DNA from: a virus | Virus record (IMG/VR): IMGVR_UViG_3300042452_000717 | Location: 1-50,940 of that record | Reading direction: 5' to 3' (one strand) | DNA length: 50,940 nucleotides | Part shown: positions 1-50,940 of the stretch, piece after piece | Layout: the number at the start of each line of letters is the position of its first letter | Numbering within the stretch: position 1 is the first letter of the stretch | The notes under the pieces: generated by a model | Told to the model about the DNA's origin: nothing | What the model saw: only the letters and a program-made list of their open reading frames with translations | Database searches by the model: none | Translations under genes and position numbers: made by a program

Positions 1-99
1 GGGGGGTTTCGGCGGGGAATGGCGATGGATGATCCCTCATCCCTCCTCACCCGCCTTCCTCCGCTCTGGGTCCCCGTGGAGCACCTGGGAGTCCCGTTT
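1..99. repeat. 99-bp direct terminal repeat, left copy
   Basis: Bases 1-99 are identical to 50842-50940, the last 99 bases of the window. A repeat of exactly this kind at both ends of a contig is what an assembler leaves when it closes a circle. The simplest reading is therefore a circular or circularly permuted genome of about 50,841 bp, not a physical virion end. A short true terminal redundancy cannot be excluded from sequence alone. Confidence 0.95.
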
Positions 100-354
100 C
101 GTTTTGCCCGCGCCGAAAAATCCGGGAAGGGACCCCCAGCGGGTACGGCGGAGTGGAAACGAAGGCGCCCGGCTCCACTCACGTCCCGGTGAATCGCGGA
201 GTCGGGCGCTTTGGGCTTGGGCGTGTGAGCTCAAGCTGTGAGAAGCCTGTGGGCCAACTGCACCGCAGGCTGGCCGCCCCGAAGTTGGGGAGGCTGACGA
301 GACGAGCGCCGCAGAGCCAGGAGTGCCAACCCTGGGGCGCTCGAGCCGCGGGTA
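1..354. other. gene-poor stretch at the contig junction
   Basis: No reading frame here has a credible start, ribosome binding site or neighbour overlap. The frames that are open are GC-driven and give arginine- and proline-rich translations. A small dyad (GGATGA/TCATCC, 27-42) is visible. With 50172-50841 it forms about 1 kb of noncoding DNA on the circle, between the leftward gene at 355-750 and the start of the leftward early block at 50171. I see no tRNA. Confidence 0.5.
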
Positions 355-750
355 TCAGGAGCCCCGCGGTGTGCTGGCTTGCTGAGCCTTCTTGGCGGCT
401 TCGGCGGAGGCGTAGCCGGCGAGGGCGGAGGCGTTGTTGATGGCGTGGAAGAGGAGGGAGCCGAGTGCGGCGTGGTTCATGACGAGCTCGCGGGCGAGGT
501 CCTCGATGTCGCCGACGTTGCACTTGCGGAGCTCGGCGATGACGCGCTCGAAGGGCTCGCGGCGGGTGCGAGGGGCAGAGGATTCTTCGGTGGCCTTCGC
601 GGCGGGGATCTTCATGGTGAGCTTCTTGGGCTCGAAGTCGTAGGGCTGCTCTTCGTCCGGCTCCTCGGCCTTCGGGGTGTACTCGAGGTTCTCGGGCGGC
701 TTGGGCATGGAGGGCGGGACGGACGGCGGGATGGCGGTGAGTTTCGGCAT
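355..750 (-). CDS. hypothetical protein, 131 aa
   Basis: The function is not recognised. The first 55 or so residues are rich in Pro, Glu and Lys and probably disordered. The second half (from about residue 60) is helical and contains FERVIAELRKCNVGDIEDLA followed by an Ala-rich helix. I chose the ATG at 750; a second ATG 14 codons in (at 708) is possible. No clear ribosome binding site precedes either. It is divergent from the rightward gene at 847, with the 96-bp gap 751-846 between them as the likely shared promoter region. Confidence 0.6.
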   Translation of the reverse strand: MPKLTAIPPSVPPSMPKPPENLEYTPKAEEPDEEQPYDFEPKKLTMKIPAAKATEESSAPRTRREPFERVIAELRKCNVGDIEDLARELVMNHAALGSLLFHAINNASALAGYASAEAAKKAQQASTPRGS

Positions 751-846
751 GGTTCGCAGAGTGTGGCGGATTACTGTGCGCGGGTCAAGCGAGTTGCGCG
801 CGAGATTCCGGCGTGCGAGGATTGCGCTCGAGGAGCATCTACAACC

Positions 847-1053
847 ATGAAGAACAAGACTCTCAGCCGCCGCACGATCAGCCCCAGCGTCACCCGGAGC
901 CCTGCCAAGACGGTTGGCGGGCCGAACTACGAAGGCTCGGGCAAGGTGACGGTGCAAGGCAAGACGAAGGTGACGAACGGTCCGGCTGCGGGCGGTCCGT
1001 GCAAGGTGCCGGGCATCTCGAAGCGTCGGATGGGCTCGAAGGGCAGCTACTGA
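847..1053 (+). CDS. small basic hypothetical protein, 68 aa
   Basis: This is a short, strongly basic protein (many Lys, Arg, Ser and Gly, no acidic cluster) with no recognised domain. The composition suggests nucleic-acid binding or a small virion component, but this is inference only. A GAGGAG stretch lies about 11 bases before the ATG. The next rightward gene starts 21 bp downstream, so the two probably form a small two-gene transcript inside an otherwise leftward region. Confidence 0.55.
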   Translation: MKNKTLSRRTISPSVTRSPAKTVGGPNYEGSGKVTVQGKTKVTNGPAAGGPCKVPGISKRRMGSKGSY

Positions 1054-1074
1054 GCCAAGGGGAGGTAGCTTGCC

Positions 1075-1518
1075 GTGAGCAGCTACTCGAACAGAGGCCA
1101 GCACAACGGCCCGCACAACGGGCGCGAGTACGACGTGCCGGATGATGTCCTGGCGGCTCGTGCGGACGGCCGTGCGATGAGCCCTCAGGCGCCGCCGGCG
1201 CGGCGGTACTCGGGGTCGATGACGACCAAGACGCAGAACGCGCAGCTCCGGGGCCAGATGCATCCTGTGCGGATGCAGGCGGTCTCGGAGATTGCGCGTC
1301 TTGCGGAGTTGGAGCTGGTCGGGATCTCGAAGATGCCGGACGACGGCAACAAGCTGGCGTTGCTGGTGATCCTCGAGATGATGATGAACGAGCGGCCGAC
1401 GGTGGCGGCTCGCGGGCGCGAGGCTTACTTGAAGCTCAAGGGCCTGCTGCTGAGCAAGGGCGACGAGAAGAAGATGCGCAAGGCGAACGGGATGGACGCC
1501 GGCGCGGGGCTGATGTGA
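1075..1518 (+). CDS. hypothetical protein, 147 aa
   Basis: The function is unknown. The N-terminal 50 residues are polar and low-complexity (Asn, His, Gly, Arg). The rest is predicted helical, with a segment VSEIARLAELELVGISKMPD and a basic C-terminus (KGDEKKMRKANG). A GTG start at 1075 is chosen because a good ribosome binding site (GGGGAGG) lies 9 or so bases upstream. It converges on the leftward gene ending at 1523, with 4 bp between the stops. Confidence 0.7.
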   Translation: MSSYSNRGQHNGPHNGREYDVPDDVLAARADGRAMSPQAPPARRYSGSMTTKTQNAQLRGQMHPVRMQAVSEIARLAELELVGISKMPDDGNKLALLVILEMMMNERPTVAARGREAYLKLKGLLLSKGDEKKMRKANGMDAGAGLM

Positions 1519-1522
1519 CGGG

Positions 1523-1747
1523 CTAGAGCTCGTCGAGCTCCGGCTCGAACGCTCGCTCGGAGAAGGCGCGGGCCTCGCGGACGGCCTTGCGGCCTGCGGC
1601 GTAGATCTCCTCGCGCATCTCCTCGATGGTCTGCTTGTTCACGTCGCGGGAAGGGCTCTTCTCGTTCCGTGCGATGCCGTGGATGTCGAGAGCGCGCCCT
1701 CGGGTCTGCTGCGGGTGGTATCCGGCGGGGTCGGGTCGGGTTTCCAT
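1523..1747 (-). CDS. hypothetical protein, 74 aa
   Basis: This is a small charged protein with a helical, acidic C-terminal half (IEEMREEIYAAGRKAVREAR) and no recognised domain. The ATG at 1747 overlaps the stop of the upstream gene as TGATG, and GAGGAG lies about 11 bases upstream inside that gene, so the two are likely translationally coupled. A GTG three codons earlier (1756) is the alternative start. It is the third gene of the replication-initiator operon. Confidence 0.65.
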   Translation of the reverse strand: METRPDPAGYHPQQTRGRALDIHGIARNEKSPSRDVNKQTIEEMREEIYAAGRKAVREARAFSERAFEPELDEL

Positions 1748-2412
1748 CAGAACCACTTCTCCTCTTCGGTTTCAGGCTCGGGGTTGTTGGGTCGGGGGTC
1801 GTTGCCTTGGTCATCGCCGGCGAACAGCACTTGGGCCTGGACTTGGCTCATGCGCTCGCGCGGCTGGTCGTGGTCTCGGTCGTTGCGCTCGGGCGGCGGC
1901 GCACCGCGAGGCGACCACGCGCGCATGACCCGGCGCCACGCCTCGGCGCGCTGCTCGTCGCTCATGTGGAACGTCTCCGGCCAGTCCCGGTCGACAGTCG
2001 GAAGAATTCGCCCTGGCCCCAGATCGCTCTGGGATAGCGCCTGCTGCACGTTGTCGGAGCCGTCGAGGTCAATGTCGCGTCGAGCCCTCGAACGCGAGGG
2101 GCGAGCCTGCTGCGTTGGCTGCGGGGCCTTGCTGCGGGCGCGTAGCCGTTCAACGAACTGGTGGACGCTGCGCAAGGTGTCCGCGGTCCACGCCTGCGTG
2201 CGGCAGTCACGGGCGGCCTGCTGGCGCTCGCGGTTCACGTCCCAATGGCGCGAGCCCTCGAAGAACTGCGGGCCAAGCAAGGAGCTCGAGCCGGGGCCGA
2301 CGAGCCAGAACCACGCGACATGGGCGCGGGACAGCGACTCGTGGGCGCGGAGGTTGTGATCCCGGAGCTTGGCCTCGGGGACTTCGGATTCGGTCCAGTG
2401 TCGAAGGGGCAT
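1747..2412 (-). CDS. hypothetical protein in the replication operon, 221 aa
   Basis: The function is not recognised. The protein is rich in Arg, Gln, Trp and acidic residues, with a polar middle and an acidic tail ending in TEEEKWF. It starts 4 bp after the initiator gene stops, with AGGA about 9 bases before the ATG. This position suggests a replication accessory role, such as a helicase loader or primosome partner, but no P-loop or other ATPase signature is visible, so that is context only. Confidence 0.65.
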   Translation of the reverse strand: MPLRHWTESEVPEAKLRDHNLRAHESLSRAHVAWFWLVGPGSSSLLGPQFFEGSRHWDVNRERQQAARDCRTQAWTADTLRSVHQFVERLRARSKAPQPTQQARPSRSRARRDIDLDGSDNVQQALSQSDLGPGRILPTVDRDWPETFHMSDEQRAEAWRRVMRAWSPRGAPPPERNDRDHDQPRERMSQVQAQVLFAGDDQGNDPRPNNPEPETEEEKWF

Positions 2413-2416
2413 CGGG

Positions 2417-3274
2417 TCAGTCCTGGGGCTGGGCGCTGCCGTTGAGCGCCATGATCGGGTCGGTCAGGAGATCGAACTTGGTGGCGAACAGCGCAAAGCC
2501 GCCCGCCCGGAGGTAGGGCGCATCGCTCTGGAAGAAGTTGCTCATCCGCTCGCGCAGGAGCGCCGTGTCGCCGCCGATGCGCTTCCAGAGCCTCGCGGCG
2601 TGGATGAAATCCGCTGCGGTCGGCGTGTACCGCTCGGCCGGCGGGATGTCCTTCGGGTCGGTCTTGACCGTCACCGTGAGGTCCCCGTGCCGGATGCGCG
2701 CCCAAGCCCGCTGGAACATCTCCACGGCCTGGACGTGCTCGCCCTTCTTCGCCTCGGGTTTGGGCTTCTTCGGGTTCTCGAAGAGGATGCCCGGAGACGC
2801 GCCGCGAGGCGCCGGCTCCAGTCCGGAAGAATGCGAAGCATTCTGGAGGACTGAATCTCTACTCTCCTCTACTCTCCTCTCCTGGGTAGACTTCGCTAGG
2901 GTGTCGCTAAGCGAGCCTGTAGGGTCGCTAGAGGGTTGCTTGGCATTAGCAGCCTTCGCCATGCCGCCCCTACGGCCGGATTCCCGCTGCTGGAGCCGGT
3001 AGGCGTCGGCCTCGGTCCGAGCGGCCTCCATCCAGGGCAGCGACAGCAGCCCGTCGGGTCCGCGCTCGAGCATGGCGGCGAGTAGCGTCTCGAACCCGGC
3101 GCCGCACGTCTGGCGCGCGTCGTCCTCGGTGAGGCGGCCCTCGCGCCAAGAGCGCCACGCAAAGCGCATCATCGCGGCCAGCGCGGCGTCATCGCCGAGC
3201 ACGCGCATCCCGCCGCGGGCTGTGGCGATCTCCGCCACGTCGAACCGAAACCACGGGAGGGGTTTTGTGGTCAT
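2417..3274 (-). CDS. replication initiator-like protein (DUF1376/phage O-like), 285 aa
   Basis: The N-terminus begins with a WFRFDVAEI segment followed by a winged-helix-like region. It runs into a basic linker (about residues 92-110, RESGRRGGMAKAANAK) typical of DUF1376-type replication proteins, where DNA binding precedes a low-complexity linker. The C-terminal part (about 180-285) is helical and would be the helicase or loader contact. Such proteins recruit the host replisome, which fits the absence of any phage polymerase or helicase. The ATG at 3274 has GGGAG 8 bases upstream. The linker DNA carries a repeat cluster that may be the origin. The family assignment is by motif recognition only. 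Confidence 0.6.
   Translation of the reverse strand: MTTKPLPWFRFDVAEIATARGGMRVLGDDAALAAMMRFAWRSWREGRLTEDDARQTCGAGFETLLAAMLERGPDGLLSLPWMEAARTEADAYRLQQRESGRRGGMAKAANAKQPSSDPTGSLSDTLAKSTQERRVEESRDSVLQNASHSSGLEPAPRGASPGILFENPKKPKPEAKKGEHVQAVEMFQRAWARIRHGDLTVTVKTDPKDIPPAERYTPTAADFIHAARLWKRIGGDTALLRERMSNFFQSDAPYLRAGGFALFATKFDLLTDPIMALNGSAQPQD
2828..2930. other. candidate replication origin inside the initiator gene
   Basis: Within the linker-coding part of the initiator gene lie, in order: a 7-bp inverted repeat with a 3-nt loop (AGAATGC 2828-2834, GCATTCT 2838-2844); a perfect 10-bp tandem repeat ACTCTCCTCT (2861-2880); and three TCGCTA copies at 2893, 2904 and 2925, spaced 11 and 21 bp, that is on one helix face. 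The middle copy is part of a palindrome (TCGCT-A-AGCGA, 2904-2914). Composition is visibly less GC-rich than the flanks. Lambda-type phages place their origin in the same position. No experiment supports it here. Confidence 0.4.
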
Positions 3275-3289
3275 ACCCGCATCTCCCGC

Positions 3290-3317
3290 TTGCCCTTAGA
3301 CGAGGGCACGCTACGAT
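3290..3317 (+). promoter_or_regulatory. candidate promoter in the divergent control region
   Basis: TTGCCC (3290-3295) and TACGAT (3312-3317) are separated by 16 bp and each matches the sigma70 consensus at 4 of 6 positions. No protein gene follows directly; a terminator-like hairpin lies at 3427-3470, so the product would be a short RNA. The match is weak and the GC-rich background makes chance hits possible. Confidence 0.25.
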
Positions 3318-3322
3318 CTTCG
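3309..3322. repeat. 14-bp motif shared with 50281-50294
   Basis: CGCTACGATCTTCG occurs here, upstream of the leftward replication operon, and again at 50281-50294, upstream of the leftward early block, in the same orientation and in noncoding DNA both times. It may be a regulatory element common to the two leftward transcripts. A 14-mer shared by chance is plausible in the whole genome but not expected within its small noncoding fraction. Confidence 0.35.
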
Positions 3323-3426
3323 TCGTTCATCGACTGCTACCTCAGTTGGGTGAAAAGTTCCGCCGGGGAGACTCCAACTCCTCGCGCGTGAGCGCCGTTG
3401 TACGCCGCCAGCGGCAGACGGTCAAG

Positions 3427-3470
3427 AAGGCCCTGGCGCACCGCGAGCGCGCCGGGGCCTTCGCCTTTTT
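3427..3470 (+). terminator. intrinsic terminator, rightward
   Basis: Perfect 7-bp arms AAGGCCC (3427-3433) and GGGCCTT (3455-3461), with a GC-rich partly paired interior, are followed by CGCC and five T residues (3466-3470). This has the shape of a rightward rho-independent terminator. It lies upstream of the terminase promoter candidate, so it would end a short transcript from the divergent region or block read-through around the circle into the late genes. Confidence 0.5.
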
Positions 3471-3504
3471 CGTGACGCCGCGCAAATGGTCGGCGGGTCA
3501 CGGG

Positions 3505-3532
3505 TTGCGTTACTCGAAAAGTTCGCTAGATT
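3505..3532 (+). promoter_or_regulatory. candidate promoter of the late (packaging) block
   Basis: TTGCGT (3505-3510) and TAGATT (3527-3532) are spaced 16 bp and directly precede the first packaging gene. Transcription would begin about 3539-3540, at the chosen ATG (3540), implying a leaderless message; no ribosome binding site is visible before that ATG. This is a pattern match only. Confidence 0.35.
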
Positions 3533-3539
3533 CTCGTCC

Positions 3540-3965
3540 ATGCAGACGAGATCGAAGCCCTCGCGTGGCCCTCTTGGCAAGCGCCAGCGCTATACCGGCG
3601 TGGAGACGTGCGAGGCGTGCGGCGGGCCTTGGGCGTACGTCCGGCCGTCGACGGGAAGGACCGAGCGCGCGACGCTGCTGATCGTGGGCGAGGTCGAGTC
3701 GGCGATCCCTGGCAAGACGATCATCGCGCCGGCGCCGGGCCGCCGGGTGCGGGTGTGCATGAAGTGCAATTCGCAGATGCGCAGCGCGGGCACGTTCGAG
3801 CGCGTGAACGTCCCGGTGCGCAGCGTGGTCTCGGTGTACGGCCCGAAGCTCAAGGCGATGCTGGACGCGGGCCTGACGGCGACGCAGATCGCTCGAGCGC
3901 TCGGGGTCGACCGTGACCGGGTGCGCCGCGCGATCGACAGCATGAAGGCGAGCGCCGCGAAGTGA
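3540..3965 (+). CDS. putative small terminase subunit or DNA-binding protein, 141 aa
   Basis: This gene immediately precedes the large terminase and overlaps it by 4 bp (GTGA), the usual place of a small terminase subunit, which binds the packaging site on DNA. An N-terminal pair CEACGG (about residues 22-27) and CMKC (about 78-81) resembles a zinc ribbon. A C-terminal helix-turn-helix (LTATQIARALGVDRDRVRRA, about 112-131) would contact DNA. The ribbon is unusual for the family. An ATG 18 codons upstream (3486) is the alternative start; I prefer 3540 because a promoter candidate lies between the two. A late-gene regulator is the other possibility. Confidence 0.55.
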   Translation: MQTRSKPSRGPLGKRQRYTGVETCEACGGPWAYVRPSTGRTERATLLIVGEVESAIPGKTIIAPAPGRRVRVCMKCNSQMRSAGTFERVNVPVRSVVSVYGPKLKAMLDAGLTATQIARALGVDRDRVRRAIDSMKASAAK

Positions 3966-5923
3966 CGGCGGTGCTCGATCCTGAGCTTGTCGAGGCGCTG
4001 CACGCGGCGAAGGACCGCGCGTACAAGGCGGCCATCGACGCGCCGGACCAGCAGCGGCTCAATCACTTCTTCCTGCTCTACAACCAGGAGCGGGGCGTGT
4101 TCGGCAACCGCAAGGGGAACCGCTGGCGGATGACCCGGCGCGAGTGGATCGAGCGACACGTCGTCATCGTCGACAAGAAGGCCCGCGCCATCCCGTTCAC
4201 GTACAACCAGTCGCAGCGCAACCTCGAGGCGGTCCTGCTGCGGCAAGAGCGGCGCGGCGCCCCGCGGCGCGTGGTGATCCTCAAGGTGCGCCAGAACGGG
4301 ATCAGCACGTTCACGCTCGCCGTGTTCTTGCACGCGCTGCTCACCGTGGCGAACCTGAACCTCCGCGTGGTCACGGACCGCGAGGAGCTGTGCGAGACGC
4401 TGCTGAACCGCGTGAAGCTGATGTTCCAGCGCCTTCGGATGAACGACGGTTCGCCGTGGAGCCTGAACCCGGAGAAGTCGAACCGGGACATGATCGTGAT
4501 GGGCGCCCCGTTCAACTCGCGCATCCAGGTCGTGAGCGCGAACACGCCGAATCCGGGCTTCGGCGAGACGAACCTCTACGTCGACATGGAGGAAACCTCG
4601 AAGTGGCCGGACGCCGAGGAGAAGGGCAAGGGCATCGAGCTCGCGCTGCCCGAGCTCCCCGAGACGCTCGCCATCGACGTTTCGCAGGCCAAGGGGAACA
4701 CGGGCTACTTCGCCGACAAGTTCCGCCGGGCTTGGTACAAGCAGCAGGGGCTCGCGCTGCCCGACGACCTCAAGCAGGAGGACAACGGCGGCGTGTCGGA
4801 CGGGTCCGGCTGGCACGCGATGTTCATCCCGTGGTTCCTCCACGAGGAGTATCGCTGGACGAAGATCGGCTCGAACCCGCCGGTGCTGCCCGAGCCGGTG
4901 CGCGCGCGCATCGAAAAGACGCTCACGCCCGAGGAGCGCATCCTTCTCGCGCAGCGCTTCCACATCCGGGGCAAGCCGCCTCAGTGCGTCAGCTACGACC
5001 AGCTCGCTTGGCGGCGGTACTACATCTCGGAGAAGTGCAACGGCAACCTCCAGACGTTCCATGAACAGTGCCCGGCGTTCCCCGAAGAGGCGCTGCTCGC
5101 GTCGGGCCGGAGCGCGTTCAACCTGGAGCACGTCCAGTTCAAGATGGGCACCCACATCCGGGCGCCGCTGGCGGTGGCGAAGCTCGTTGAGTCGGAGGGC
5201 AAGCCGCACTTGCTGCACGACCGGCACGGCGAGCTCAGCGTGTGGCGCTGGCCGGCGATGGGGCGGCAGTACGTGATCGGCGTGGACACGGCGGCCGGCG
5301 TGCGCGGAGGCGACCCGTGTGTCGCGCAGGTGATCGACGCGCAGACCGAGGCGCTCGTCGCGGAGTGGTACGGCTGGGAGCCGCCGCACGCCTTCGGGCG
5401 CACCGTGAAGCTGCTCAGCGACCTCTACAACGCGACGGTCGCGGTGGAGACGCACCCCTCCCAGCACGGCCTCGCGGTGTACGAGGCGGCCGAGGCGGCG
5501 GGCTGCCAACGCCTGTTCGTCCAGCAGCGCTGGGAGGACCGCGAGGGCAAGTTCGTGCTGCGCAAGGGCTGGATCATGAGCGCGCAGGGCAAGGCGCTCG
5601 TGATCGACCGCGTTGCGATCGCACTGGCCGACCAGAACGTCGATACCCCCTCGAAGCGGCTGCTCCAGGAGTGCATGGACGCGCAGCTCGACGAGAAGGA
5701 GAAGATCGACCGCAAGTGCCGGAACGACGCGATCATGGCCTACGGCATCGCGCTCAAGCTCCTCGAGACGGTGAAGATCCAGAACGTGAAGCCCGCGGAG
5801 CCCGAAAAGCTCCCGCCGAGCGGCTCCGATGAAGATTTCTGGCGAGCGCGCAACCAGCGCCGCGGCTCGACGGATGGAACACCGAGGCGCTTCGACAAAG
5901 GCCCCAACGGGCAAGGACTGTGA
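3962..5923 (+). CDS. terminase large subunit, 653 aa
   Basis: This is the ATP-driven motor and nuclease that packages DNA into the prohead through the portal. The ATPase has a Walker A-like KVRQNGIST (residues 108-116), of the K-x-R-Q-x-G-x-S-T type seen in many terminases, and a Walker B with catalytic Glu in NLYVDMEET (204-212). The RNase H-like nuclease shows GVDTAAG with Asp 442, then VAVETHPS, and a final acidic residue in RNDAIMAYG (Asp 589). All key residues are intact. The GTG start at 3962 overlaps the previous stop. It is followed by a small membrane protein and the portal. Confidence 0.97.
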   Translation: MTAVLDPELVEALHAAKDRAYKAAIDAPDQQRLNHFFLLYNQERGVFGNRKGNRWRMTRREWIERHVVIVDKKARAIPFTYNQSQRNLEAVLLRQERRGAPRRVVILKVRQNGISTFTLAVFLHALLTVANLNLRVVTDREELCETLLNRVKLMFQRLRMNDGSPWSLNPEKSNRDMIVMGAPFNSRIQVVSANTPNPGFGETNLYVDMEETSKWPDAEEKGKGIELALPELPETLAIDVSQAKGNTGYFADKFRRAWYKQQGLALPDDLKQEDNGGVSDGSGWHAMFIPWFLHEEYRWTKIGSNPPVLPEPVRARIEKTLTPEERILLAQRFHIRGKPPQCVSYDQLAWRRYYISEKCNGNLQTFHEQCPAFPEEALLASGRSAFNLEHVQFKMGTHIRAPLAVAKLVESEGKPHLLHDRHGELSVWRWPAMGRQYVIGVDTAAGVRGGDPCVAQVIDAQTEALVAEWYGWEPPHAFGRTVKLLSDLYNATVAVETHPSQHGLAVYEAAEAAGCQRLFVQQRWEDREGKFVLRKGWIMSAQGKALVIDRVAIALADQNVDTPSKRLLQECMDAQLDEKEKIDRKCRNDAIMAYGIALKLLETVKIQNVKPAEPEKLPPSGSDEDFWRARNQRRGSTDGTPRRFDKGPNGQGL

Positions 5924-6228
5924 TGGACTGGCTCACCCTCTCGATCATCTTCGCGGCGCTCCTGCTCGCGTTCTACGCGGTCGCCAACTCGGGCCGCATG
6001 GCGCGCGAGGCGATGCGCCGACAGGCCGACATGGAGCGGCTGCTCGTTGTTGCGCGGCTGGCGCAGTCGGGCGATCCGACCCAGCAATCCCTCGCGCATC
6101 TCGTTGGTACGATGGGCCAGCCGCAGCAGGCTCCGCTCCAGGCGCCCGCGTTGCAGCGAATCCCGATTGAGGACCAGGACCCGATTGACGCTCTCGGCTA
6201 CGACCTGCCGAGCTCGCTCAAGGGTTGA
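5923..6228 (+). CDS. small single-span membrane protein, 101 aa
   Basis: One N-terminal hydrophobic helix (LTLSIIFAALLLAFYAVANS, residues 5-24) is followed by a basic helix (RMAREAMRRQADMERLL) and a Gln- and Pro-rich tail. The ATG overlaps the terminase stop as TGATG, with AAGGA about 7 bases upstream. It lies between terminase and portal, where some phages carry lysis or membrane genes, so a holin-like role is possible. Nothing in the sequence proves it, and a virion assembly factor is equally possible. Confidence 0.75.
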   Translation: MDWLTLSIIFAALLLAFYAVANSGRMAREAMRRQADMERLLVVARLAQSGDPTQQSLAHLVGTMGQPQQAPLQAPALQRIPIEDQDPIDALGYDLPSSLKG

Positions 6229-6240
6229 TTCGAGGGCACG

Positions 6241-8355
6241 ATGCAAGTCAAGAAAAGCTACGCGCAGGCCACGCACAAGACGCACGGGCGCTTCTCGAAA
6301 GAGGAGGCGCTCCAGTACGTGACCGCGCGGATCAGCCCGAAGCTGAACGACTCGCATCGGCAACCGATGGAACGCGAGTGGGTCAAGAACCTCGCGTTCC
6401 TCAATGGAAACCAGTACTTCGTCGACGACGGGATGGGGTTCCGCACGCCCGTCCTGCCCCCGCACAAAGTCGTATACCGGGCGAACATCGTGCGCACGCT
6501 CGTCACGCGCGCGATCAGCACTGTGCTCGCCAGCTCGTCAGTGTTCCGGGCGCCCACGCGCGACCACTCCAAGGCGGAGCGCGACAAGGCGTTCGTCACC
6601 GAAAAGCTGTTCGAGCACCTGCGCGACAACGTGGTGAACTGGAGCGAGCTGCTCGAGGAGGCGCTGACCTGGGCGGCGGTGTGCGGCTCCGGCTTCATCG
6701 AGATCGGCTGGAACGCCGAGGCGGGATCGCCGGACCGCTTCTACGTCGACGAGAACGGCGAGACGATCCTCGGGCTCACGCCGGACCAGCAGCGCATGGC
6801 CGAAGAGGAGGGCCGCTACGAGGACCTGCCGCCGGGCGAAATCACGGCCAAGGTCCACTCGCCGCTGCGCGTGCGCTGGGACTGGAGCTCGCGCACGGAC
6901 TTCCAGGCCGATGAATGCACCTGGGCGGGCACCCAGGAGATCGTCGACATGGCGTCGCTTGAGGACACCTACGGCGCCGCGGCGATCAAGGGCGTGAAGC
7001 CGCTCGAGCCGCGCACCACGTCGTTGTGGTGGGACGAGATGCTCTCGTTCATGCACGGCGGCCAAGCGCAGTCGCCGGGTTTCCTCCAGCCGCGCGACAA
7101 GTCCAGAAGCCGGACGGTGCTCTCGAGGTTCTTCGAGAAGCCGATGCGCAAGAACAACTGGAAGGGCCGCTACATCGTGATCGCGGGCGAGACCGTCCTG
7201 GTCAATCGGGACAACCCGATGCGCGCGACGAAGTACCCCATCCCCTTCGTCAAGATCGACTGGCAGAAGCGGCCGGGCTCGTTCGTCGGGCACCCGCTCA
7301 TGGACGACCTGCGCAACCCCCAGTTCCAGTACAACAACGCGCGGGCGCACCAGACGGAAGTGGTGAACGTCCACTCGCACCCGCCGATCTTCGTCGACAA
7401 GCGCTCGGGCCTGCCGACGGGGATGCTCGCCATCGAGCCGGGCGTCGCGTACCCGTGCGACGTGCTGGCGTCGGGCGGGAAGCCGGTGACGCTGGGGCCG
7501 GTGCCGCAGATCCCCAAGGAGCTCGCGGACAGCGCGAACCGGGCGCTCAGCGAGATGCAGATGATCTCGAGCCAAGCCGACCCGGACATGAGCAAGCTGC
7601 CGGGGCAGATCCGCTCGCGGCCGGGCCTCGACGCGATGATCGAGGAGAAGAACAAGGCGCTGACGCCGGCGGCGCGGAGCGCCCTGCGCGCGACGCTGAC
7701 GGGCGGGCGGATGATGCTCTCGGTCGCGCGGGCCTTCTACACGACCCGGCGCACGATGCAGTACGTCGGCGCCGACAACGCCTACCGCGTGGCCGAGTTC
7801 GAGTCGGCCGACATCCGCGACGACATCCGCATCGTCGGCGAGCCGGACTACTTCCAGAGCCGAAGCGTGGAGCGCGCGCGCATCCTGGAGTACGTGCAGG
7901 CGGGCGTGCTCGACCCGATCAACAACCCCGAGGACAAGCTCAGCGTGCTCAAGACGCTGGCCTACGGCGGCGCCGAGGACATCCTCGCGCAGCGGCTCAT
8001 CGAGGAAGAGAACCAGGAACGGGAGTGGGACGAGATGACCGGCGATCCGCTCAAGTGGATGCGCCAGAACGACATGGGCCAGCCGATGCTGGACTACCCG
8101 ACCCACGACTACGACGACGACGGCACGCACGTTCGCGTGATGCAGCAACGGATGCGCTCGGGAGAGTTCCGCGACCTCGACCCGATTGCGCGCCAGCTCG
8201 TGATCCAGCACTACCAGGATCACGTCGAAAAGATCCAGCGCGCCATGATGCAGCAGATGCAAATGCAGCAGATGGCGCAGCCGGGAGGGTCGGCCAACCG
8301 CGGCCAGCCCTCGAGACCGAAACCCAAGGCATCCCAAGGAGCCGCCCGTGGCTAA
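6241..8355 (+). CDS. portal protein, 704 aa
   Basis: The portal is the dodecameric ring at the capsid vertex through which DNA enters and leaves. Length (704 aa) matches P22-type portals. Recognisable stretches are the N-terminal EREWVKNLAFLNGNQYF, the wing and stem region with WAAVCGSGFIEIGW, the segment FVGHPLMDDLRNPQFQYNN (about residues 347-365), and a C-terminal Gln/Met-rich helix (MMQQMQMQQMAQ) of the kind that forms a barrel or disordered tail. It follows terminase and precedes scaffold and capsid, the canonical order. Its stop overlaps the next gene by 8 nt. Confidence 0.92.
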   Translation: MQVKKSYAQATHKTHGRFSKEEALQYVTARISPKLNDSHRQPMEREWVKNLAFLNGNQYFVDDGMGFRTPVLPPHKVVYRANIVRTLVTRAISTVLASSSVFRAPTRDHSKAERDKAFVTEKLFEHLRDNVVNWSELLEEALTWAAVCGSGFIEIGWNAEAGSPDRFYVDENGETILGLTPDQQRMAEEEGRYEDLPPGEITAKVHSPLRVRWDWSSRTDFQADECTWAGTQEIVDMASLEDTYGAAAIKGVKPLEPRTTSLWWDEMLSFMHGGQAQSPGFLQPRDKSRSRTVLSRFFEKPMRKNNWKGRYIVIAGETVLVNRDNPMRATKYPIPFVKIDWQKRPGSFVGHPLMDDLRNPQFQYNNARAHQTEVVNVHSHPPIFVDKRSGLPTGMLAIEPGVAYPCDVLASGGKPVTLGPVPQIPKELADSANRALSEMQMISSQADPDMSKLPGQIRSRPGLDAMIEEKNKALTPAARSALRATLTGGRMMLSVARAFYTTRRTMQYVGADNAYRVAEFESADIRDDIRIVGEPDYFQSRSVERARILEYVQAGVLDPINNPEDKLSVLKTLAYGGAEDILAQRLIEEENQEREWDEMTGDPLKWMRQNDMGQPMLDYPTHDYDDDGTHVRVMQQRMRSGEFRDLDPIARQLVIQHYQDHVEKIQRAMMQQMQMQQMAQPGGSANRGQPSRPKPKASQGAARG

Positions 8356-8923
8356 GACCACCCAACCCAAGACCGAACCGCCCCACCAGGGCGCTCAAGT
8401 CGCGTCCGAGCCCACCACGGCGACGACGGACCCCTCCCCGGCCTCCGAGGCCAAGACCGAAGGCATCGAGCCGGCGAAGGCGAAGGCGAAGAAGAGCCAG
8501 AACCCAGCCGCCGAGCTCTTGCTCAAGAAGATCAAGCGCGACGCGCAGAAGAAGCGCGAGGAGTTCGAGCAGGACGCCGAGGAGAACATTCACTTCCTCA
8601 AGTGCCCGCGCATCGCGGGTCACCACGCGGCCTACCTCACCGGCCCGTACGAGGGCGAGATCCGGCCCGACCAGTGGTACTCGCTCATCAAGCCGCAGGA
8701 GAGCTCGGTCTGGACGCGCGACCACATCCCTTGCCAGGAGTGCTACCTGGAAGGCGACCAACGCCCGTGGGCGGTTCACTTGCTGCCGAAGCGCAGCGAG
8801 GACGGGTCTTTCAGCTTCCGCGTCAACGTCAAGCGCGAATACGTGCTCGGCTCGTGCAGCCGGGAAGAGTTCGAGGAGCGCCGCGGCTCCATCAACGAGT
8901 CCATCGGGGAGAAGGTGATCTGA
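8348..8923 (+). CDS. hypothetical head-region protein, 191 aa
   Basis: The first 50 residues are Thr-, Pro- and Lys-rich and probably disordered; a basic coiled-coil segment follows (ELLLKKIKRDAQKKREEFEQ). The C-terminal half is compact, with HIPCQECYLEG (a CxxC pair) and a later cysteine that could bind zinc. No family is recognised. The GTG start at 8348 has AAGGAG 6 bases upstream. It lies between portal and scaffold and has the same orientation, so a role in head assembly is likely but unproven. Confidence 0.75.
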   Translation: MAKTTQPKTEPPHQGAQVASEPTTATTDPSPASEAKTEGIEPAKAKAKKSQNPAAELLLKKIKRDAQKKREEFEQDAEENIHFLKCPRIAGHHAAYLTGPYEGEIRPDQWYSLIKPQESSVWTRDHIPCQECYLEGDQRPWAVHLLPKRSEDGSFSFRVNVKREYVLGSCSREEFEERRGSINESIGEKVI

Positions 8924-8926
8924 GCC

Positions 8927-9940
8927 ATGAGCGAACGAATCGAAATCCAACCCAACGGCGGCGCTCCGGCGGAACGCCCCAGCCCGTTCGAGGCCCTGCG
9001 CGCGATGCGCAACGGTGGCGATCCCGCCGCCGCTGGCGGAGCTCCGCAGCCGAGCAAGCTGGCGCAACTCATCGAGCAGCGCCAAGCCCAGCCGACCGCG
9101 GCCGACCCTGCGCGCCAGCGGCTCGACGAACCGCCCGCGGCTCCGGCGCCGGCCGCGCCCGCGGCTCCGCAGCGTCACAAGGTCAAGTTCCGGCACCAGG
9201 ACGTGGAGCTCGACGAGGCCGATCTGGTCAAGTACGCCCAGAAAGGCATGTCGGCCGCCAAGCTCGAGGAGCAGCGGCAGAAGTTCGAGCAGGAGAAGCG
9301 CGACCTCGAGGCCCGCGTCGGGATCGTGCAGAACCTCGAGCGCTTGGCGCAGGTCGACCCGGCCCGGTATCAGGCCGTGATCGACGCCATGCACGGCCGC
9401 GCGCCGCAACGCGGACTGGCCGACGATGGTGTCCAGGATTTGGACGAACCGATCTTGACTGGCAACCGTGGGGCGCCTAACGTGAACACAGCCATGGAGC
9501 AGCGAATCGCTGCCCTCGAGGCGCAGCTCCAACAGACTGCGCAGACCTTCCACCAGAAGGACTACGAAACGAGGGCCAGCCAAGCGCTCAGCTCCCAGGC
9601 GTACATCCGGCAGAACCCCGAAGCTGGGGAAGTGGCTCGAAGCCTTCTGGACGCTGCGCTCGCCGCCCGCGAGTTCGACACGCCGGAAGAGGCTGCACCG
9701 ATCATCGCGGCGAAAGTCCGCAGGATCGCCGAGGCCCACATGGAATCGGAGCGCAAGGCCCGTCAGTCGGCCCAGGACGCATCCATGCCGCGTACGCCGA
9801 GCGGGTCTCCGAACATCCCTCGGATCGACCCCAAGAACCTGACGCGCGAGGCGCGCAGGAATGGCACGTCGACCAAAGCCCTCCAAGGGCTGGTCAACGC
9901 CTTCCGCCAGCAGTTCAGCGGGACCAACCAACTCCTCTAG
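8927..9940 (+). CDS. capsid scaffolding protein, 337 aa
   Basis: Scaffold proteins guide coat assembly and then leave the prohead. This one has the expected features: a Pro/Ala-rich disordered N-terminus (to about residue 85), a short beta-like segment (HKVKFRHQDVELDEADLVKY), then a long charged helical and coiled-coil body rich in Gln and Glu, and a C-terminus with basic residues. It sits directly before the major capsid gene. The start is 3 bp after the previous stop. A 15-bp copy of the genome's operator-like palindrome lies inside it at 9431-9445. Confidence 0.78.
   Translation: MSERIEIQPNGGAPAERPSPFEALRAMRNGGDPAAAGGAPQPSKLAQLIEQRQAQPTAADPARQRLDEPPAAPAPAAPAAPQRHKVKFRHQDVELDEADLVKYAQKGMSAAKLEEQRQKFEQEKRDLEARVGIVQNLERLAQVDPARYQAVIDAMHGRAPQRGLADDGVQDLDEPILTGNRGAPNVNTAMEQRIAALEAQLQQTAQTFHQKDYETRASQALSSQAYIRQNPEAGEVARSLLDAALAAREFDTPEEAAPIIAAKVRRIAEAHMESERKARQSAQDASMPRTPSGSPNIPRIDPKNLTREARRNGTSTKALQGLVNAFRQQFSGTNQLL
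9431..9445. promoter_or_regulatory. coding copy of the GTCCA-N5-TGGAC palindrome
   Basis: GTCCAGGATTTGGAC here is identical, base for base, to the first operator-like site of the leftward block at 46431-46445. In the scaffold gene it encodes VQDLD. It may be coincidence, but the match to a repeated palindrome family makes a binding site for the same protein possible. Confidence 0.3.
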
Positions 9941-9995
9941 GCGGCTACCGATCTAGCGACGGTGGCTGCCACGACCACCAACCTCACCTACGACA

Positions 9996-11513
9996 ATGGC
10001 AGCCACCGACGCCGGACTTGGCCTGGGCTTTTCAAGCTCTTCGGCACAAGCCTCCTTCCTGCACTTCCTCACGCGGGATTACGTCTCGAACGTGATCCAC
10101 GACACGCGCAACAACAACGCGCGCATCCTCTCCCTGATCCCCGAGAACACGAAGTACGTCGGGGGTCGCCACATCCGCGAGCGCGCGATGTACGGCCGCA
10201 ACCCGCGGCAGTTCAACGCGGTCGGCGACAACGGCAACTTCCCCGATCCGGGCCAGCGGCGCATGGCGTGGTACGCCTACCGTGGCCGCCAGCAGTTCGG
10301 GCGGTTCATCCTCGACGGCAAGCTGGTCCGCGCCATGTCAAACGGCGCTGGCGACGTGTCGGCGATGGAGATGGAGATCCAGCAGTTCCTCGACGACTAC
10401 GAGCTCGACCGCGCGCGGATGCTGTACAGCGACGGCTCGGGCCGCCTGTGCGAGGCCGCGGGGGCGGGCACTGCGGCCTCGGTGGACGTGCCGATCAACT
10501 TGCAGATCAACCAGGACATCGCTACGGGCCTGAGCGCTCCGGGCGCGAGCGCGACGGGCATGGCGAACGAGCCGCCGACCCGCTGGCTGACGCCGGGGAT
10601 GCGCGTGTTGTTCGTGACGAACGTGGGCGTGCCGAAGTGCATCGCCAACGTGGTCTCCATCACGGACGCCGACACGGCGGTTTTCACCGTGCTCTCCTTC
10701 AACGCGGCGGCGTTCACGGACTTCTCGAGCCTCGCTGCGGGCGACTGGATCGTCAAGACCGGCTCGACCGACAACTCGAGCGTGGAGCGTATGCGCCAGA
10801 ACAGCGCGTACCGCTCCGAGCCGATGGGCCTCATGGGCATCCTCGGGTACGGCGGTCCGATGGACGGCACCGGCCGCGCCGCGGAAGTCGGGGCGACGTT
10901 CGCCTCCGAAGTCGAAGGCACGGACAACGGTGCGTTCCAGTGGGGCGGCACCGACGACCGGCTCGGGGCCGACAGCCGCTACTTCCAGGGCCTCGCCTGC
11001 ATCCCGACCGGCCTGGGCTGGAACAGCGATCTCGTGTTTAACCAGGGCGTGGTCAACCACAACGGCGGCTCCGTCCGCACCCCCTCCGAGAACCTGCTCA
11101 TGCAGATCATCGACGAGGTGGAAGAGCGCAACAGCGCCGAGATCATGGTGTGGCTCTCGAGCTACGCGGCGAAGCGCGTCTACTCGAGCCAGCTCACCGG
11201 CGAGAAGCGCTACGTCAACACGACGACGCTGCCGGGCGGCTGGAACCGCCTCATGGTCGGCCCCGGCGGCATCCCGTGGCTGGTCGACCGCCTGTTCCCC
11301 AAGAACAACATCCTGGGGCTCTCGCTCGAGCAGGGCGGCTTCACGAACTGGCTGACCGAGCCGCTCTCGTGGGCCACCGAGCAGGGCGCGAACATCTGGC
11401 AGTACCTCCAGGACATGGACCGCTACCAAGCGCGCACCGTCGAGGAGAGCACGCTGGGCGTCGGCGTCCGCGATCGTTGCGGCGTCCGCATCATGGACAT
11501 CGAAGAGAGCTGA
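9996..11513 (+). CDS. major capsid protein, 505 aa
   Basis: This is the coat protein that builds the icosahedral shell. It follows the scaffold gene and ends in a strong hairpin terminator, as highly expressed coat genes often do. The N-terminal region includes RDYVSNVIHDTRNNNARIL and a conserved-looking basic patch around GGRHIRERAMYGRNPRQF. Roughly residues 195-265 form an inserted beta-rich block (WLTPGMRVLFVTN to LAAGDWIVKTG) like the insertion domains of other coats. Length is large for HK97-fold coats, consistent with the insertion. The ATG lacks a visible ribosome binding site; a GTG in another frame lies 34 bases upstream (see findings). Confidence 0.88.
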   Translation: MAATDAGLGLGFSSSSAQASFLHFLTRDYVSNVIHDTRNNNARILSLIPENTKYVGGRHIRERAMYGRNPRQFNAVGDNGNFPDPGQRRMAWYAYRGRQQFGRFILDGKLVRAMSNGAGDVSAMEMEIQQFLDDYELDRARMLYSDGSGRLCEAAGAGTAASVDVPINLQINQDIATGLSAPGASATGMANEPPTRWLTPGMRVLFVTNVGVPKCIANVVSITDADTAVFTVLSFNAAAFTDFSSLAAGDWIVKTGSTDNSSVERMRQNSAYRSEPMGLMGILGYGGPMDGTGRAAEVGATFASEVEGTDNGAFQWGGTDDRLGADSRYFQGLACIPTGLGWNSDLVFNQGVVNHNGGSVRTPSENLLMQIIDEVEERNSAEIMVWLSSYAAKRVYSSQLTGEKRYVNTTTLPGGWNRLMVGPGGIPWLVDRLFPKNNILGLSLEQGGFTNWLTEPLSWATEQGANIWQYLQDMDRYQARTVEESTLGVGVRDRCGVRIMDIEES

Positions 11514-11540
11514 TCGCTCTCGTCGCCTGAGTGAGACAAA

Positions 11541-11573
11541 GGCGTGCCGGAGCCGCGGGGCAGCCGGCACGCC
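11541..11573. terminator. hairpin terminator after the capsid gene
   Basis: A perfect 10-bp inverted repeat, GGCGTGCCGG (11541-11550) and CCGGCACGCC (11564-11573), with a 13-nt loop lies 28 bp after the capsid stop. No T-run follows, so it may attenuate, protect the 3' end of capsid mRNA, or work with Rho. The rest of the gap 11514-11625 shows nothing else. Confidence 0.55.
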
Positions 11574-11625
11574 CATCCAAGCCCCGCGTGAGTAGCCGAG
11601 TGGCATCCGGCCCAAGAGAGCAGTC

Positions 11626-12921
11626 ATGTCCGGCATCCGCCTCAAGAACCTCGCCCCCACCAGCCTTCTCGGTCGCGCGTTCCACTACGGCACGGAAGTC
11701 CTGTGCCCGCCGGGTGACCCGCAGCACATCTGCCTGTTCCAGGCGCTGGCAAGCAACACCGCGAACGGAAATCTGACGCTGAATCCGGCGTTCGTCGCGC
11801 GCGGCCAAGTGCTGCCGTGGCCGCAGCAAATCAGCATCGTGCTGGAGAACAACCGCACGGCCCCCACCGGACGGCCGGGCGCGGTGCAAGCGACGCCGAA
11901 CGTTTCGGGTGTCGGCAACTCATTTCCGATCACGGTCAGCGGTTTCCTCAACGGCAAGCCGCAGTCGGAGACGTTGACCGTCAACATCGGCACGCTTCTC
12001 CAGCCGGCCAGCATTCAGCTCTCCCACGTCCGCACGTCGCGCTTCTACGACCGAATCACGTCGATCAGCCACGGGACCAAGGCGGGAACCTGGGGGACGC
12101 TCAACTCTCTCCAGATCGGAGTCGGCACCGGGATCGCGCTGCTTGGTGAAGCTCCCGCGCAGGTGACGCGCGTGCTGTCCCCGATTCGCCCGAGCCTGCC
12201 GAGTCAGATCCGCGCGCTGCTGTTCCCGGACTCGGGCGAGGGCAACGTCCAGGGCACCGGCGTCAACGACTTCCAGTTCGACAACGCCGTCGGCTCCATG
12301 TCTATTCCGGGCCGCGCGCGCGCCTTCGACGTGTCGCTCGGCGCCTGCGCGGTCACGAGCACGACCGCGGATCGGTCTGTAGCCCTCACCGCGCACGGGC
12401 TGCGCAAGGGCGACGTGGTGCGAGTGCGGCCGCTGGACAACGGCCTGCCGACCGGGCTTTCGCTGAACACGAACTACTACGTGCAGCCCGGCGTCGACGC
12501 CAACAGCTTCCGCCTTGCGGCGGACGCGACGGCGCGCACGGCCACGGCCACGGCCAGCACCGATCGGGTGGGCTTGACCAATCACGGCATCACGGCTGGA
12601 ACGCCGCTCTTGCTGCAACCCGCAAACGTCGGCAGTGTCTTGCAGGCGCTCCCGGCCGTTTCGGGCATCGCGCTGTCCACGTCTGCGATCTACTTCGCCC
12701 TGGCTGTGGACGCGAACAACATTCAGATCGAGCGCACCGTCGGCGGCGGCGCCGTGGATTTCACGGCCGACTCGACCGGCATGGGCGTTGTTGTGTTGGC
12801 GGCGCTCGGCACCGGCGGCAACTTCGCCACCGGCGAGACGATCGAAGTGCTGCGCCCGCGCGCGACGTGGGAGTATGCCCGCTTGGTCTACGAGGACGGC
12901 CAGAACGTCGAGCGCATCTAA
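11626..12921 (+). CDS. putative virion (head or head-fibre) protein, 431 aa
   Basis: A beta-rich protein with no charged coiled coil. The C-terminal half contains two related modules, one beginning VALTAHGLRKGDVVRVRPLD (about residue 250) and one with VGLTNHGITAGTPLLLQP (about 312). Both continue to an aromatic-rich strand before an Asp-x-Asn turn (YYVQPGVDANSFRL; YFALAVDANNIQI). This repeat type is common in phage decoration and tail proteins. Placement after the coat gene favours a decoration or head-fibre role. Its stop overlaps the next ATG (TAATG). Confidence 0.7.
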   Translation: MSGIRLKNLAPTSLLGRAFHYGTEVLCPPGDPQHICLFQALASNTANGNLTLNPAFVARGQVLPWPQQISIVLENNRTAPTGRPGAVQATPNVSGVGNSFPITVSGFLNGKPQSETLTVNIGTLLQPASIQLSHVRTSRFYDRITSISHGTKAGTWGTLNSLQIGVGTGIALLGEAPAQVTRVLSPIRPSLPSQIRALLFPDSGEGNVQGTGVNDFQFDNAVGSMSIPGRARAFDVSLGACAVTSTTADRSVALTAHGLRKGDVVRVRPLDNGLPTGLSLNTNYYVQPGVDANSFRLAADATARTATATASTDRVGLTNHGITAGTPLLLQPANVGSVLQALPAVSGIALSTSAIYFALAVDANNIQIERTVGGGAVDFTADSTGMGVVVLAALGTGGNFATGETIEVLRPRATWEYARLVYEDGQNVERI

Positions 12922-13442
12922 TGGCCGACGAGCTCCAGGTCGAAGTGGGGCGCGTTCGGGAAGTCCCGACGTGCCCCGACAACATCCAGGTCGGTCTGCG
13001 CGACTTCGACTCGCGCTTGCGGTGCGTGTTCAACACACGCCGGTCGGTCTGGGAGGTCCAGGAGCAGCTCAAGAGCTCCGGGAAGTGGTCGCATGTGTTC
13101 TTCTGGCATGACGGCCCGTGGAACGCGCCCGTGTACCGCCCGCTGCCGTTCACGGCGGAGCCGCTGATCGCACGTCTGCGCGAGATCGACCTCCAGCGTT
13201 CGGGGACCGGCCTCCGCCAGTTCAACGACCTGCTGGAAGCGGAGGGCGCCGAGAAGCGCGCGCGTCTGACCGTGGCCGCTCGAGCGGAGCGCGCGAAGAA
13301 GCTGGAGGGCTACCTCCAGTGGATGCGCCGCCGTCTGCCGACGGTGCTGCGCCGGTTCGAGCTTGGCGGCCGTCCCCGCCTGGACGCGATGCAAGAGCGC
13401 CAGCAAGCGCTGAACGATCTTTCCTTGCGCCCGCGTCCATAA
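12921..13442 (+). CDS. hypothetical virion-region protein, 173 aa
   Basis: The first 80 residues are compact and beta-like, with several Trp (VWEVQEQLKSSGKWSHVFFW). The rest is a long basic helix, including RARLTVAARAERAKKLEGYL. No family is recognised. The ATG at 12921 overlaps the preceding TAA, so it is probably translationally coupled. By position it may be a head-completion protein. Confidence 0.75.
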   Translation: MADELQVEVGRVREVPTCPDNIQVGLRDFDSRLRCVFNTRRSVWEVQEQLKSSGKWSHVFFWHDGPWNAPVYRPLPFTAEPLIARLREIDLQRSGTGLRQFNDLLEAEGAEKRARLTVAARAERAKKLEGYLQWMRRRLPTVLRRFELGGRPRLDAMQERQQALNDLSLRPRP

Positions 13443-13460
13443 AGGCGAGATTTTCCACAC

Positions 13461-13757
13461 ATGATGCAACTTTTTGCCCTCGTTGCGCTGCAAACCCCCG
13501 GAGATGCGGAATCCTGGGGAGTCATCGGCAAATTGCTTCCCGAAGGCGTATCTGTTGCCGCCGTGATCGCCGTGGTGATTCTGTTTCTGCGTCGGCAGAA
13601 GGAATCCCAGGACGAGTTCCAGGCGCAGCTCCGTGCGATGCAAACGGAGCAGCTCGAGCGCGACAAGCTGTTCGTGTCGGCGATGAATCGGCTGGCCGAC
13701 AAGATCGACGAACTGGGCTCCTCGCGGGTCAACGGGACCGCGCGCCGCGGAGCATGA
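13461..13757 (+). CDS. small membrane protein with coiled coil, holin-like candidate, 98 aa
   Basis: A single hydrophobic helix (VSVAAVIAVVILFLRR, about residues 30-45) is followed by a highly charged helix (KESQDEFQAQLRAMQTEQLE) and a basic tail. One N-terminal span plus a charged helix is the plan of BhlA/UviB-type holin-like proteins. It is the best-looking holin candidate here, but it lies among head genes and no endolysin neighbours it. Two ATGs (13461, 13464) are adjacent. Confidence 0.7.
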   Translation: MMQLFALVALQTPGDAESWGVIGKLLPEGVSVAAVIAVVILFLRRQKESQDEFQAQLRAMQTEQLERDKLFVSAMNRLADKIDELGSSRVNGTARRGA

Positions 13758-13760
13758 TCC

Positions 13761-14723
13761 ATGCGCCTCTCGAAAGCCATCGAGGCGGTACGGGAGGTTC
13801 TCCAGGCTCCCGACTCGACTCAGTGGGACGACAAGCAGATCGTCCAGCACATCAACCGGCACATCATGTCGCTCGCGCGGCGCATGGCGGAGGTTGACGA
13901 GGGCTACCTGAACGCGAGCTTCGTGCTGCCCAAGACGGCGGCGCGCAAGGTGAAGGCCGACGTGTGGGACTACACGCTCCCGCCGTGGGTTGAGCGGATC
14001 GCGGAGGTTCGGCGCGCGGGTTCGCCGACGGATCCCACGGGCGCCGCGCGCGACGCGGTGGTCCCGGTGGTGGGCAAGCTCGGGTCCAACGGCTGGACGA
14101 CCCAGGGGCGCAGCCTGCGCCTCGTGACGAGCATTGACCCGATCGACCTGGAGGTCGGTGTCTCCAAGACCCCGGCCGCCCTGACAAAAGGCACGCTGCC
14201 GACCCAGGCAAACCTCCCGGCGTCTCCGGCGGGCGCGTACCTACGCCTGGACGCGGACACGAGCGCGGACGCACTGGTCTACCCGCACGAGACGCTGGCC
14301 GGCGCGTACATCAACGCGATCGTGGAGATCACGGGCAACTCGGCGCGGGCGGGCCAGCTTCTCACGGTGGTCGGCTCGACGCACTTCCAGAACGAAGCGG
14401 GAACGCTCTACACGGTGCTCCAGCTTGAGAGCGCGTGGGCGGCCGCTCCGCAGGCGGGCGACACCTACGAACTGCGCAGCGAGATCCCCGAGCAGCACAT
14501 GCAACTCGTGGTGCTTCTCGCGGCTCATTCGCTGTGGGCGACGCGCGGGCAGTACGAACAGCAGAAGGCTAACGCTCAGTTGCTCCAGGAGGAGATGTCG
14601 GCTTTCATGCGGCACATCACGCCGCGGCAGGTCCAGCAGCCGTACTATCTGCGCAGAACGATCCTGCCCCCGGCGTCGACGCTGATGCGCGGCGAGGACT
14701 CGTACAACACCCTTTGGAAGTGA
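13761..14723 (+). CDS. putative head-to-tail adaptor protein, 320 aa
   Basis: The N-terminus reads like the helical adaptor family of short-tailed phages: a first helix (LSKAIEAVREVLQ), a Trp-Asp/Glu segment (TQWDDKQIVQHINRHI), then another helix. The C-terminus also carries helices (HMQLVVLLAAHSLWATRGQY) flanking a beta-rich insert (about residues 110-230) that enlarges it relative to P22 gp4 (166 aa). Adaptors bind beneath the portal and prepare the tail site. GGAG lies 9 bases before the ATG. Assignment rests on N-terminal pattern and position. Confidence 0.55.
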   Translation: MRLSKAIEAVREVLQAPDSTQWDDKQIVQHINRHIMSLARRMAEVDEGYLNASFVLPKTAARKVKADVWDYTLPPWVERIAEVRRAGSPTDPTGAARDAVVPVVGKLGSNGWTTQGRSLRLVTSIDPIDLEVGVSKTPAALTKGTLPTQANLPASPAGAYLRLDADTSADALVYPHETLAGAYINAIVEITGNSARAGQLLTVVGSTHFQNEAGTLYTVLQLESAWAAAPQAGDTYELRSEIPEQHMQLVVLLAAHSLWATRGQYEQQKANAQLLQEEMSAFMRHITPRQVQQPYYLRRTILPPASTLMRGEDSYNTLWK

Positions 14724-14728
14724 CCCCA

Positions 14729-15328
14729 ATGTCGATCTACGAACGCGGCGCCAAGTGGATGCACCTGACCGGCGCGACGAACAACCTGCGCTGCATCCCC
14801 GGCGACGGCGCGGGCTCGCGCCTCGATGAAGCGGTGAACACCACGGTCGCGGCGTACACGACCAACGTGACCGACCAGAAGCGCCAGTGCGTGCTCACGG
14901 CGACGACCACGGTTGCGCCCGGCCAGCTCGCCATCACGTCGGACGGATTTTTCGGGACCGTCGTGTCGGTGAGCGGCGGGACTGGCGTTCTCACTGTGGA
15001 CCGCTGGCTGAGCACGCGGGCTGAGGGTCCGGCGATGCGCGGCCCGGCGGCGACGCAGACGATCCGGTTCTTCCCGGCGGGCTCGTGCTTGGCGGGTGCG
15101 CAGAAGGTGCGGCTCCTGCGCATGATCCCAACGAAGTCGATCACCGGGGCCGCGCTGTCGCACATCCTCGACTACCGCATGGCGACGGCGACGCCTGTGC
15201 TGCCCTACAACAGCGTCGTCGGCGAACTCGGCCCGGTCGACCTCGACATCCAGCTCGGCGGGCCGTTCGGGCTCATCACGGACACGATCGCTCGCTTCGA
15301 CTGCACCGTCACGTTCACGCTGAACTGA
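14729..15328 (+). CDS. hypothetical virion protein, 199 aa
   Basis: A beta-rich protein with many Thr, Ala and Gly and no membrane span or coiled coil. No family is recognised. The ATG at 14729 is preceded by GGAAG about 8 bases upstream, inside the end of the previous gene; a TTG five codons earlier is possible but less likely. It is placed between the adaptor candidate and the first giant LamG protein, so a neck or tail component is plausible. Confidence 0.7.
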   Translation: MSIYERGAKWMHLTGATNNLRCIPGDGAGSRLDEAVNTTVAAYTTNVTDQKRQCVLTATTTVAPGQLAITSDGFFGTVVSVSGGTGVLTVDRWLSTRAEGPAMRGPAATQTIRFFPAGSCLAGAQKVRLLRMIPTKSITGAALSHILDYRMATATPVLPYNSVVGELGPVDLDIQLGGPFGLITDTIARFDCTVTFTLN

Positions 15329-15335
15329 GAGCACC

Positions 15336-18300
15336 ATGCCGAACCAGCCGGGGCGGCGCCACTACCGGCGCTATCCGATCAAGCCCTTGGCGTTGGGCCT
15401 GAACGACGCGCTGAATCCGGCTCTGCTCCAGGACGGGCAGACGCCGGACTGCGAGAACGTCGACTTCGACCGCGAAAGCGTTTCGGGCTCGGGTGGCGCG
15501 GTGAAGTTCAACAACCAGCCGGCGCCGCACTCGGGCGTGCTGACCACGGTGTCGGAGGCTCCGCTGGGCGGCGTTCCATCGCGCGGCTATGTGTTCGTGC
15601 CGTACCGGCGCGAGCAAGACCTCGGCGGCGACTTCGCGCTCTCGGGGACGGCGCTCAACACGTCCACGCACGAGTTCCACGGCCGGCGCGGCAAGTCGTT
15701 CACGTTCTCGATCGGGTTCCGGCTGCCGATCGACGAGAAGCTCTACGCGCCGCAGGCTGGCTCGGGCGCACCGGCCTCGGCGTCGAGCGAGATCAACACC
15801 TACGACGAGGGGCTCGAGGAGTGCTCGCTGCTCGCGCAGAAGGGCGGCGATGCCTTCTCGCCGATGTCGTGGGCGCTGGGCATCGTCAACACGGGCGACC
15901 AGTTCGAGACGATCACGGGCGCCGCGGCGTTCGACCGGCCAAGCAACTATGCGCTGGTGTTCATGTGGTACGACGCTCCGGGCTGGGGTGCGTACGGCGG
16001 AAACCAGATGCGCTACCTCGTGGGCGCGGGCGGCGCGAACGTCGGATCGTCGGGCCGTCAGGCGACGATTGGGCTGCGCGCGATCATCGCCAAGGCGTTC
16101 ATCGAGCCTGGGCGCGACTACCAAGTCGCCGTGCGGCTGCGGCTGGACACGGGGACGCCGGGCGACGCGACGAGCTCGAACCCCACCGCGGCGTGGAACA
16201 GCGATGGCGCGTTCGAGATCGTGCTGCGCGACCAAGCGGGCACGGTGACGCGCTGCGCGACGAGCGGGACCGACCTGTTCTCGTGGAAAGGCCCGATCGA
16301 CAACTTCGACTACCTCACGCGCTACGGCGTGCGGTTCTCGGGGCGCGATCCGATGTTCCTCGGTCTCGGGATGCGCTTCGAGCCCTGGGCGGATCAGGGC
16401 TTCGCGCCGCTCGGGCTGGACTCGGCGCGCTTGGCTTCGGGCGGGCATCGCATGATCGACGTGTCGGCGAGCGGTCCCCCGGCCGCGTACCCCGCAGGCC
16501 AGACGTGCAACTACACGATCGGGGTGGCGCACCTCTCGATCAACCTCCAGGGGATGCATGGCAACGCGGCCAACGCGGCGGCGAACCTGCCGAACCCCTA
16601 CGACCCTCTGGACTTGGCGACCGCGGCCGGGCCTTGGCCTGGGCTTTTCAACGCTGGAACGGGAGCGATCCCGGACCAGGGGACGGCTGGCCAGTCCGAG
16701 GCTCTGCGCAACTGCTGGGTGGCGCTGTGGAACGGCGGCGGCGCGACGCCAACGGCCATTCGCGGCGGCCGGGTGCGAATTGGGCACTACGCGGAGGGCG
16801 GAGGAACGAACCGGCTCGTGCGCGCCGATGGGCTGGTGGCTGGGACCGGCTGGGCGACGAACGCGCCGTTCTTCGTCATCGTGTTCCGCTGGCGGCAGCG
16901 TCCGCTGGCGCTCTCGAGCTTTCGCATCTGGACCACGGCGCGAGACCTGACGACGGCGCGGGCGCGCTTCTCGCTGGCGTCGTACTCGCTCCCCGATGAC
17001 CTGACGGAGCCGGACATCTCCAGCCTCGTCGGCGAGTGGCCGATGGACGACGCGGGCGGCGGCGTGCTGCGCGATCGCGTGGCGGGCAACGATGCGTACC
17101 TCGCGCCCTACACGCTCGGCCGCGGCTCGGGCAAGCTGTTCCTGAGCGGCGAGGGCGAGGCGCTGACGCTCGACATGGAGGAGGACAGCGTTCTGCGGCG
17201 CGAGCTCGCGGAGATGCTGCGCTCCGGCTCGTCGGGGTTTGCCATCGAGTTCTCGTGTGTGATTCCGCAGGCGTACTACGGGCGCGAGGTCCTCGTTGGC
17301 GCGACGCAACGCCGCACGCAGGGCGCCCCCGTGCTGGCCTCCTGGGAGATTCGAGACGACACGCCTGCTTTGAGGGTGGCGGCTCGACCGATGCTGCGCC
17401 TCTCGAACGCGAGCGCCGTGCCGTTTGCGGCGGCATCCCATCCGTTCTTCTTCCCGCAGGGCTTCACGCTCGAGGTGGACACGCAGCCCGACAATGAAAC
17501 GGGCTCGCTGGCGGTCGCGGTGGAGCCTTGGTCGACCGGGCCGGTGGCGAACTTCTCGACCACGGCGGAGTGGGTCGGCGAGCGCATCCGCATCCAGATT
17601 GGCGTGCAGTCGACTGGCAACCCGGACGAGTACCGCGTCTACATGGCGGCGTCGCCCAAGAGCGTTCTTGCGCCGGCGGCGGGCGATCCGCCGAACGCGG
17701 AGTTCGCGTACTTCTCGACGCTGACGATCTCGCGCCGCGCCCTGCTCCGCTCGGTCGTGGTGATCGGCGGGGCGTGGCGGCCGGAGTCGCTGCGCGTCGG
17801 CGAGTTCAACGCGCGCATGATCGTCGAGGACGTGCGGGTGTTCGGCGTGGCCGCCCCTGGGGCGCTTCCGGCCGCAAGCGGCGGCGTCACTCCGGCGGGG
17901 ACGGGCAAGCTCTCGGGCGCCCGCGCGCTGCCTCCGGGCAAGCTCTCGCGGGCCGACCTGCTCAATCCGCTGAACGCGGCGGCGTCTGGCGTCAACGTCA
18001 CGCGCGAGTCTGCGTCGGTGGCGTCGGCTGGCGGCGTGCCGTTCTTTGCGAGCGAGCCGGAGGACACTCTCGACGCCGCGAAGGAGACGTTCGTGCGCGT
18101 GTCGCGCGACGAGCTCGAGGTGCGCCAGGAGGACACGGCCCCGGTCGTGCTCAACGAGTTCTACTACGCGCCGAGCGTCTCGGGCTCGACACTCACGCTC
18201 TCGCGGCCCTTCGACGGCCCGACGATGCGCAACGTCAGCGCGGCGAGCTTCCGCGTCATTGGCTACACGGCGTTCGACGACGACATCTCGCACATCACGG

Positions 18301-19571
18301 TGCAGACCTCGATGGGCGCTCCGTTCGCCGCTGGAACGAACGTTCCGAGCGACGCGGGAATCACGCGCTACGTGTTCGCCAACCTCTCGCCGTGCGCCGC
18401 GGAGTGGACGATCCGCACGCTCTCGCCGGCGGTGTTCGCGCTGGATGCTGCTCCGCGGTGGTGGCGTGCTCCGTCCGTGCCTCGCCGCAATCCGGTGCTC
18501 GGGATGCGATCGCACCGGGGCCAACTGTTCGCAGCGACGCGCGGGGCGCTGTACCTCGCCGACGACCGCTGGCGCACCGACGGGCCGACCGAGACGATCA
18601 AGCGCAGCCTGCACCTGCGGGGGCGGATGCTCGAGGGCTCTGGCGCGTGCGCTCCGCTCGAAAGCGACGGCGTTCGGTTCGATTCGGCGACCGGCTTGGA
18701 GGTCACGGGCGCGCGCCTGGGGACCGGCTTCTCGATCGACGCCTGGGTCAAGCTCGACGCGCTGGCCGACGTGCAGACGATCCTCTGGGTCGGATCGCTG
18801 TCGACCAACCCGATGCGCAACGCGAGCGGCTCTGCCGGGCAGCACAAGGTTCACCTGTGGATCAGGCTGGCGAACGGTGCGCCGGAGCTTGCCATCGGCT
18901 CGACCGCGACGTTCGACGGGACGAACCGGCCTGCGGGCGGACTGTTCGTGGCGCGCGGCGCGGCGACGCTCAAGGTAGGCGAGTGGACGCACGTTCGCTT
19001 TGCCCTGGCCGGTGCGCAGTCCAATACCTGGATCTCGAGCTCGGTCGGGTGCTTCGTCAACGGCCGATCCGTCGGCGTGCGGCTCCTGGCGACCGAGAAC
19101 GCGGCGCCAGCTGGCTCCTGGGTCCAGCTCTCGGGCATGGTCCCGATCGCGGGCTGCTCGGCGCTGCTCGGCGTCGCGCGCGATGCGTACTCGGACCCGG
19201 AGACCGCGCGGTCGTTCGTCGACACCGTGGCGGGCGGCGTGGTGTTCCGGCCCAACCGATTCCACGGCAGACTCCACGCGCTCGGCGGGCTGCTTGCCCG
19301 CGTCGCTGCGCGCACTGGAGCGGCAACCGCGGGGTTCCAGCCGGAGGCGCTCGCGGACGCAAGCCCGACGTTCCTGGCGCTTGCGGCGCCCGAGGGCATC
19401 GGTCACAAGGCGCTCGACTCTGGCGGCGCGCAGTACGGGGTGATCGAATCGCATCCGGCGATCAGCCTCTTCCACGAAATGGGCCTGCACGAGAATCCTG
19501 CGAGCTGGGCGCTGTACGGCGCCGCGCTGTTCGTCACCACGGGCGGGAGGCCGGTCCATGTTCGCGGTTAG
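15336..19571 (+). CDS. giant LamG-domain virion protein (tail/receptor-binding candidate), 1411 aa
   Basis: At 1411 aa this is the second largest gene. It is built mainly of beta structure. A jelly-roll-like N-terminal part (about residues 110-330, with KSFTFSIGFRLP and VGAGGANVGSSG) is followed by two LamG/concanavalin-like modules. One lies near residues 560-660 (SLVGEWPMDDAGGGVLRDRV), the other near 1110-1310 (GFSIDAWVKLDALADVQTIL). LamG folds bind carbohydrate or protein, so a tail-side or receptor-binding role is likely. It overlaps the next gene, which also carries a LamG-like module, by 14 nt. The precise virion location is inference. Confidence 0.7.
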   Translation: MPNQPGRRHYRRYPIKPLALGLNDALNPALLQDGQTPDCENVDFDRESVSGSGGAVKFNNQPAPHSGVLTTVSEAPLGGVPSRGYVFVPYRREQDLGGDFALSGTALNTSTHEFHGRRGKSFTFSIGFRLPIDEKLYAPQAGSGAPASASSEINTYDEGLEECSLLAQKGGDAFSPMSWALGIVNTGDQFETITGAAAFDRPSNYALVFMWYDAPGWGAYGGNQMRYLVGAGGANVGSSGRQATIGLRAIIAKAFIEPGRDYQVAVRLRLDTGTPGDATSSNPTAAWNSDGAFEIVLRDQAGTVTRCATSGTDLFSWKGPIDNFDYLTRYGVRFSGRDPMFLGLGMRFEPWADQGFAPLGLDSARLASGGHRMIDVSASGPPAAYPAGQTCNYTIGVAHLSINLQGMHGNAANAAANLPNPYDPLDLATAAGPWPGLFNAGTGAIPDQGTAGQSEALRNCWVALWNGGGATPTAIRGGRVRIGHYAEGGGTNRLVRADGLVAGTGWATNAPFFVIVFRWRQRPLALSSFRIWTTARDLTTARARFSLASYSLPDDLTEPDISSLVGEWPMDDAGGGVLRDRVAGNDAYLAPYTLGRGSGKLFLSGEGEALTLDMEEDSVLRRELAEMLRSGSSGFAIEFSCVIPQAYYGREVLVGATQRRTQGAPVLASWEIRDDTPALRVAARPMLRLSNASAVPFAAASHPFFFPQGFTLEVDTQPDNETGSLAVAVEPWSTGPVANFSTTAEWVGERIRIQIGVQSTGNPDEYRVYMAASPKSVLAPAAGDPPNAEFAYFSTLTISRRALLRSVVVIGGAWRPESLRVGEFNARMIVEDVRVFGVAAPGALPAASGGVTPAGTGKLSGARALPPGKLSRADLLNPLNAAASGVNVTRESASVASAGGVPFFASEPEDTLDAAKETFVRVSRDELEVRQEDTAPVVLNEFYYAPSVSGSTLTLSRPFDGPTMRNVSAASFRVIGYTAFDDDISHITVQTSMGAPFAAGTNVPSDAGITRYVFANLSPCAAEWTIRTLSPAVFALDAAPRWWRAPSVPRRNPVLGMRSHRGQLFAATRGALYLADDRWRTDGPTETIKRSLHLRGRMLEGSGACAPLESDGVRFDSATGLEVTGARLGTGFSIDAWVKLDALADVQTILWVGSLSTNPMRNASGSAGQHKVHLWIRLANGAPELAIGSTATFDGTNRPAGGLFVARGAATLKVGEWTHVRFALAGAQSNTWISSSVGCFVNGRSVGVRLLATENAAPAGSWVQLSGMVPIAGCSALLGVARDAYSDPETARSFVDTVAGGVVFRPNRFHGRLHALGGLLARVAARTGAATAGFQPEALADASPTFLALAAPEGIGHKALDSGGAQYGVIESHPAISLFHEMGLHENPASWALYGAALFVTTGGRPVHVRG

Positions 19572-22500
19572 AGCCAAGCACGCCGGGGTTCGCCCCCCGG
19601 TCTCACGCCCCGAGTTCGAGCTCCGCCGCGGTGCGCCGCTGTGGACGCCCAACTTCCGCAGCGGGATCAACCCGGAGAACGATCCGATCGGTCCGACTTC
19701 GACGGCCGACTCGCGGATCTACCACTACCAGACCGACGGGAACGCCTACCTCGAACAACCGTTTGACGCCGAGATGGCGTTCGAGCCCGCCGCGACCGGG
19801 TTGCACGCCAGCGCCGACGTGTTCGCGTTCAAGTGCTTGGTCAAGCCGCACGAGATCAACGGGCGGCGCTTGCTCTACTCGAATAAGGGCGAAGGCGTGG
19901 CCTCGGGCGGCATCTTCGTCGACATCCTCGATGGCAAGCTGCGCCTCGGCTGGTACGACACGGTGCTCAAGAAGGAGGTCTGGATCGAGACTTCCGTTCC
20001 CGTGTTCGATCCGCACCACTGGCACTACGTCTACGTGCGCAAGCGCTATCCGAGCAAGTCGCTGGGGTCGGGGTGCTGGAGAGACACGATTTTCGGCCTG
20101 ACGACTTCGCAGCTCAACGACGTGATGCTCGTGCGTCGGTTCCGCAAGACGGATGCGAGCTTCTACCAGCGCCGGACGTGGGACTACAAGCGGCACGCAT
20201 CGGTGCGGCAGTTCATCGGCTTCACGACCGATCTGGATTTCAGTGTCGGGGGGTCCGCTGGAACCGGGCTCGTCTCGCACAACGGCCTCACGTACACCGG
20301 CGACATCGTGGGCAACATCACGGCGAGCGGGGCGTGCTTCTCGCGCGACATGCTCGGGATGCTGTTCTGTCCAGGAAATGGACCTTTCGCGGGCCAGTCG
20401 TTCGTCATCGACGCCTTCACGTCGTCAACCATCGTGACCGTCGTGGACCCGATCACCGGCGTGGCGGTGGACCTCACCACACTCGTCAACGACTTGGGCG
20501 GCGTCTACACGGGCGTCAAGCTCATCAAGTCCGATGGCTTCGCCGACAGCGAGAACGTCGACCAGTCGACCTACGCGACCAACCTCTTCGGCTCGCACTT
20601 GGCGCTGGATGCAAGCAGCGGCGTGATGCCGTTTGTTGGCGAGTTCGCGTCCTTCGCCTACATCGTGGAGTCGGGTGCGACGCCCAACCTGTTCGAGCCG
20701 AGCAACACGAACCTCGCGGGTGGCCTCAGCGCCGACTTGGCCGACGACGGCTGCGACCTGTTCAACGACTTCGAGATTTTCCAGTCGAGCACGGTCGGCC
20801 CCGGCGAACTGCACGCGCACGAAGTAGCCCGTGACTCCTTCACCGCCGTCGACACGCAGCCGCTCGCTGGCGACGATCAGGCGAGCACGAAGCCGAACGA
20901 GACGATGCGGATCGCGCCCGAGGCTGCGCCCTCGAGTGCGCGCGTCACGCCGCTCACTTGGCGCTTCCTGCGCGAGCGCGGCGAGATGGTGCAGAAGATC
21001 CGCGTGCGCTGCGCGTTCTACGACCCCGAGCAAGCTCAGGTGTCCGCGCCCGGCCCCGAGCTCGAGATCGACCCCGGCGGCGACGACGCGAGCAACACGA
21101 GCTCGAAGGTCGAAATCAAGCTCACCGAGCTCCCGGCCCCGGTCGACCGCGGCGAGATCGAAACCTGGGTGTACGCGACGCTGCCCGGCACGTTCTCGTT
21201 CTTCAAGGTCGCCGAGGTCCCCAAGGGCGCAACGTCGACCTCTTTCTCGCCGACGCTCGACGAGCTCGCGCGCGGGCTGCCCCTGGAGTTCGACAACTGG
21301 CCGCCGCCGGAGTGCAGCGTGCTCGAGGTGTCTCAGAGCTCGCTGGTCTGCGGCAACCTGCGGCGCTGGGTGAACAGCGACGAGGGGAACCCGACTGACT
21401 TCCCCGACGTGGCCGTGTTCTCGAAGCCGAATCGGCCGCTCGCGTTCCCCGCGGAGAACATCATCGCGGTCCCGGACTCGTCGCGTGAAGGTGTGACAGG
21501 TCTCCGCGACTTCAACGGCCGCCTGCTCATCACCAAGCGCGACACGATCCACCGCGCTGCGCTGCGCCAGGGCGCGGCTCAGAGCGAGGTCGTGAGCAAG
21601 ACGTTCGGCTGCTCGAGCGGGCAGTCGCTCATCGAGCACGAGGGCGTGCTGATGTTCTGGGGCAAGCGCGGCGTGTACGCCTACGACGGCTCGGGGATTC
21701 CGCGCTGGATCGGCGCGAACGTCCGCGAACTGTTCGAGACGGGGATCGAGCCCGGCGCCGCGCTCGAGTCCGTGGCCGGCGTGAATCCGCGCCGCAACCA
21801 AGTCGTGTTCACGCTGCGCGAGGTCGACGCGCTCTACAAGAGCCACCGCCTCAGCGTGGAGCCGTTCGGCGGCGGGCTGCGCTTCTCGCGCTACGAAGCT
21901 CCCAACCTCACGGCGCTGGTCGATCACGCGACCGATGACGGCGAGGTCGGCGAGTTCGCCGGCGGCACCGAGGAAGGGTTCTTCGTCTGGCTGGACCGCC
22001 AGGACTCGTCGCTCGTGATGCTCGGCGCGGCGGCCACGCACGGCGCTTCTTCGCTCACGGTTGGCGTGGGCAGCACCACCACGCAGATCGTCGTGTCCGG
22101 TGGTACGCTCGACCTCGCGCTTGCGGGGCCTCGGGGCGCGGTTGCTTCATGGGGGAACGAGCGACTCATGGCGCTCGCGGTTGAGGCTGGGAACCTGCTC
22201 CTCGATCGCCCCGCGAGCGCGCCTCCGGCCCAGGGCACCACGATCCGTCTCGGCGTGGCGCCGCGGTACTGGGAGACGCGCTGGCTCGACTTCGAGGACA
22301 GCGAGAGCGTGAAGCGCGCCCGCTACCTGGACGTGACGACGAAACTCGGGACGGGTGCGCTGCGCGTCAGCGCGTTCCTGGACTTCGGGACGACGGCGCG
22401 GTCCCTGATCCCTCACAACTCCAACCCGCCGCCGAGCGAGATCAACCTCGCCACGCGCGCCGTGACCCGCTTCGACATCGGCCACTTGAACGCCCGACAT

Positions 22501-22581
22501 TTCAAGTTCCGGTTCGAGGCTGACGTTCCTTTCGAGATCATCGAGCTCGTGTTCCGCGTCTCCGATGTCGACCCGACCTGA
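19558..22581 (+). CDS. tail nozzle/hub-like protein with LamG-like N-terminus, 1007 aa
   Basis: Residues about 45-200 look LamG-like (ADVFAFKCLVKPHEINGRRL and HWHYVYVRKRY). A middle beta domain (about 470-570) is followed by a propeller-like block containing RDFNGRLLITKRDTIHRAAL and LIEHEGVLMFWGKRGVYAYD. That second pattern, a short sensor-like strand set asking whether a value is displayed, recurs in phage tail nozzle or hub proteins. It would sit below the adaptor. The ATG at 19558 lies 14 nt inside the previous gene. The C-terminus overlaps the next small gene by 17 nt. Confidence 0.6.
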   Translation: MFAVRAKHAGVRPPVSRPEFELRRGAPLWTPNFRSGINPENDPIGPTSTADSRIYHYQTDGNAYLEQPFDAEMAFEPAATGLHASADVFAFKCLVKPHEINGRRLLYSNKGEGVASGGIFVDILDGKLRLGWYDTVLKKEVWIETSVPVFDPHHWHYVYVRKRYPSKSLGSGCWRDTIFGLTTSQLNDVMLVRRFRKTDASFYQRRTWDYKRHASVRQFIGFTTDLDFSVGGSAGTGLVSHNGLTYTGDIVGNITASGACFSRDMLGMLFCPGNGPFAGQSFVIDAFTSSTIVTVVDPITGVAVDLTTLVNDLGGVYTGVKLIKSDGFADSENVDQSTYATNLFGSHLALDASSGVMPFVGEFASFAYIVESGATPNLFEPSNTNLAGGLSADLADDGCDLFNDFEIFQSSTVGPGELHAHEVARDSFTAVDTQPLAGDDQASTKPNETMRIAPEAAPSSARVTPLTWRFLRERGEMVQKIRVRCAFYDPEQAQVSAPGPELEIDPGGDDASNTSSKVEIKLTELPAPVDRGEIETWVYATLPGTFSFFKVAEVPKGATSTSFSPTLDELARGLPLEFDNWPPPECSVLEVSQSSLVCGNLRRWVNSDEGNPTDFPDVAVFSKPNRPLAFPAENIIAVPDSSREGVTGLRDFNGRLLITKRDTIHRAALRQGAAQSEVVSKTFGCSSGQSLIEHEGVLMFWGKRGVYAYDGSGIPRWIGANVRELFETGIEPGAALESVAGVNPRRNQVVFTLREVDALYKSHRLSVEPFGGGLRFSRYEAPNLTALVDHATDDGEVGEFAGGTEEGFFVWLDRQDSSLVMLGAAATHGASSLTVGVGSTTTQIVVSGGTLDLALAGPRGAVASWGNERLMALAVEAGNLLLDRPASAPPAQGTTIRLGVAPRYWETRWLDFEDSESVKRARYLDVTTKLGTGALRVSAFLDFGTTARSLIPHNSNPPPSEINLATRAVTRFDIGHLNARHFKFRFEADVPFEIIELVFRVSDVDPT

Positions 22582-22750
22582 CCAAATCCCGATCCAAGTC
22601 GATCGCGTGCCCGAGGAGTACGACGCCGCCGCCGTGCAGCGCGTGCTCGAGTCGGCCGTTCGGCGCGTCACGGATCGGACCCCGACGCCTCAAGTCCAAA
22701 AGCTGGACAAGACGGCGGAGGACAACAACCCTCTGCCGTGGGTGCTCTGA
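22565..22750 (+). CDS. small hypothetical protein, 61 aa
   Basis: A short polar protein (VQRVLESAVRRVTDR helix, then a Thr/Pro/Asn-rich end closing in LPWVL). No domain is recognised. It overlaps the preceding gene by 17 nt and the following gene by TGATG, which supports it being translated. Probably a minor tail component. Confidence 0.6.
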   Translation: MSTRPDQIPIQVDRVPEEYDAAAVQRVLESAVRRVTDRTPTPQVQKLDKTAEDNNPLPWVL

Positions 22751-23076
22751 TGCCGACGCCGCGCACACTCAACGGCGTTCTGACGACCGGGCAAGTCGCG
22801 CTGTATCGCGTGCCGTCGGACCGCTACGCCGTCGTCACCGCGCTCACCATGATGAACGTGAGCGGCGCGACCGCGACCGGCTCGCTGTTCCTGCGCACGC
22901 GCGGAGGTGTCACGCAGATCGTGGGGCGATCCATGACGGCGCTCTCGACGAACACCAACGACTTCGCCCTCGGATCCGAGCGCTGGGTGCTCGAGCCCGA
23001 CAGCGTGGTCGAGGGACTCGCCAGCGCGGCCAACGCGATCACTTGGGCGATCATGCTCTTGGAGTTCAAGCCGTGA
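22750..23076 (+). CDS. small beta-rich tail-region protein, 108 aa
   Basis: The protein starts with PTPRTLNGVLTTGQVALYRV and continues through short hydrophobic strands to AITWAIMLLEFKP. This beta-sandwich-like pattern is common in small phage tail proteins that decorate or trimerise, but no specific family is recognised. The ATG at 22750 overlaps the previous stop (TGATG), and the stop overlaps the next GTG (GTGA). Confidence 0.7.
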   Translation: MPTPRTLNGVLTTGQVALYRVPSDRYAVVTALTMMNVSGATATGSLFLRTRGGVTQIVGRSMTALSTNTNDFALGSERWVLEPDSVVEGLASAANAITWAIMLLEFKP

Positions 23077-23498
23077 GCCGTGGAGGGCGCTATGTGGCTC
23101 CGCCGGACGCGGGCGCGGGCGACGGCTCCATCGAGCGCAACCTTGGCGCGACGCCGCGATTCCGCGGGCGGTTCACGATCACCGATGCGTCGATCTCAGC
23201 GTCCAGCATCGTGAAGTGCTGGCAGGCTCCAGGTCCGTACACGGGCAAGGGCACGCGCGCGGACGAAGCGGAGATGCAGCCGGTCCAGGTGATTGCCGTG
23301 AGCCCAGGCTCGGGGAGCGCCACGGTCTACTGGCAGACGCCGCCCGCGTACACGATGAGCGAGGGCGGGCCGAGCGGCCGCCGCGACGCTCCGAACACGG
23401 CGGCAGGCTTCGATCCGCGCTACCCGTACGTGCAATCCGTTGCGCGACGCAAGGGGCGCGTGCGCGGCAACGTGAAGTTCAACTACTCGGTCGTATAG
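23073..23498 (+). CDS. hypothetical tail-region protein, 141 aa
   Basis: The protein starts at a GTG that overlaps the previous stop. Residues 25-100 are beta-like (RFRGRFTITDASISASSIVK); the remainder is Gly-, Arg- and Pro-rich, ending RGNVKFNYSVV. No family is recognised. It belongs to the run of small genes between the tail nozzle candidate and the ejection proteins. Confidence 0.7.
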   Translation: MSRGGRYVAPPDAGAGDGSIERNLGATPRFRGRFTITDASISASSIVKCWQAPGPYTGKGTRADEAEMQPVQVIAVSPGSGSATVYWQTPPAYTMSEGGPSGRRDAPNTAAGFDPRYPYVQSVARRKGRVRGNVKFNYSVV

Positions 23499-23507
23499 GA
23501 GTCGAGC

Positions 23508-24197
23508 ATGGCAGTCATTGAGGGTGCAGTCAGTCTTGCTCTTGCCGGCGTCGGCGCTGAGTCGTCGTCTCCCCTCCACGTCGTCTCGAAGCCCACGCCG
23601 CACGGAGCGCTGGGCCACTACCGCGTGGCCGCGACGACGGGAGCGATCACGGCTGGGTTGGCCGCCAGTGCGCAGTTGTTTTACTTGCGCTGGACGGACG
23701 CAACGCGCTTCTGCGTCATCACGTACTTCCGCGCTCAGTTCCAGACGCTCACGCCGTTCACCGCTGCGACGCTGACCGACTTTGGATTCGACTTGCACAA
23801 AGCGACAGCGGTGAGTGCGGGCGGCGCTGGGACCGATCTCGGCGCTTCCGTCAAGACTAGGATGCGAACGGGCGGCATGGGCGCGTCGCTTTTGGATGCC
23901 TCGGGCCTCATGCGCATCAGCGCGAACGTGACGCTCACCAACATCACCACGTTGGATGTGCTGCCGATCGCTCAGAGCCTCGGCGACGCGCAAAGGGTCA
24001 ACCCGGCTGCGGGCACGGAAGAGCAGCGCGTGAACGACCCGACGCTGATCTTTGCTCCAGACATGGCTCGCGGTGAGCATCCTCTCGTGCTCGCGCAGAA
24101 CGAGGGCTTGGTGTTGCGCAATCGCGCGCTTTGGCCCGTCGCTGGAACGGGCATCGTGCAGGTCGAAATCGCGTGGTCCGAGGTCGACGCTTACTAG
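23508..24197 (+). CDS. hypothetical tail-region protein, 229 aa
   Basis: A beta-rich protein with many Ala, Thr and Gly and few charges, containing the segment HYRVAATTGAITAGLAASAQ and a conserved-looking RWTDATRFCVITYFR. No family is recognised. AGGAG lies 7 bases before the ATG, a good ribosome binding site. It may be a tail-fibre-like or receptor-side component, but nothing specific shows it. Confidence 0.7.
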   Translation: MAVIEGAVSLALAGVGAESSSPLHVVSKPTPHGALGHYRVAATTGAITAGLAASAQLFYLRWTDATRFCVITYFRAQFQTLTPFTAATLTDFGFDLHKATAVSAGGAGTDLGASVKTRMRTGGMGASLLDASGLMRISANVTLTNITTLDVLPIAQSLGDAQRVNPAAGTEEQRVNDPTLIFAPDMARGEHPLVLAQNEGLVLRNRALWPVAGTGIVQVEIAWSEVDAY

Positions 24198-24233
24198 TCC
24201 CGCTTTGCGGTAGGATCTTGACGGAGGCCCAGC

Positions 24234-24809
24234 ATGGTCACATTCGGACCGACGAACCAATATCAGCCGCAGCCGAACCCGGCTGGCCCGCCCGTTGGGC
24301 AAAACATCACGCCGGGCTTCGGCCATCCTGGGAAGTCGGTACCGGGCGTCACGCCGTACTGGCTGACGACGGGCGCTCCGCAGCGGGTTTTCGACTACCG
24401 CGACCAAGTGCTCCCGCTGCTGCGCGAGCAGACGATGGGCGCGCTCGGGCAGAACATGGCGACGCAGGGCGCGATCTTCCGCGACTCGCAGCGGCAGATG
24501 GGCGACCAGTTCGCGCAGCTCGGAATCAACCCGGCCGCCGTCGCCGGGCGCTTCATGCCTCAGATGCAGATGGGCTTCGCGGAGCAGCTTGGCGGGGCCG
24601 CCGCGGGCGCGCGCGGACAGCTCGCGCAGGGCCAGATGGACCTCGCGGGCGAAGTGCTCAGCGCGCTCAACCAGATCGAGGCGTACTACGACTCCATCGG
24701 GCAGCAGAAGTACGCGGCCGACAAGTCGGCGAAGGCGTCGAGCAAGGCGGCCGGGATCGGCGGATTCGCGTCGGTGCTTGGCGGGGTCGGATCTATGTTC
24801 GGCCTCTGA
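24234..24809 (+). CDS. putative DNA ejection (internal virion) protein, 191 aa
   Basis: A Pro/Gln-rich N-terminus is followed by Gln- and Ala-rich helices (AEQLGGAAAGARGQLAQGQM) and a C-terminal glycine-rich hydrophobic stretch (GIGGFASVLGGVGSMFGL). The last feature is typical of small ejection proteins (like T7 gp14 or P22 gp7-type) that enter the host envelope with the DNA. It is the first of three genes (191, 670, 2713 aa) in the order of an ejection module. GGAGG lies about 7 bases before the ATG. Confidence 0.6.
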   Translation: MVTFGPTNQYQPQPNPAGPPVGQNITPGFGHPGKSVPGVTPYWLTTGAPQRVFDYRDQVLPLLREQTMGALGQNMATQGAIFRDSQRQMGDQFAQLGINPAAVAGRFMPQMQMGFAEQLGGAAAGARGQLAQGQMDLAGEVLSALNQIEAYYDSIGQQKYAADKSAKASSKAAGIGGFASVLGGVGSMFGL

Positions 24810-24827
24810 TTTTCCCAAGGAAAGCAC

Positions 24828-26840
24828 ATGGCCGTCCCCAAGATTTTCGGCGCACCGAACCCGCAGGACACCGGCGGCGCGATGTCGTCGCTCATCAGCG
24901 CGCAGTCGCAAGCTGCCGGGATGCAGCTCTCGGCGATCCAAAACGCCGTGTCGCAGGCCGTGCAGGGCTTGCAGTTCGGCGCGCAGATCCGCCAGCGCAA
25001 GGACGAGCAGCTCCGCGAGATCGAGGCGCAGAACAATCTCGAGCGGATGCGCCAGACGTTCCAGGGCGACCAGAATCGGCTGATGCGCGAGCAGGACGAG
25101 CGGCAGTTCAAGGCCAATCAGCGTCTCCAGTGGCGCCAGCTCAACTCTGAGAACGCCTACAGGGTGCGCGATCTCGGCATGCGGCGCTTGGGCTTGGATG
25201 CTGGCATCGCCAACCAGGAGCGCGGCTACGGGCTGGATGTTCAGGAGCTGAACCTGCGGAAGGCGGAGGCCGCGAGCAACGAGCGCGTGCGAGCTGGGCA
25301 GCTCGAGGTCCAGGCGCAGCAGCTCGCGGAGGCGCGCAAGAACCAGAAGCTCAAGGACCAGTCGGAGCGCTACAAGGAGTGGGCGTTCCAGCTTCTCCAG
25401 CAGGGCGGCCTGAAACAGATGCCGGACGGCACGGTCGAGTTCGATCCGAACGCGGCCGACTCGCTGATCCAGCGCTTCCGGTCCGGTCCGCGTCCTGGCG
25501 ATGTCCTCGAGGCCGCGAACGCTCCGGGCGCCGGCTTCGGCGTCGCGCAGGCGTTTGAGGAGATCAACCAGCCGATGAACCAGCGCGCGAGCAGGCGCGT
25601 CGACCAGGACATCGACGCCACGGCGGCCGCGGCGCGAGGTGGTGGCGGCGACACGCCGCTGCCGATGGCGCAGGGGCCGAAGTACGTAGACGGCGATGCG
25701 ATGGCAAAGGCGATCGAGTCGATCCCTGGGCTCTCGCAGGCTGGCGGGCTCGGGTCCGTCGTGCGAATGGCGGACGCCGGAAAGATCCTGGTCGATACGT
25801 CAACCGGGAAGCTCATGGCGGTTGGCGTCAACGATCCGCTTGTGTTGCAGGAGCTCGAGACGCTCTCGGTGCGGTTCGCGCAAAACCCGACCGCGGTGTT
25901 CGCGTTGATCGGCGAGGCTGCGCATCCCGGAATCGGACCCAACAAGGGCTTCGATGCTGGGCGGGTGCTGTACGGAGCCCAGGGCGGGCAACCGCAGTTC
26001 ACGGACCCCGGCGGCGGAATGGCGACGCCTCCCCCGCCTCCCGGTCCGCAAGGCCAAGTGCAAGGTCAGGCGCAAGGCCAAGTGCAGGGCGAGCAGCCGG
26101 CGCCGGCTGTGCAGTTGCCCGAGGATCGGTTCTGGAGCGACGCAGGGGTGACGGGGCCGCCCGCGGAGACTCCGCCGGGAACTCCTCCGCCGGCTGCGCC
26201 GCCGCGCCGGCCGCAAAGCCAGTTCGCCGGCTTGCCCGCAGGCCGCCAGCAGATGCGTGCGGCCGAAGGCGCTTCTGCGCCGCGCGGCGGGATGCAGCGT
26301 GCCCCGGAACAAATGCGCCGCGGTGCAGCCGCGCCCTCGCGCGCTACGGCGGCGCAGGCTCGGCCGTCGTCTGGTCTTGGCGACGTGCTTGCCACTGGAG
26401 TCGGCGGATCTGGAGCGTTCCAGACCGTGCCGCTACCGGATCGCCAGCCGCCGCAAAGCCAGTTCGCCGGCTTGCCCGCAGGCCGCCAGCAGATGCGTGC
26501 GGCCGAAGGCGCTTCTGCGCCCACGGATCAGCGTCAGCCGACGACCGCAAGCGAGCGCGCTCAGTCCGCTCCGCGCGACTACGAGAAGCTCGCGCAGTTG
26601 TACCGCGGGCACGGGAAAGGCCTCGAAGGACTTGCGCCGGAAGAACTCCAGGGGCGGGGCCGAGGCCGCGATCTGTCGCGCAGCAAGCTCGAAGTGATGG
26701 CGCGCGAAGGCTCGCCCGACACCGAGGAAGCTGTTACGCTCGCGCGGTCGCTGGGCCACATCTCCGAAGCGGAGGCCGAACAGCTCCGGCGACGCTCCGC
26801 CGATGTTGCAAGACAGCGCGACCGCAAACGCAAACGGTAG
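24828..26840 (+). CDS. putative ejection (internal virion) protein, 670 aa
   Basis: The N-terminal 200 residues form long Gln/Arg/Glu helices (QIRQRKDEQLREIEAQNN), with a second coiled-coil stretch to about residue 190. After about residue 400 the protein is Pro-, Gln- and Ala-rich and disordered, and contains an exact 72-bp DNA repeat (24 codons, period 80 codons). The C-terminus is charged and basic. This is the build of ejection-complex proteins. Its end overlaps the start of the 2713-aa gene by 38 nt. Confidence 0.6.
   Translation: MAVPKIFGAPNPQDTGGAMSSLISAQSQAAGMQLSAIQNAVSQAVQGLQFGAQIRQRKDEQLREIEAQNNLERMRQTFQGDQNRLMREQDERQFKANQRLQWRQLNSENAYRVRDLGMRRLGLDAGIANQERGYGLDVQELNLRKAEAASNERVRAGQLEVQAQQLAEARKNQKLKDQSERYKEWAFQLLQQGGLKQMPDGTVEFDPNAADSLIQRFRSGPRPGDVLEAANAPGAGFGVAQAFEEINQPMNQRASRRVDQDIDATAAAARGGGGDTPLPMAQGPKYVDGDAMAKAIESIPGLSQAGGLGSVVRMADAGKILVDTSTGKLMAVGVNDPLVLQELETLSVRFAQNPTAVFALIGEAAHPGIGPNKGFDAGRVLYGAQGGQPQFTDPGGGMATPPPPPGPQGQVQGQAQGQVQGEQPAPAVQLPEDRFWSDAGVTGPPAETPPGTPPPAAPPRRPQSQFAGLPAGRQQMRAAEGASAPRGGMQRAPEQMRRGAAAPSRATAAQARPSSGLGDVLATGVGGSGAFQTVPLPDRQPPQSQFAGLPAGRQQMRAAEGASAPTDQRQPTTASERAQSAPRDYEKLAQLYRGHGKGLEGLAPEELQGRGRGRDLSRSKLEVMAREGSPDTEEAVTLARSLGHISEAEAEQLRRRSADVARQRDRKRKR
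26210..26281 (+). repeat. 72-bp direct repeat, first copy
   Basis: Bases 26210-26281 recur exactly at 26450-26521, 240 bp later and in the same reading frame. Each copy encodes a Gln/Ala/Gly-rich stretch containing QFAGLPAGRQQMRAAEG. Exact identity, including synonymous positions, points to recent duplication or gene conversion. Confidence 0.95.
26450..26521 (+). repeat. 72-bp direct repeat, second copy
   Basis: Identical to 26210-26281 and in frame with it, inside the disordered part of the 670-aa ejection protein. The two copies differ only outside the repeat boundaries. Confidence 0.95.
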
Positions 26841-29800
26841 CCGCCGAACCGGCCGCAAGCTGGTCGATGCGCTGAACCTCGCAATCCAGGCCAAAGACCG
26901 TGGCGAGCCCGCCTCGGAAGCGGGGCGCTCGCTTGCGCGCCAGCTCGAATCCGTGGCGCTGCGCCCGGACGCTGTTGGGCTCCAAGCTCGCCAAGTTCGC
27001 AGCGCCTACGACGCCTTCTACACGGCGCGCAACAAGGGCGAGCAGGCGCCCCCGCCGCAGTTGCAGCTCGGCGCAGACTTCGCGGACTTCGACCTCGACT
27101 CGAGCGCCTACGAGAACGCTCGCCGGGTCGACCTCCTGGGCCGCACGCGCCAGCCGAGCTACCACGGGCCGGACGGCGGGCTGTACGTCGACGCTGGCGG
27201 CGTCCCCACGCGCATCCCGGTCGAGCGCTACGCGCAGTTCAAGGATCAGCTCGTGCGCGCGTACCGCGGCGAAACGCCGTCGACGGGCTTGCCGATCACG
27301 TCGATCTCCACGATGTCGAAGGCGGCCGACGTGGCGCTTCGGGCTGGAGAGTGGGCTCTGGGTGAAGGCTCGTGGGAGGACACGACGCCGTTCTTCAACG
27401 TCCCGACCGCCGACCCCGACATGCCTTTCGCGTCGCTGCCGTCGTTCGCGCAGACGACTGACGCGAGGTGGTCAGCCGCGGATCGCGCCGAAGCGTACGC
27501 ACTTCTCCAGAATCCGATCGAGCTCCGTGCGATGCAGGAGGTTCTGGCGCAGGCGAGCAGCGAGGGCGCGCTCGACATCGGCATCGGCGGGCACATCCTT
27601 GCCACGGCTGGGTTCCTCGCCGACTTCGGGGCAACGGGCGGCTATCTCAAGGCCGCTGGAGCGATTGCAGGGGCCACGGCGCTGCGCGTGACGGGCGCGC
27701 TGGGCTCGAACATCGGGCAGACCGTCAAGGCCGCCGAGAACGTCACCAGGATCGACCGGGCGCGCGGGGCAGCCACGGCGACGCCGTTCTCGCAGGGCTT
27801 CCAGACCATCCGCGACTTCGTGGGCTACCAAGTCGTCAACGACGCCGTGCACGGCCGAATCGGCTCCGCGTCCGACTTCGCGGGGAGCGCGCTGACCGGC
27901 GCGAAAGACGGCGCGATCATGGCGGGCGCGGGAAGCCTGATCCGCATGGTGCGCTCGAACCTGATGGGCCGGCTCGCGGGCAGCTACGACCCGGTGACGA
28001 ATCGCGCGATGTCGAAGCTCGGGCCGCTCGGGCGCGCGGCCGCCGGGATCTACCACACGGCTCGCGGCGCCGACCCGAAGCTGGGGCAGAAGTTGGGCGT
28101 CGACGAGATGACGAAGCGAGTCGCCGCGCTCTCGTCGCAGGGGCGCGGAATCCGCGAGATGCTGGCACGCCAGGGCTGGAGCCAGCACGCCGCGCAGATG
28201 GTCGAGAACACGATGGACTCGGCCGCGCTCGGGATCATGTTCGGCGCGTACCACAACGCCACGGCGAGCCCCGGCTACGACGACCTGCACCCCTGGGAAA
28301 AGACCAAGCGCATGGTCGACGGGCTGACGAGCCCCGAAGCCATCGGCGGCGCAGTCGCGTTCGCTGGGCACGTCCTGGCGACGGGCTACGCCAACAAGTT
28401 CAAGTGGGGCAAGGAATGGGAGAAGGCCCCGCCGGCGATGCGAGAGCAGTTCGACAAGGAGCTCGAGTTCTACACGCGCGAGATCGCGCAGCCGTCGAAC
28501 TGGGAGAACGTCGAGGCGTTCCGCAAGGCGTTCGACGAGTACCGCAAGGCGTCGCCGAAGGAGTGGGCGGCCTACAAGGAGTTCGAGACGCCCTACGAAC
28601 GCGAGGCGCTCCAAGCCGCCTGGGAGGGCCAAGCCGATTCGCTGATCCGTGCGCCGGATCGCCGCGAGCCCCCGAACGACACGCCCCCGGCTGGCGAAAC
28701 GGCGTTCCCGGACCCCGGCCCGCTGGAGCCCGCAGGAGGCGCTGGGGCGCGTCCGGCCGAGATTCGACCCGAGGGGCAAGCTGCGCCCGCCGCGCAGCCG
28801 CCGCAGGGCTTCTCGCAATCGGAGTGGGCCGAGGCTCTGGCCGGGGAAATCCTGACCAACCCGGAGGCAGCACTCTCGCGGATGGGAGTTGAGGCTCCGG
28901 CGCAGCCGCGCACGCGCGAGCGGAAGCCGGTCTCCGGCGAAGGCCCCGACCTCATGCGCTCCATCGAGCGCGTCGCCGAGCTCGAGCGCATCCCCGCCAC
29001 CGAGCTCGTGCTCGCCCCCGAGGAGATGCAGTACAAGTCGGGCACGGACCCCAAGACGGGCCGCGATCCCGAGGGCGCGCTCACCAAGCTCAAGTCGCGC
29101 GACGAGTGGTCGGAAATCTCCGCAGGAACAATCCTCGTCTACGAACGCGCAAACGGCGAGCGCGTGGTTGTGGACGGCCACCAGCGCACCAACGCAGCGA
29201 AGCGGCTCAGCCAGGGCGGCGAGCCGATCGAGCTCAACTCGTTCGTGGTCCGGGAATCGGACGGCATCACGGCGGGGCAGGCGCGGGCTCTCGGCGCGAT
29301 CCTCAACACGCGGGCGGGCACCGGCAAGGCGCTCGACGTGGCGAAGGTCATCCGCGATCTGGGCTGGACGGCGGAGCAGGTCGAGCAGCTCGGCGTTCGC
29401 GGCGCGTTCGCCAAGCAGGCGGTCGGCCTCTCGCAGCTCGCTGATCCTGTGTTCGCGCAGGTCGTGAACGAGCAGCTCCCGGCGAACCTCGCGGCCGAGA
29501 TCGGTCGCTTCATCCCGCGCGCCGACGAAGCCCGCCAGCTCGCGGCCGCGCAGATGATCCAGCGCACGGCGAAGAACGTCGAGATGGCCGAGAGCATCGC
29601 GCGCGGCGCCGCCACCGAGGAAGTGTTCGCCGGGCGCCAGACCGACTTGTTCGGCGGCTCCGACGTGAAAACCATGCTCGAGCTCCGCACGGAGATCACG
29701 AGCGACATCCGGCCGCAGTTGAAGCGGCTGGCGACGGCCATGAAGTCCTTGGCGCGCAACGCGGAGACCGCCCGCGAGCGCAAGGTCGGCGAGATCGACG

Positions 29801-32800
29801 CGCAGCAGGCGCGCACGCTGGCCGAGGACCAGAACGCCCTCATCGCGGCGATCGAGATGCAGGCGGGCAAGCGCGGGACCACGATCAATGAACTCCTCAA
29901 CCGTCACGCAGAAGAGCTCGGCAAGCTCCCCGACGAGCGCAAGCGCATCGCCGAATCCGCCCTCCGCGAACTCGAACTCCTCGCGCAGCAGGGCCGTCTT
30001 TTTGACGATAGCGGCGCAGGGCCTTCGCAGCCTGCTCAGCAGCAGTCCGGCCCCAGCCTCTTCTCCGACCCGACCTACGACTACAACCGAGGCCAGCAAA
30101 GAGCCCGGTTCCCCGAGACGCGGGAGCCCGTCGAGCCGCTGACGCCAGAGGTCGAGAAGTCGTGGCTCGGCAAGCTCCAGGGCGCGCTGTTCCCTCAGAG
30201 CGAGTACCGGAACGACCGGGTGAAAACCCTCGTCGAGCAACTCGTGACGCGCGCGGGACTCAGCTCGAAGGAAGCCGAGATGGTGGTGCAGGCGATGGAG
30301 GCTCGCGCCGAAGTCTGGGCCAAGTCCAACGGCAAGACCATCGACCAGTGGTACGAGACCAGGATTGCGGGGATCGTCAACTCGCCGACGCCGATGCCGG
30401 CGCCGGAGGGAGCGCGCGCCGCGGTGACGTTCTTGAGTGACGGCCGCGCCGTGCTTCACGCGCTGAGCAAGCCGCGCGTGTCCGACATCGTGCATGAACT
30501 CGCGCACATCTGGCGGCGCGACCTCGAGGGCGCTCACAAGGCGGCTGTCGAGAAGTGGGCTGGCGTCCGCGATGGCGTCTGGACCCGCAGCGCTGAAGAG
30601 AAGTGGGCTGGCGCCGCCGAGCGCTGGTTCCGCCAGGGCCGCGCTCCGGCGCCCGGCCTTGCCCCGGTGTTCAAGCAGATGGGCGAGTGGATGCGCTCGA
30701 TCTACCGCCGCATCCGCGGGACGGGCCTCGACGTGGAGATCCCCGCCGACGTGCGCAAGGCGCTCGAATCGCTGTTCTCCGCCGGACCGATCAAGGAGGA
30801 CGCGGCGGTGCAGGCCCGCCTCGCTCGACTCGGCCCGGCGGAGCGCGGCGCGATCTACGTGGCGAACCGCAACAAACCGCAGTACGTCGGGTTGCCGCAG
30901 GACACGATCGTCGCGCACGAGCTCCGCGGCGGCCTCCCCGCTCCCGCGCGCATCACGCCCGCCATCAAGATCGCGCAGGCCGGCGACTCGATTCGGCAGG
31001 CGTACGACGTGATGCGCTGGCACAGTGCGCTCGAGAACGTCCCGTACAACCACCCCGACACGTTCCACGCGCTCATCGAGCTCGCCAAGGGCGGCGAGGC
31101 GTACCGGGCGCACTTCGAGGCGCGTGGCTCGCTGGACGCGCTCACGCTGGCCGTGGAGTCCGCACGCCGCGCCAAGGCGCAGACGCGCGACGCGATCATG
31201 GCGTCGCTGCCCGAGGGCAAGATCCGCGAGCGGATGCCGCTGTCGTTCGAGTACCTCGACGCGCGCGAAGGCACCAAGCCCGTGCCGCCCGAGCTCATCA
31301 AGAAGATGCAGGCGACCGGCCTCGCTGACGCGAAGGGGCGGCTCAACCGCTTCGTCATGTCGGCGCTGACGCACCACGCGCAGAACGAGATGGCGCTGCG
31401 CGCTCTCGAGCACATCGGCGCTCCGCAGTTGAACGAGCCGCAGGCGGCCGCGCTGCCGCACTTGGCTTTCAACCGTTCGCCGTGGGAGTTCCTCGAGACC
31501 GCGCTCGCGCGCGCTGTTTCGCTGGACCGCGTGATGGACAAGCTCCGCGAGAAGAAGTGGATCTCGCCGGAGATGAACCGGGCGATCACACGGATCGGCT
31601 CGTTCTACGGCCAGATGTGGAGCGGGAACGCCGCGGGCAGAATCCACAACGCGACCATCCAGTCGGCCGCGATGCGCGTGTTCGGTTCGCGCGAGCAGTT
31701 CAGCGACATGCTGCGCGGCCGCGGCGAGGACGCTCTCGCCAAGCTGTCGGAGCGCTTCGGGTTCCGCGCGCCGCCGGCGGCCGACATGAAGCTCCTCCAG
31801 TGGGCGATCGAGAGTGGCCGCTTCGCCAAGATGAAGGGGCCGCAGGATTTCGAGCGCTACCGCAAGGGCTCGGGATACCTCTTCGACCTCGCGCGCGACA
31901 TCAACGACATCATGGGCCGTCTCGGCCAAGCCGCCGCGCGCTTCGGCTACCTCGACCCCAAGCAGATCGAGAAGCACGGCGGCCGGTACGTCCCGCACCT
32001 CTACTTGTCGCTGGAGAACCAGGACATCGTGAAGGAGCTGCGCGAGGGACGGATGCCTTCGTTGTTTGCCGGCCGCAACATGGCGCGTGGCTCCGAGTCC
32101 AAGGACGGGATCACCCAGCTCCAGATCGAGGACCCGTTTGTCTGGCTCTCCACGGTCACGCACCAGGAAGCCAAGGCGATCCAGTACCTCGGCGTGCTGC
32201 AAGACCTCAAGAACGGCAACTACGCGATCAGCGAAGCGGAGTACAGGAAGCTCGACCCCTACAGCCAGGGCGTCTACGAGCCGCTCACGCTCGACGTGGT
32301 GGGCGCAAACCCGAGCGAGGCGTCGCTCGCCAACGGCCCGGCCCGCGCCAACTCGATCGTCATGGGGAACCTGCTCAAGGAGCAGCTCGACCCCGCGAGC
32401 GGCCGCCCCAAGAGCACGCAGCTCACCGACACGCTGCGCGCGTACCTCGGACTCGACGCCGACATGAAGCCCTCGAAGGAGGGTCGCCTCTACGCGCCGC
32501 GACAACTCGTCTGGGAGTTGGACAACCTCACCCGGCAGATGTTTAACGCGCCGGAGCTCGAAACGATCGTCGACAAAGCGATGTACGCCTACGAGCAGGC
32601 GACGCGCGGGTTCCGCCGCGGGCTCACCATCGGGCGCCCGAAGCACTGGACGCTGAACGTCACCAACTCGGTGATGACGAACCACGTCCTCGACCGGCTC
32701 CCTATGTGGGACGTTGCCAAAAGCGTTCTCACCGGGAAGGGTTACTTCGCCGACGCGCAGCGCGACATCGCCGGACTCCTCGAGCTCGTGCAGCGGCGCT

Positions 32801-34944
32801 CGCTGGAGACGAAGCCCGCCGACTGGACCAACGAGAAGTGGGAGCGCACGCAGCTTCTCCAAGAGGCGTTCCTCACGCTGAACGGCACGACGTTCACCGG
32901 CGTCGGCATCGAGGCGAGCGTCGTCACGGATGCGATGAGCGCGGCCGTCACGCCCGACATCACGACGGCGGGCGCGCTGCGCGATCTCCAGCGCTCGGGC
33001 ATCCCGGCTGAGTCTCAAGCCGCGTGGCGCGTTGCCGCGCTCGACATGGTGCGCCGCATGACCGGCGGGCTCACGGAGTTCGACCGATTCCTCGCCAAGC
33101 TCGGCGGATCGCACGACGCGAACGAGCGCGCCCGCGCGATGGCGAACTTCACGGGCTTCTACCAGCTCTGGGAAATGGCCTTCAAGTGGGCCGCGACGCT
33201 GCGCACGATCGACACGCAGCCCGAAGCAACTTCGCTCGACCAAGCCGTTCGCTACGCCGCGGTGGGCACGGCCGACTACGCGAACACCAGCCCGCTGATG
33301 CGGTCCTTCAACTCGAGCTACTCGAGCTTCTCGACCCCGCTGTTCAAGGAGGCTGAGGGCGATGGCGGCCGCTGGGCGCGCGCGTTGATGCGCGAGTCGC
33401 TCAAGGGCCAGTTCTGGATGTACACGAGCACGATGACCGGGCCGCTCATGTCGAGCGTCGTGGTGCATCCGCTGCGCGCTGCGAGCGCGATGGCCGTCAT
33501 GTCGGCCGTTGCGGGGATGCTGCACCGGATCACGACGCAGGACCCCGAAGAGGATGCTTCCTTCCAGGAAGCGCTGCGCGGCTCGGTGGCGCGCTCCGGC
33601 ACTCCGATCGTCGACGCGGCCACGCTCGAGGCGTACTCGCGCCTGGGCGCACCGTGGCCCAACGTGACGGGCGGCGCGATGATCCCGCACGAAGCACGCA
33701 AGGGGCTCGCGTTCGTCTACCAGTCGATGCTCGCGGGCAAGTCCCTGATCTTCCAGGCTCCGGCGCGCGGCGACGAAACCCGCGTCTCGAGTCTGGACGA
33801 GCTCGCGCCCGGCTGGGGCAACTGGATCGGCGCCGCGCAGGGTCTCCAGAGCGCCGCCTCGAAGTCGCCCGACCAGATCGCAACGTCGATGTTCGATGCG
33901 ATGTCGCTGCGCTCCGGCGAGCTCTCGATTGCGATGGCGCACGCAGCCTTCGGCGGGCTCAAGCTGCTGACGAGCGACGACCCCGAGGCGTGGATCAACT
34001 CGCTCAAGCCCGTGCGCGACGCGGCGAGCGACGTGCTCCCCGGAATCTCGCCGTTCTACCTCGCCTCGCGCGACGGCCAGCGATTGATCGAGGTTGCGGC
34101 GCTCGACGGGCAGAAGATCGAAGAGTGGGCGCGCGGCATCGTCCAGGCGAACCAGCCGCGTCCCGCTCAAGACCTGGGCGAGTTCCTGTTCTCGACGCTC
34201 TGGCGTTCGCAGCGCCTCGTGCAGCCCCACATGGGCGGCGTGTCCGAGCGCGAAGCCCTCGACGCCATCGTCGGCCGGCTGTTCCCGGAATCGGCACGCT
34301 CCGACGGGCCTTTCTGGGACAAGCTCCGCTCGGCTCAGTCCGACGTTCACTACCAGATGAGCGAGGTTCTCTCCGGGGCCTACGACTCGTGGCTCCGCGG
34401 CGGGCGCTCGATGGCGTCCTTCGACTCGTGGCTGCTCCCGCAGATGTTCTCGAAGGACGGGCCGATGCAGTCGCTCTTGCGGCGCGAGCCCGACCCCGAG
34501 AAGCGGGCGCGGATGAACGAGTACTTCCAGCGCTTCGTCGGCAGCGACGAGTGGTCGAACCTCTCTGGGATGGCGATGGACCTCGCCCGCAAGCGCGCGA
34601 TGACGCCGGACTTCTTCCGGCAGGCGCTCACCAACGCCATGCGCGACCCGACCGGCCAAGCCATGCTCAACTGGCTCGACAAGGAGGTCGTCCGCTCCAC
34701 GCCGAGCCGCGAGGACATCCACGACTACGCCGCGATCTTCTTCGGTGCGGTGCGTCGTCCAGGATTTGGAACGGCCCGCTACCAGCAGTGGGAGCAAGTG
34801 CTGCGGCGGCTGTACGATTACGGCTACAAGCCCGCTGTGCTGTACGACGACGCGGCCGAAGCGCTGCGCCGCCGAGGCATCAAGCCGGAGATTTCCGGCG
34901 CCCCCGCGCTCCAATCCGCCCTCATCACCAGACCACCGAGGTAG
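26803..34944 (+). CDS. giant polyvalent ejection protein with ParB-like and zincin domains, 2713 aa
   Basis: This protein fills 16% of the genome and follows two ejection candidates, so it is probably packaged and injected. Residues about 240-400 are Gly/Ala-rich and partly hydrophobic. About 610-690 is Pro-rich. A ParB-like domain follows, with VDGHQRTNAAKRL (790-802), the core motif of DdrB-type ParB proteins. A zincin motif HELAH (1231-1235) is followed by EEKWAGAAERWF, giving the third ligand expected for this family. The C-terminal 1,300 residues are largely helical and match no domain I can name. ParB plus metallopeptidase plus a long tail is the plan of phage polyvalent proteins, thought to counter host defences on entry. 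Confidence 0.72.
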   Translation: MLQDSATANANGSRRTGRKLVDALNLAIQAKDRGEPASEAGRSLARQLESVALRPDAVGLQARQVRSAYDAFYTARNKGEQAPPPQLQLGADFADFDLDSSAYENARRVDLLGRTRQPSYHGPDGGLYVDAGGVPTRIPVERYAQFKDQLVRAYRGETPSTGLPITSISTMSKAADVALRAGEWALGEGSWEDTTPFFNVPTADPDMPFASLPSFAQTTDARWSAADRAEAYALLQNPIELRAMQEVLAQASSEGALDIGIGGHILATAGFLADFGATGGYLKAAGAIAGATALRVTGALGSNIGQTVKAAENVTRIDRARGAATATPFSQGFQTIRDFVGYQVVNDAVHGRIGSASDFAGSALTGAKDGAIMAGAGSLIRMVRSNLMGRLAGSYDPVTNRAMSKLGPLGRAAAGIYHTARGADPKLGQKLGVDEMTKRVAALSSQGRGIREMLARQGWSQHAAQMVENTMDSAALGIMFGAYHNATASPGYDDLHPWEKTKRMVDGLTSPEAIGGAVAFAGHVLATGYANKFKWGKEWEKAPPAMREQFDKELEFYTREIAQPSNWENVEAFRKAFDEYRKASPKEWAAYKEFETPYEREALQAAWEGQADSLIRAPDRREPPNDTPPAGETAFPDPGPLEPAGGAGARPAEIRPEGQAAPAAQPPQGFSQSEWAEALAGEILTNPEAALSRMGVEAPAQPRTRERKPVSGEGPDLMRSIERVAELERIPATELVLAPEEMQYKSGTDPKTGRDPEGALTKLKSRDEWSEISAGTILVYERANGERVVVDGHQRTNAAKRLSQGGEPIELNSFVVRESDGITAGQARALGAILNTRAGTGKALDVAKVIRDLGWTAEQVEQLGVRGAFAKQAVGLSQLADPVFAQVVNEQLPANLAAEIGRFIPRADEARQLAAAQMIQRTAKNVEMAESIARGAATEEVFAGRQTDLFGGSDVKTMLELRTEITSDIRPQLKRLATAMKSLARNAETARERKVGEIDAQQARTLAEDQNALIAAIEMQAGKRGTTINELLNRHAEELGKLPDERKRIAESALRELELLAQQGRLFDDSGAGPSQPAQQQSGPSLFSDPTYDYNRGQQRARFPETREPVEPLTPEVEKSWLGKLQGALFPQSEYRNDRVKTLVEQLVTRAGLSSKEAEMVVQAMEARAEVWAKSNGKTIDQWYETRIAGIVNSPTPMPAPEGARAAVTFLSDGRAVLHALSKPRVSDIVHELAHIWRRDLEGAHKAAVEKWAGVRDGVWTRSAEEKWAGAAERWFRQGRAPAPGLAPVFKQMGEWMRSIYRRIRGTGLDVEIPADVRKALESLFSAGPIKEDAAVQARLARLGPAERGAIYVANRNKPQYVGLPQDTIVAHELRGGLPAPARITPAIKIAQAGDSIRQAYDVMRWHSALENVPYNHPDTFHALIELAKGGEAYRAHFEARGSLDALTLAVESARRAKAQTRDAIMASLPEGKIRERMPLSFEYLDAREGTKPVPPELIKKMQATGLADAKGRLNRFVMSALTHHAQNEMALRALEHIGAPQLNEPQAAALPHLAFNRSPWEFLETALARAVSLDRVMDKLREKKWISPEMNRAITRIGSFYGQMWSGNAAGRIHNATIQSAAMRVFGSREQFSDMLRGRGEDALAKLSERFGFRAPPAADMKLLQWAIESGRFAKMKGPQDFERYRKGSGYLFDLARDINDIMGRLGQAAARFGYLDPKQIEKHGGRYVPHLYLSLENQDIVKELREGRMPSLFAGRNMARGSESKDGITQLQIEDPFVWLSTVTHQEAKAIQYLGVLQDLKNGNYAISEAEYRKLDPYSQGVYEPLTLDVVGANPSEASLANGPARANSIVMGNLLKEQLDPASGRPKSTQLTDTLRAYLGLDADMKPSKEGRLYAPRQLVWELDNLTRQMFNAPELETIVDKAMYAYEQATRGFRRGLTIGRPKHWTLNVTNSVMTNHVLDRLPMWDVAKSVLTGKGYFADAQRDIAGLLELVQRRSLETKPADWTNEKWERTQLLQEAFLTLNGTTFTGVGIEASVVTDAMSAAVTPDITTAGALRDLQRSGIPAESQAAWRVAALDMVRRMTGGLTEFDRFLAKLGGSHDANERARAMANFTGFYQLWEMAFKWAATLRTIDTQPEATSLDQAVRYAAVGTADYANTSPLMRSFNSSYSSFSTPLFKEAEGDGGRWARALMRESLKGQFWMYTSTMTGPLMSSVVVHPLRAASAMAVMSAVAGMLHRITTQDPEEDASFQEALRGSVARSGTPIVDAATLEAYSRLGAPWPNVTGGAMIPHEARKGLAFVYQSMLAGKSLIFQAPARGDETRVSSLDELAPGWGNWIGAAQGLQSAASKSPDQIATSMFDAMSLRSGELSIAMAHAAFGGLKLLTSDDPEAWINSLKPVRDAASDVLPGISPFYLASRDGQRLIEVAALDGQKIEEWARGIVQANQPRPAQDLGEFLFSTLWRSQRLVQPHMGGVSEREALDAIVGRLFPESARSDGPFWDKLRSAQSDVHYQMSEVLSGAYDSWLRGGRSMASFDSWLLPQMFSKDGPMQSLLRREPDPEKRARMNEYFQRFVGSDEWSNLSGMAMDLARKRAMTPDFFRQALTNAMRDPTGQAMLNWLDKEVVRSTPSREDIHDYAAIFFGAVRRPGFGTARYQQWEQVLRRLYDYGYKPAVLYDDAAEALRRRGIKPEISGAPALQSALITRPPR

Positions 34945-34948
34945 CCCC

Positions 34949-35410
34949 ATGACCATTCAGCGTTTCCACTCGTGCGCGCGCTTCATCGTCTACACGGTCG
35001 CCGCGATCCTGTTCGCCCTCTCGGCCTCCTCGTGCAAGTCGAGCCAGAGCTTCGCCGTGGCGAAGTTCCAGGCGACCACCGTGCTCGGCAGCACCGAACA
35101 ACCTCCGATCCTGGCGCGCTTCGACGGCGACCTGTTCGTTGGCTGGGCGAGCACGAACGCCGTCGCCAGCATCGAGCCGAAGGGCGGCGGAATCCCCTTC
35201 TACCAAGCCGTGATGCCGGCTGGCCGCGCCGTCGTGTTCCAGCGCTCGCAGGACTTCAAGTGGAGCGGGACGTTCCCCGGTGAAGAGCTCCCCGCTCGAG
35301 CGGCGCAACTCTTCACCGAGAACGAGAAGGCGGCCTGGGGCCTCCAGTTCCAGGCTCCTCCGGTCAACCCCGGCCCCGGCGACACGGTGCCTGCGGAGGG
35401 CGCTCAGTGA
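34949..35410 (+). CDS. signal-anchored or lipoprotein-like protein, 153 aa
   Basis: A hydrophobic N-terminal segment (FIVYTVAAILFALSASS, residues 12-28) precedes Cys 29 (ASSC). The residue three before the Cys is Ala, not Leu, so the lipobox is weak. The rest is a compact polar domain (WASTNAVASIEPKGGGIPFY). It may be a periplasmic or outer-membrane protein. It follows the polyvalent protein gene by 4 bp and overlaps the next gene (GTGA). Confidence 0.6.
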   Translation: MTIQRFHSCARFIVYTVAAILFALSASSCKSSQSFAVAKFQATTVLGSTEQPPILARFDGDLFVGWASTNAVASIEPKGGGIPFYQAVMPAGRAVVFQRSQDFKWSGTFPGEELPARAAQLFTENEKAAWGLQFQAPPVNPGPGDTVPAEGAQ

Positions 35411-36315
35411 GCGCCATTGGACTTGAGCCGATCGACGGGTTCGATCCGGTCGACCGACGGCTCTACGTCCTTGGCGTCAAGACCTGCGCCGAGATCCCGC
35501 TGACCGTCGGCACCGACCCGCACGACCCTTGGCAGATCGCGGGCGAGACCAGCGACCCGCCGGACGGCACGAACATCGAGGGCGACGCCGGCGCGTACCA
35601 CGCGACCGGAGACCCGCTCGACACCGAATTCGGTCACGTCTGGCCGTTCATGAACCTGGGCGCGACGATGCGCTCCAAGAACCAGAGCGCGCCGTCCGTC
35701 GTTCCCGTGGGAGCCGGAACCAGCGCGGGCGGGTACTACCCCGCCTGCCGCTCCAAGGAAGGGATCAACCACTACCGCCGCTGCGTGCGCCTCGCGCCGC
35801 GCATGTTCGGCTCCGACGGCCGCTTGCTGGCGTTCCGCTTGTTTGGCCGCCTCAAAGCGACCAACGCCGCCAACGTCCTCGACCTGATCCTGCCCTTCGA
35901 CCTCGTGACGGCCTTGCCGACCACCACGCTGGTCGCCGGCAAGTACGTGGCCATCCGGTTCCCGCTGGGCAACCTGGGCGCGAATGAGGTTGGATTCTCC
36001 CTGACCGTGGAGGGCCAGCCGATGGGACCGCGCCGGAGCCTCTGGGAAGCCCGCCTGCGCGTCGCGGCGCAGACCAACCCCGGAACATCAAACCCGGCGC
36101 TCGACCTCGTGCGCGGCCCGCTCGAGCTCGACCTGACCTCGACTGGCCCGGACATGGACACAACGGGCGGGCAGCTCGGCTTCCTGTTTGCCGCGCGCCG
36201 CTCCACCGCCATCGCCGTTGACGACATCGGGACCGCCGGCGGCGCCGCGCAAGACGGCTCCGAGGTCTACGTCAAGGTCGGCGCCGCCTCCTGCTTCCTG
36301 TTCCCCGGAGTCTGA
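35407..36315 (+). CDS. hypothetical virion-region protein, 302 aa
   Basis: A mixed protein of no recognised family, beta-rich in the C-terminal half (VEGQPMGPRRSLWEARLRVA). It has three or four Cys and no membrane span. The GTG start at 35407 overlaps the previous stop. Its place next to the alpha/beta-hydrolase gene at the end of the late block suggests a tail or adsorption component. Confidence 0.65.
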   Translation: MSAIGLEPIDGFDPVDRRLYVLGVKTCAEIPLTVGTDPHDPWQIAGETSDPPDGTNIEGDAGAYHATGDPLDTEFGHVWPFMNLGATMRSKNQSAPSVVPVGAGTSAGGYYPACRSKEGINHYRRCVRLAPRMFGSDGRLLAFRLFGRLKATNAANVLDLILPFDLVTALPTTTLVAGKYVAIRFPLGNLGANEVGFSLTVEGQPMGPRRSLWEARLRVAAQTNPGTSNPALDLVRGPLELDLTSTGPDMDTTGGQLGFLFAARRSTAIAVDDIGTAGGAAQDGSEVYVKVGAASCFLFPGV

Positions 36316-36319
36316 GCCC

Positions 36320-37402
36320 ATGCCCGTCGTCACGACTCGAGCCACGTCCTCGTTTCCCGGCACGTCCGGCCGCGTCTACTACGGCGACAACGAGGACGAA
36401 CACCTGTTCGGGTGGAACTCGGCCAGCCCGCAGAAGGACATGCCGCTGATCGTCTACATCAAGCCGGGCGACACCTTCAACATGGGCGAGCGGATCATGG
36501 ACCCGCACACGTCCTCGAGTCCGGCGTTGGGCGACGCCATCGACACGATCTCCGACACGCTCGGCTGGCCCATCGTCAGCCTCGAGATCCGGCCGCCCTA
36601 CAGCTCCTCGTCGCCGCGCCGTGAGCCGTTCGGCAAGCGCCCCTGGCCGGGGCAGATCCTCTCCGTGATGAAGGCCATGCGCTTCCTGCGGCGCAACCGC
36701 AAGAACACCGCGCTCTGGGGCGCGAACGGCTCCATCTCGCCGCAGAACATCGTGCTCATGGGCTCGAGCTCCGGCAACACGCTGAGCCTGCTCGCCGCGT
36801 GCATCCCGCCCCAGGCGACGCCTTTCGGGCGTGGAACGCAGCTTGGCGCGCTCAACGACGACGAGGACCACCGCCCCGACGCCGTGGCCGGGTTCATCGG
36901 GCAAATCGACTGGACGCAGTTTGCGCTCGATCCAGCCCAAACCTCGGGGCCGTTCCGCTTCGACAAACGCCAGTATTTCTTCGGCCTCAACAGCACGCTG
37001 ACGAACACCGCGCTCGCCGAACAGGTGAAGCGCTCCGCGTCGCCGTGGTGGTGGCTCAACTACGTCGAGCCCGATCGCACGCGGTTCTGGGGCTCTTGGG
37101 GTCCGCGCCCCGAATCCGGCAAGGGCCGCGATCTCACGCCCGCCCTGTGGTCGCCCGGCACGATCCAGAATGTGGAACCAGCCGCGTTCTACGACCCGCA
37201 CCACTACTTCCAGGCCGATCCCTGGGACAAAGCGCTTCGTGCGCGCGGCGTCAAGGTCCGCACGATCTGGGGCGACAAGAACGACAACTCGCAGGGCGTC
37301 AACAACGACCTCGCCGCCGCTCAGGGTCTAAGCGAAAACGCCTTCAAGACCCAGGATCTCGTCCGCTGGGTCAACGCCCTCGGCTGGAAGCGGCTGCTCT
37401 AG
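36320..37402 (+). CDS. alpha/beta-hydrolase-like protein (esterase candidate), 360 aa
   Basis: A nucleophile elbow GSSSG (residues 148-152, Ser 150) follows a hydrophobic strand (NIVLMGSSSG), the hallmark of alpha/beta hydrolases. Earlier, the segment MPLIVYIKPGDTFNMGERI looks like the first core strand and oxyanion loop. A late GDKND (318-322) could supply the acid. I do not see a histidine after it, although DPHH lies upstream (about 290), so the triad may be permuted or incomplete. It ends the late block, where adsorption or depolymerase genes often sit; an O-antigen or capsule esterase is one guess. Confidence 0.55.
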   Translation: MPVVTTRATSSFPGTSGRVYYGDNEDEHLFGWNSASPQKDMPLIVYIKPGDTFNMGERIMDPHTSSSPALGDAIDTISDTLGWPIVSLEIRPPYSSSSPRREPFGKRPWPGQILSVMKAMRFLRRNRKNTALWGANGSISPQNIVLMGSSSGNTLSLLAACIPPQATPFGRGTQLGALNDDEDHRPDAVAGFIGQIDWTQFALDPAQTSGPFRFDKRQYFFGLNSTLTNTALAEQVKRSASPWWWLNYVEPDRTRFWGSWGPRPESGKGRDLTPALWSPGTIQNVEPAAFYDPHHYFQADPWDKALRARGVKVRTIWGDKNDNSQGVNNDLAAAQGLSENAFKTQDLVRWVNALGWKRLL

Positions 37403-37674
37403 CCGCGCGCCTGCGCCGCACGCTTGCGGTTGAAAGCGCGCGACGTGACGCGCCGGTTGCCCTTGTCGTGCGAGCCACCCTGCGCCAGCGGCTTGATGTG
37501 GTCGACCTCCCGAGGGTCGCCGACCTTGAGCCCAGCCTCACGCCGCGCGCGGTTGCGCTCGACGCGGTTCTTCACCTGCTCCGGGCGAGCGGCGTAGGCG
37601 GTCTCCTTCTTGTAATTGCGGCAGTCTCCAGAGCTGTCCCTGGTGCTGCCTTTTGCGCATCCACGCTTTGCCAT
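37399..37674 (-). CDS. HNH endonuclease-like protein, 91 aa
   Basis: The C-terminal half is an HNH-type motif: VDHIKPLAQGG (Asp 58, His 59), then Asn 73 and Asn 82 in NRRVTSRAFNRKR. The N-terminus (MAKRGCAKGSTRD, then EQVKNRVERNRARREAGL) is very similar in plan to a family of small phage HNH proteins. Members of the wider HNH superfamily cut DNA, some helping packaging or resolution. It is the last gene of the leftward block and overlaps the stop of the convergent hydrolase gene by 4 bp. Confidence 0.72.
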   Translation of the reverse strand: MAKRGCAKGSTRDSSGDCRNYKKETAYAARPEQVKNRVERNRARREAGLKVGDPREVDHIKPLAQGGSHDKGNRRVTSRAFNRKRAAQARG

Positions 37675-37721
37675 TGGTCTCGTCTCCGGTTTGTTCGTCA
37701 GCCGCCGTGAAGCGCCTAGGG

Positions 37722-38087
37722 CTAGTTGGCTGAGTGGTCATTGAGGAGGTCCTCCATCGCTTTCTTCGCTTCGCCGGCCAACCGCGGGTCGCATAGTCCG
37801 GCGTTGGCAAGGTCGTGTTGCCAAGAAAGCTCATTGTTGGCGTAGCAGGCCCCTTGGAGTGCGGTGCGAAAAATGGCGGCGATGTCGCTTCCGTATAAAT
37901 AGCGGATGCTGCCATTTTTGCCTGGGACTTTGATCCGAAAGCTGATACCCGACTGATCGAACGCGGACACCAAGCCGGTCATCTCGTCGATGGTGAAAAC
38001 TGGTTCCAGAAGTTCCTCGCGGAGCCGATTGACCACGGTGAGGCGTCTACGCAGTTCGGCGATTTTCGCTTCTTTGATGGGGTCCAT
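37722..38087 (-). CDS. hypothetical protein, 121 aa
   Basis: A helical N-terminus (IKEAKIAELRRRLTVVNRLR) is followed by a mixed domain (IDEMTGLVSAFDQSGISFRI) and an acidic end. No family is recognised. The ATG at 38087 is chosen because the frame upstream runs into the next gene. It lies between the HNH gene and the lipoprotein gene. Confidence 0.6.
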   Translation of the reverse strand: MDPIKEAKIAELRRRLTVVNRLREELLEPVFTIDEMTGLVSAFDQSGISFRIKVPGKNGSIRYLYGSDIAAIFRTALQGACYANNELSWQHDLANAGLCDPRLAGEAKKAMEDLLNDHSAN

Positions 38088-38104
38088 GTGATTCGTGCTC
38101 CTGC

Positions 38105-39268
38105 TCACTTCACCCAGAAGAAGCCCTGACCGATCGGCGCGGTCATGGACGGGTCGAGCTTCCAGTCGCTCCCGTTCCAGCGGTAGCACTGGATCCAGCC
38201 GTTGCCGGTGCAGTTCGTGATCTCGATGCGCTCGCCGTCGCCGACACGCAGGGCAAGGATGCCGCTCTCCAGGTGTAGCCCCTCGATGTCGACGCTGGCG
38301 GGGCCGGTGCGCGTCGGCTCCTTGCGAGCGTAGTCGAACAGTTGAACCGCCGGCCGGTCGGGGTTGCGCATCTGCACCCAACCGTCGCGCCAAGTGAAGC
38401 TGCGGCAGAACTCAATGCAGACGCCGCCGAAGGAGTCGAAGGTCTTGCCGTTCTGCACCTTCACGGACTGCTGCTGGATCGTGCGCACGGCCACCTTGTC
38501 GAACACGACATCGGTGAGCGGCCCCTGGTCCTTGATCGAGATGGACGAGCCCGCGCGCCCGATGCCGCGCTTCTGGCCGCACTCGCTGACGTAGACGTTG
38601 CGCAGCACGATCTGGCGCGCAGCGTTCCACAGCGGGTCGGAGCGGTTGCCGTTGTGTCTGAGTTGGATGCCCTGCGCGCCCGCATCCTCGAACCAGCAGT
38701 TCTGAATCGTCAAGTTGCCGAGCGTCGACGAATAGAGGCAGTGCTCCCAGTACGGCCCGCGGATGATGCAGCGGTTGATGAGCCCGTCGAGCTTGTACGG
38801 TCGGAACGCCCACTTGCTCTGCGTGAAGTTGTCGCTGCCGTTGATGCAGTTGACCTCGACATCCTGAATCGTGGTCCGAGCGTGCGGCTGGTTGAAGCTG
38901 ACCCACGCACCCCAGTAGCCCGTGTAGTTGATCCGCACGCGCTCGAGGCGCAGCCCGTTAGCGCCAGCCTTCGGGCTCGAGTACGAGCCCAGCACCTTCG
39001 TCGGCTCGCGCAGCGTCGGCGGTTCCCACACGGGCAGCCACGCAGGCGCCTGCGCCATCGCTCGAGCAATCGCCTGCGGCGTGTCGGAGGGCTCGACCTC
39101 AAGCTCCTCGACGGGGAAGTCGTACGGCGGCGGCTCCTCGTGGCTCGACTCGATGACCGATCCCGGCGGCTCTCCCGCGGTGTTGATGTCCTTCGGCGTT
39201 CCGCAGCCGGCGAGGAAAAGTGATAGGGACGCGAGCAGGTACAGCAGCAGGTGGGGTTTGTGCTTCAT
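38105..39268 (-). CDS. beta-helix lipoprotein, 387 aa
   Basis: An N-terminal signal peptide ends in a perfect lipobox, Leu-Ala-Gly-Cys (residues 19-22), so the mature protein should be lipid-anchored to a membrane. A Pro/Glu-rich linker (about 25-90) follows. From about residue 100 repeated short strand-turn units such as NCIIRG, NLTIQNCWF, NVYVSECG and IEITNCTGNG look like the rungs of a right-handed parallel beta-helix, as in pectate lyases and tailspikes. Unusually it is not in the late block but in the leftward early block, which argues for an activity in the infected cell. Substrate unknown. Confidence 0.65.
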   Translation of the reverse strand: MKHKPHLLLYLLASLSLFLAGCGTPKDINTAGEPPGSVIESSHEEPPPYDFPVEELEVEPSDTPQAIARAMAQAPAWLPVWEPPTLREPTKVLGSYSSPKAGANGLRLERVRINYTGYWGAWVSFNQPHARTTIQDVEVNCINGSDNFTQSKWAFRPYKLDGLINRCIIRGPYWEHCLYSSTLGNLTIQNCWFEDAGAQGIQLRHNGNRSDPLWNAARQIVLRNVYVSECGQKRGIGRAGSSISIKDQGPLTDVVFDKVAVRTIQQQSVKVQNGKTFDSFGGVCIEFCRSFTWRDGWVQMRNPDRPAVQLFDYARKEPTRTGPASVDIEGLHLESGILALRVGDGERIEITNCTGNGWIQCYRWNGSDWKLDPSMTAPIGQGFFWVK

Positions 39269-39277
39269 GGGGGGGGG

Positions 39278-39715
39278 TCAGTCTAGTTCCTGGATTTCGA
39301 CCTCGACGCGCTCGGGCTCGCCGAACTCTTTGGTCAGGTGCTCGCTCACGATCTGCGCGTCGTCTCGCCACACGATACCAGTGAGCGCATCCTCCACGGC
39401 GCGGGCCAACTTGAGCACGTCCGGCCGGGTCGTCGGGTACGGCGGCGCCGAGGAGCGCAGGCCCTTCTTGCCGTAGTGCCCAACGGGACGCGCCCTGATG
39501 AAGCGCAGCGTGAACATGAGCGGACCCTCAAGCAGGGCCGGCGACGTGCGAGCGGAGAGCGCGCAGGCGGCGACGATGGCCTTCCACGGCTTCGCCTTCG
39601 CGTTCGCGTCCACAAGCTGCACGCCGAGCTTGCCGTTGGCCCGGTGGAACGCAAAGCCCTTCTTCGAGCCTCCGGGGGCGGCGCGGCCGGGGACAGTGAA
39701 GCGGAGGATGCTCAC
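39278..39715 (-). CDS. rusA: RusA-family Holliday junction resolvase, 145 aa
   Basis: RusA homologues cut Holliday junctions. N-terminal FTVPGRAAPGGSKKGFAFH and a middle segment GPLMFTLRFIRARP match the family. The catalytic acidic residues lie in TRPDVLKLARAVEDALTG and WRDDAQI (Asp 99, 109, 118, 119). Length is normal (E. coli RusA is 120 aa). It belongs functionally with the exonuclease and annealase of the same block. It overlaps the preceding gene by 4 nt. Confidence 0.85.
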   Translation of the reverse strand: MSILRFTVPGRAAPGGSKKGFAFHRANGKLGVQLVDANAKAKPWKAIVAACALSARTSPALLEGPLMFTLRFIRARPVGHYGKKGLRSSAPPYPTTRPDVLKLARAVEDALTGIVWRDDAQIVSEHLTKEFGEPERVEVEIQELD

Positions 39716-40020
39716 GCCCCACCTCGCGCGCGGATGGCCTTCTCGATCTGTTCGGCCATGAACGCAAAGTTGGCAAACGTCTCCGGCCCGACATCGCCGA
39801 CCGGATCACCTTCGTCTTCTTCCTGCACGGCACTCGCGTTGTGGTTGACAGCAGCGTCGCGCGCCACATTCGCGCACAGCTCGCGCTCCTCAGCGATGGC
39901 TGCGGAGATGGCTTCGACTAGCACGCCATGCGACGGCCACGAGTCCGTGGTGTACTCGCGCACGATCTCCCGCGCCCGCTCCAAGTCGCGCGCCGCCTGC
40001 TCGATTCGGTCGTGTGTCAT
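39712..40020 (-). CDS. hypothetical protein, 102 aa
   Basis: A mostly helical, acidic protein (HDRIEQAARDLERAREIVRE, then EEDEGDPVGD and a C-terminal helix). No family is recognised. It overlaps the RusA gene (ATGA) and its start overlaps the previous stop, with GGGAGG about 6 bases upstream, so it belongs to the operon. Confidence 0.65.
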   Translation of the reverse strand: MTHDRIEQAARDLERAREIVREYTTDSWPSHGVLVEAISAAIAEERELCANVARDAAVNHNASAVQEEDEGDPVGDVGPETFANFAFMAEQIEKAIRARGGA

Positions 40021-40199
40021 TGGTTCCTCCCGTGTTTCTTCGCGTGCCGTCGCCGCTTGCTGAGATTACTCACGTTCATCAGACACTCCTCCAGCATCGC
40101 CGACACGTCAGCCACGCCGAGTACCCGGTGCGGTGCCACACTTGGCGCGGCCCCTGGAGGTTGGAGGTTGGCCGCCAGTCGTGCATCCCGATCCAGCAC
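40017..40199 (-). CDS. small basic hypothetical protein, 60 aa
   Basis: The C-terminal 25 residues are strongly basic (LSKRRRHAKKHGRNQ). The stop overlaps the ATG of the next gene (ATGA), which supports the frame. The start is uncertain: GTG at 40199 gives 60 aa, while an ATG at 40098 would give a shorter product. No domain is recognised; nucleic-acid binding is possible. Confidence 0.5.
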   Translation of the reverse strand: MLDRDARLAANLQPPGAAPSVAPHRVLGVADVSAMLEECLMNVSNLSKRRRHAKKHGRNQ

Positions 40200-40220
40200 G
40201 CCAGCTTCCCGGCCCAGATC

Positions 40221-40520
40221 CTAAGCACGGCCACCACCAACGTCCCCCTGCCCGTACATCTCGTCGGTCGTGGCCTCGGGCTCGGTGCGCAGCGTGCGCA
40301 TCGTCAGGCGCGTGTCGATCACGATGGGGCGCTGGCTCGCGTCCTTGGTGTCCAGTAGCTCGTCCTGCGCGCGCTTGTACCCGCGTGCTTCGGCGGCGCG
40401 AAGGGCGGATGCGACACGCGACTCAAGATCGCGCGGCGTTGCCTGCACGGGGTCGTCTTGCTCCTCCCACGCGCGCAGCACTCGCCGCGCCTCCACGTCC
40501 GCCCAGTCCCTAGCGGGCAT
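40221..40520 (-). CDS. hypothetical protein, 99 aa
   Basis: A charged helical protein (RDLESRVASALRAAEARGYK), with a C-terminal tail rich in Gly, Asp and Thr. It overlaps the upstream gene by 11 nt. A 20-bp gap separates it from the following small gene. Function unknown. Confidence 0.6.
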   Translation of the reverse strand: MPARDWADVEARRVLRAWEEQDDPVQATPRDLESRVASALRAAEARGYKRAQDELLDTKDASQRPIVIDTRLTMRTLRTEPEATTDEMYGQGDVGGGRA

Positions 40521-40707
40521 TGTGGGGCTCCTTCGCTGCGAGGGCGCGCTCTGCGTAGATTCGCCGGTTGCGCTCGTTGTTGAGTTCGATGCCGACCTCC
40601 ATCAGCGTGCAGATGCAGTCGTCGTAGCGCCGTTGTTGCCACCACGGGTTGAGTCGGCGCACGAACGCGCGCAGTCGGTTCCACTCGTACTTGATGGCGT
40701 CCTTCAT
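40510..40707 (-). CDS. small basic hypothetical protein, 65 aa
   Basis: Basic and Arg/Trp-rich (RLRAFVRRLNPWWQQRRYDD) with a Cys pair (DDCICTLM) and a C-terminal helix. No family is recognised. It overlaps both neighbours (ATGA upstream, 11 nt downstream). Confidence 0.6.
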   Translation of the reverse strand: MKDAIKYEWNRLRAFVRRLNPWWQQRRYDDCICTLMEVGIELNNERNRRIYAERALAAKEPHNAR

Positions 40708-41105
40708 TTGATCTCCTTCGCTGCGGCGGGGGCGAGCGCGGCGCGGGCGTAATCGAGTGCTGCATCGGCAAACCGTGGATCGCCGCGAAAGTCTTGCGGT
40801 CGCAGCCGCTCAAGCAGCCCGCTGAGCTCCGCCCGCAGCCGCTTGACCTCGGCCTCGGACTTCTCGCGCATGTGCTGCGCGTGAATCAACTGCGTCGCCG
40901 TCGAAGTGCCGCGATGCCGTTGGTCGCCTCCTGGGTTGCGCGCCGCGTCCTCGTACAGCCGCACCTTCTCGCGTAGTTCCTCCCGCTCACCGGCGAGGTC
41001 GAGGAGGGCGACCAGTTCGCCCGGCGTGATGCTGCACTTGAACTTCATTCTCGCGCACTCCTTGGCGTAATTCCGCAGCGCGCCCAGGTCCAGTTCGGTG
41101 CTCAC
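40704..41105 (-). CDS. hypothetical coiled-coil protein, 133 aa
   Basis: Two helical regions: EREELREKVRLYEDAARN and EAEVKRLRAELSGLLERLR, both with heptad-like spacing. A short N-terminal part (CARMKFKCSITPGELVALLD) precedes them. The C-terminal piece (DPRFADAALDYARAALA) resembles a tail seen in other phage small proteins. Function unknown. It overlaps both neighbours by 4 nt. Confidence 0.65.
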   Translation of the reverse strand: MSTELDLGALRNYAKECARMKFKCSITPGELVALLDLAGEREELREKVRLYEDAARNPGGDQRHRGTSTATQLIHAQHMREKSEAEVKRLRAELSGLLERLRPQDFRGDPRFADAALDYARAALAPAAAKEIK

Positions 41106-41461
41106 TTGATCTTCTCCATTTGCTCGGGTGTGGGGTCAGGGAGGGCGCGGATCTCGTCGCGGACGATCATGGAGTCATTCGGGCGATGCGAGCCGTCCAC
41201 GCTGTCTTGCTCGCAGTCGGAGTAGTTGTCCGCGATGCGCGCCGCCGCCTCCACGCCAGCGCGGTACGCGGCGAGCTTGAGGGCGGTGAGGTATTCGGCG
41301 CGCTCTTTGACGCGACCCGCGTGGGCGTTCTTGATTCGACGCTCAAGAGCCTCGGGGTCGTGGTTGCCGCAGTACCCGTTGGACTTGGCGCGCTTCTGGC
41401 ACGGATAGCCGGAGTAGCGCCCAAGTGACGTAGCGACCATCGCTTTGCACCGCTCGCTCAC
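41102..41461 (-). CDS. small protein with N-terminal zinc-binding motif, 119 aa
   Basis: The N-terminus carries CKAMVATSLGRYSGYPCQ followed by GYCGNH: a C-x(n)-C-x(n)-C-x2-H pattern that recurs in many small phage proteins and probably binds zinc. The rest is charged and helical. The GTG start at 41461 overlaps the previous stop (GTGA). Function unknown; the motif suggests binding DNA, RNA or protein. Confidence 0.6.
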   Translation of the reverse strand: MSERCKAMVATSLGRYSGYPCQKRAKSNGYCGNHDPEALERRIKNAHAGRVKERAEYLTALKLAAYRAGVEAAARIADNYSDCEQDSVDGSHRPNDSMIVRDEIRALPDPTPEQMEKIK

Positions 41462-41688
41462 TTGACCTCCTCGCCGCGCTCTAGGGCGCGAAGTTTGTCG
41501 AAAAGCACACGGTCGTACCCCATCGGCAAGAACTTGTCCGCGTAGAGGCACGCCGCCTCATGCGCCTCGACCGCCGCGTCCACGATCGAGCGGGCGCGGG
41601 CGTAGCGTTCTTTTGTCACGTTGCGGCCATCATCTTCCCCCGTGCAAACGATCTCCACGGCCTCTCGCAGTTGCATCGGGCTAGCCAC
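41458..41688 (-). CDS. hypothetical protein, 76 aa
   Basis: A small acidic-helical protein (QLREAVEIVCTGEDDGRNVT, then a C-terminal helix EEVK). The GTG start at 41688 overlaps the previous stop through GTGGCTAG, an 8-nt overlap repeated elsewhere in this operon. No family is recognised. Confidence 0.6.
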   Translation of the reverse strand: MASPMQLREAVEIVCTGEDDGRNVTKERYARARSIVDAAVEAHEAACLYADKFLPMGYDRVLFDKLRALERGEEVK

Positions 41689-41902
41689 GGCTCGCCTCCC
41701 TCACTTGCTCCTCGATCTTGCGCTCGCACGCCGCGTAGACCCACTCGGGCAGCGAGCGGTCGTCAGTCGTCACGAGCGTGGACGCCACCACGACATCGCC
41801 GCCGTCGTTGATGTGCGCGTGGACCGTGACCCCGTCGAGCTTGAACTCGCGCAGGGTCCACTTGATCCCGGTGCGCGCGTCGATGTGGACGTAGCTACTC
41901 AC
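41681..41902 (-). CDS. hypothetical protein, 73 aa
   Basis: Small mixed alpha/beta protein with IDARTGIKWTLREFKLDGVT and a C-terminal helix. The GTG start overlaps the upstream stop as GTGAGTAG (8 nt). No family is recognised; probably part of the coupled tiny-gene run. Confidence 0.6.
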   Translation of the reverse strand: MSSYVHIDARTGIKWTLREFKLDGVTVHAHINDGGDVVVASTLVTTDDRSLPEWVYAACERKIEEQVREASRG

Positions 41903-42200
41903 GGCAAGCCTCCAGCGCGTCCAGCGCCGCCCAAAGTCGCTTGCTCGCGGTCACGACGGCTTGTCCGGTCGGGGCCTCCCGCCACTCCTTCGCCGCTGCG
42001 CACACTTCGAGCATGGCGGGCGCGGCGTTGCGGAGGGGAGCGACAAGCGCGAGGTCGACTGTGTTTCCGTCCAGCACGCGAACGGGGTACGGGCCAGTTT
42101 CGGGGGCGCACGCTTCAACCGCGATTGACCCGTCGTAGACGAACCACTCGCCCTTCGTCGCCTGCGCTTCGAGCGCCTTCAAGTGTGCGATGTCAGCCAC
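41895..42200 (-). CDS. small phage protein with Ea22-like C-terminus, 101 aa
   Basis: The start is a GTG at 42200, overlapping the upstream stop as GTGGCTGA. The protein contains LRNAAPAMLEVCAAAKEW, a motif seen near the C-terminus of several phage ead/Ea22-like and related proteins. Its C-terminal part resembles the protein encoded at 42404-42733 (EVCxAAK, then LxALxALxxxR). Function unknown; early accessory proteins of this type vary between phages. Confidence 0.6.
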   Translation of the reverse strand: MADIAHLKALEAQATKGEWFVYDGSIAVEACAPETGPYPVRVLDGNTVDLALVAPLRNAAPAMLEVCAAAKEWREAPTGQAVVTASKRLWAALDALEACRE

Positions 42201-42411
42201 GGTCGCGGTCCTCCTCTTCGATGAGTTCTGCGTGCGCCTCGTGCACTTCTGCGTCGGAGCACTCGTCGCTGCACTGATGGCACAGCGAGACGTGCGCCCT
42301 TCGCAGCGCCTTCTCGACAGCTTCCTCCTCGGTCGCGGCCTCGAACTCGCCGAGGTACTTCGATCCAATCACGGTCCCCACGACGGACCACTTGCGCTTC
42401 TTGTCAGCCAC
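42193..42411 (-). CDS. hypothetical protein, 72 aa
   Basis: Starts at a GTG (42411) overlapping the previous stop through GTGGCTGA. The first half is beta-like (KRKWSVVGTVIGSKYLGEFE), followed by an acidic helix and CHQCSDECSD, three Cys and a His that could bind metal. The C-terminus is highly acidic. No family is recognised. Confidence 0.6.
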   Translation of the reverse strand: MADKKRKWSVVGTVIGSKYLGEFEAATEEEAVEKALRRAHVSLCHQCSDECSDAEVHEAHAELIEEEDRDRG

Positions 42412-42733
42412 GTCTCGCCTCCGCAAGCGCGCGAAGGGCGGCGTCGAGGTCGAGCATGGGCGTAAGGGCCACGCCGCTCATGACCCCCTTCGCCGCCTCG
42501 CACACCTCGTGCATCGCCGCGAGAACTTCCGCGCTCGGGATCGGGTGCACGCTGCGCTCGTAGTGCTCCAGTTGCGCGTCAGACTTCAACTCCGTTGGGT
42601 ACAGGTCCACGAATCCAGGCGTGGGCACCTTGGGGCGCACCCAGTACCACGCCTCCTCGTGCGCCGGGTCGTAGTCCGCCCCCTCGCGCGGCGGCTCGCT
42701 CGTCCACGCGGTCGCGGCGTTGTGCTTGCTCAC
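42404..42733 (-). CDS. hypothetical protein, 109 aa
   Basis: A Trp/Tyr-rich N-terminal half (HEEAWYWVRPKVPTPGFVDL) is followed by EVLAAMHEVCEAAKGVM, and LDLDAALRALAEARRG at the end. The latter part resembles that of the protein at 41895-42200. The GTG start overlaps the previous stop (GTGA). Function unknown. Confidence 0.6.
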   Translation of the reverse strand: MSKHNAATAWTSEPPREGADYDPAHEEAWYWVRPKVPTPGFVDLYPTELKSDAQLEHYERSVHPIPSAEVLAAMHEVCEAAKGVMSGVALTPMLDLDAALRALAEARRG

Positions 42734-43536
42734 GCCCCACGCTCCACGGTCTTGAGCACCGGCAGGGCGACGCGGTGGGCGCGGATAACACCGGTACACC
42801 GGAGCGCTCGCTCCGCGCTGTCGAAGCCGACAGTCATGCCGTCCATGCGCTCGGCTGCCCACGTCTCCAGCACGCGCGCGGGCGGCTGCGAGGACACGGG
42901 CGCGCTCGGCTCGCCGCGTTGGCGGGCGGTGTAGATCTCCTGCCACCTCTCGCGGATCGGCTCGAAGTCTGAGTAGCTGACGCGAGCGTCCGCAAGCGCC
43001 TCTGCGCACGCCACCGCAGCGCGCGTGTACTCGTCGGGCCGCAGCGCCTCGTTGTGCGCCTTCTTCTCCTCGGCCAGCGCGCGCGTCAACTCTCCGATCT
43101 GCGCACGGTAGCTGCGCTGCGCCGCGTTCAGCTCGTTTGCGTTCTGCGTCGCCAGCTCGCGCATCGTTTCCGCCTCGCGCTTGGCCGCGTCGCGCTCGCG
43201 CTGAGCGCGGTCGCGGCTCTCGTTCGCCAGATCCAGCGCCGAATGAGTCAAGTCGAGCGCTCGCTGAGTTTGGTCGCGCGCATCACGCGCAACAGCGAGT
43301 GCAGACCGCGCCTCGTCCCGCTCCTTCTCGGCGGCGGCGAGCTTGGCGCGCGTTTCTTCGTGGCACGCTGGGCAGTCCCAGAGAATGAGCGGCAGCGTTT
43401 TGTGCCCTCGGTTGCAGCGGTCGTTGTTGAGCCGCTGCTGGGCCTCGGCTAGCTGCGCACGCAATCGCGCCTCGAGGGAGACGCCGTCACGCACTTGGTT
43501 GCGTAGTGCTTGGATTTCCAGTTGCTGCTCGTTCAT
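42730..43536 (-). CDS. long coiled-coil protein, 268 aa
   Basis: From about residue 10 to 175 the sequence is almost continuous charged helix (ETRAKLAAAEKERDEARSAL, RDRAQRERDAAKREAETMRE), broken by a short CNRGHKTLPLILWDCPACHE insert. That insert has a C-x(n)-C-x2-C-H arrangement that could bind zinc. The C-terminal 90 residues are a mixed domain. The ATG at 43536 has no clear ribosome binding site. It heads the small-gene run downstream of RecT and could be a scaffold or adaptor, but no family is recognised. Confidence 0.65.
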   Translation of the reverse strand: MNEQQLEIQALRNQVRDGVSLEARLRAQLAEAQQRLNNDRCNRGHKTLPLILWDCPACHEETRAKLAAAEKERDEARSALAVARDARDQTQRALDLTHSALDLANESRDRAQRERDAAKREAETMRELATQNANELNAAQRSYRAQIGELTRALAEEKKAHNEALRPDEYTRAAVACAEALADARVSYSDFEPIRERWQEIYTARQRGEPSAPVSSQPPARVLETWAAERMDGMTVGFDSAERALRCTGVIRAHRVALPVLKTVERGA

Positions 43537-43654
43537 GGCTCGGGTGTGTGTTGCGGTGAGTGATAGAAAGAAGCGGCCCGCGCGGAAGATGAACAACGGC
43601 TAGAGCGCCGCGCGAGCCAACCCGTGCCCTAGCCTGCTCGGGTGTACGTGAGTC

Positions 43655-44824
43655 CTAGCCCTTCTCGGCCGTGTCCAAGCCAGCGGCGCGCATCAAAGCG
43701 AACCGCTTTTCCATCAGGGCGAGGCACCAGTCCGCGGCAAGCGCTCCGCGCGGAATCGCGTGCGCCTCGAACTTCTTGCTGACGGCGAACTGCACGGCTT
43801 TCTGGAGCAACGTGTGCCGGCCGCCGCCTTCGCCGCCCATGATCGCCTGCGTCGGCGTGTACGCCTTGAGCGGGCCGTTCGTCCACACGTTCTCGCCGGC
43901 CACGTCCGAGAAGCTGTCGAGCCGCGCCTTGAGTTGGAGCTCGAGCCCGTCGGCGTCGTTCACGTCCACGCCGCCCATGCTCGGGTCGTACCAGTTGGAC
44001 GGATGGCTCAGCGGGTGGGCCGTCTGCGTGACCTGCTCCACTTCCGGCGCCGGCTCGGGCTGCTGCTGCTGCGGAGCCTCGGCGAAGGGATCTTCCTCCT
44101 CCTGCGGCTGCGCGTCCTGCACGATCTCCGCCACACGCGGCTCCGTGGGCGTCGGCGCAGCGGGCGCAGCCTGGGACTTCCCAGGAGCTTGAGCGCCGAG
44201 CGCCTTGCGGGCGTGCTCCTTGACCGCCTCGATGGTCCGCGGGCGCTCGTTCTGTGCGGGCTGGCCCTGCTGCGGCGCGCGCTCGGCCTGGATCTGGTCG
44301 AACTCGTCGTTCACATAGAGGCCCATGCACACGTCCGGCCACAACTCGCGGGCAAGCCGCGCCGAAGCACGCGCCATGAGCATCGCGCGCTTGTTCATCT
44401 TCCAGTTCCCCTTGCCCAGAAGCCCAGCCTCGCGCGCCTCGTCGATCGTGTACGCGATGTCGAGCACTTCGCCCGTGTCCGAGCGCTTGCCTTCGTAGGC
44501 CGCCTCGGTGTCGTTCACGCGGATGAGCTTGAAGTGCGTGCATTTGCCCGAACTGCGCACGATCGCGGTGAGCAAGTCCGACGACATGCCGACTTTGCCG
44601 TCGATGACGTGCATCTCAGCCAGAGCCATCATCAGCCCGATGCCCAACTCGTGGGCGCGCATCCCAACGAGGAAGATGTTGCTCGGCTTGTTGCGGTACG
44701 CAGTGGGGACAAGATCCGACGCTGCGAGCGTGCTCGCCATGCGCATCAGTTCTTCGGGATCGCGCGCCGTGAGTCCGGCGGTGCGATTGGTGGCGGGAAC
44801 AGTGAGAGCCTGCTGCTTTTCCAT
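43655..44824 (-). CDS. recT: RecT/Bet-family single-strand annealing protein, 389 aa
   Basis: RecT proteins anneal complementary single strands left by a partner exonuclease. The core (residues about 30-210) includes NIFLVGMRAHELGIGLMMAL, DGKVGMSSDLLTAIVRSSG and KMNKRAMLMARASARLAREL, patterns of the RecT/RdgC-like annealase group. A long Pro/Gln/Glu-rich linker (about 215-290) and a C-terminal region follow; such extensions are common. The ATG at 44824 starts just after the exonuclease gene (29 bp gap). The pair is the usual phage recombination module. Confidence 0.85.
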   Translation of the reverse strand: MEKQQALTVPATNRTAGLTARDPEELMRMASTLAASDLVPTAYRNKPSNIFLVGMRAHELGIGLMMALAEMHVIDGKVGMSSDLLTAIVRSSGKCTHFKLIRVNDTEAAYEGKRSDTGEVLDIAYTIDEAREAGLLGKGNWKMNKRAMLMARASARLARELWPDVCMGLYVNDEFDQIQAERAPQQGQPAQNERPRTIEAVKEHARKALGAQAPGKSQAAPAAPTPTEPRVAEIVQDAQPQEEEDPFAEAPQQQQPEPAPEVEQVTQTAHPLSHPSNWYDPSMGGVDVNDADGLELQLKARLDSFSDVAGENVWTNGPLKAYTPTQAIMGGEGGGRHTLLQKAVQFAVSKKFEAHAIPRGALAADWCLALMEKRFALMRAAGLDTAEKG

Positions 44825-44853
44825 CTTGCGGTGTTGTGAGTTGTGAGAGGTAG

Positions 44854-45837
44854 TTAGACGGCCTGCGCCGCCTTGGTCAGAATCAGCGGGCGCGTGGTCT
44901 GCGTGTAGGCAGCCTTCGCCGAAATGTTGGCGACGCGGTTCTTCCACGTAGCCACAAGCACGCCGCCAACGGTCGCGCCTTCTGCTTCTTTCATCGCCGA
45001 CTTGAGCGCAGCCTGTGCTTGGTCGGCTGCGTCCTCGGCGATCTTGAGCGCCTGCTTCGCGTCTCGGTACTTGGCGAACACGATGGGGTCGACCTCGACG
45101 CTTGAGCCCACGACGGCGCGCTTCCACAAGCGGCCAACCTCCTCCGAACTCGTCAAGTGGTCGGGCTCGGGCGGGATGCTCGGCGCAACATGCTCGCGCC
45201 AGAAGCGTTCGCACGTCTCGCGGATCAACAGCCACAAGTCCGCATCGAACTTGATGTAGTACGGGCGCACGTCGTCGCCGCCGAAGTCTGCAACGAGCAA
45301 CCCCTCGTCGAACGGCATCCCGCACTCGCGCAGCACGCCTAGCTGCTGCTGCACCTGGAGCACGTAGTAGATCGGCGGGCCGTCCTTCCACTTCATGCGC
45401 TGGTCGGGGTCGATCCGCTTCACTTCGAGCGGAGCCTCGAACTCTGCGCCATCAGTGACGAAGAAGTCGGGGGTGCAGGAAAGCACGCTGCCGGGGATGC
45501 GCCAGACGACGCGATCGTCGTGCGCAAGGCAACATGCACTACCCACGCGCGCGAGCCGGAGGTTTTCCCACTCCGCCGGCGTGTAGAGGTTCAGCGAGTT
45601 CTCGCCAGCGTAGAAGGTCGCAATCGCGTGCTCGAACACTTGGCCCGCGCGCATCTTGCTCGTCTCCTCGACCTCCTCGCCCTTCTTGTGCGAGTAGACG
45701 CCGAAGGCGGAGCGCCACGGGTTCGCGCCCATCAGTGCGGGCGACTCCGAGGCGCCGATCATGTTGCGGCGCGCTGCGGCCCACTCTGCGGTGGTCTGGA
45801 ACGTCAGCGGTGCGACGGGTGAAAAGGCGGTTTTCAT
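44854..45837 (-). CDS. YqaJ/lambda-exonuclease-family nuclease, 327 aa
   Basis: This 5'-3' dsDNA exonuclease would partner RecT. The family signature is present: N-terminal GASESPALMGANPW (residues 28-41), the EHA helix (69-71), and the catalytic core CTPDFF (Asp 124) with EAPLEVKR (Glu 138, Lys 140). The later helix WLLIRETCERFWREH contains the usual C-terminal part. The ATG at 45837 is preceded by the previous stop with a 2-bp gap. Confidence 0.88.
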   Translation of the reverse strand: MKTAFSPVAPLTFQTTAEWAAARRNMIGASESPALMGANPWRSAFGVYSHKKGEEVEETSKMRAGQVFEHAIATFYAGENSLNLYTPAEWENLRLARVGSACCLAHDDRVVWRIPGSVLSCTPDFFVTDGAEFEAPLEVKRIDPDQRMKWKDGPPIYYVLQVQQQLGVLRECGMPFDEGLLVADFGGDDVRPYYIKFDADLWLLIRETCERFWREHVAPSIPPEPDHLTSSEEVGRLWKRAVVGSSVEVDPIVFAKYRDAKQALKIAEDAADQAQAALKSAMKEAEGATVGGVLVATWKNRVANISAKAAYTQTTRPLILTKAAQAV

Positions 45838-45839
45838 GG

Positions 45840-46217
45840 CTAGTTCGATTGCTCGATGCGGCGCAGCGTGAACTCGCGCCAAGAGGGAGGGAGTTTGTCG
45901 AGGTTGTGGGCCAGCAAGTCCAGCGGGGCGCGACCGAAAGGCTCGCCGATCATGCGGAACTCAAGGCGCACGCCGGGGAGCGGCTCCAGCATCTCCACTT
46001 CGCAGACGCCGTAGTAGATCGTCCGCTCTCCGCGCTTGGCGTCGGTGTCGAGCATCTGGCGCGCGGCTTTTGAGGCCCCCTGTGCGATGCCGCGCAGTTC
46101 GGCGCGGTCCAGCCCCATCATCACGCCGACAACCTCGTCGAGCGTGTTGTCCGAGCGAATGACGAGGCAGCAAATCGCGTGGATGCGAACGGAGTCGCGG
46201 GTCGTCGTGGTGGTCAT
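45840..46217 (-). CDS. hypothetical protein, 125 aa
   Basis: A small mixed domain (RIHAICCLVIRSDNTLDEVV, then VRLEFRMIGEPFGRAPLD) with no membrane span. It is the first gene after the palindrome-bearing gap and directly precedes the exonuclease, so it is probably co-transcribed with the recombination genes. GAGG lies about 9 bases before the ATG. No family is recognised. Confidence 0.65.
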   Translation of the reverse strand: MTTTTTRDSVRIHAICCLVIRSDNTLDEVVGVMMGLDRAELRGIAQGASKAARQMLDTDAKRGERTIYYGVCEVEMLEPLPGVRLEFRMIGEPFGRAPLDLLAHNLDKLPPSWREFTLRRIEQSN

Positions 46218-46533
46218 CTTTCGGGTCCTCGAGCGCGTGGGTTAGGTCGCGCTTCGACGATGGTAGCCGCCGGTCAACGCCGAGGGAACGGCAATTCGCC
46301 GAAAACATGGAAGAATGGCGGGGCCGAACTTTGGCGGGCGCGGGGGGAACGAGTGATAGATAGCTGGGCTCGAGGTTCTGAGTCTGGGATTGGTTCTGGG
46401 GTTTGGAGGTTTGGGACGGCCGGCCTGGCTGTCCAGGATTTGGACGGGCTGGGTCCACGGTCTGGAAATAGAGGCGCCCCGCGTCGTCCTGAGATTGGAC
46501 GGGCGGGGCGCGAGTGTCGGGCCGGCGGGGCCG
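46218..46533. other. 316-bp gap holding three operator-like palindromes
   Basis: This is the longest gene-free gap of the leftward block. Its right half holds three GTCCA-N5-TGGAC-type palindromes (46431-46500); left of them is a run of degenerate TCTGGG/TTGGAG-like repeats (about 46375-46425). It lies immediately upstream of the recombination genes and downstream of the 40-aa gene, so it probably contains a second promoter for the block. I cannot fit a convincing -10/-35 pair. Confidence 0.5.
46431..46500. promoter_or_regulatory. three 15-bp operator-like palindromes
   Basis: GTCCAGGATTTGGAC (46431-46445), GTCCACGGTCTGGAA (46453-46467) and GTCCTGAGATTGGAC (46486-46500) share the pattern GTCCA-N5-TGGAC with one or two mismatches. 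Their starts are 22 and 33 bp apart, two and three helical turns. The same family recurs at 50705-50801. Likely binding sites for one dimeric regulator. Confidence 0.6.
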
Positions 46534-46656
46534 TTAGAAGTTGGCGCAAGGGCCGAGGATTGCGGCGGCGAGCACGATTCCGGCGACGGTCAACGCGAGT
46601 TCAGCAGCGGCGCGTTCGATCCACGGCGGCGGATCTTCGGGGCGGGGGGCGCTCAT
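46534..46656 (-). CDS. 40-aa single-span membrane peptide
   Basis: A short gene whose ATG (46656) overlaps the upstream stop (ATGA), the same coupling as its neighbours. A Pro-rich N-terminus (SAPRPEDPPPWIERA) is followed by a hydrophobic stretch (AELALTVAGIVLAAAILGP) and CANF at the end. It would cross the inner membrane once. Too short for confident family assignment: a holin-like or host-takeover peptide is possible. Confidence 0.6.
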   Translation of the reverse strand: MSAPRPEDPPPWIERAAAELALTVAGIVLAAAILGPCANF

Positions 46657-47210
46657 TCGAGCGGCGGCTCGGCGTGGAAATCGCTCGGCGGCGTGGTGGT
46701 GTAGCCGATGGACGCGAGTTGGTCTCCGATGTCCTCAAGCAAGCGAGCTTCGTCGCAATCGTCCTGCGCGAGCCGGTCTGCGATGTCGTTGGCGATTTGG
46801 TAGAGGGCGTCGGCGTGCTCCTCCTCGCTCTCCAGCGTCTCGCGTTCGTTTGCGTCGTAGGCGAGGCGAAGCGCGGCGCGTTGGTGGCGCGCGCAGTCCA
46901 GCGCGAGCGCGACGCTGATAGCCTGCGAGGCGGGCAAGCCGGCGAGTTTGGCGGCGGCGTCCACGGGTCGATTCTCTTCCAGTAGGTAGACGATCTCGCG
47001 GGCGATCCGGTTCGCGTCCACGATCGGAAGGGCGCTGCGCATCGCAGCCTCTTCGCGTTCCCAAGCTGCATCTGTGGGCACTCCGCGATCATCTGTCTCC
47101 TCGTCGTGCTGCGCGTCGATGATGGCGCGGGCGTGCTCGATCTGCGCCTGAGTGCTCGCGCGCTTGTCGGCGTCGATGCTGGCGGGGCTGGTGGTGTGCT
47201 GCGTGTCCAT
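46653..47210 (-). CDS. acidic hypothetical protein, 185 aa
   Basis: An acidic helical protein (many Asp and Glu; ETDDRGVPTDAAWEREEAAM, EEEHADALYQIANDIADRL) with the segment NRIAREIVYLLEENRPVDAA and a C-terminal acidic helix. It has no known domain. ATG at 47210 is chosen; the frame continues upstream without a better start. It follows the VWA gene by 44 bp and precedes the membrane peptide (ATGA), so it may be part of the ATPase-VWA module; DNA mimicry is a guess based on acidity alone. Confidence 0.6.
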   Translation of the reverse strand: MDTQHTTSPASIDADKRASTQAQIEHARAIIDAQHDEETDDRGVPTDAAWEREEAAMRSALPIVDANRIAREIVYLLEENRPVDAAAKLAGLPASQAISVALALDCARHQRAALRLAYDANERETLESEEEHADALYQIANDIADRLAQDDCDEARLLEDIGDQLASIGYTTTPPSDFHAEPPLE

Positions 47211-47254
47211 TGTGTCGGGTGTGGTAGGTAGTTGGTGTTGGTCGGTCGGTCGGT

Positions 47255-48499
47255 TCACACTGCGACGCGCCCCAGGTGGGCGCGAAGCGTTTTCGTCCAG
47301 ATGGGAACGAGTTCGGCGGGGTCGGGAACCACGATCGGCGGGACGCTTGACCAGCCGGCGCGTTCGATGGAGTCGGCTCCGTCTACTGCGTCGCTGCCAA
47401 GCAAGATCGGCCAAAGCTCGACGCCAGCGGCGCGAGCGTTGCGCCATTGGGGCTCCTCGGCGCGCACTGCGCCGTCGCAGATCAGCATCAAGACTCGGCG
47501 CGGCTCGTGGCGCTTCGCAAGCTCGGCGCAAGCGCGGGCGCAGGCCTTCGGCGCGTGCGTGTCGTAGCTGTACCATTCGGGCATCACGTCAAGCTCTGTT
47601 TGCGCGTGCGACTGCGCGTCATTCCAGCCGATCACGTCTCGCCATTGTTCGGGCACTCCAGGCGCGGGCCGCACTTCGCGCGGGTCTCCGTACTGCGACA
47701 GTGCGACTTTGATTCCTGCGCGAGCGAGTGCGCGATATGCAATCGCAGCCGCGCGCTTCGCAGCCTCGCCGCGTCCGAATTGGCGCATTGAGCCGCTAGC
47801 GTCCAGCGCGATAAACACTGCGCAGCCGCGCACGTCCGGCTTGATGCGGCGCGAGAACGCACGATCCAGGTCGAGTCCAAGGGCCGTCGGCGCAATTCGT
47901 GACAGGTCGAGTTCGCCCGCGTCTTGATTGTGCATCTCGCGTCCGCGTCGGCGCTCGCGCAAAGCCTCCGACAGTGCGGCGCGAATCAAGGGTTCACCGC
48001 TGTAGTCGATCGGCCCCTTGAGGGTGCCAGCGGCGAGCGGGTCCACGATTGCGCCGTCAACGTTCACGGGCGGGCTCTGGCCCTCGACGTTCGCGTTGAC
48101 CAGCTGCATAACCTCCGATCCGTCGGCGGGCGCGGTCGGGCTTGCTTGGAACGTCTGGCCGTGGCCGTCGATCTGGCCGACAACGCGAACCGTGGGCGTG
48201 CGTCCCTTCGGGGCGCTGTCCAGGCCGGGAAACTCGGGCAGCTGGAAGGGCCGGCCGTTCTTCGGCTTCTTCCATGTCTTGGGCGATGCTTGCTCGTTCG
48301 TCCACTTCGCCAGACGCTCGGGCTGGTTGATGCGCATTCGCGCGGCGTGGTTCGCAAACTCGGGCTCGCAACCGATCCACGCGAAGGCGCGGGCGTGGTG
48401 CTGCGCCGGCGTCTCGGTCGGATGCTCGCGCTGCGCCTTCTCGTAGAGGTCGGCGAGACGGTAGAGCGTGCGGCGGCGCTGTAGCGGGGTGAGCTTCAC
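47255..48499 (-). CDS. VWA-domain protein (CobT/BatA-like), 414 aa
   Basis: The C-terminal half is a von Willebrand A domain with a MIDAS motif DASGS (residues 233-237) and a third metal residue in LICDG (Asp 342), so it should bind divalent metal and ligands. The N-terminal 200 residues are less structured. It starts at a GTG that overlaps the ATPase stop (GTGA), and such MoxR/CobS ATPase plus VWA pairs act as chaperone-like remodelling machines (as in CobS-CobT or CbbQ-CbbO). The target is unknown. The acidic protein gene follows. Confidence 0.8.
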   Translation of the reverse strand: MKLTPLQRRRTLYRLADLYEKAQREHPTETPAQHHARAFAWIGCEPEFANHAARMRINQPERLAKWTNEQASPKTWKKPKNGRPFQLPEFPGLDSAPKGRTPTVRVVGQIDGHGQTFQASPTAPADGSEVMQLVNANVEGQSPPVNVDGAIVDPLAAGTLKGPIDYSGEPLIRAALSEALRERRRGREMHNQDAGELDLSRIAPTALGLDLDRAFSRRIKPDVRGCAVFIALDASGSMRQFGRGEAAKRAAAIAYRALARAGIKVALSQYGDPREVRPAPGVPEQWRDVIGWNDAQSHAQTELDVMPEWYSYDTHAPKACARACAELAKRHEPRRVLMLICDGAVRAEEPQWRNARAAGVELWPILLGSDAVDGADSIERAGWSSVPPIVVPDPAELVPIWTKTLRAHLGRVAV

Positions 48500-49938
48500 G
48501 GGGCGCCAACCTTCCAGCCTGCATCGTCGGGCTTGATGATGGTGGCCGCGTTCGTTGCTTGTCCAGGCGTCAGCAAGTTGAGAATGCCGAGGCGCCACGC
48601 GGTCTTGGGCGGGATGGCGTCCACGCCCGCGCGGCCGGCATCGTCTCGGCCGAGCACCATGCGCAGCCATTGGACGCCTAGGCGCGTGCTGGGCGGGATC
48701 GTGAGGTTTCCGCGCAAGTGCTCGCGCCGCAAGTGCGCCAGCGTCTCGGCGAGTTTGCGCGAGCGCGCAGCGTCCAGGCCGGCGCGTTCAAAGAGCGCAG
48801 CCTCTTCGGATTGTGACAGGTAGTCGGCCGCGATCCCTCGGCAACGAGTCAGAAAAGCAGCGTCGATCCGGTGCGACGAATAGCTTCCCGACTCGTCTCG
48901 GAGTCCGTTGCAAGTGCCGATGATTTGAAAGCCGGGCGCGGCCGTGATTGTCTCTCCGGTCTCGGGCAAGTAGAGAGTGCGGCGCGTGGTGTCGGGTTCA
49001 AGCGGCGCGTGAAACAGTGCGGCGAGCAACGGGTCGAGCTTGTCGCACTCGTCCAGTACCAACACTGCGCCGCTCTTCATCGCCAGCGGCAGCGGTCCGT
49101 AGCGGTACTCCAGGCTCGGCGTCGTCTGCGACGGGCGACACGCAAGCGCGCTGTAGGTGATTCCGTCCGCGCAACTGACCAGGACTGCGCGGCGTCCTGC
49201 GCGGGCGCATTCCTGCAAGATCGGATAGGTTTTGCCGCTGCCGCTCGGGCCGCTGACCAGGGCGTGCGAGTGTCGGGCGAGCATCGCTCGAATCTCGGCG
49301 CTCGTGTCGCTCGCGTCATGGTAGAGCGCGTCGGGCGTCGGGATCTCTCCGACGAGTGCGACGGGTCCGCCCTTGGCGCGGGCGTTCACTTCGACCAGGG
49401 CGGCGCGTGCTTCGTCGTACGCTGCGCGGCGGGCGTGAAGCTCCAGGGCTGCGGCGTCGTACTGCGGGCGTGCTTCGACTGCGGCGAGGCGCGAAACTAG
49501 CGGCGTGTCGAGCTCCTCGGCGATGCGGCGAACCTCGTCCGGGTCGATGCTTGCGCGCTGCGGGCCGAGGCGGGCTTGAAGCTCGGCCGCGAGCATATCC
49601 AGGGCGCTCGATGCTGCCGGCGCTGCGACCGGCGCGCTGCGCGGCTGCGGCGTGGTGAGAGGTAGCGTCGGCGTCGCCAGCGGCGCGGCGAACGGTGCGG
49701 GCGCAGGAACGCTCGAACGCTCCTCGCTGGCGCTCGGGTGGACGGGAACGGCGGGCAGTCCGCACGCCTTGTGTGCGTAGACGTTCACGCGCTTGCCGGC
49801 TTTGCTGTGTCCAGGCGGGTAGGTGTAGCCATCGTGGATCGACAAGATGTGCGATCCTTCCGGGTAGGCTCGGCCGCACGTCCAGCATGTGCCGCCGTAC
49901 TTGCTGGCGGTGTACTCGCGGGTTTCGGTGGCGGTCAT
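48496..49938 (-). CDS. MoxR/CobS-like AAA+ ATPase with N-terminal zinc motif, 480 aa
   Basis: The AAA+ core has a Walker A GPSGSGKT (230-237), Walker B VLVLDE (292-297), sensor-1 Asn in QIIGTCN (344) and an arginine-finger candidate in AFLTRCRG, all intact. Residues 1-60 carry CWTCG (Cys 18, 21) and AHKACG (His 56, Cys 59), a likely zinc ribbon, followed by a Pro/Ala-rich linker to about residue 115 and a coiled-coil-like stretch. ATG at 49938 overlaps the stop of the previous gene (ATGA). It is coupled to the VWA gene. Confidence 0.85.
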   Translation of the reverse strand: MTATETREYTASKYGGTCWTCGRAYPEGSHILSIHDGYTYPPGHSKAGKRVNVYAHKACGLPAVPVHPSASEERSSVPAPAPFAAPLATPTLPLTTPQPRSAPVAAPAASSALDMLAAELQARLGPQRASIDPDEVRRIAEELDTPLVSRLAAVEARPQYDAAALELHARRAAYDEARAALVEVNARAKGGPVALVGEIPTPDALYHDASDTSAEIRAMLARHSHALVSGPSGSGKTYPILQECARAGRRAVLVSCADGITYSALACRPSQTTPSLEYRYGPLPLAMKSGAVLVLDECDKLDPLLAALFHAPLEPDTTRRTLYLPETGETITAAPGFQIIGTCNGLRDESGSYSSHRIDAAFLTRCRGIAADYLSQSEEAALFERAGLDAARSRKLAETLAHLRREHLRGNLTIPPSTRLGVQWLRMVLGRDDAGRAGVDAIPPKTAWRLGILNLLTPGQATNAATIIKPDDAGWKVGAP

Positions 49939-50171
49939 GCCTGCACACTCCGCCCGGCGAGCGCTGCGGCGTAAACCTCGGCGGCGTTCGACACTCCAGG
50001 AAGCTCCTGGGCAAGCGTCGTTGCGCACACTCGGGAAAGAGTCTTGGCGGGCAAGTGGCGGATCATTCCGCCCATCGCAGCGAAGCGCGAGGCGCGGCGG
50101 CGCATGACACGGCGCGCAATGTTGCTGCGGGCCTGCGCGATCGTGCGCGGCGTGAGAGGTAGCGTGGTCAT
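49935..50171 (-). CDS. small basic hypothetical protein, 78 aa
   Basis: Arg-rich helical protein (ARSNIARRVMRRRASRFAAM, then HLPAKTLSRVCATTLAQEL) with no known domain; nucleic-acid binding is possible. The ATG at 50171 has AAGGA about 8 bases upstream, clearly better than an upstream ATG at 50264. It is the first gene of the leftward block and overlaps the ATPase gene (ATGA). Confidence 0.65.
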   Translation of the reverse strand: MTTLPLTPRTIAQARSNIARRVMRRRASRFAAMGGMIRHLPAKTLSRVCATTLAQELPGVSNAAEVYAAALAGRSVQA

Positions 50172-50280
50172 CGGTTCATCCTTCGGGTGGGTGCGCGCTT
50201 CGCTCCGCCTTGCTCGGTCGGACCGCGTAGCGCGCTGCATCCCTTGTAGCGGACTCTTCGGCATAAGGGAACGGGCAATC

Positions 50281-50294
50281 CGCTACGATCTTCG
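50281..50294. repeat. 14-bp motif shared with 3309-3322
   Basis: Second copy of CGCTACGATCTTCG, about 110 bp upstream of the first gene of the leftward block, as the other copy is about 35 bp upstream of the replication initiator gene. Orientation is the same relative to both leftward transcripts. Confidence 0.35.
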
Positions 50295-50704
50295 CATCTT
50301 ACTGCGCCCTTACAATTGAAGGGGCTGCGCAAGCCTCGGCGCTCCAACCTCTTGCGAGCACCGTGCGGGCCGTCACTTGACAAGGGCCTGCCAGGGCCGT
50401 CCCTTGCCTTGGGGCTGCGCAGTCGGGATCTTCGCCACGCTGGGCGGGCGGAGCAGCGCTGCCCATACCAGCCAACTGCATGACGTGCCTGGGGCGCGGC
50501 CGCACAACGCTGGGCTTGGATGCGCCGGCCGCTCGGATCGGGGATCGGATCGGACGGTGAGTGAGAGGTAGGTGCGCACTGATGCGCCGGCCGGATCGTG
50601 CGGGTGATCGGTCGGACGGTCGGAACGTCGGACGTGGGGAGGGAGGGGATCAACCGCGCGCCCGCCCGCTCTCCCCACCGCCACGCCGGCCGCCGCCCCA
50701 GGCC

Positions 50705-50801
50705 GTCCAGAATCCGGACGCCGGCCGGCCGCACCGATCGTCCAAGTTCTGGACACTGACGCGCGCGGTAGAGTCCAAGATCTGGAATCCAGAATCTGGA
50801 C
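50705..50801. promoter_or_regulatory. four 15-bp operator-like palindromes
   Basis: GTCCAGAATCCGGAC (50705-50719), GTCCAAGTTCTGGAC (50740-50754), GTCCAAGATCTGGAA (50773-50787) and ATCCAGAATCTGGAC (50787-50801) share the pattern GTCCA-N5-TGGAC with up to one mismatch. Starts are 35, 33 and 14 bp apart, the last two overlapping by 1 bp. Placement about 530 bp upstream of the leftward block fits an operator or activator array. The same family is at 46431-46500. Confidence 0.65.
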
Positions 50802-50841
50802 TGGCGGGTCGCGCGCGGGACGGGGGTGGGGAGGGGTGGCC

Positions 50842-50940
50842 GGGGGGTTTCGGCGGGGAATGGCGATGGATGATCCCTCATCCCTCCTCACCCGCCTTCC
50901 TCCGCTCTGGGTCCCCGTGGAGCACCTGGGAGTCCCGTTT
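50842..50940. repeat. 99-bp direct terminal repeat, right copy
   Basis: Identical to bases 1-99. See the left copy for interpretation. Confidence 0.95.

Follow-up and report, generated by a model that had tools for sequence, protein, structure and literature searches.

Conserved arrays of the palindrome GTCCA-N5-TGGAC in two intergenic gaps of an uncultured tailed phage: possible iteron-like sites of an initiator-type protein

Genome context of the two arrays

The DNA analysed here, called the window below, is the whole of IMG/VR record IMGVR_UViG_3300042452_000717 (50,940 nt). The record is a 50.9-kb virus with an identical 99-bp direct repeat at its ends (1-99 = 50842-50940), and it is probably, and most simply, a circular assembly, because 99 is a typical assembly k-mer length; for the same reason, true terminal repeats or a cos site were dropped as explanations of the end repeat. 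Matches to TerL-like, portal and major head proteins indicated a tailed phage, and the leftward early set encodes RecE-like, RecT-like, RusA, CobS-like and CobT-like proteins. The scanned window proteins gave no match to a DNA polymerase, a primase, a replicative helicase or an O-like initiator. Elsewhere in the window, a perfect 72-bp direct repeat (26210-26281 and 26450-26521) lies within the gene 24828-26840, and 26803-34944 encodes a single 2713-aa late protein that matches large families of unknown function and has one stretch weakly like a ParB-like PHROG (E 4e-5).

The sole independent relative found was IMGVR_UViG_3300044611_001951, which is mostly syntenic with the window and shows about 80% identity for most proteins; 3300042945_003542 is a closely similar fragment. 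Alignments of the CobS-like protein and of protein 2417-3274 searched against viral contigs returned this relative only, the major capsid protein alignment searched against genome contigs returned zero relatives, and two more fragments, each identical to the TerL of the window, came from a TerL search. Among GenBank phages there was no close match at the DNA level, and all of their TerL matches were below 60% identity. The CobS-like AAA+ protein (48496-49938) is nearly identical in the relative in its C-terminal part and much more diverged in its N-terminal part.

Two gaps in the leftward block carry the palindromes. Gap 1 lies between the leftward gene 45840-46217 and a leftward reading frame of 40 aa whose stop is near 46535. 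The features are as follows.

46218-46534, no strand: gap 1, non-coding, with three sites (from the sequence and the alignment with the relative)
46431-46445, no strand: site GTCCAGGATTTGGAC, exact, with an identical 15-mer in the relative (100% identity, alignment columns 254-269)
46453-46467, no strand: site GTCCACGGTCTGGAA, one mismatch, with no counterpart in the relative
46486-46500, no strand: site GTCCTGAGATTGGAC, one mismatch, in the upper part of a terminator-like hairpin
46474-46511, minus strand: GC-rich hairpin of the leftward transcript (from RNA folds)
50172-50940 and on across the circle to about 354, no strand: gap 2, with four sites (from the sequence)
50705-50719, no strand: site GTCCAGAATCCGGAC, one mismatch (from the one-mismatch scan)
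50740-50754, no strand: site GTCCAAGTTCTGGAC, exact; its reverse complement GTCCAGAACTTGGAC also occurs as a site at L017, a locus of an unrelated phage
50773-50801, no strand: 29-bp double palindrome GTCCAAGATCTGGAATCCAGAATCTGGAC, made of sites 50773-50787 and 50787-50801 with one base in common
50802-50940, no strand: conserved non-coding block adjoining the gap-2 array (85% identity, alignment columns 101-200)
9431, 14084 and 20369 (coding) and 22694 (short gap): scattered exact sites (from the exact-match scan of the window)

Number, spacing and enrichment of the sites

The first-pass annotation had reported seven copies of GTCCA-N5-TGGAC, and all seven are present, at 46431, 46453, 46486, 50705, 50740, 50773 and 50787, and above chance; the exact pattern is found only at 46431 and 50740, and the other five carry one mismatch. 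Their starts are 22 and 33 bp apart in gap 1 and 35, 33 and 14 bp apart in gap 2. Exact matches in the window numbered 6, against 0.01 in dinucleotide shuffles, and in a comparison of every 5-mer arm at a spacer of 5 bp, GTCCA ranked first in the window (6 vs 0.10 expected) and likewise in the relative (4 vs 0.08 expected). With at most one mismatch allowed, and with the density elsewhere in the genome as the expectation, gap 1 had 3 sites vs 0.07 expected (P about 5e-5) and gap 2 had 4 vs 0.23 expected (P about 9e-5).

The earlier site list had missed the four exact matches outside the gaps. Coding DNA as a whole showed a modest excess, with 9 sites vs 2.6 in synonymous-codon shuffles (PWM score at least 14), and the scattered exact sites of the window are absent from the relative. 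Dispersed silencer sites were set aside for this lack of conservation.

Conservation of the arrays and their surroundings

Both arrays are kept in the relative. Its gap 1 contains GTCCAAATCCTGGAC, the same site as in the window, and GTCCGAATCCCGGAC, while its gap 2 contains the double site GTCCAGGATCTGGATTCCAACTCTTGGAC, in which one base is common to two sites as in the window, and three more sites. Thus two of the grounds on which an array of operators could have failed, a similar density of matches in coding DNA and a loss of the sites in related phages, did not go against it, and the arraying of one palindromic dimer-type site in both gaps holds up as a conserved feature; the promoter-operator role proposed for it is unsupported, as detailed below. 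The conservation of the arrays rests on one independent relative.

In gap 2, the double site and the adjoining block are 85-86% identical to the relative, vs 36-67% in most other gap-2 DNA. Among viral contigs, the 29-bp double palindrome matched only the relative's two records. The block 50802-50940 is GC-rich and non-coding, and the AT content adjoining the gap-2 array is 16-30%, so there is no AT-rich element there; next to gap 1, AT reaches at most 44% in a C/A-rich stretch found in the window only. A motif near GCTACCTCTCAC (at most 2 mismatches) was also seen on the leftward sense strand (minus) at 44843, 46353, 48813, 49655, 50152 and 50561, giving six copies in the early region of the window and four on the matching strand of the relative (L005), a frequency just slightly above chance.

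The conserved block beside the gap-2 array, together with terminase genes about 4 kb off across the circle, could point to packaging (terminase) or partition sites. We consider this very improbable, since a second array is present in gap 1, no ParA/ParB pair was recognised in the window and the 99-bp end repeat is most simply the overlap of a circular assembly.

In gap 1, the hairpin 46474-46511 had RNA-fold z-scores of -3.5 in the window and -6.0 in the relative, and is followed by a weak U tract in the window and by TTTTTCG in the relative; a terminator scan of the window did not list it. The second conserved gap-1 site lies in this terminator-like hairpin in both phages, so it may be kept for RNA structure. 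The sites as a whole could likewise be RNA hairpins, acting as terminators or processing signals, rather than targets of a DNA-binding protein, and some mismatches in the relative do preserve G-U pairing (GTCTGG..CTGGAC). However, the best-conserved site, GTCCAAATCCTGGAC, does not differ between the two phages although an A-C in its stem is unpaired, the ends of several sites do not pair, no Rfam match was obtained, and no U tract follows any site other than the one in the hairpin. RNA hairpins were therefore kept as a rival only, because the strictly conserved site pairs incompletely, and we regard them as quite improbable.

The same site in initiator genes of other phages

A scan of IMG/VR for two tandem GTCCA-N5-TGGAC sites gave 49 loci, mostly unrelated and with 30-70% GC. 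Translation across many of these arrays yielded proteins that start with a winged-helix domain and have the array in the hinge, and at a few loci the array abuts the winged-helix gene rather than overlapping it. Among 22 proteins read across arrays, 17 matched PHROG 270 (replication initiation protein), 14 PHROG 678 (replication initiation O-like), 10 HTH_36 and 4 Pfam Phage_rep_O. In-gene arrays occur, among others, at L018, L022, L024, L033, L041, L047, L050, L052 and L053, where in-frame translation yields repeats such as VQKMD or SPKNG. The survey commonly showed spacings of 21-24 and 30-36 bp, and the 22, 33, 33 and 35 bp of the window fit them. Sites in L017 and L032, both of which have winged-helix (wHTH) genes, have the same sequence as two 15-mers of the window. 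In six initiator-type phages that were checked, every exact site lies within one array, unlike in the window.

A winged-helix initiator profile made from such proteins overlapped the array in 27 of the 49 GTCCA loci, a count that includes the profile's training members, and with two anagram arm pairs as controls it did so in 7 of 26 loci for CTGAC and in 0 of 32 for TCAGC. Training on the CTGAC set by itself gave a profile that recovered 8-9 of the 49 GTCCA loci. Because only these two pairs, among many possible ones, served as controls, the excess of GTCCA among arrays in initiator genes is suggestive and not calibrated. CTGAC-N5-GTCAG arrays also lie within winged-helix initiator genes (L069, L070, L076, L077, L082, L087 and L090), which indicates that the layout is general for phage initiators and that the arms vary, GTCCA being common. 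Palindromes of the 5-N5-5 type with differing arms may accordingly be a general iteron layout of phages.

The survey also bears on the idea that the sites belong to a DNA-binding protein of the host, recruited by the phage or controlling it, an idea in keeping with the lack of an obvious partner among the phage genes. The site recurs inside phage initiator genes and in phages of 30-70% GC, which implies very different hosts, and the double site, which alone was searched for, was present in 0 of 84,980 species genomes. A host protein is thus an improbable owner of the sites.

Candidate binding proteins and the promoter-operator role

Three window proteins were considered as possible partners of the sites.

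49935-50171, minus strand: 78-aa basic protein encoded by the leftward gene that comes first after gap 2, with 69% identity to its counterpart in the relative
2417-3274, minus strand: 285-aa protein, 94-95% identical in the relative
3486-3965, plus strand: helix-turn-helix protein ahead of the terminase gene in the late operon (PHROG 686, E 1.4e-4)

Family searches gave no convincing family for the 78-aa protein, and its structure model was unusable (mean pLDDT 55). The 285-aa protein is a weak candidate for an initiator. Compared by hhalign with a nine-protein DUF1376 profile, it scored best of 33 window proteins, with an E of 0.011 that is not convincing; Pfam, PHROG and NCBIfam gave nothing convincing for it, neither PF07120 nor the phage database gave a match, and its AlphaFold model was unusable (mean pLDDT 44). 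GTCCA sites were not found in DUF1376-type genes. The helix-turn-helix protein is the sole match of its kind in the window, with HTH_29 and HTH_23 falling below the Pfam cut-off, and is a candidate for either a regulator or a small terminase; the divergent region beside its gene has no GTCCA-type sites. Searches of the window with Pfam, PHROG, NCBIfam and a 26-initiator profile detected no O-like or HTH_36 initiator, a result that a very divergent one could escape. That no repressor gene is obvious, as the first-pass annotation had remarked, was borne out by these family searches, and a recognisable initiator is missing as well.

The role proposed at first was that of operators, at which a phage-encoded dimeric regulator would govern both leftward units by repressing or activating promoters within the gaps. 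Both arrays do lie upstream of leftward genes, palindromes at helical spacing suit a dimeric regulator, the late region has further sites in modest excess over codon shuffles, and the helix-turn-helix protein exists. Against this, a scan that covers this one promoter type detected no sigma-70-like promoter in the two gaps, the arrays lie 214 bp (gap 1) and 534 bp (gap 2) upstream of the next start codons, and one site sits in the hairpin. The scattered sites are unconserved, no repressor-type gene was recognised in the window, and the helix-turn-helix gene has no sites beside it. In other phages, the closest matches fall within replication-initiator genes rather than next to repressor genes. 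Transcription-regulator operators are a plausible reading, though a less likely one than the iteron-like sites discussed below.

Arrays as possible iteron-like initiator sites

It is established that the sites exist, that they cluster, that they are conserved and that arrays in the initiator genes of unrelated phages share them. Since the relative keeps the arrays and unrelated phages have the same site within initiator genes, the arrays are probably sites of a replication initiator or a related control protein. We tentatively read them as iteron-like sites of a phage-encoded dimeric initiator-type protein, serving as an origin and/or its control, with a rough probability of 0.45, and we favour this reading over transcription-regulator operators because of the overlap with initiator genes and the iteron geometry of lambda.

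In such a system, a dimeric initiator-type protein would bind the palindromes in both gaps, where the arms GTCCA and TGGAC have their centres about one helical turn apart. One gap, or both jointly, would be the replication origin or an origin control element, and the protein bound at the arrays could restrain leftward transcription too, a form of autoregulation. In both phages, the minimum of the detrended GC skew falls no more than about 1 kb from gap 1, which is only suggestive of an origin because gene orientation shapes the skew too.

A wider proposal is that GTCCA-N5-TGGAC is a recurrent iteron specificity of unrelated phage initiators (30-70% GC), and that here it would serve an unrecognised initiator family with an origin or control region that is divided over two intergenic gaps and has a 29-bp double iteron. 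Taken as a whole, we hold this to be doubtful. The open-access papers searched gave nothing specific on the motif or on a survey of such iterons. If the proposal is true, one searchable pattern would help to find replication origins and initiators in uncultured phages, and why one DNA target is common to the initiators of very different phages would become a concrete question. It would also indicate a possible replication start in the window phage and a missing DNA-binding protein outside the standard families.

Comparison with known systems

Repressor operator arrays of phages include OL and OR of lambda and the dispersed stoperators of mycobacteriophage L5. The window resembles them in that several copies of a site of dimeric type precede early genes and more copies are scattered, but its scattered copies are mostly coding and unconserved, the repressor gene was not recognised and promoters were not identified.

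Initiator-gene arrays such as those at L018, L022, L052 and L053 have the same arms and spacer as the window and similar spacings. In the survey, such arrays overlap or abut a winged-helix initiator gene; no gene of this kind was found in the window, where extra exact sites are scattered.

The RepA_N iterons of the PLE satellite (Vibrio cholerae) are semi-palindromic repeats in a non-coding origin, to which an initiator of DnaD-like fold binds (PMC7145576). The window shares semi-palindromic repeats in non-coding DNA with this system, but the repeat differs and the window has no RepA_N match.

The lambda O iterons ATCCCTCAAAACGAGGGA have the 5-N5-5 geometry with arms CCCTC/GAGGG, and four of them lie within the O gene with an AT-rich element adjoining (PMC7466680). 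The window is like a lambda-type origin in its several short palindromes with 5-bp arms, a 5-bp spacer and a spacing of a few helical turns, and a palindromic iteron array of the lambda-O type is present as seven sites in two clusters that are conserved in the relative. It differs in that its arrays lie between genes at two places, not in an initiator gene, and in that neither an O gene nor an adjoining AT-rich element was recognised. The arrays may act in an iteron-like way without being a lambda-type origin.

Follow-up and report, generated by a model that had tools for sequence, protein, structure and literature searches.

An AAA+ ATPase/VWA protein pair in a metagenomic phage appears to share gene control with DNA recombination genes

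We analyzed a 50,940-nucleotide stretch of DNA (the window; IMGVR_UViG_3300042452_000717, positions 1 to 50,940) from a bacterial virus represented solely by metagenome DNA, and identified a real and intact pair of an AAA+ ATPase and a VWA protein which, judging by its upstream palindromes, appears to share gene control with DNA recombination genes. The motor and MIDAS motifs are intact, the pair is conserved in a related virus, the same palindromes precede the unit encoding an exonuclease and a RecT-like protein, and this gene neighbourhood recurs in other records. AAA+/VWA pairs were already known from other viruses; the palindrome arrays common to the ATPase and exonuclease-RecT units appear to be a new finding.

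Identification of the ATPase/VWA pair

The gene order along the minus strand is ATPase, VWA protein, 185-aa acidic protein (g185) and 40-aa membrane peptide (g40), and all four genes were found where the first-pass annotation had placed them. The 40-aa peptide lies just beyond the range 46653-49938 given there. Long ORFs are weak evidence in the window because its GC content is 68%; the conserved gene order in the related virus and dN/dS values below 1 indicate that the genes of the ATPase unit are real.

The first gene of the pair (48496..49938, minus strand) encodes a 480 amino acid AAA+ ATPase of the MoxR/CobS/NorQ type, with an N-terminal CxxC...HxxC head, a variable linker and an AAA+ core starting at about residue 181. 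The zinc-like head and the AAA+ motifs could be read at their positions (CWTC at 18, HKAC at 56, the Walker A and B motifs GPSGSGKT at 230 and LVLDE at 293, and STR at 417), as had been proposed; the sensor residues are presumed by analogy with the family. The match to AAA_5 in Pfam (E = 2.3e-11; 44.3 bits, cut-off 22) indicates broad MoxR-type AAA+ membership, and further matches were obtained with phrog_249 (2.9e-27) and with the solved structures of midasin (2.4e-14), NorQ (2.5e-11), CbbQ (1.6e-9) and CobS (1.8e-7). Only single chains were folded, and the ATPase model (pLDDT 38.5) was too poor for use. In a tree of 19 sequences, the ATPases of the window and its relative pair with no supported sister, and the window ATPase stands alone on a long branch.

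The second gene (47255..48499, minus strand) overlaps the first by GTGA, its GTG start lying within the ATPase stop, and encodes a 414 amino acid VWA/MIDAS protein. This protein comprises an N-terminal segment (residues 1-120), a finger-like segment (~178-224), the VWA domain (~225-400) and a C-terminal tail, and its MIDAS is complete (D233, S235, S237, T314 and D342). Its Pfam matches to VWA (0.0016) and CobT_C (0.0025) are both below the Pfam cut-off, and its best solved-structure matches were to midasin (0.00028) and CobT (0.0068). Despite the sub-cut-off Pfam score, the predicted model supports a VWA fold: residues 220-413 have the NorD VWA domain as closest fold match (Foldseek E = 2.3e-6), with Z scores of 10-11 over ~150 residues. 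Both proteins thus match solved structures of the CbbQO/NorQD/CobST families, which bears out the earlier assignment to a remodelling pair in a non-structural phage region. Their solved relatives act as partner pairs or as one fused machine (NorQ/NorD, CobS/CobT and midasin).

Conservation in a related virus

A single related virus, IMGVR_UViG_3300044611_001951, keeps the gene order of the window. Identity over aligned residues is 81% for the ATPase, 72% for the VWA protein and 86% for g185, with dN/dS values of 0.29-0.33 for these three genes and 0.29-0.49 across the seven genes tested. The four Cys/His residues of the ATPase head and the five MIDAS residues are retained. Conservation is uneven along both proteins: the ATPase core is 95-98% identical and its head and linker 39-63%, and in the VWA protein the finger region (42/47 residues) and the last nine residues (9/9) are conserved, with 48/100 identical residues around the MIDAS (residues 246-345).

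Scans of viral contigs with YqaJ and g185 queries returned no contig or only the known relative. A portal scan yielded three more contigs with no ATPase match, which is uninformative because these are incomplete fragments of 8-27 kb.

The pair is flanked by small proteins (78, 185 and 40 aa), which the first-pass annotation suggested may be substrates or effectors. The first gene of the ATPase unit, g78 (49935..50171, minus strand), encodes a basic protein of 78 amino acids (pI 12.0; 69% identity to the relative over 78 residues). Downstream of the pair, g185 (46653..47210, minus strand) has a pI of 4.4, computed with two extra upstream codons included. Its 86% identity does not reflect exceptional constraint, as dS is also low (0.31) and its dN/dS (0.33) resembles that of its neighbours. 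The last gene, g40 (46534..46656, minus strand), encodes a 40-aa protein with one hydrophobic stretch; tblastn gave no convincing match, but direct reading of the related virus revealed a counterpart of 38 aa at the corresponding position (score reached by 0/500 shuffles), and we rejected the view that it is unconserved.

Palindrome arrays upstream of the ATPase and recombination units

Adjoining the ATPase unit on the minus strand is a recombination unit whose first gene, g125 (45840..46217), encodes a 125-aa protein (61% identity in the relative) whose only Pfam match, to UL21a, is weak and below threshold (E = 0.057). It is followed by genes for a YqaJ/RecE-like recombination exonuclease (44854..45837; PF09588, 1.6e-11; phrog_434, 6e-56) and a RecT-like single-strand annealing protein (43655..44824; PF03837, 0.00092, below cut-off; phrog_561, 1e-30). 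A RusA-like Holliday junction resolvase is encoded further downstream on the same strand (39278..39715; phrog_140, 1.8e-27).

Four copies of a 15-bp palindrome, GTCCA-N5-TGGAC (counted at up to one mismatch), precede the ATPase unit (50705..50801; sites at 50705, 50740, 50773 and 50787), and three copies lie upstream of the g125-YqaJ-RecT unit (46431..46500; sites at 46431, 46453 and 46486). Neither count was reached in any of 1000 shuffles (Markov shuffles for the four-site array). The window holds 18 sites in total, whereas 30 shuffles averaged 1.1, and runs of three within 100 bp are confined to these two upstream regions. When 60 orderings of the half-site were compared, the next best gave 1 site across the two upstream regions, compared with 7 for the palindrome. 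In the relative, too, an array precedes g78, whereas the array of the recombination unit is weaker there (one site with 0 mismatches and one with 2). Likeness of the two regions beyond the palindromes was not supported, as their best local alignment was matched by 33/200 shuffles, and a terminator and promoter scan remained at chance level.

The shared palindromes may mean merely that both units are expressed in the same infection phase. The first-pass annotation had described an early block, which is plausible given that the genes run in the opposite direction to the structural genes, adjoin the exonuclease and RecT genes and carry the same palindromes; the early timing itself is a prediction from sequence.

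Recombination genes beside other ATPase/VWA pairs

Among 15 records hand-picked from the matches, seven contain a RecT-family match, located ~1-4 kb from the ATPase gene in 6/7; in record W13 the RecT gene lies 457 kb away. The YqaJ gene is ~210 kb distant in W12 and ~15 kb distant in W10, and one Vibrio plasmid carries two modules with the same gene set in differing order. The plasmid ATPases form one clade (91/84) with the window ATPase outside it (tree of 19), and therefore the records represent only about two independent linkages to RecT. The probability of a distance of 5 kb or less by chance in a 51-kb phage is 19%, and the fetched flanks of four distant RecT relatives contained no ATPase or VWA gene (0/4).

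In E. coli, Bet and Exo of SXT support recombination even when the ATPase is absent, at a level ~50-fold below that of RecET or lambda Red (PMC3118119). In passages of the pCAR1 paper, both sets of genes are mentioned with no link drawn between them (PMC2642839), and searches of open-access full texts gave no paper that names single-strand annealing proteins as partners of such ATPase/VWA pairs.

A possible remodelling motor and its target

We tentatively propose that the pair is a remodelling motor of the NorQD type, controlled together with the phage recombination complexes and possibly working on them. The ATPase would form the AAA+ ring of a NorQ-NorD-like machine, and we infer that the VWA protein docks on this ring via the finger segment just before its VWA domain and via its C-terminal tail. 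The MIDAS metal would grip an acidic residue of the target, which ATP turnover would then twist or pull. Because both transcription units bear the same palindrome arrays, the motor would be produced together with the phage recombination proteins. As to the target, we would guess at a nucleoprotein of recombination or replication that belongs to the phage itself, for instance in RecT turnover on annealed DNA, or the exonuclease.

A somewhat unlikely alternative is that the same motor works on a host complex, in host takeover or counter-defence. The presumed target-facing parts, namely the ATPase head and linker and the VWA region around the MIDAS, diverge most between the two viruses, and both palindrome arrays are consistent with an early programme. 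However, pS is also higher in the divergent parts (0.40-0.78 vs 0.25-0.46 in the conserved parts), and mosaic history therefore accounts for part of this divergence. Scans of genome contigs with the patterns tried found no relative that would point to a host. Superinfection exclusion or anti-phage conflict, as suggested by the first-pass annotation, received no support: PADLOC gave no clear match to a known defence system among seven window proteins, the ATPase matching mad8 alone (E = 0.012), a 268-aa protein at 42730-43536 giving weak LmuB/Jet/BnzB matches only (best 0.00094), and the VWA protein, g185, g40, g125 and g78 giving no match at E 0.1.

MoxR-VWA pairs have a viral precedent as virion-assembly chaperones, a role put forward for jumbo phages and reported from Acidianus two-tailed virus (PMC7824862), but such a role is improbable here, as the pair lies on the strand opposite the structural genes, its palindromes are those of the exonuclease-RecT unit, and no virion gene was recognised within the ATPase unit with Pfam or PHROGs. 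We consider it very doubtful that the pair inserts metal into a maturing metalloprotein of the phage or its host, in the way that NorQD matures nitric oxide reductase. The VWA domain resembles NorD most closely in fold, and NorQ ranks with the best ATPase matches, but Pfam and PHROGs revealed no metalloenzyme candidate in the unit.

Finally, that the proteins are cobaltochelatase subunits that use the CobN of the host to raise its B12 production, a role suggested for viral CobST (PMC8651126), is hardly credible: the matching PHROGs families are labelled porphyrin and cobalamin biosynthesis and CobS is a detectable relative of the ATPase, but the CobS (TIGR01650; 23.2 bits vs 558.55) and CobT (TIGR01651; 17.5 bits vs 759.05) equivalog cut-offs were missed by far, the CobT N-terminal domain PF06213 was not among Pfam matches up to E 1 (sub-threshold CobT_C only), and no ribonucleotide reductase was found in the window, the relative or the RecT-linked records W01, W05, W07 and W11. 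The refuting case named beforehand, that these are ordinary cobalamin genes, thus did not hold. Taken together, the missed cut-offs, the lack of ribonucleotide reductase and the lack of a clear defence match make it unlikely that the pair serves vitamin B12 synthesis or belongs to a known defence system.

Viral CobS-like genes, which a single query detected in 481/50,697 phage records, mostly cyanophages, are commonly read as B12 helpers, a role presented as inferred or speculative in papers including PMC8651126. It is conceivable, though unlikely, that phage and plasmid CobS/CobT-like AAA+/VWA pairs are general nucleoprotein remodellers instead of B12 genes, i.e., motors of the NorQD kind by which single-strand annealing proteins and the exonucleases that work with them are stripped, loaded or recycled (Gp46/47 or RecA machinery in T4-like cyanophages and SSU5-like phages), with each adaptor fitted to the recombination complex of its own element. 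The window phage carries a small version, which lacks the CobT-type N-terminus and shares a putative control sequence with the recombination genes. This apparent shared control turns a vague annotation into a testable question, namely the effect of the pair on RecT/Bet or the exonuclease, and the same question can be put to the SXT-like ATPase-DUF3150-VWA genes beside Bet and Exo.

Comparison with known systems

In SXT/IncC/IncHI2-type elements and pCAR1 (PMC2642839), Bet/RecT and a lambda-type exonuclease likewise lie beside the ATPase/VWA genes in most of those examined. However, the ATPases of these MoxR ATPase-DUF3150-VWA modules do not group with the window ATPase in the tree, the IncHI2 and Caballeronia examples have no RecT-family match, and DUF3150 (PF11348) had 0 matches in the window and the relative, which argues against a module of the conjugative-element kind.

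The viral CobS-CobT genes of cyanophages, SSU5-like phages and haloviruses (phrog_249, phrog_5298) also form an adjacent pair in phage (PMC8651126), but their ATPases are only ~24-25% identical overall to the window ATPase in alignment. The two CobT-type proteins compared are larger (644-847 aa vs 414 aa for the window VWA protein), and their N-terminal part with an HExxH-like motif is absent from the latter. Midasin/Rea1 is the best solved-structure sequence match for both window proteins, although it is a single giant eukaryotic chain and the phage proteins are two small ones.

The NorQ-NorD pair (PDB 9qhe and others) differs in that the window ATPase has a zinc-like head and no visible GRxLL/I motif of the NorQ helix-2 insert, and in that no nitric oxide reductase gene was recognised. 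Contacts to the ring in NorQD are made by the finger (PdNorD 403-448) and by the last residues, and MIDAS mutants retain NorQ binding but inactivate the target (PMC13036017; PMC9976466). The AAA+ core resembles NorQ by sequence, the predicted VWA/MIDAS domain resembles NorD by fold, and the window VWA protein has a pre-VWA segment and a C-terminal tail at corresponding places, both conserved with the relative.

Gene layout of the virus record

The window analyzed here is the whole 50,940-base virus record IMGVR_UViG_3300042452_000717. It carries an exact direct terminal repeat of 99 bases (1-99 = 50842-50940), which makes it likely that the assembly is complete and circular, at about 50.84 kb. 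The plus strand encodes the portal protein, the major head protein and internal virion proteins. A minus-strand run, read from about 50.2 kb to 38 kb, encodes, in this order, g78, the ATPase, the VWA protein, g185, g40, g125 (the small proteins being named by their length in amino acids), a YqaJ exonuclease, RecT, additional small proteins and a RusA resolvase. A tRNA gene search of the window was negative. Positions 26803-34944 encode a 2713 amino acid protein that resembles ParB over part of its length (phrog_1033, 4e-5) and matches uncharacterized giant phage proteins; an antisense ORF of 2494 amino acids overlaps this region. The protein encoded at 36188-37402, where the plus-strand genes end, has a BD-FAE match narrowly below the cut-off (2.1e-5).

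A diverged MoxR AAA+/VWA pair

The first-pass annotation proposed an intact AAA+ ATPase coupled to a VWA protein, and our analysis showed that this pair is real. The 480 amino acid ATPase (48496-49938, minus strand) contains Walker A and Walker B motifs, and the single related virus in which this region was found (IMGVR_UViG_3300044611_001951; 52,937 bases) has the same gene order and retains all MIDAS residues (D233, S235, S237, T314 and D342) of the 414 amino acid VWA protein (47255-48499, minus strand). Non-synonymous changes between both viruses are fewer than synonymous ones in all seven genes compared (dN/dS 0.29 to 0.49). The four residues C18-C21...H56-C59 of the ATPase head are invariant, and their spacing suggests that the head may bind zinc. 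The pair truly belongs to the broad MoxR AAA+/VWA kind, as a diverged member distinct from CobS-CobT proper. Between g40 and g125, an additional ORF of ~88 amino acids is present in the relative and absent from the window; the relative also has a terminator-like stem followed by T's there (both read by eye; 9304-9985 of L003, a stretch of the relative).

Conservation between both viruses is uneven. The ATPase core (181-480) is 95-98% identical per 60-residue block, and the head and linker (1-180) 39-63%; in the VWA protein, 113/120 residues are identical at 1-120, 42/47 in the stretch preceding the VWA domain, 9/9 at the C-terminal end and 48/100 at 246-345. In the NorQD machine, a finger preceding the VWA domain inserts into the pore of the ring, the post-sensor-1 loop is bound by C-terminal residues and the MIDAS presumably points toward the target (PMC13036017, PMC9976466). 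A glycine-containing segment occupies the finger position in most of 15 aligned phage and plasmid VWA proteins (one of them cut). The pattern would fit an interface between motor and adaptor that stays constant and a target-facing side that changes faster. Since synonymous divergence is likewise uneven, lineage exchange may lie behind part of it.

Shared palindromes and linkage to recombination genes

A 15 bp palindrome (GTCCA-N5-TGGAC, at most one mismatch over the ten fixed positions) is found at 18 places in the window, whereas 30 first-order shuffles averaged 1.1 sites and never exceeded 3. Seven of these sites fall in two upstream regions, four ahead of g78-ATPase (50705-50801) and three ahead of g125-YqaJ-RecT (46431-46500); the other eleven are scattered, mostly within coding stretches, and nowhere else in the window do three lie within 100 bp. 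None of 1000 shuffles reached the counts observed in both window regions and in the relative's first region; the relative's second region has one site (at most one mismatch), reached by 34/1000 shuffles, which is weak support. Within the arrays, spacings close to 22 or 33 bp are frequent, as would be expected for sites on one helix face. We read these palindromes as putative operators of one regulator.

Neighbourhoods were read from annotation around matches in records hand-chosen for variety. A RecT-family match was found in 7 of the 15 records searched whole. The gap between it and the ATPase gene is about 1-4 kb in the window, its relative, W01, W05, W07 and W11, and 457 kb in W13. YqaJ is present in 8 of the 15 records, near the ATPase gene in the same six and at a distance of about 15 kb in W10 and about 210 kb in W12. 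Plasmid modules comprise ssb, Bet/RecT, exonuclease, ATPase, DUF3150 and VWA genes in varying order. Elsewhere the pair has other DNA genes around it: in cyanophage S-CREM1, CobS is flanked by recombination endonucleases and the sliding clamp, and in a Rhizobium phage, SSU5, nickie and an Acinetobacter plasmid the pair is near DNA polymerase III, exonuclease and RecA. In a Microcystis phage, a gene for a RecA-family ATPase lies on the strand opposite to CobT at a distance of about 1.2 kb, and in a Roseobacter phage a resolvase is encoded about 8 kb away; no recombination gene is annotated in the Cytobacillus and IncHI2 stretches.

The IS3 transposase WP_100216202.1 splits DUF3150 inside the DUF3150-VWA part of the module in an IncC plasmid (L016 13021-14189) and, in a Citrobacter plasmid (L010 12825-13993), lies next to the start of the VWA gene. 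One Vibrio alginolyticus plasmid (L012, L022) has two annealing protein-exonuclease-ATPase-DUF3150-VWA modules of different gene order, and the ATPase-DUF3150-VWA genes of Klebsiella plasmid pKOCBH-A (L034 8755-18554) are apparently fragmented and partly repeated.

In the ATPase tree, plasmid ATPases form one clade (91/84) and the SSU5 group another (100/99), with no supported sister for the window and relative ATPases. Because of this grouping, because phage early genes cluster in any case, and because both genes are absent from the available flanks of four distant RecT relatives on other virus contigs (one flank being 1.1 kb on one side), the linkage suggests, short of proof, a functional tie to recombination. 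The motor target may be the phage's own recombination or replication complex; exclusion of other phages, as first proposed, is possible and found no support in this analysis.

Comparison with known AAA+/VWA machines

A cobaltochelatase identity, corresponding to the ordinary cobalamin genes that the first-pass annotation named as a refuting case, was ruled out by scores far below the NCBIfam cut-offs (CobS, 23.2 bits versus 558.55 for the ATPase; CobT, 17.5 bits versus 759.05 for the VWA protein). These equivalog cut-offs exclude phage relatives in general, as the Rhizobium phage 'CobS' reaches just 164.6 on the CobS model, and the window proteins are much more distant still. A search for ribonucleotide reductase was negative in both the window and its relative; since the enzyme is present in 5 of 15 records examined, including the cyanophage and SSU5-type records, the B12 argument may still apply to those two types.

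Against solved chains, the ATPase profile (window and relative) matched midasin (2.4e-14), NorQ (2.5e-11), CbbQ (1.6e-9) and CobS (1.8e-7), and the VWA profile matched midasin (0.00028) and CobT (0.0068). The ATPase structure model was unusable. For the VWA protein, the AlphaFold model has low overall confidence (mean pLDDT 50.4) and is fair at about residues 301 to 410 and near 241-270; its best PDB match is the VWA of NorD as solved within the NorQD complex (Foldseek E 2.3e-6), and its best named matches among viral predicted structures are phage CobT and VWFA proteins. The ATPase and VWA protein very probably work as one motor, and the best mechanism would be a remodelling motor like NorQD, regulated together with the phage recombination genes.
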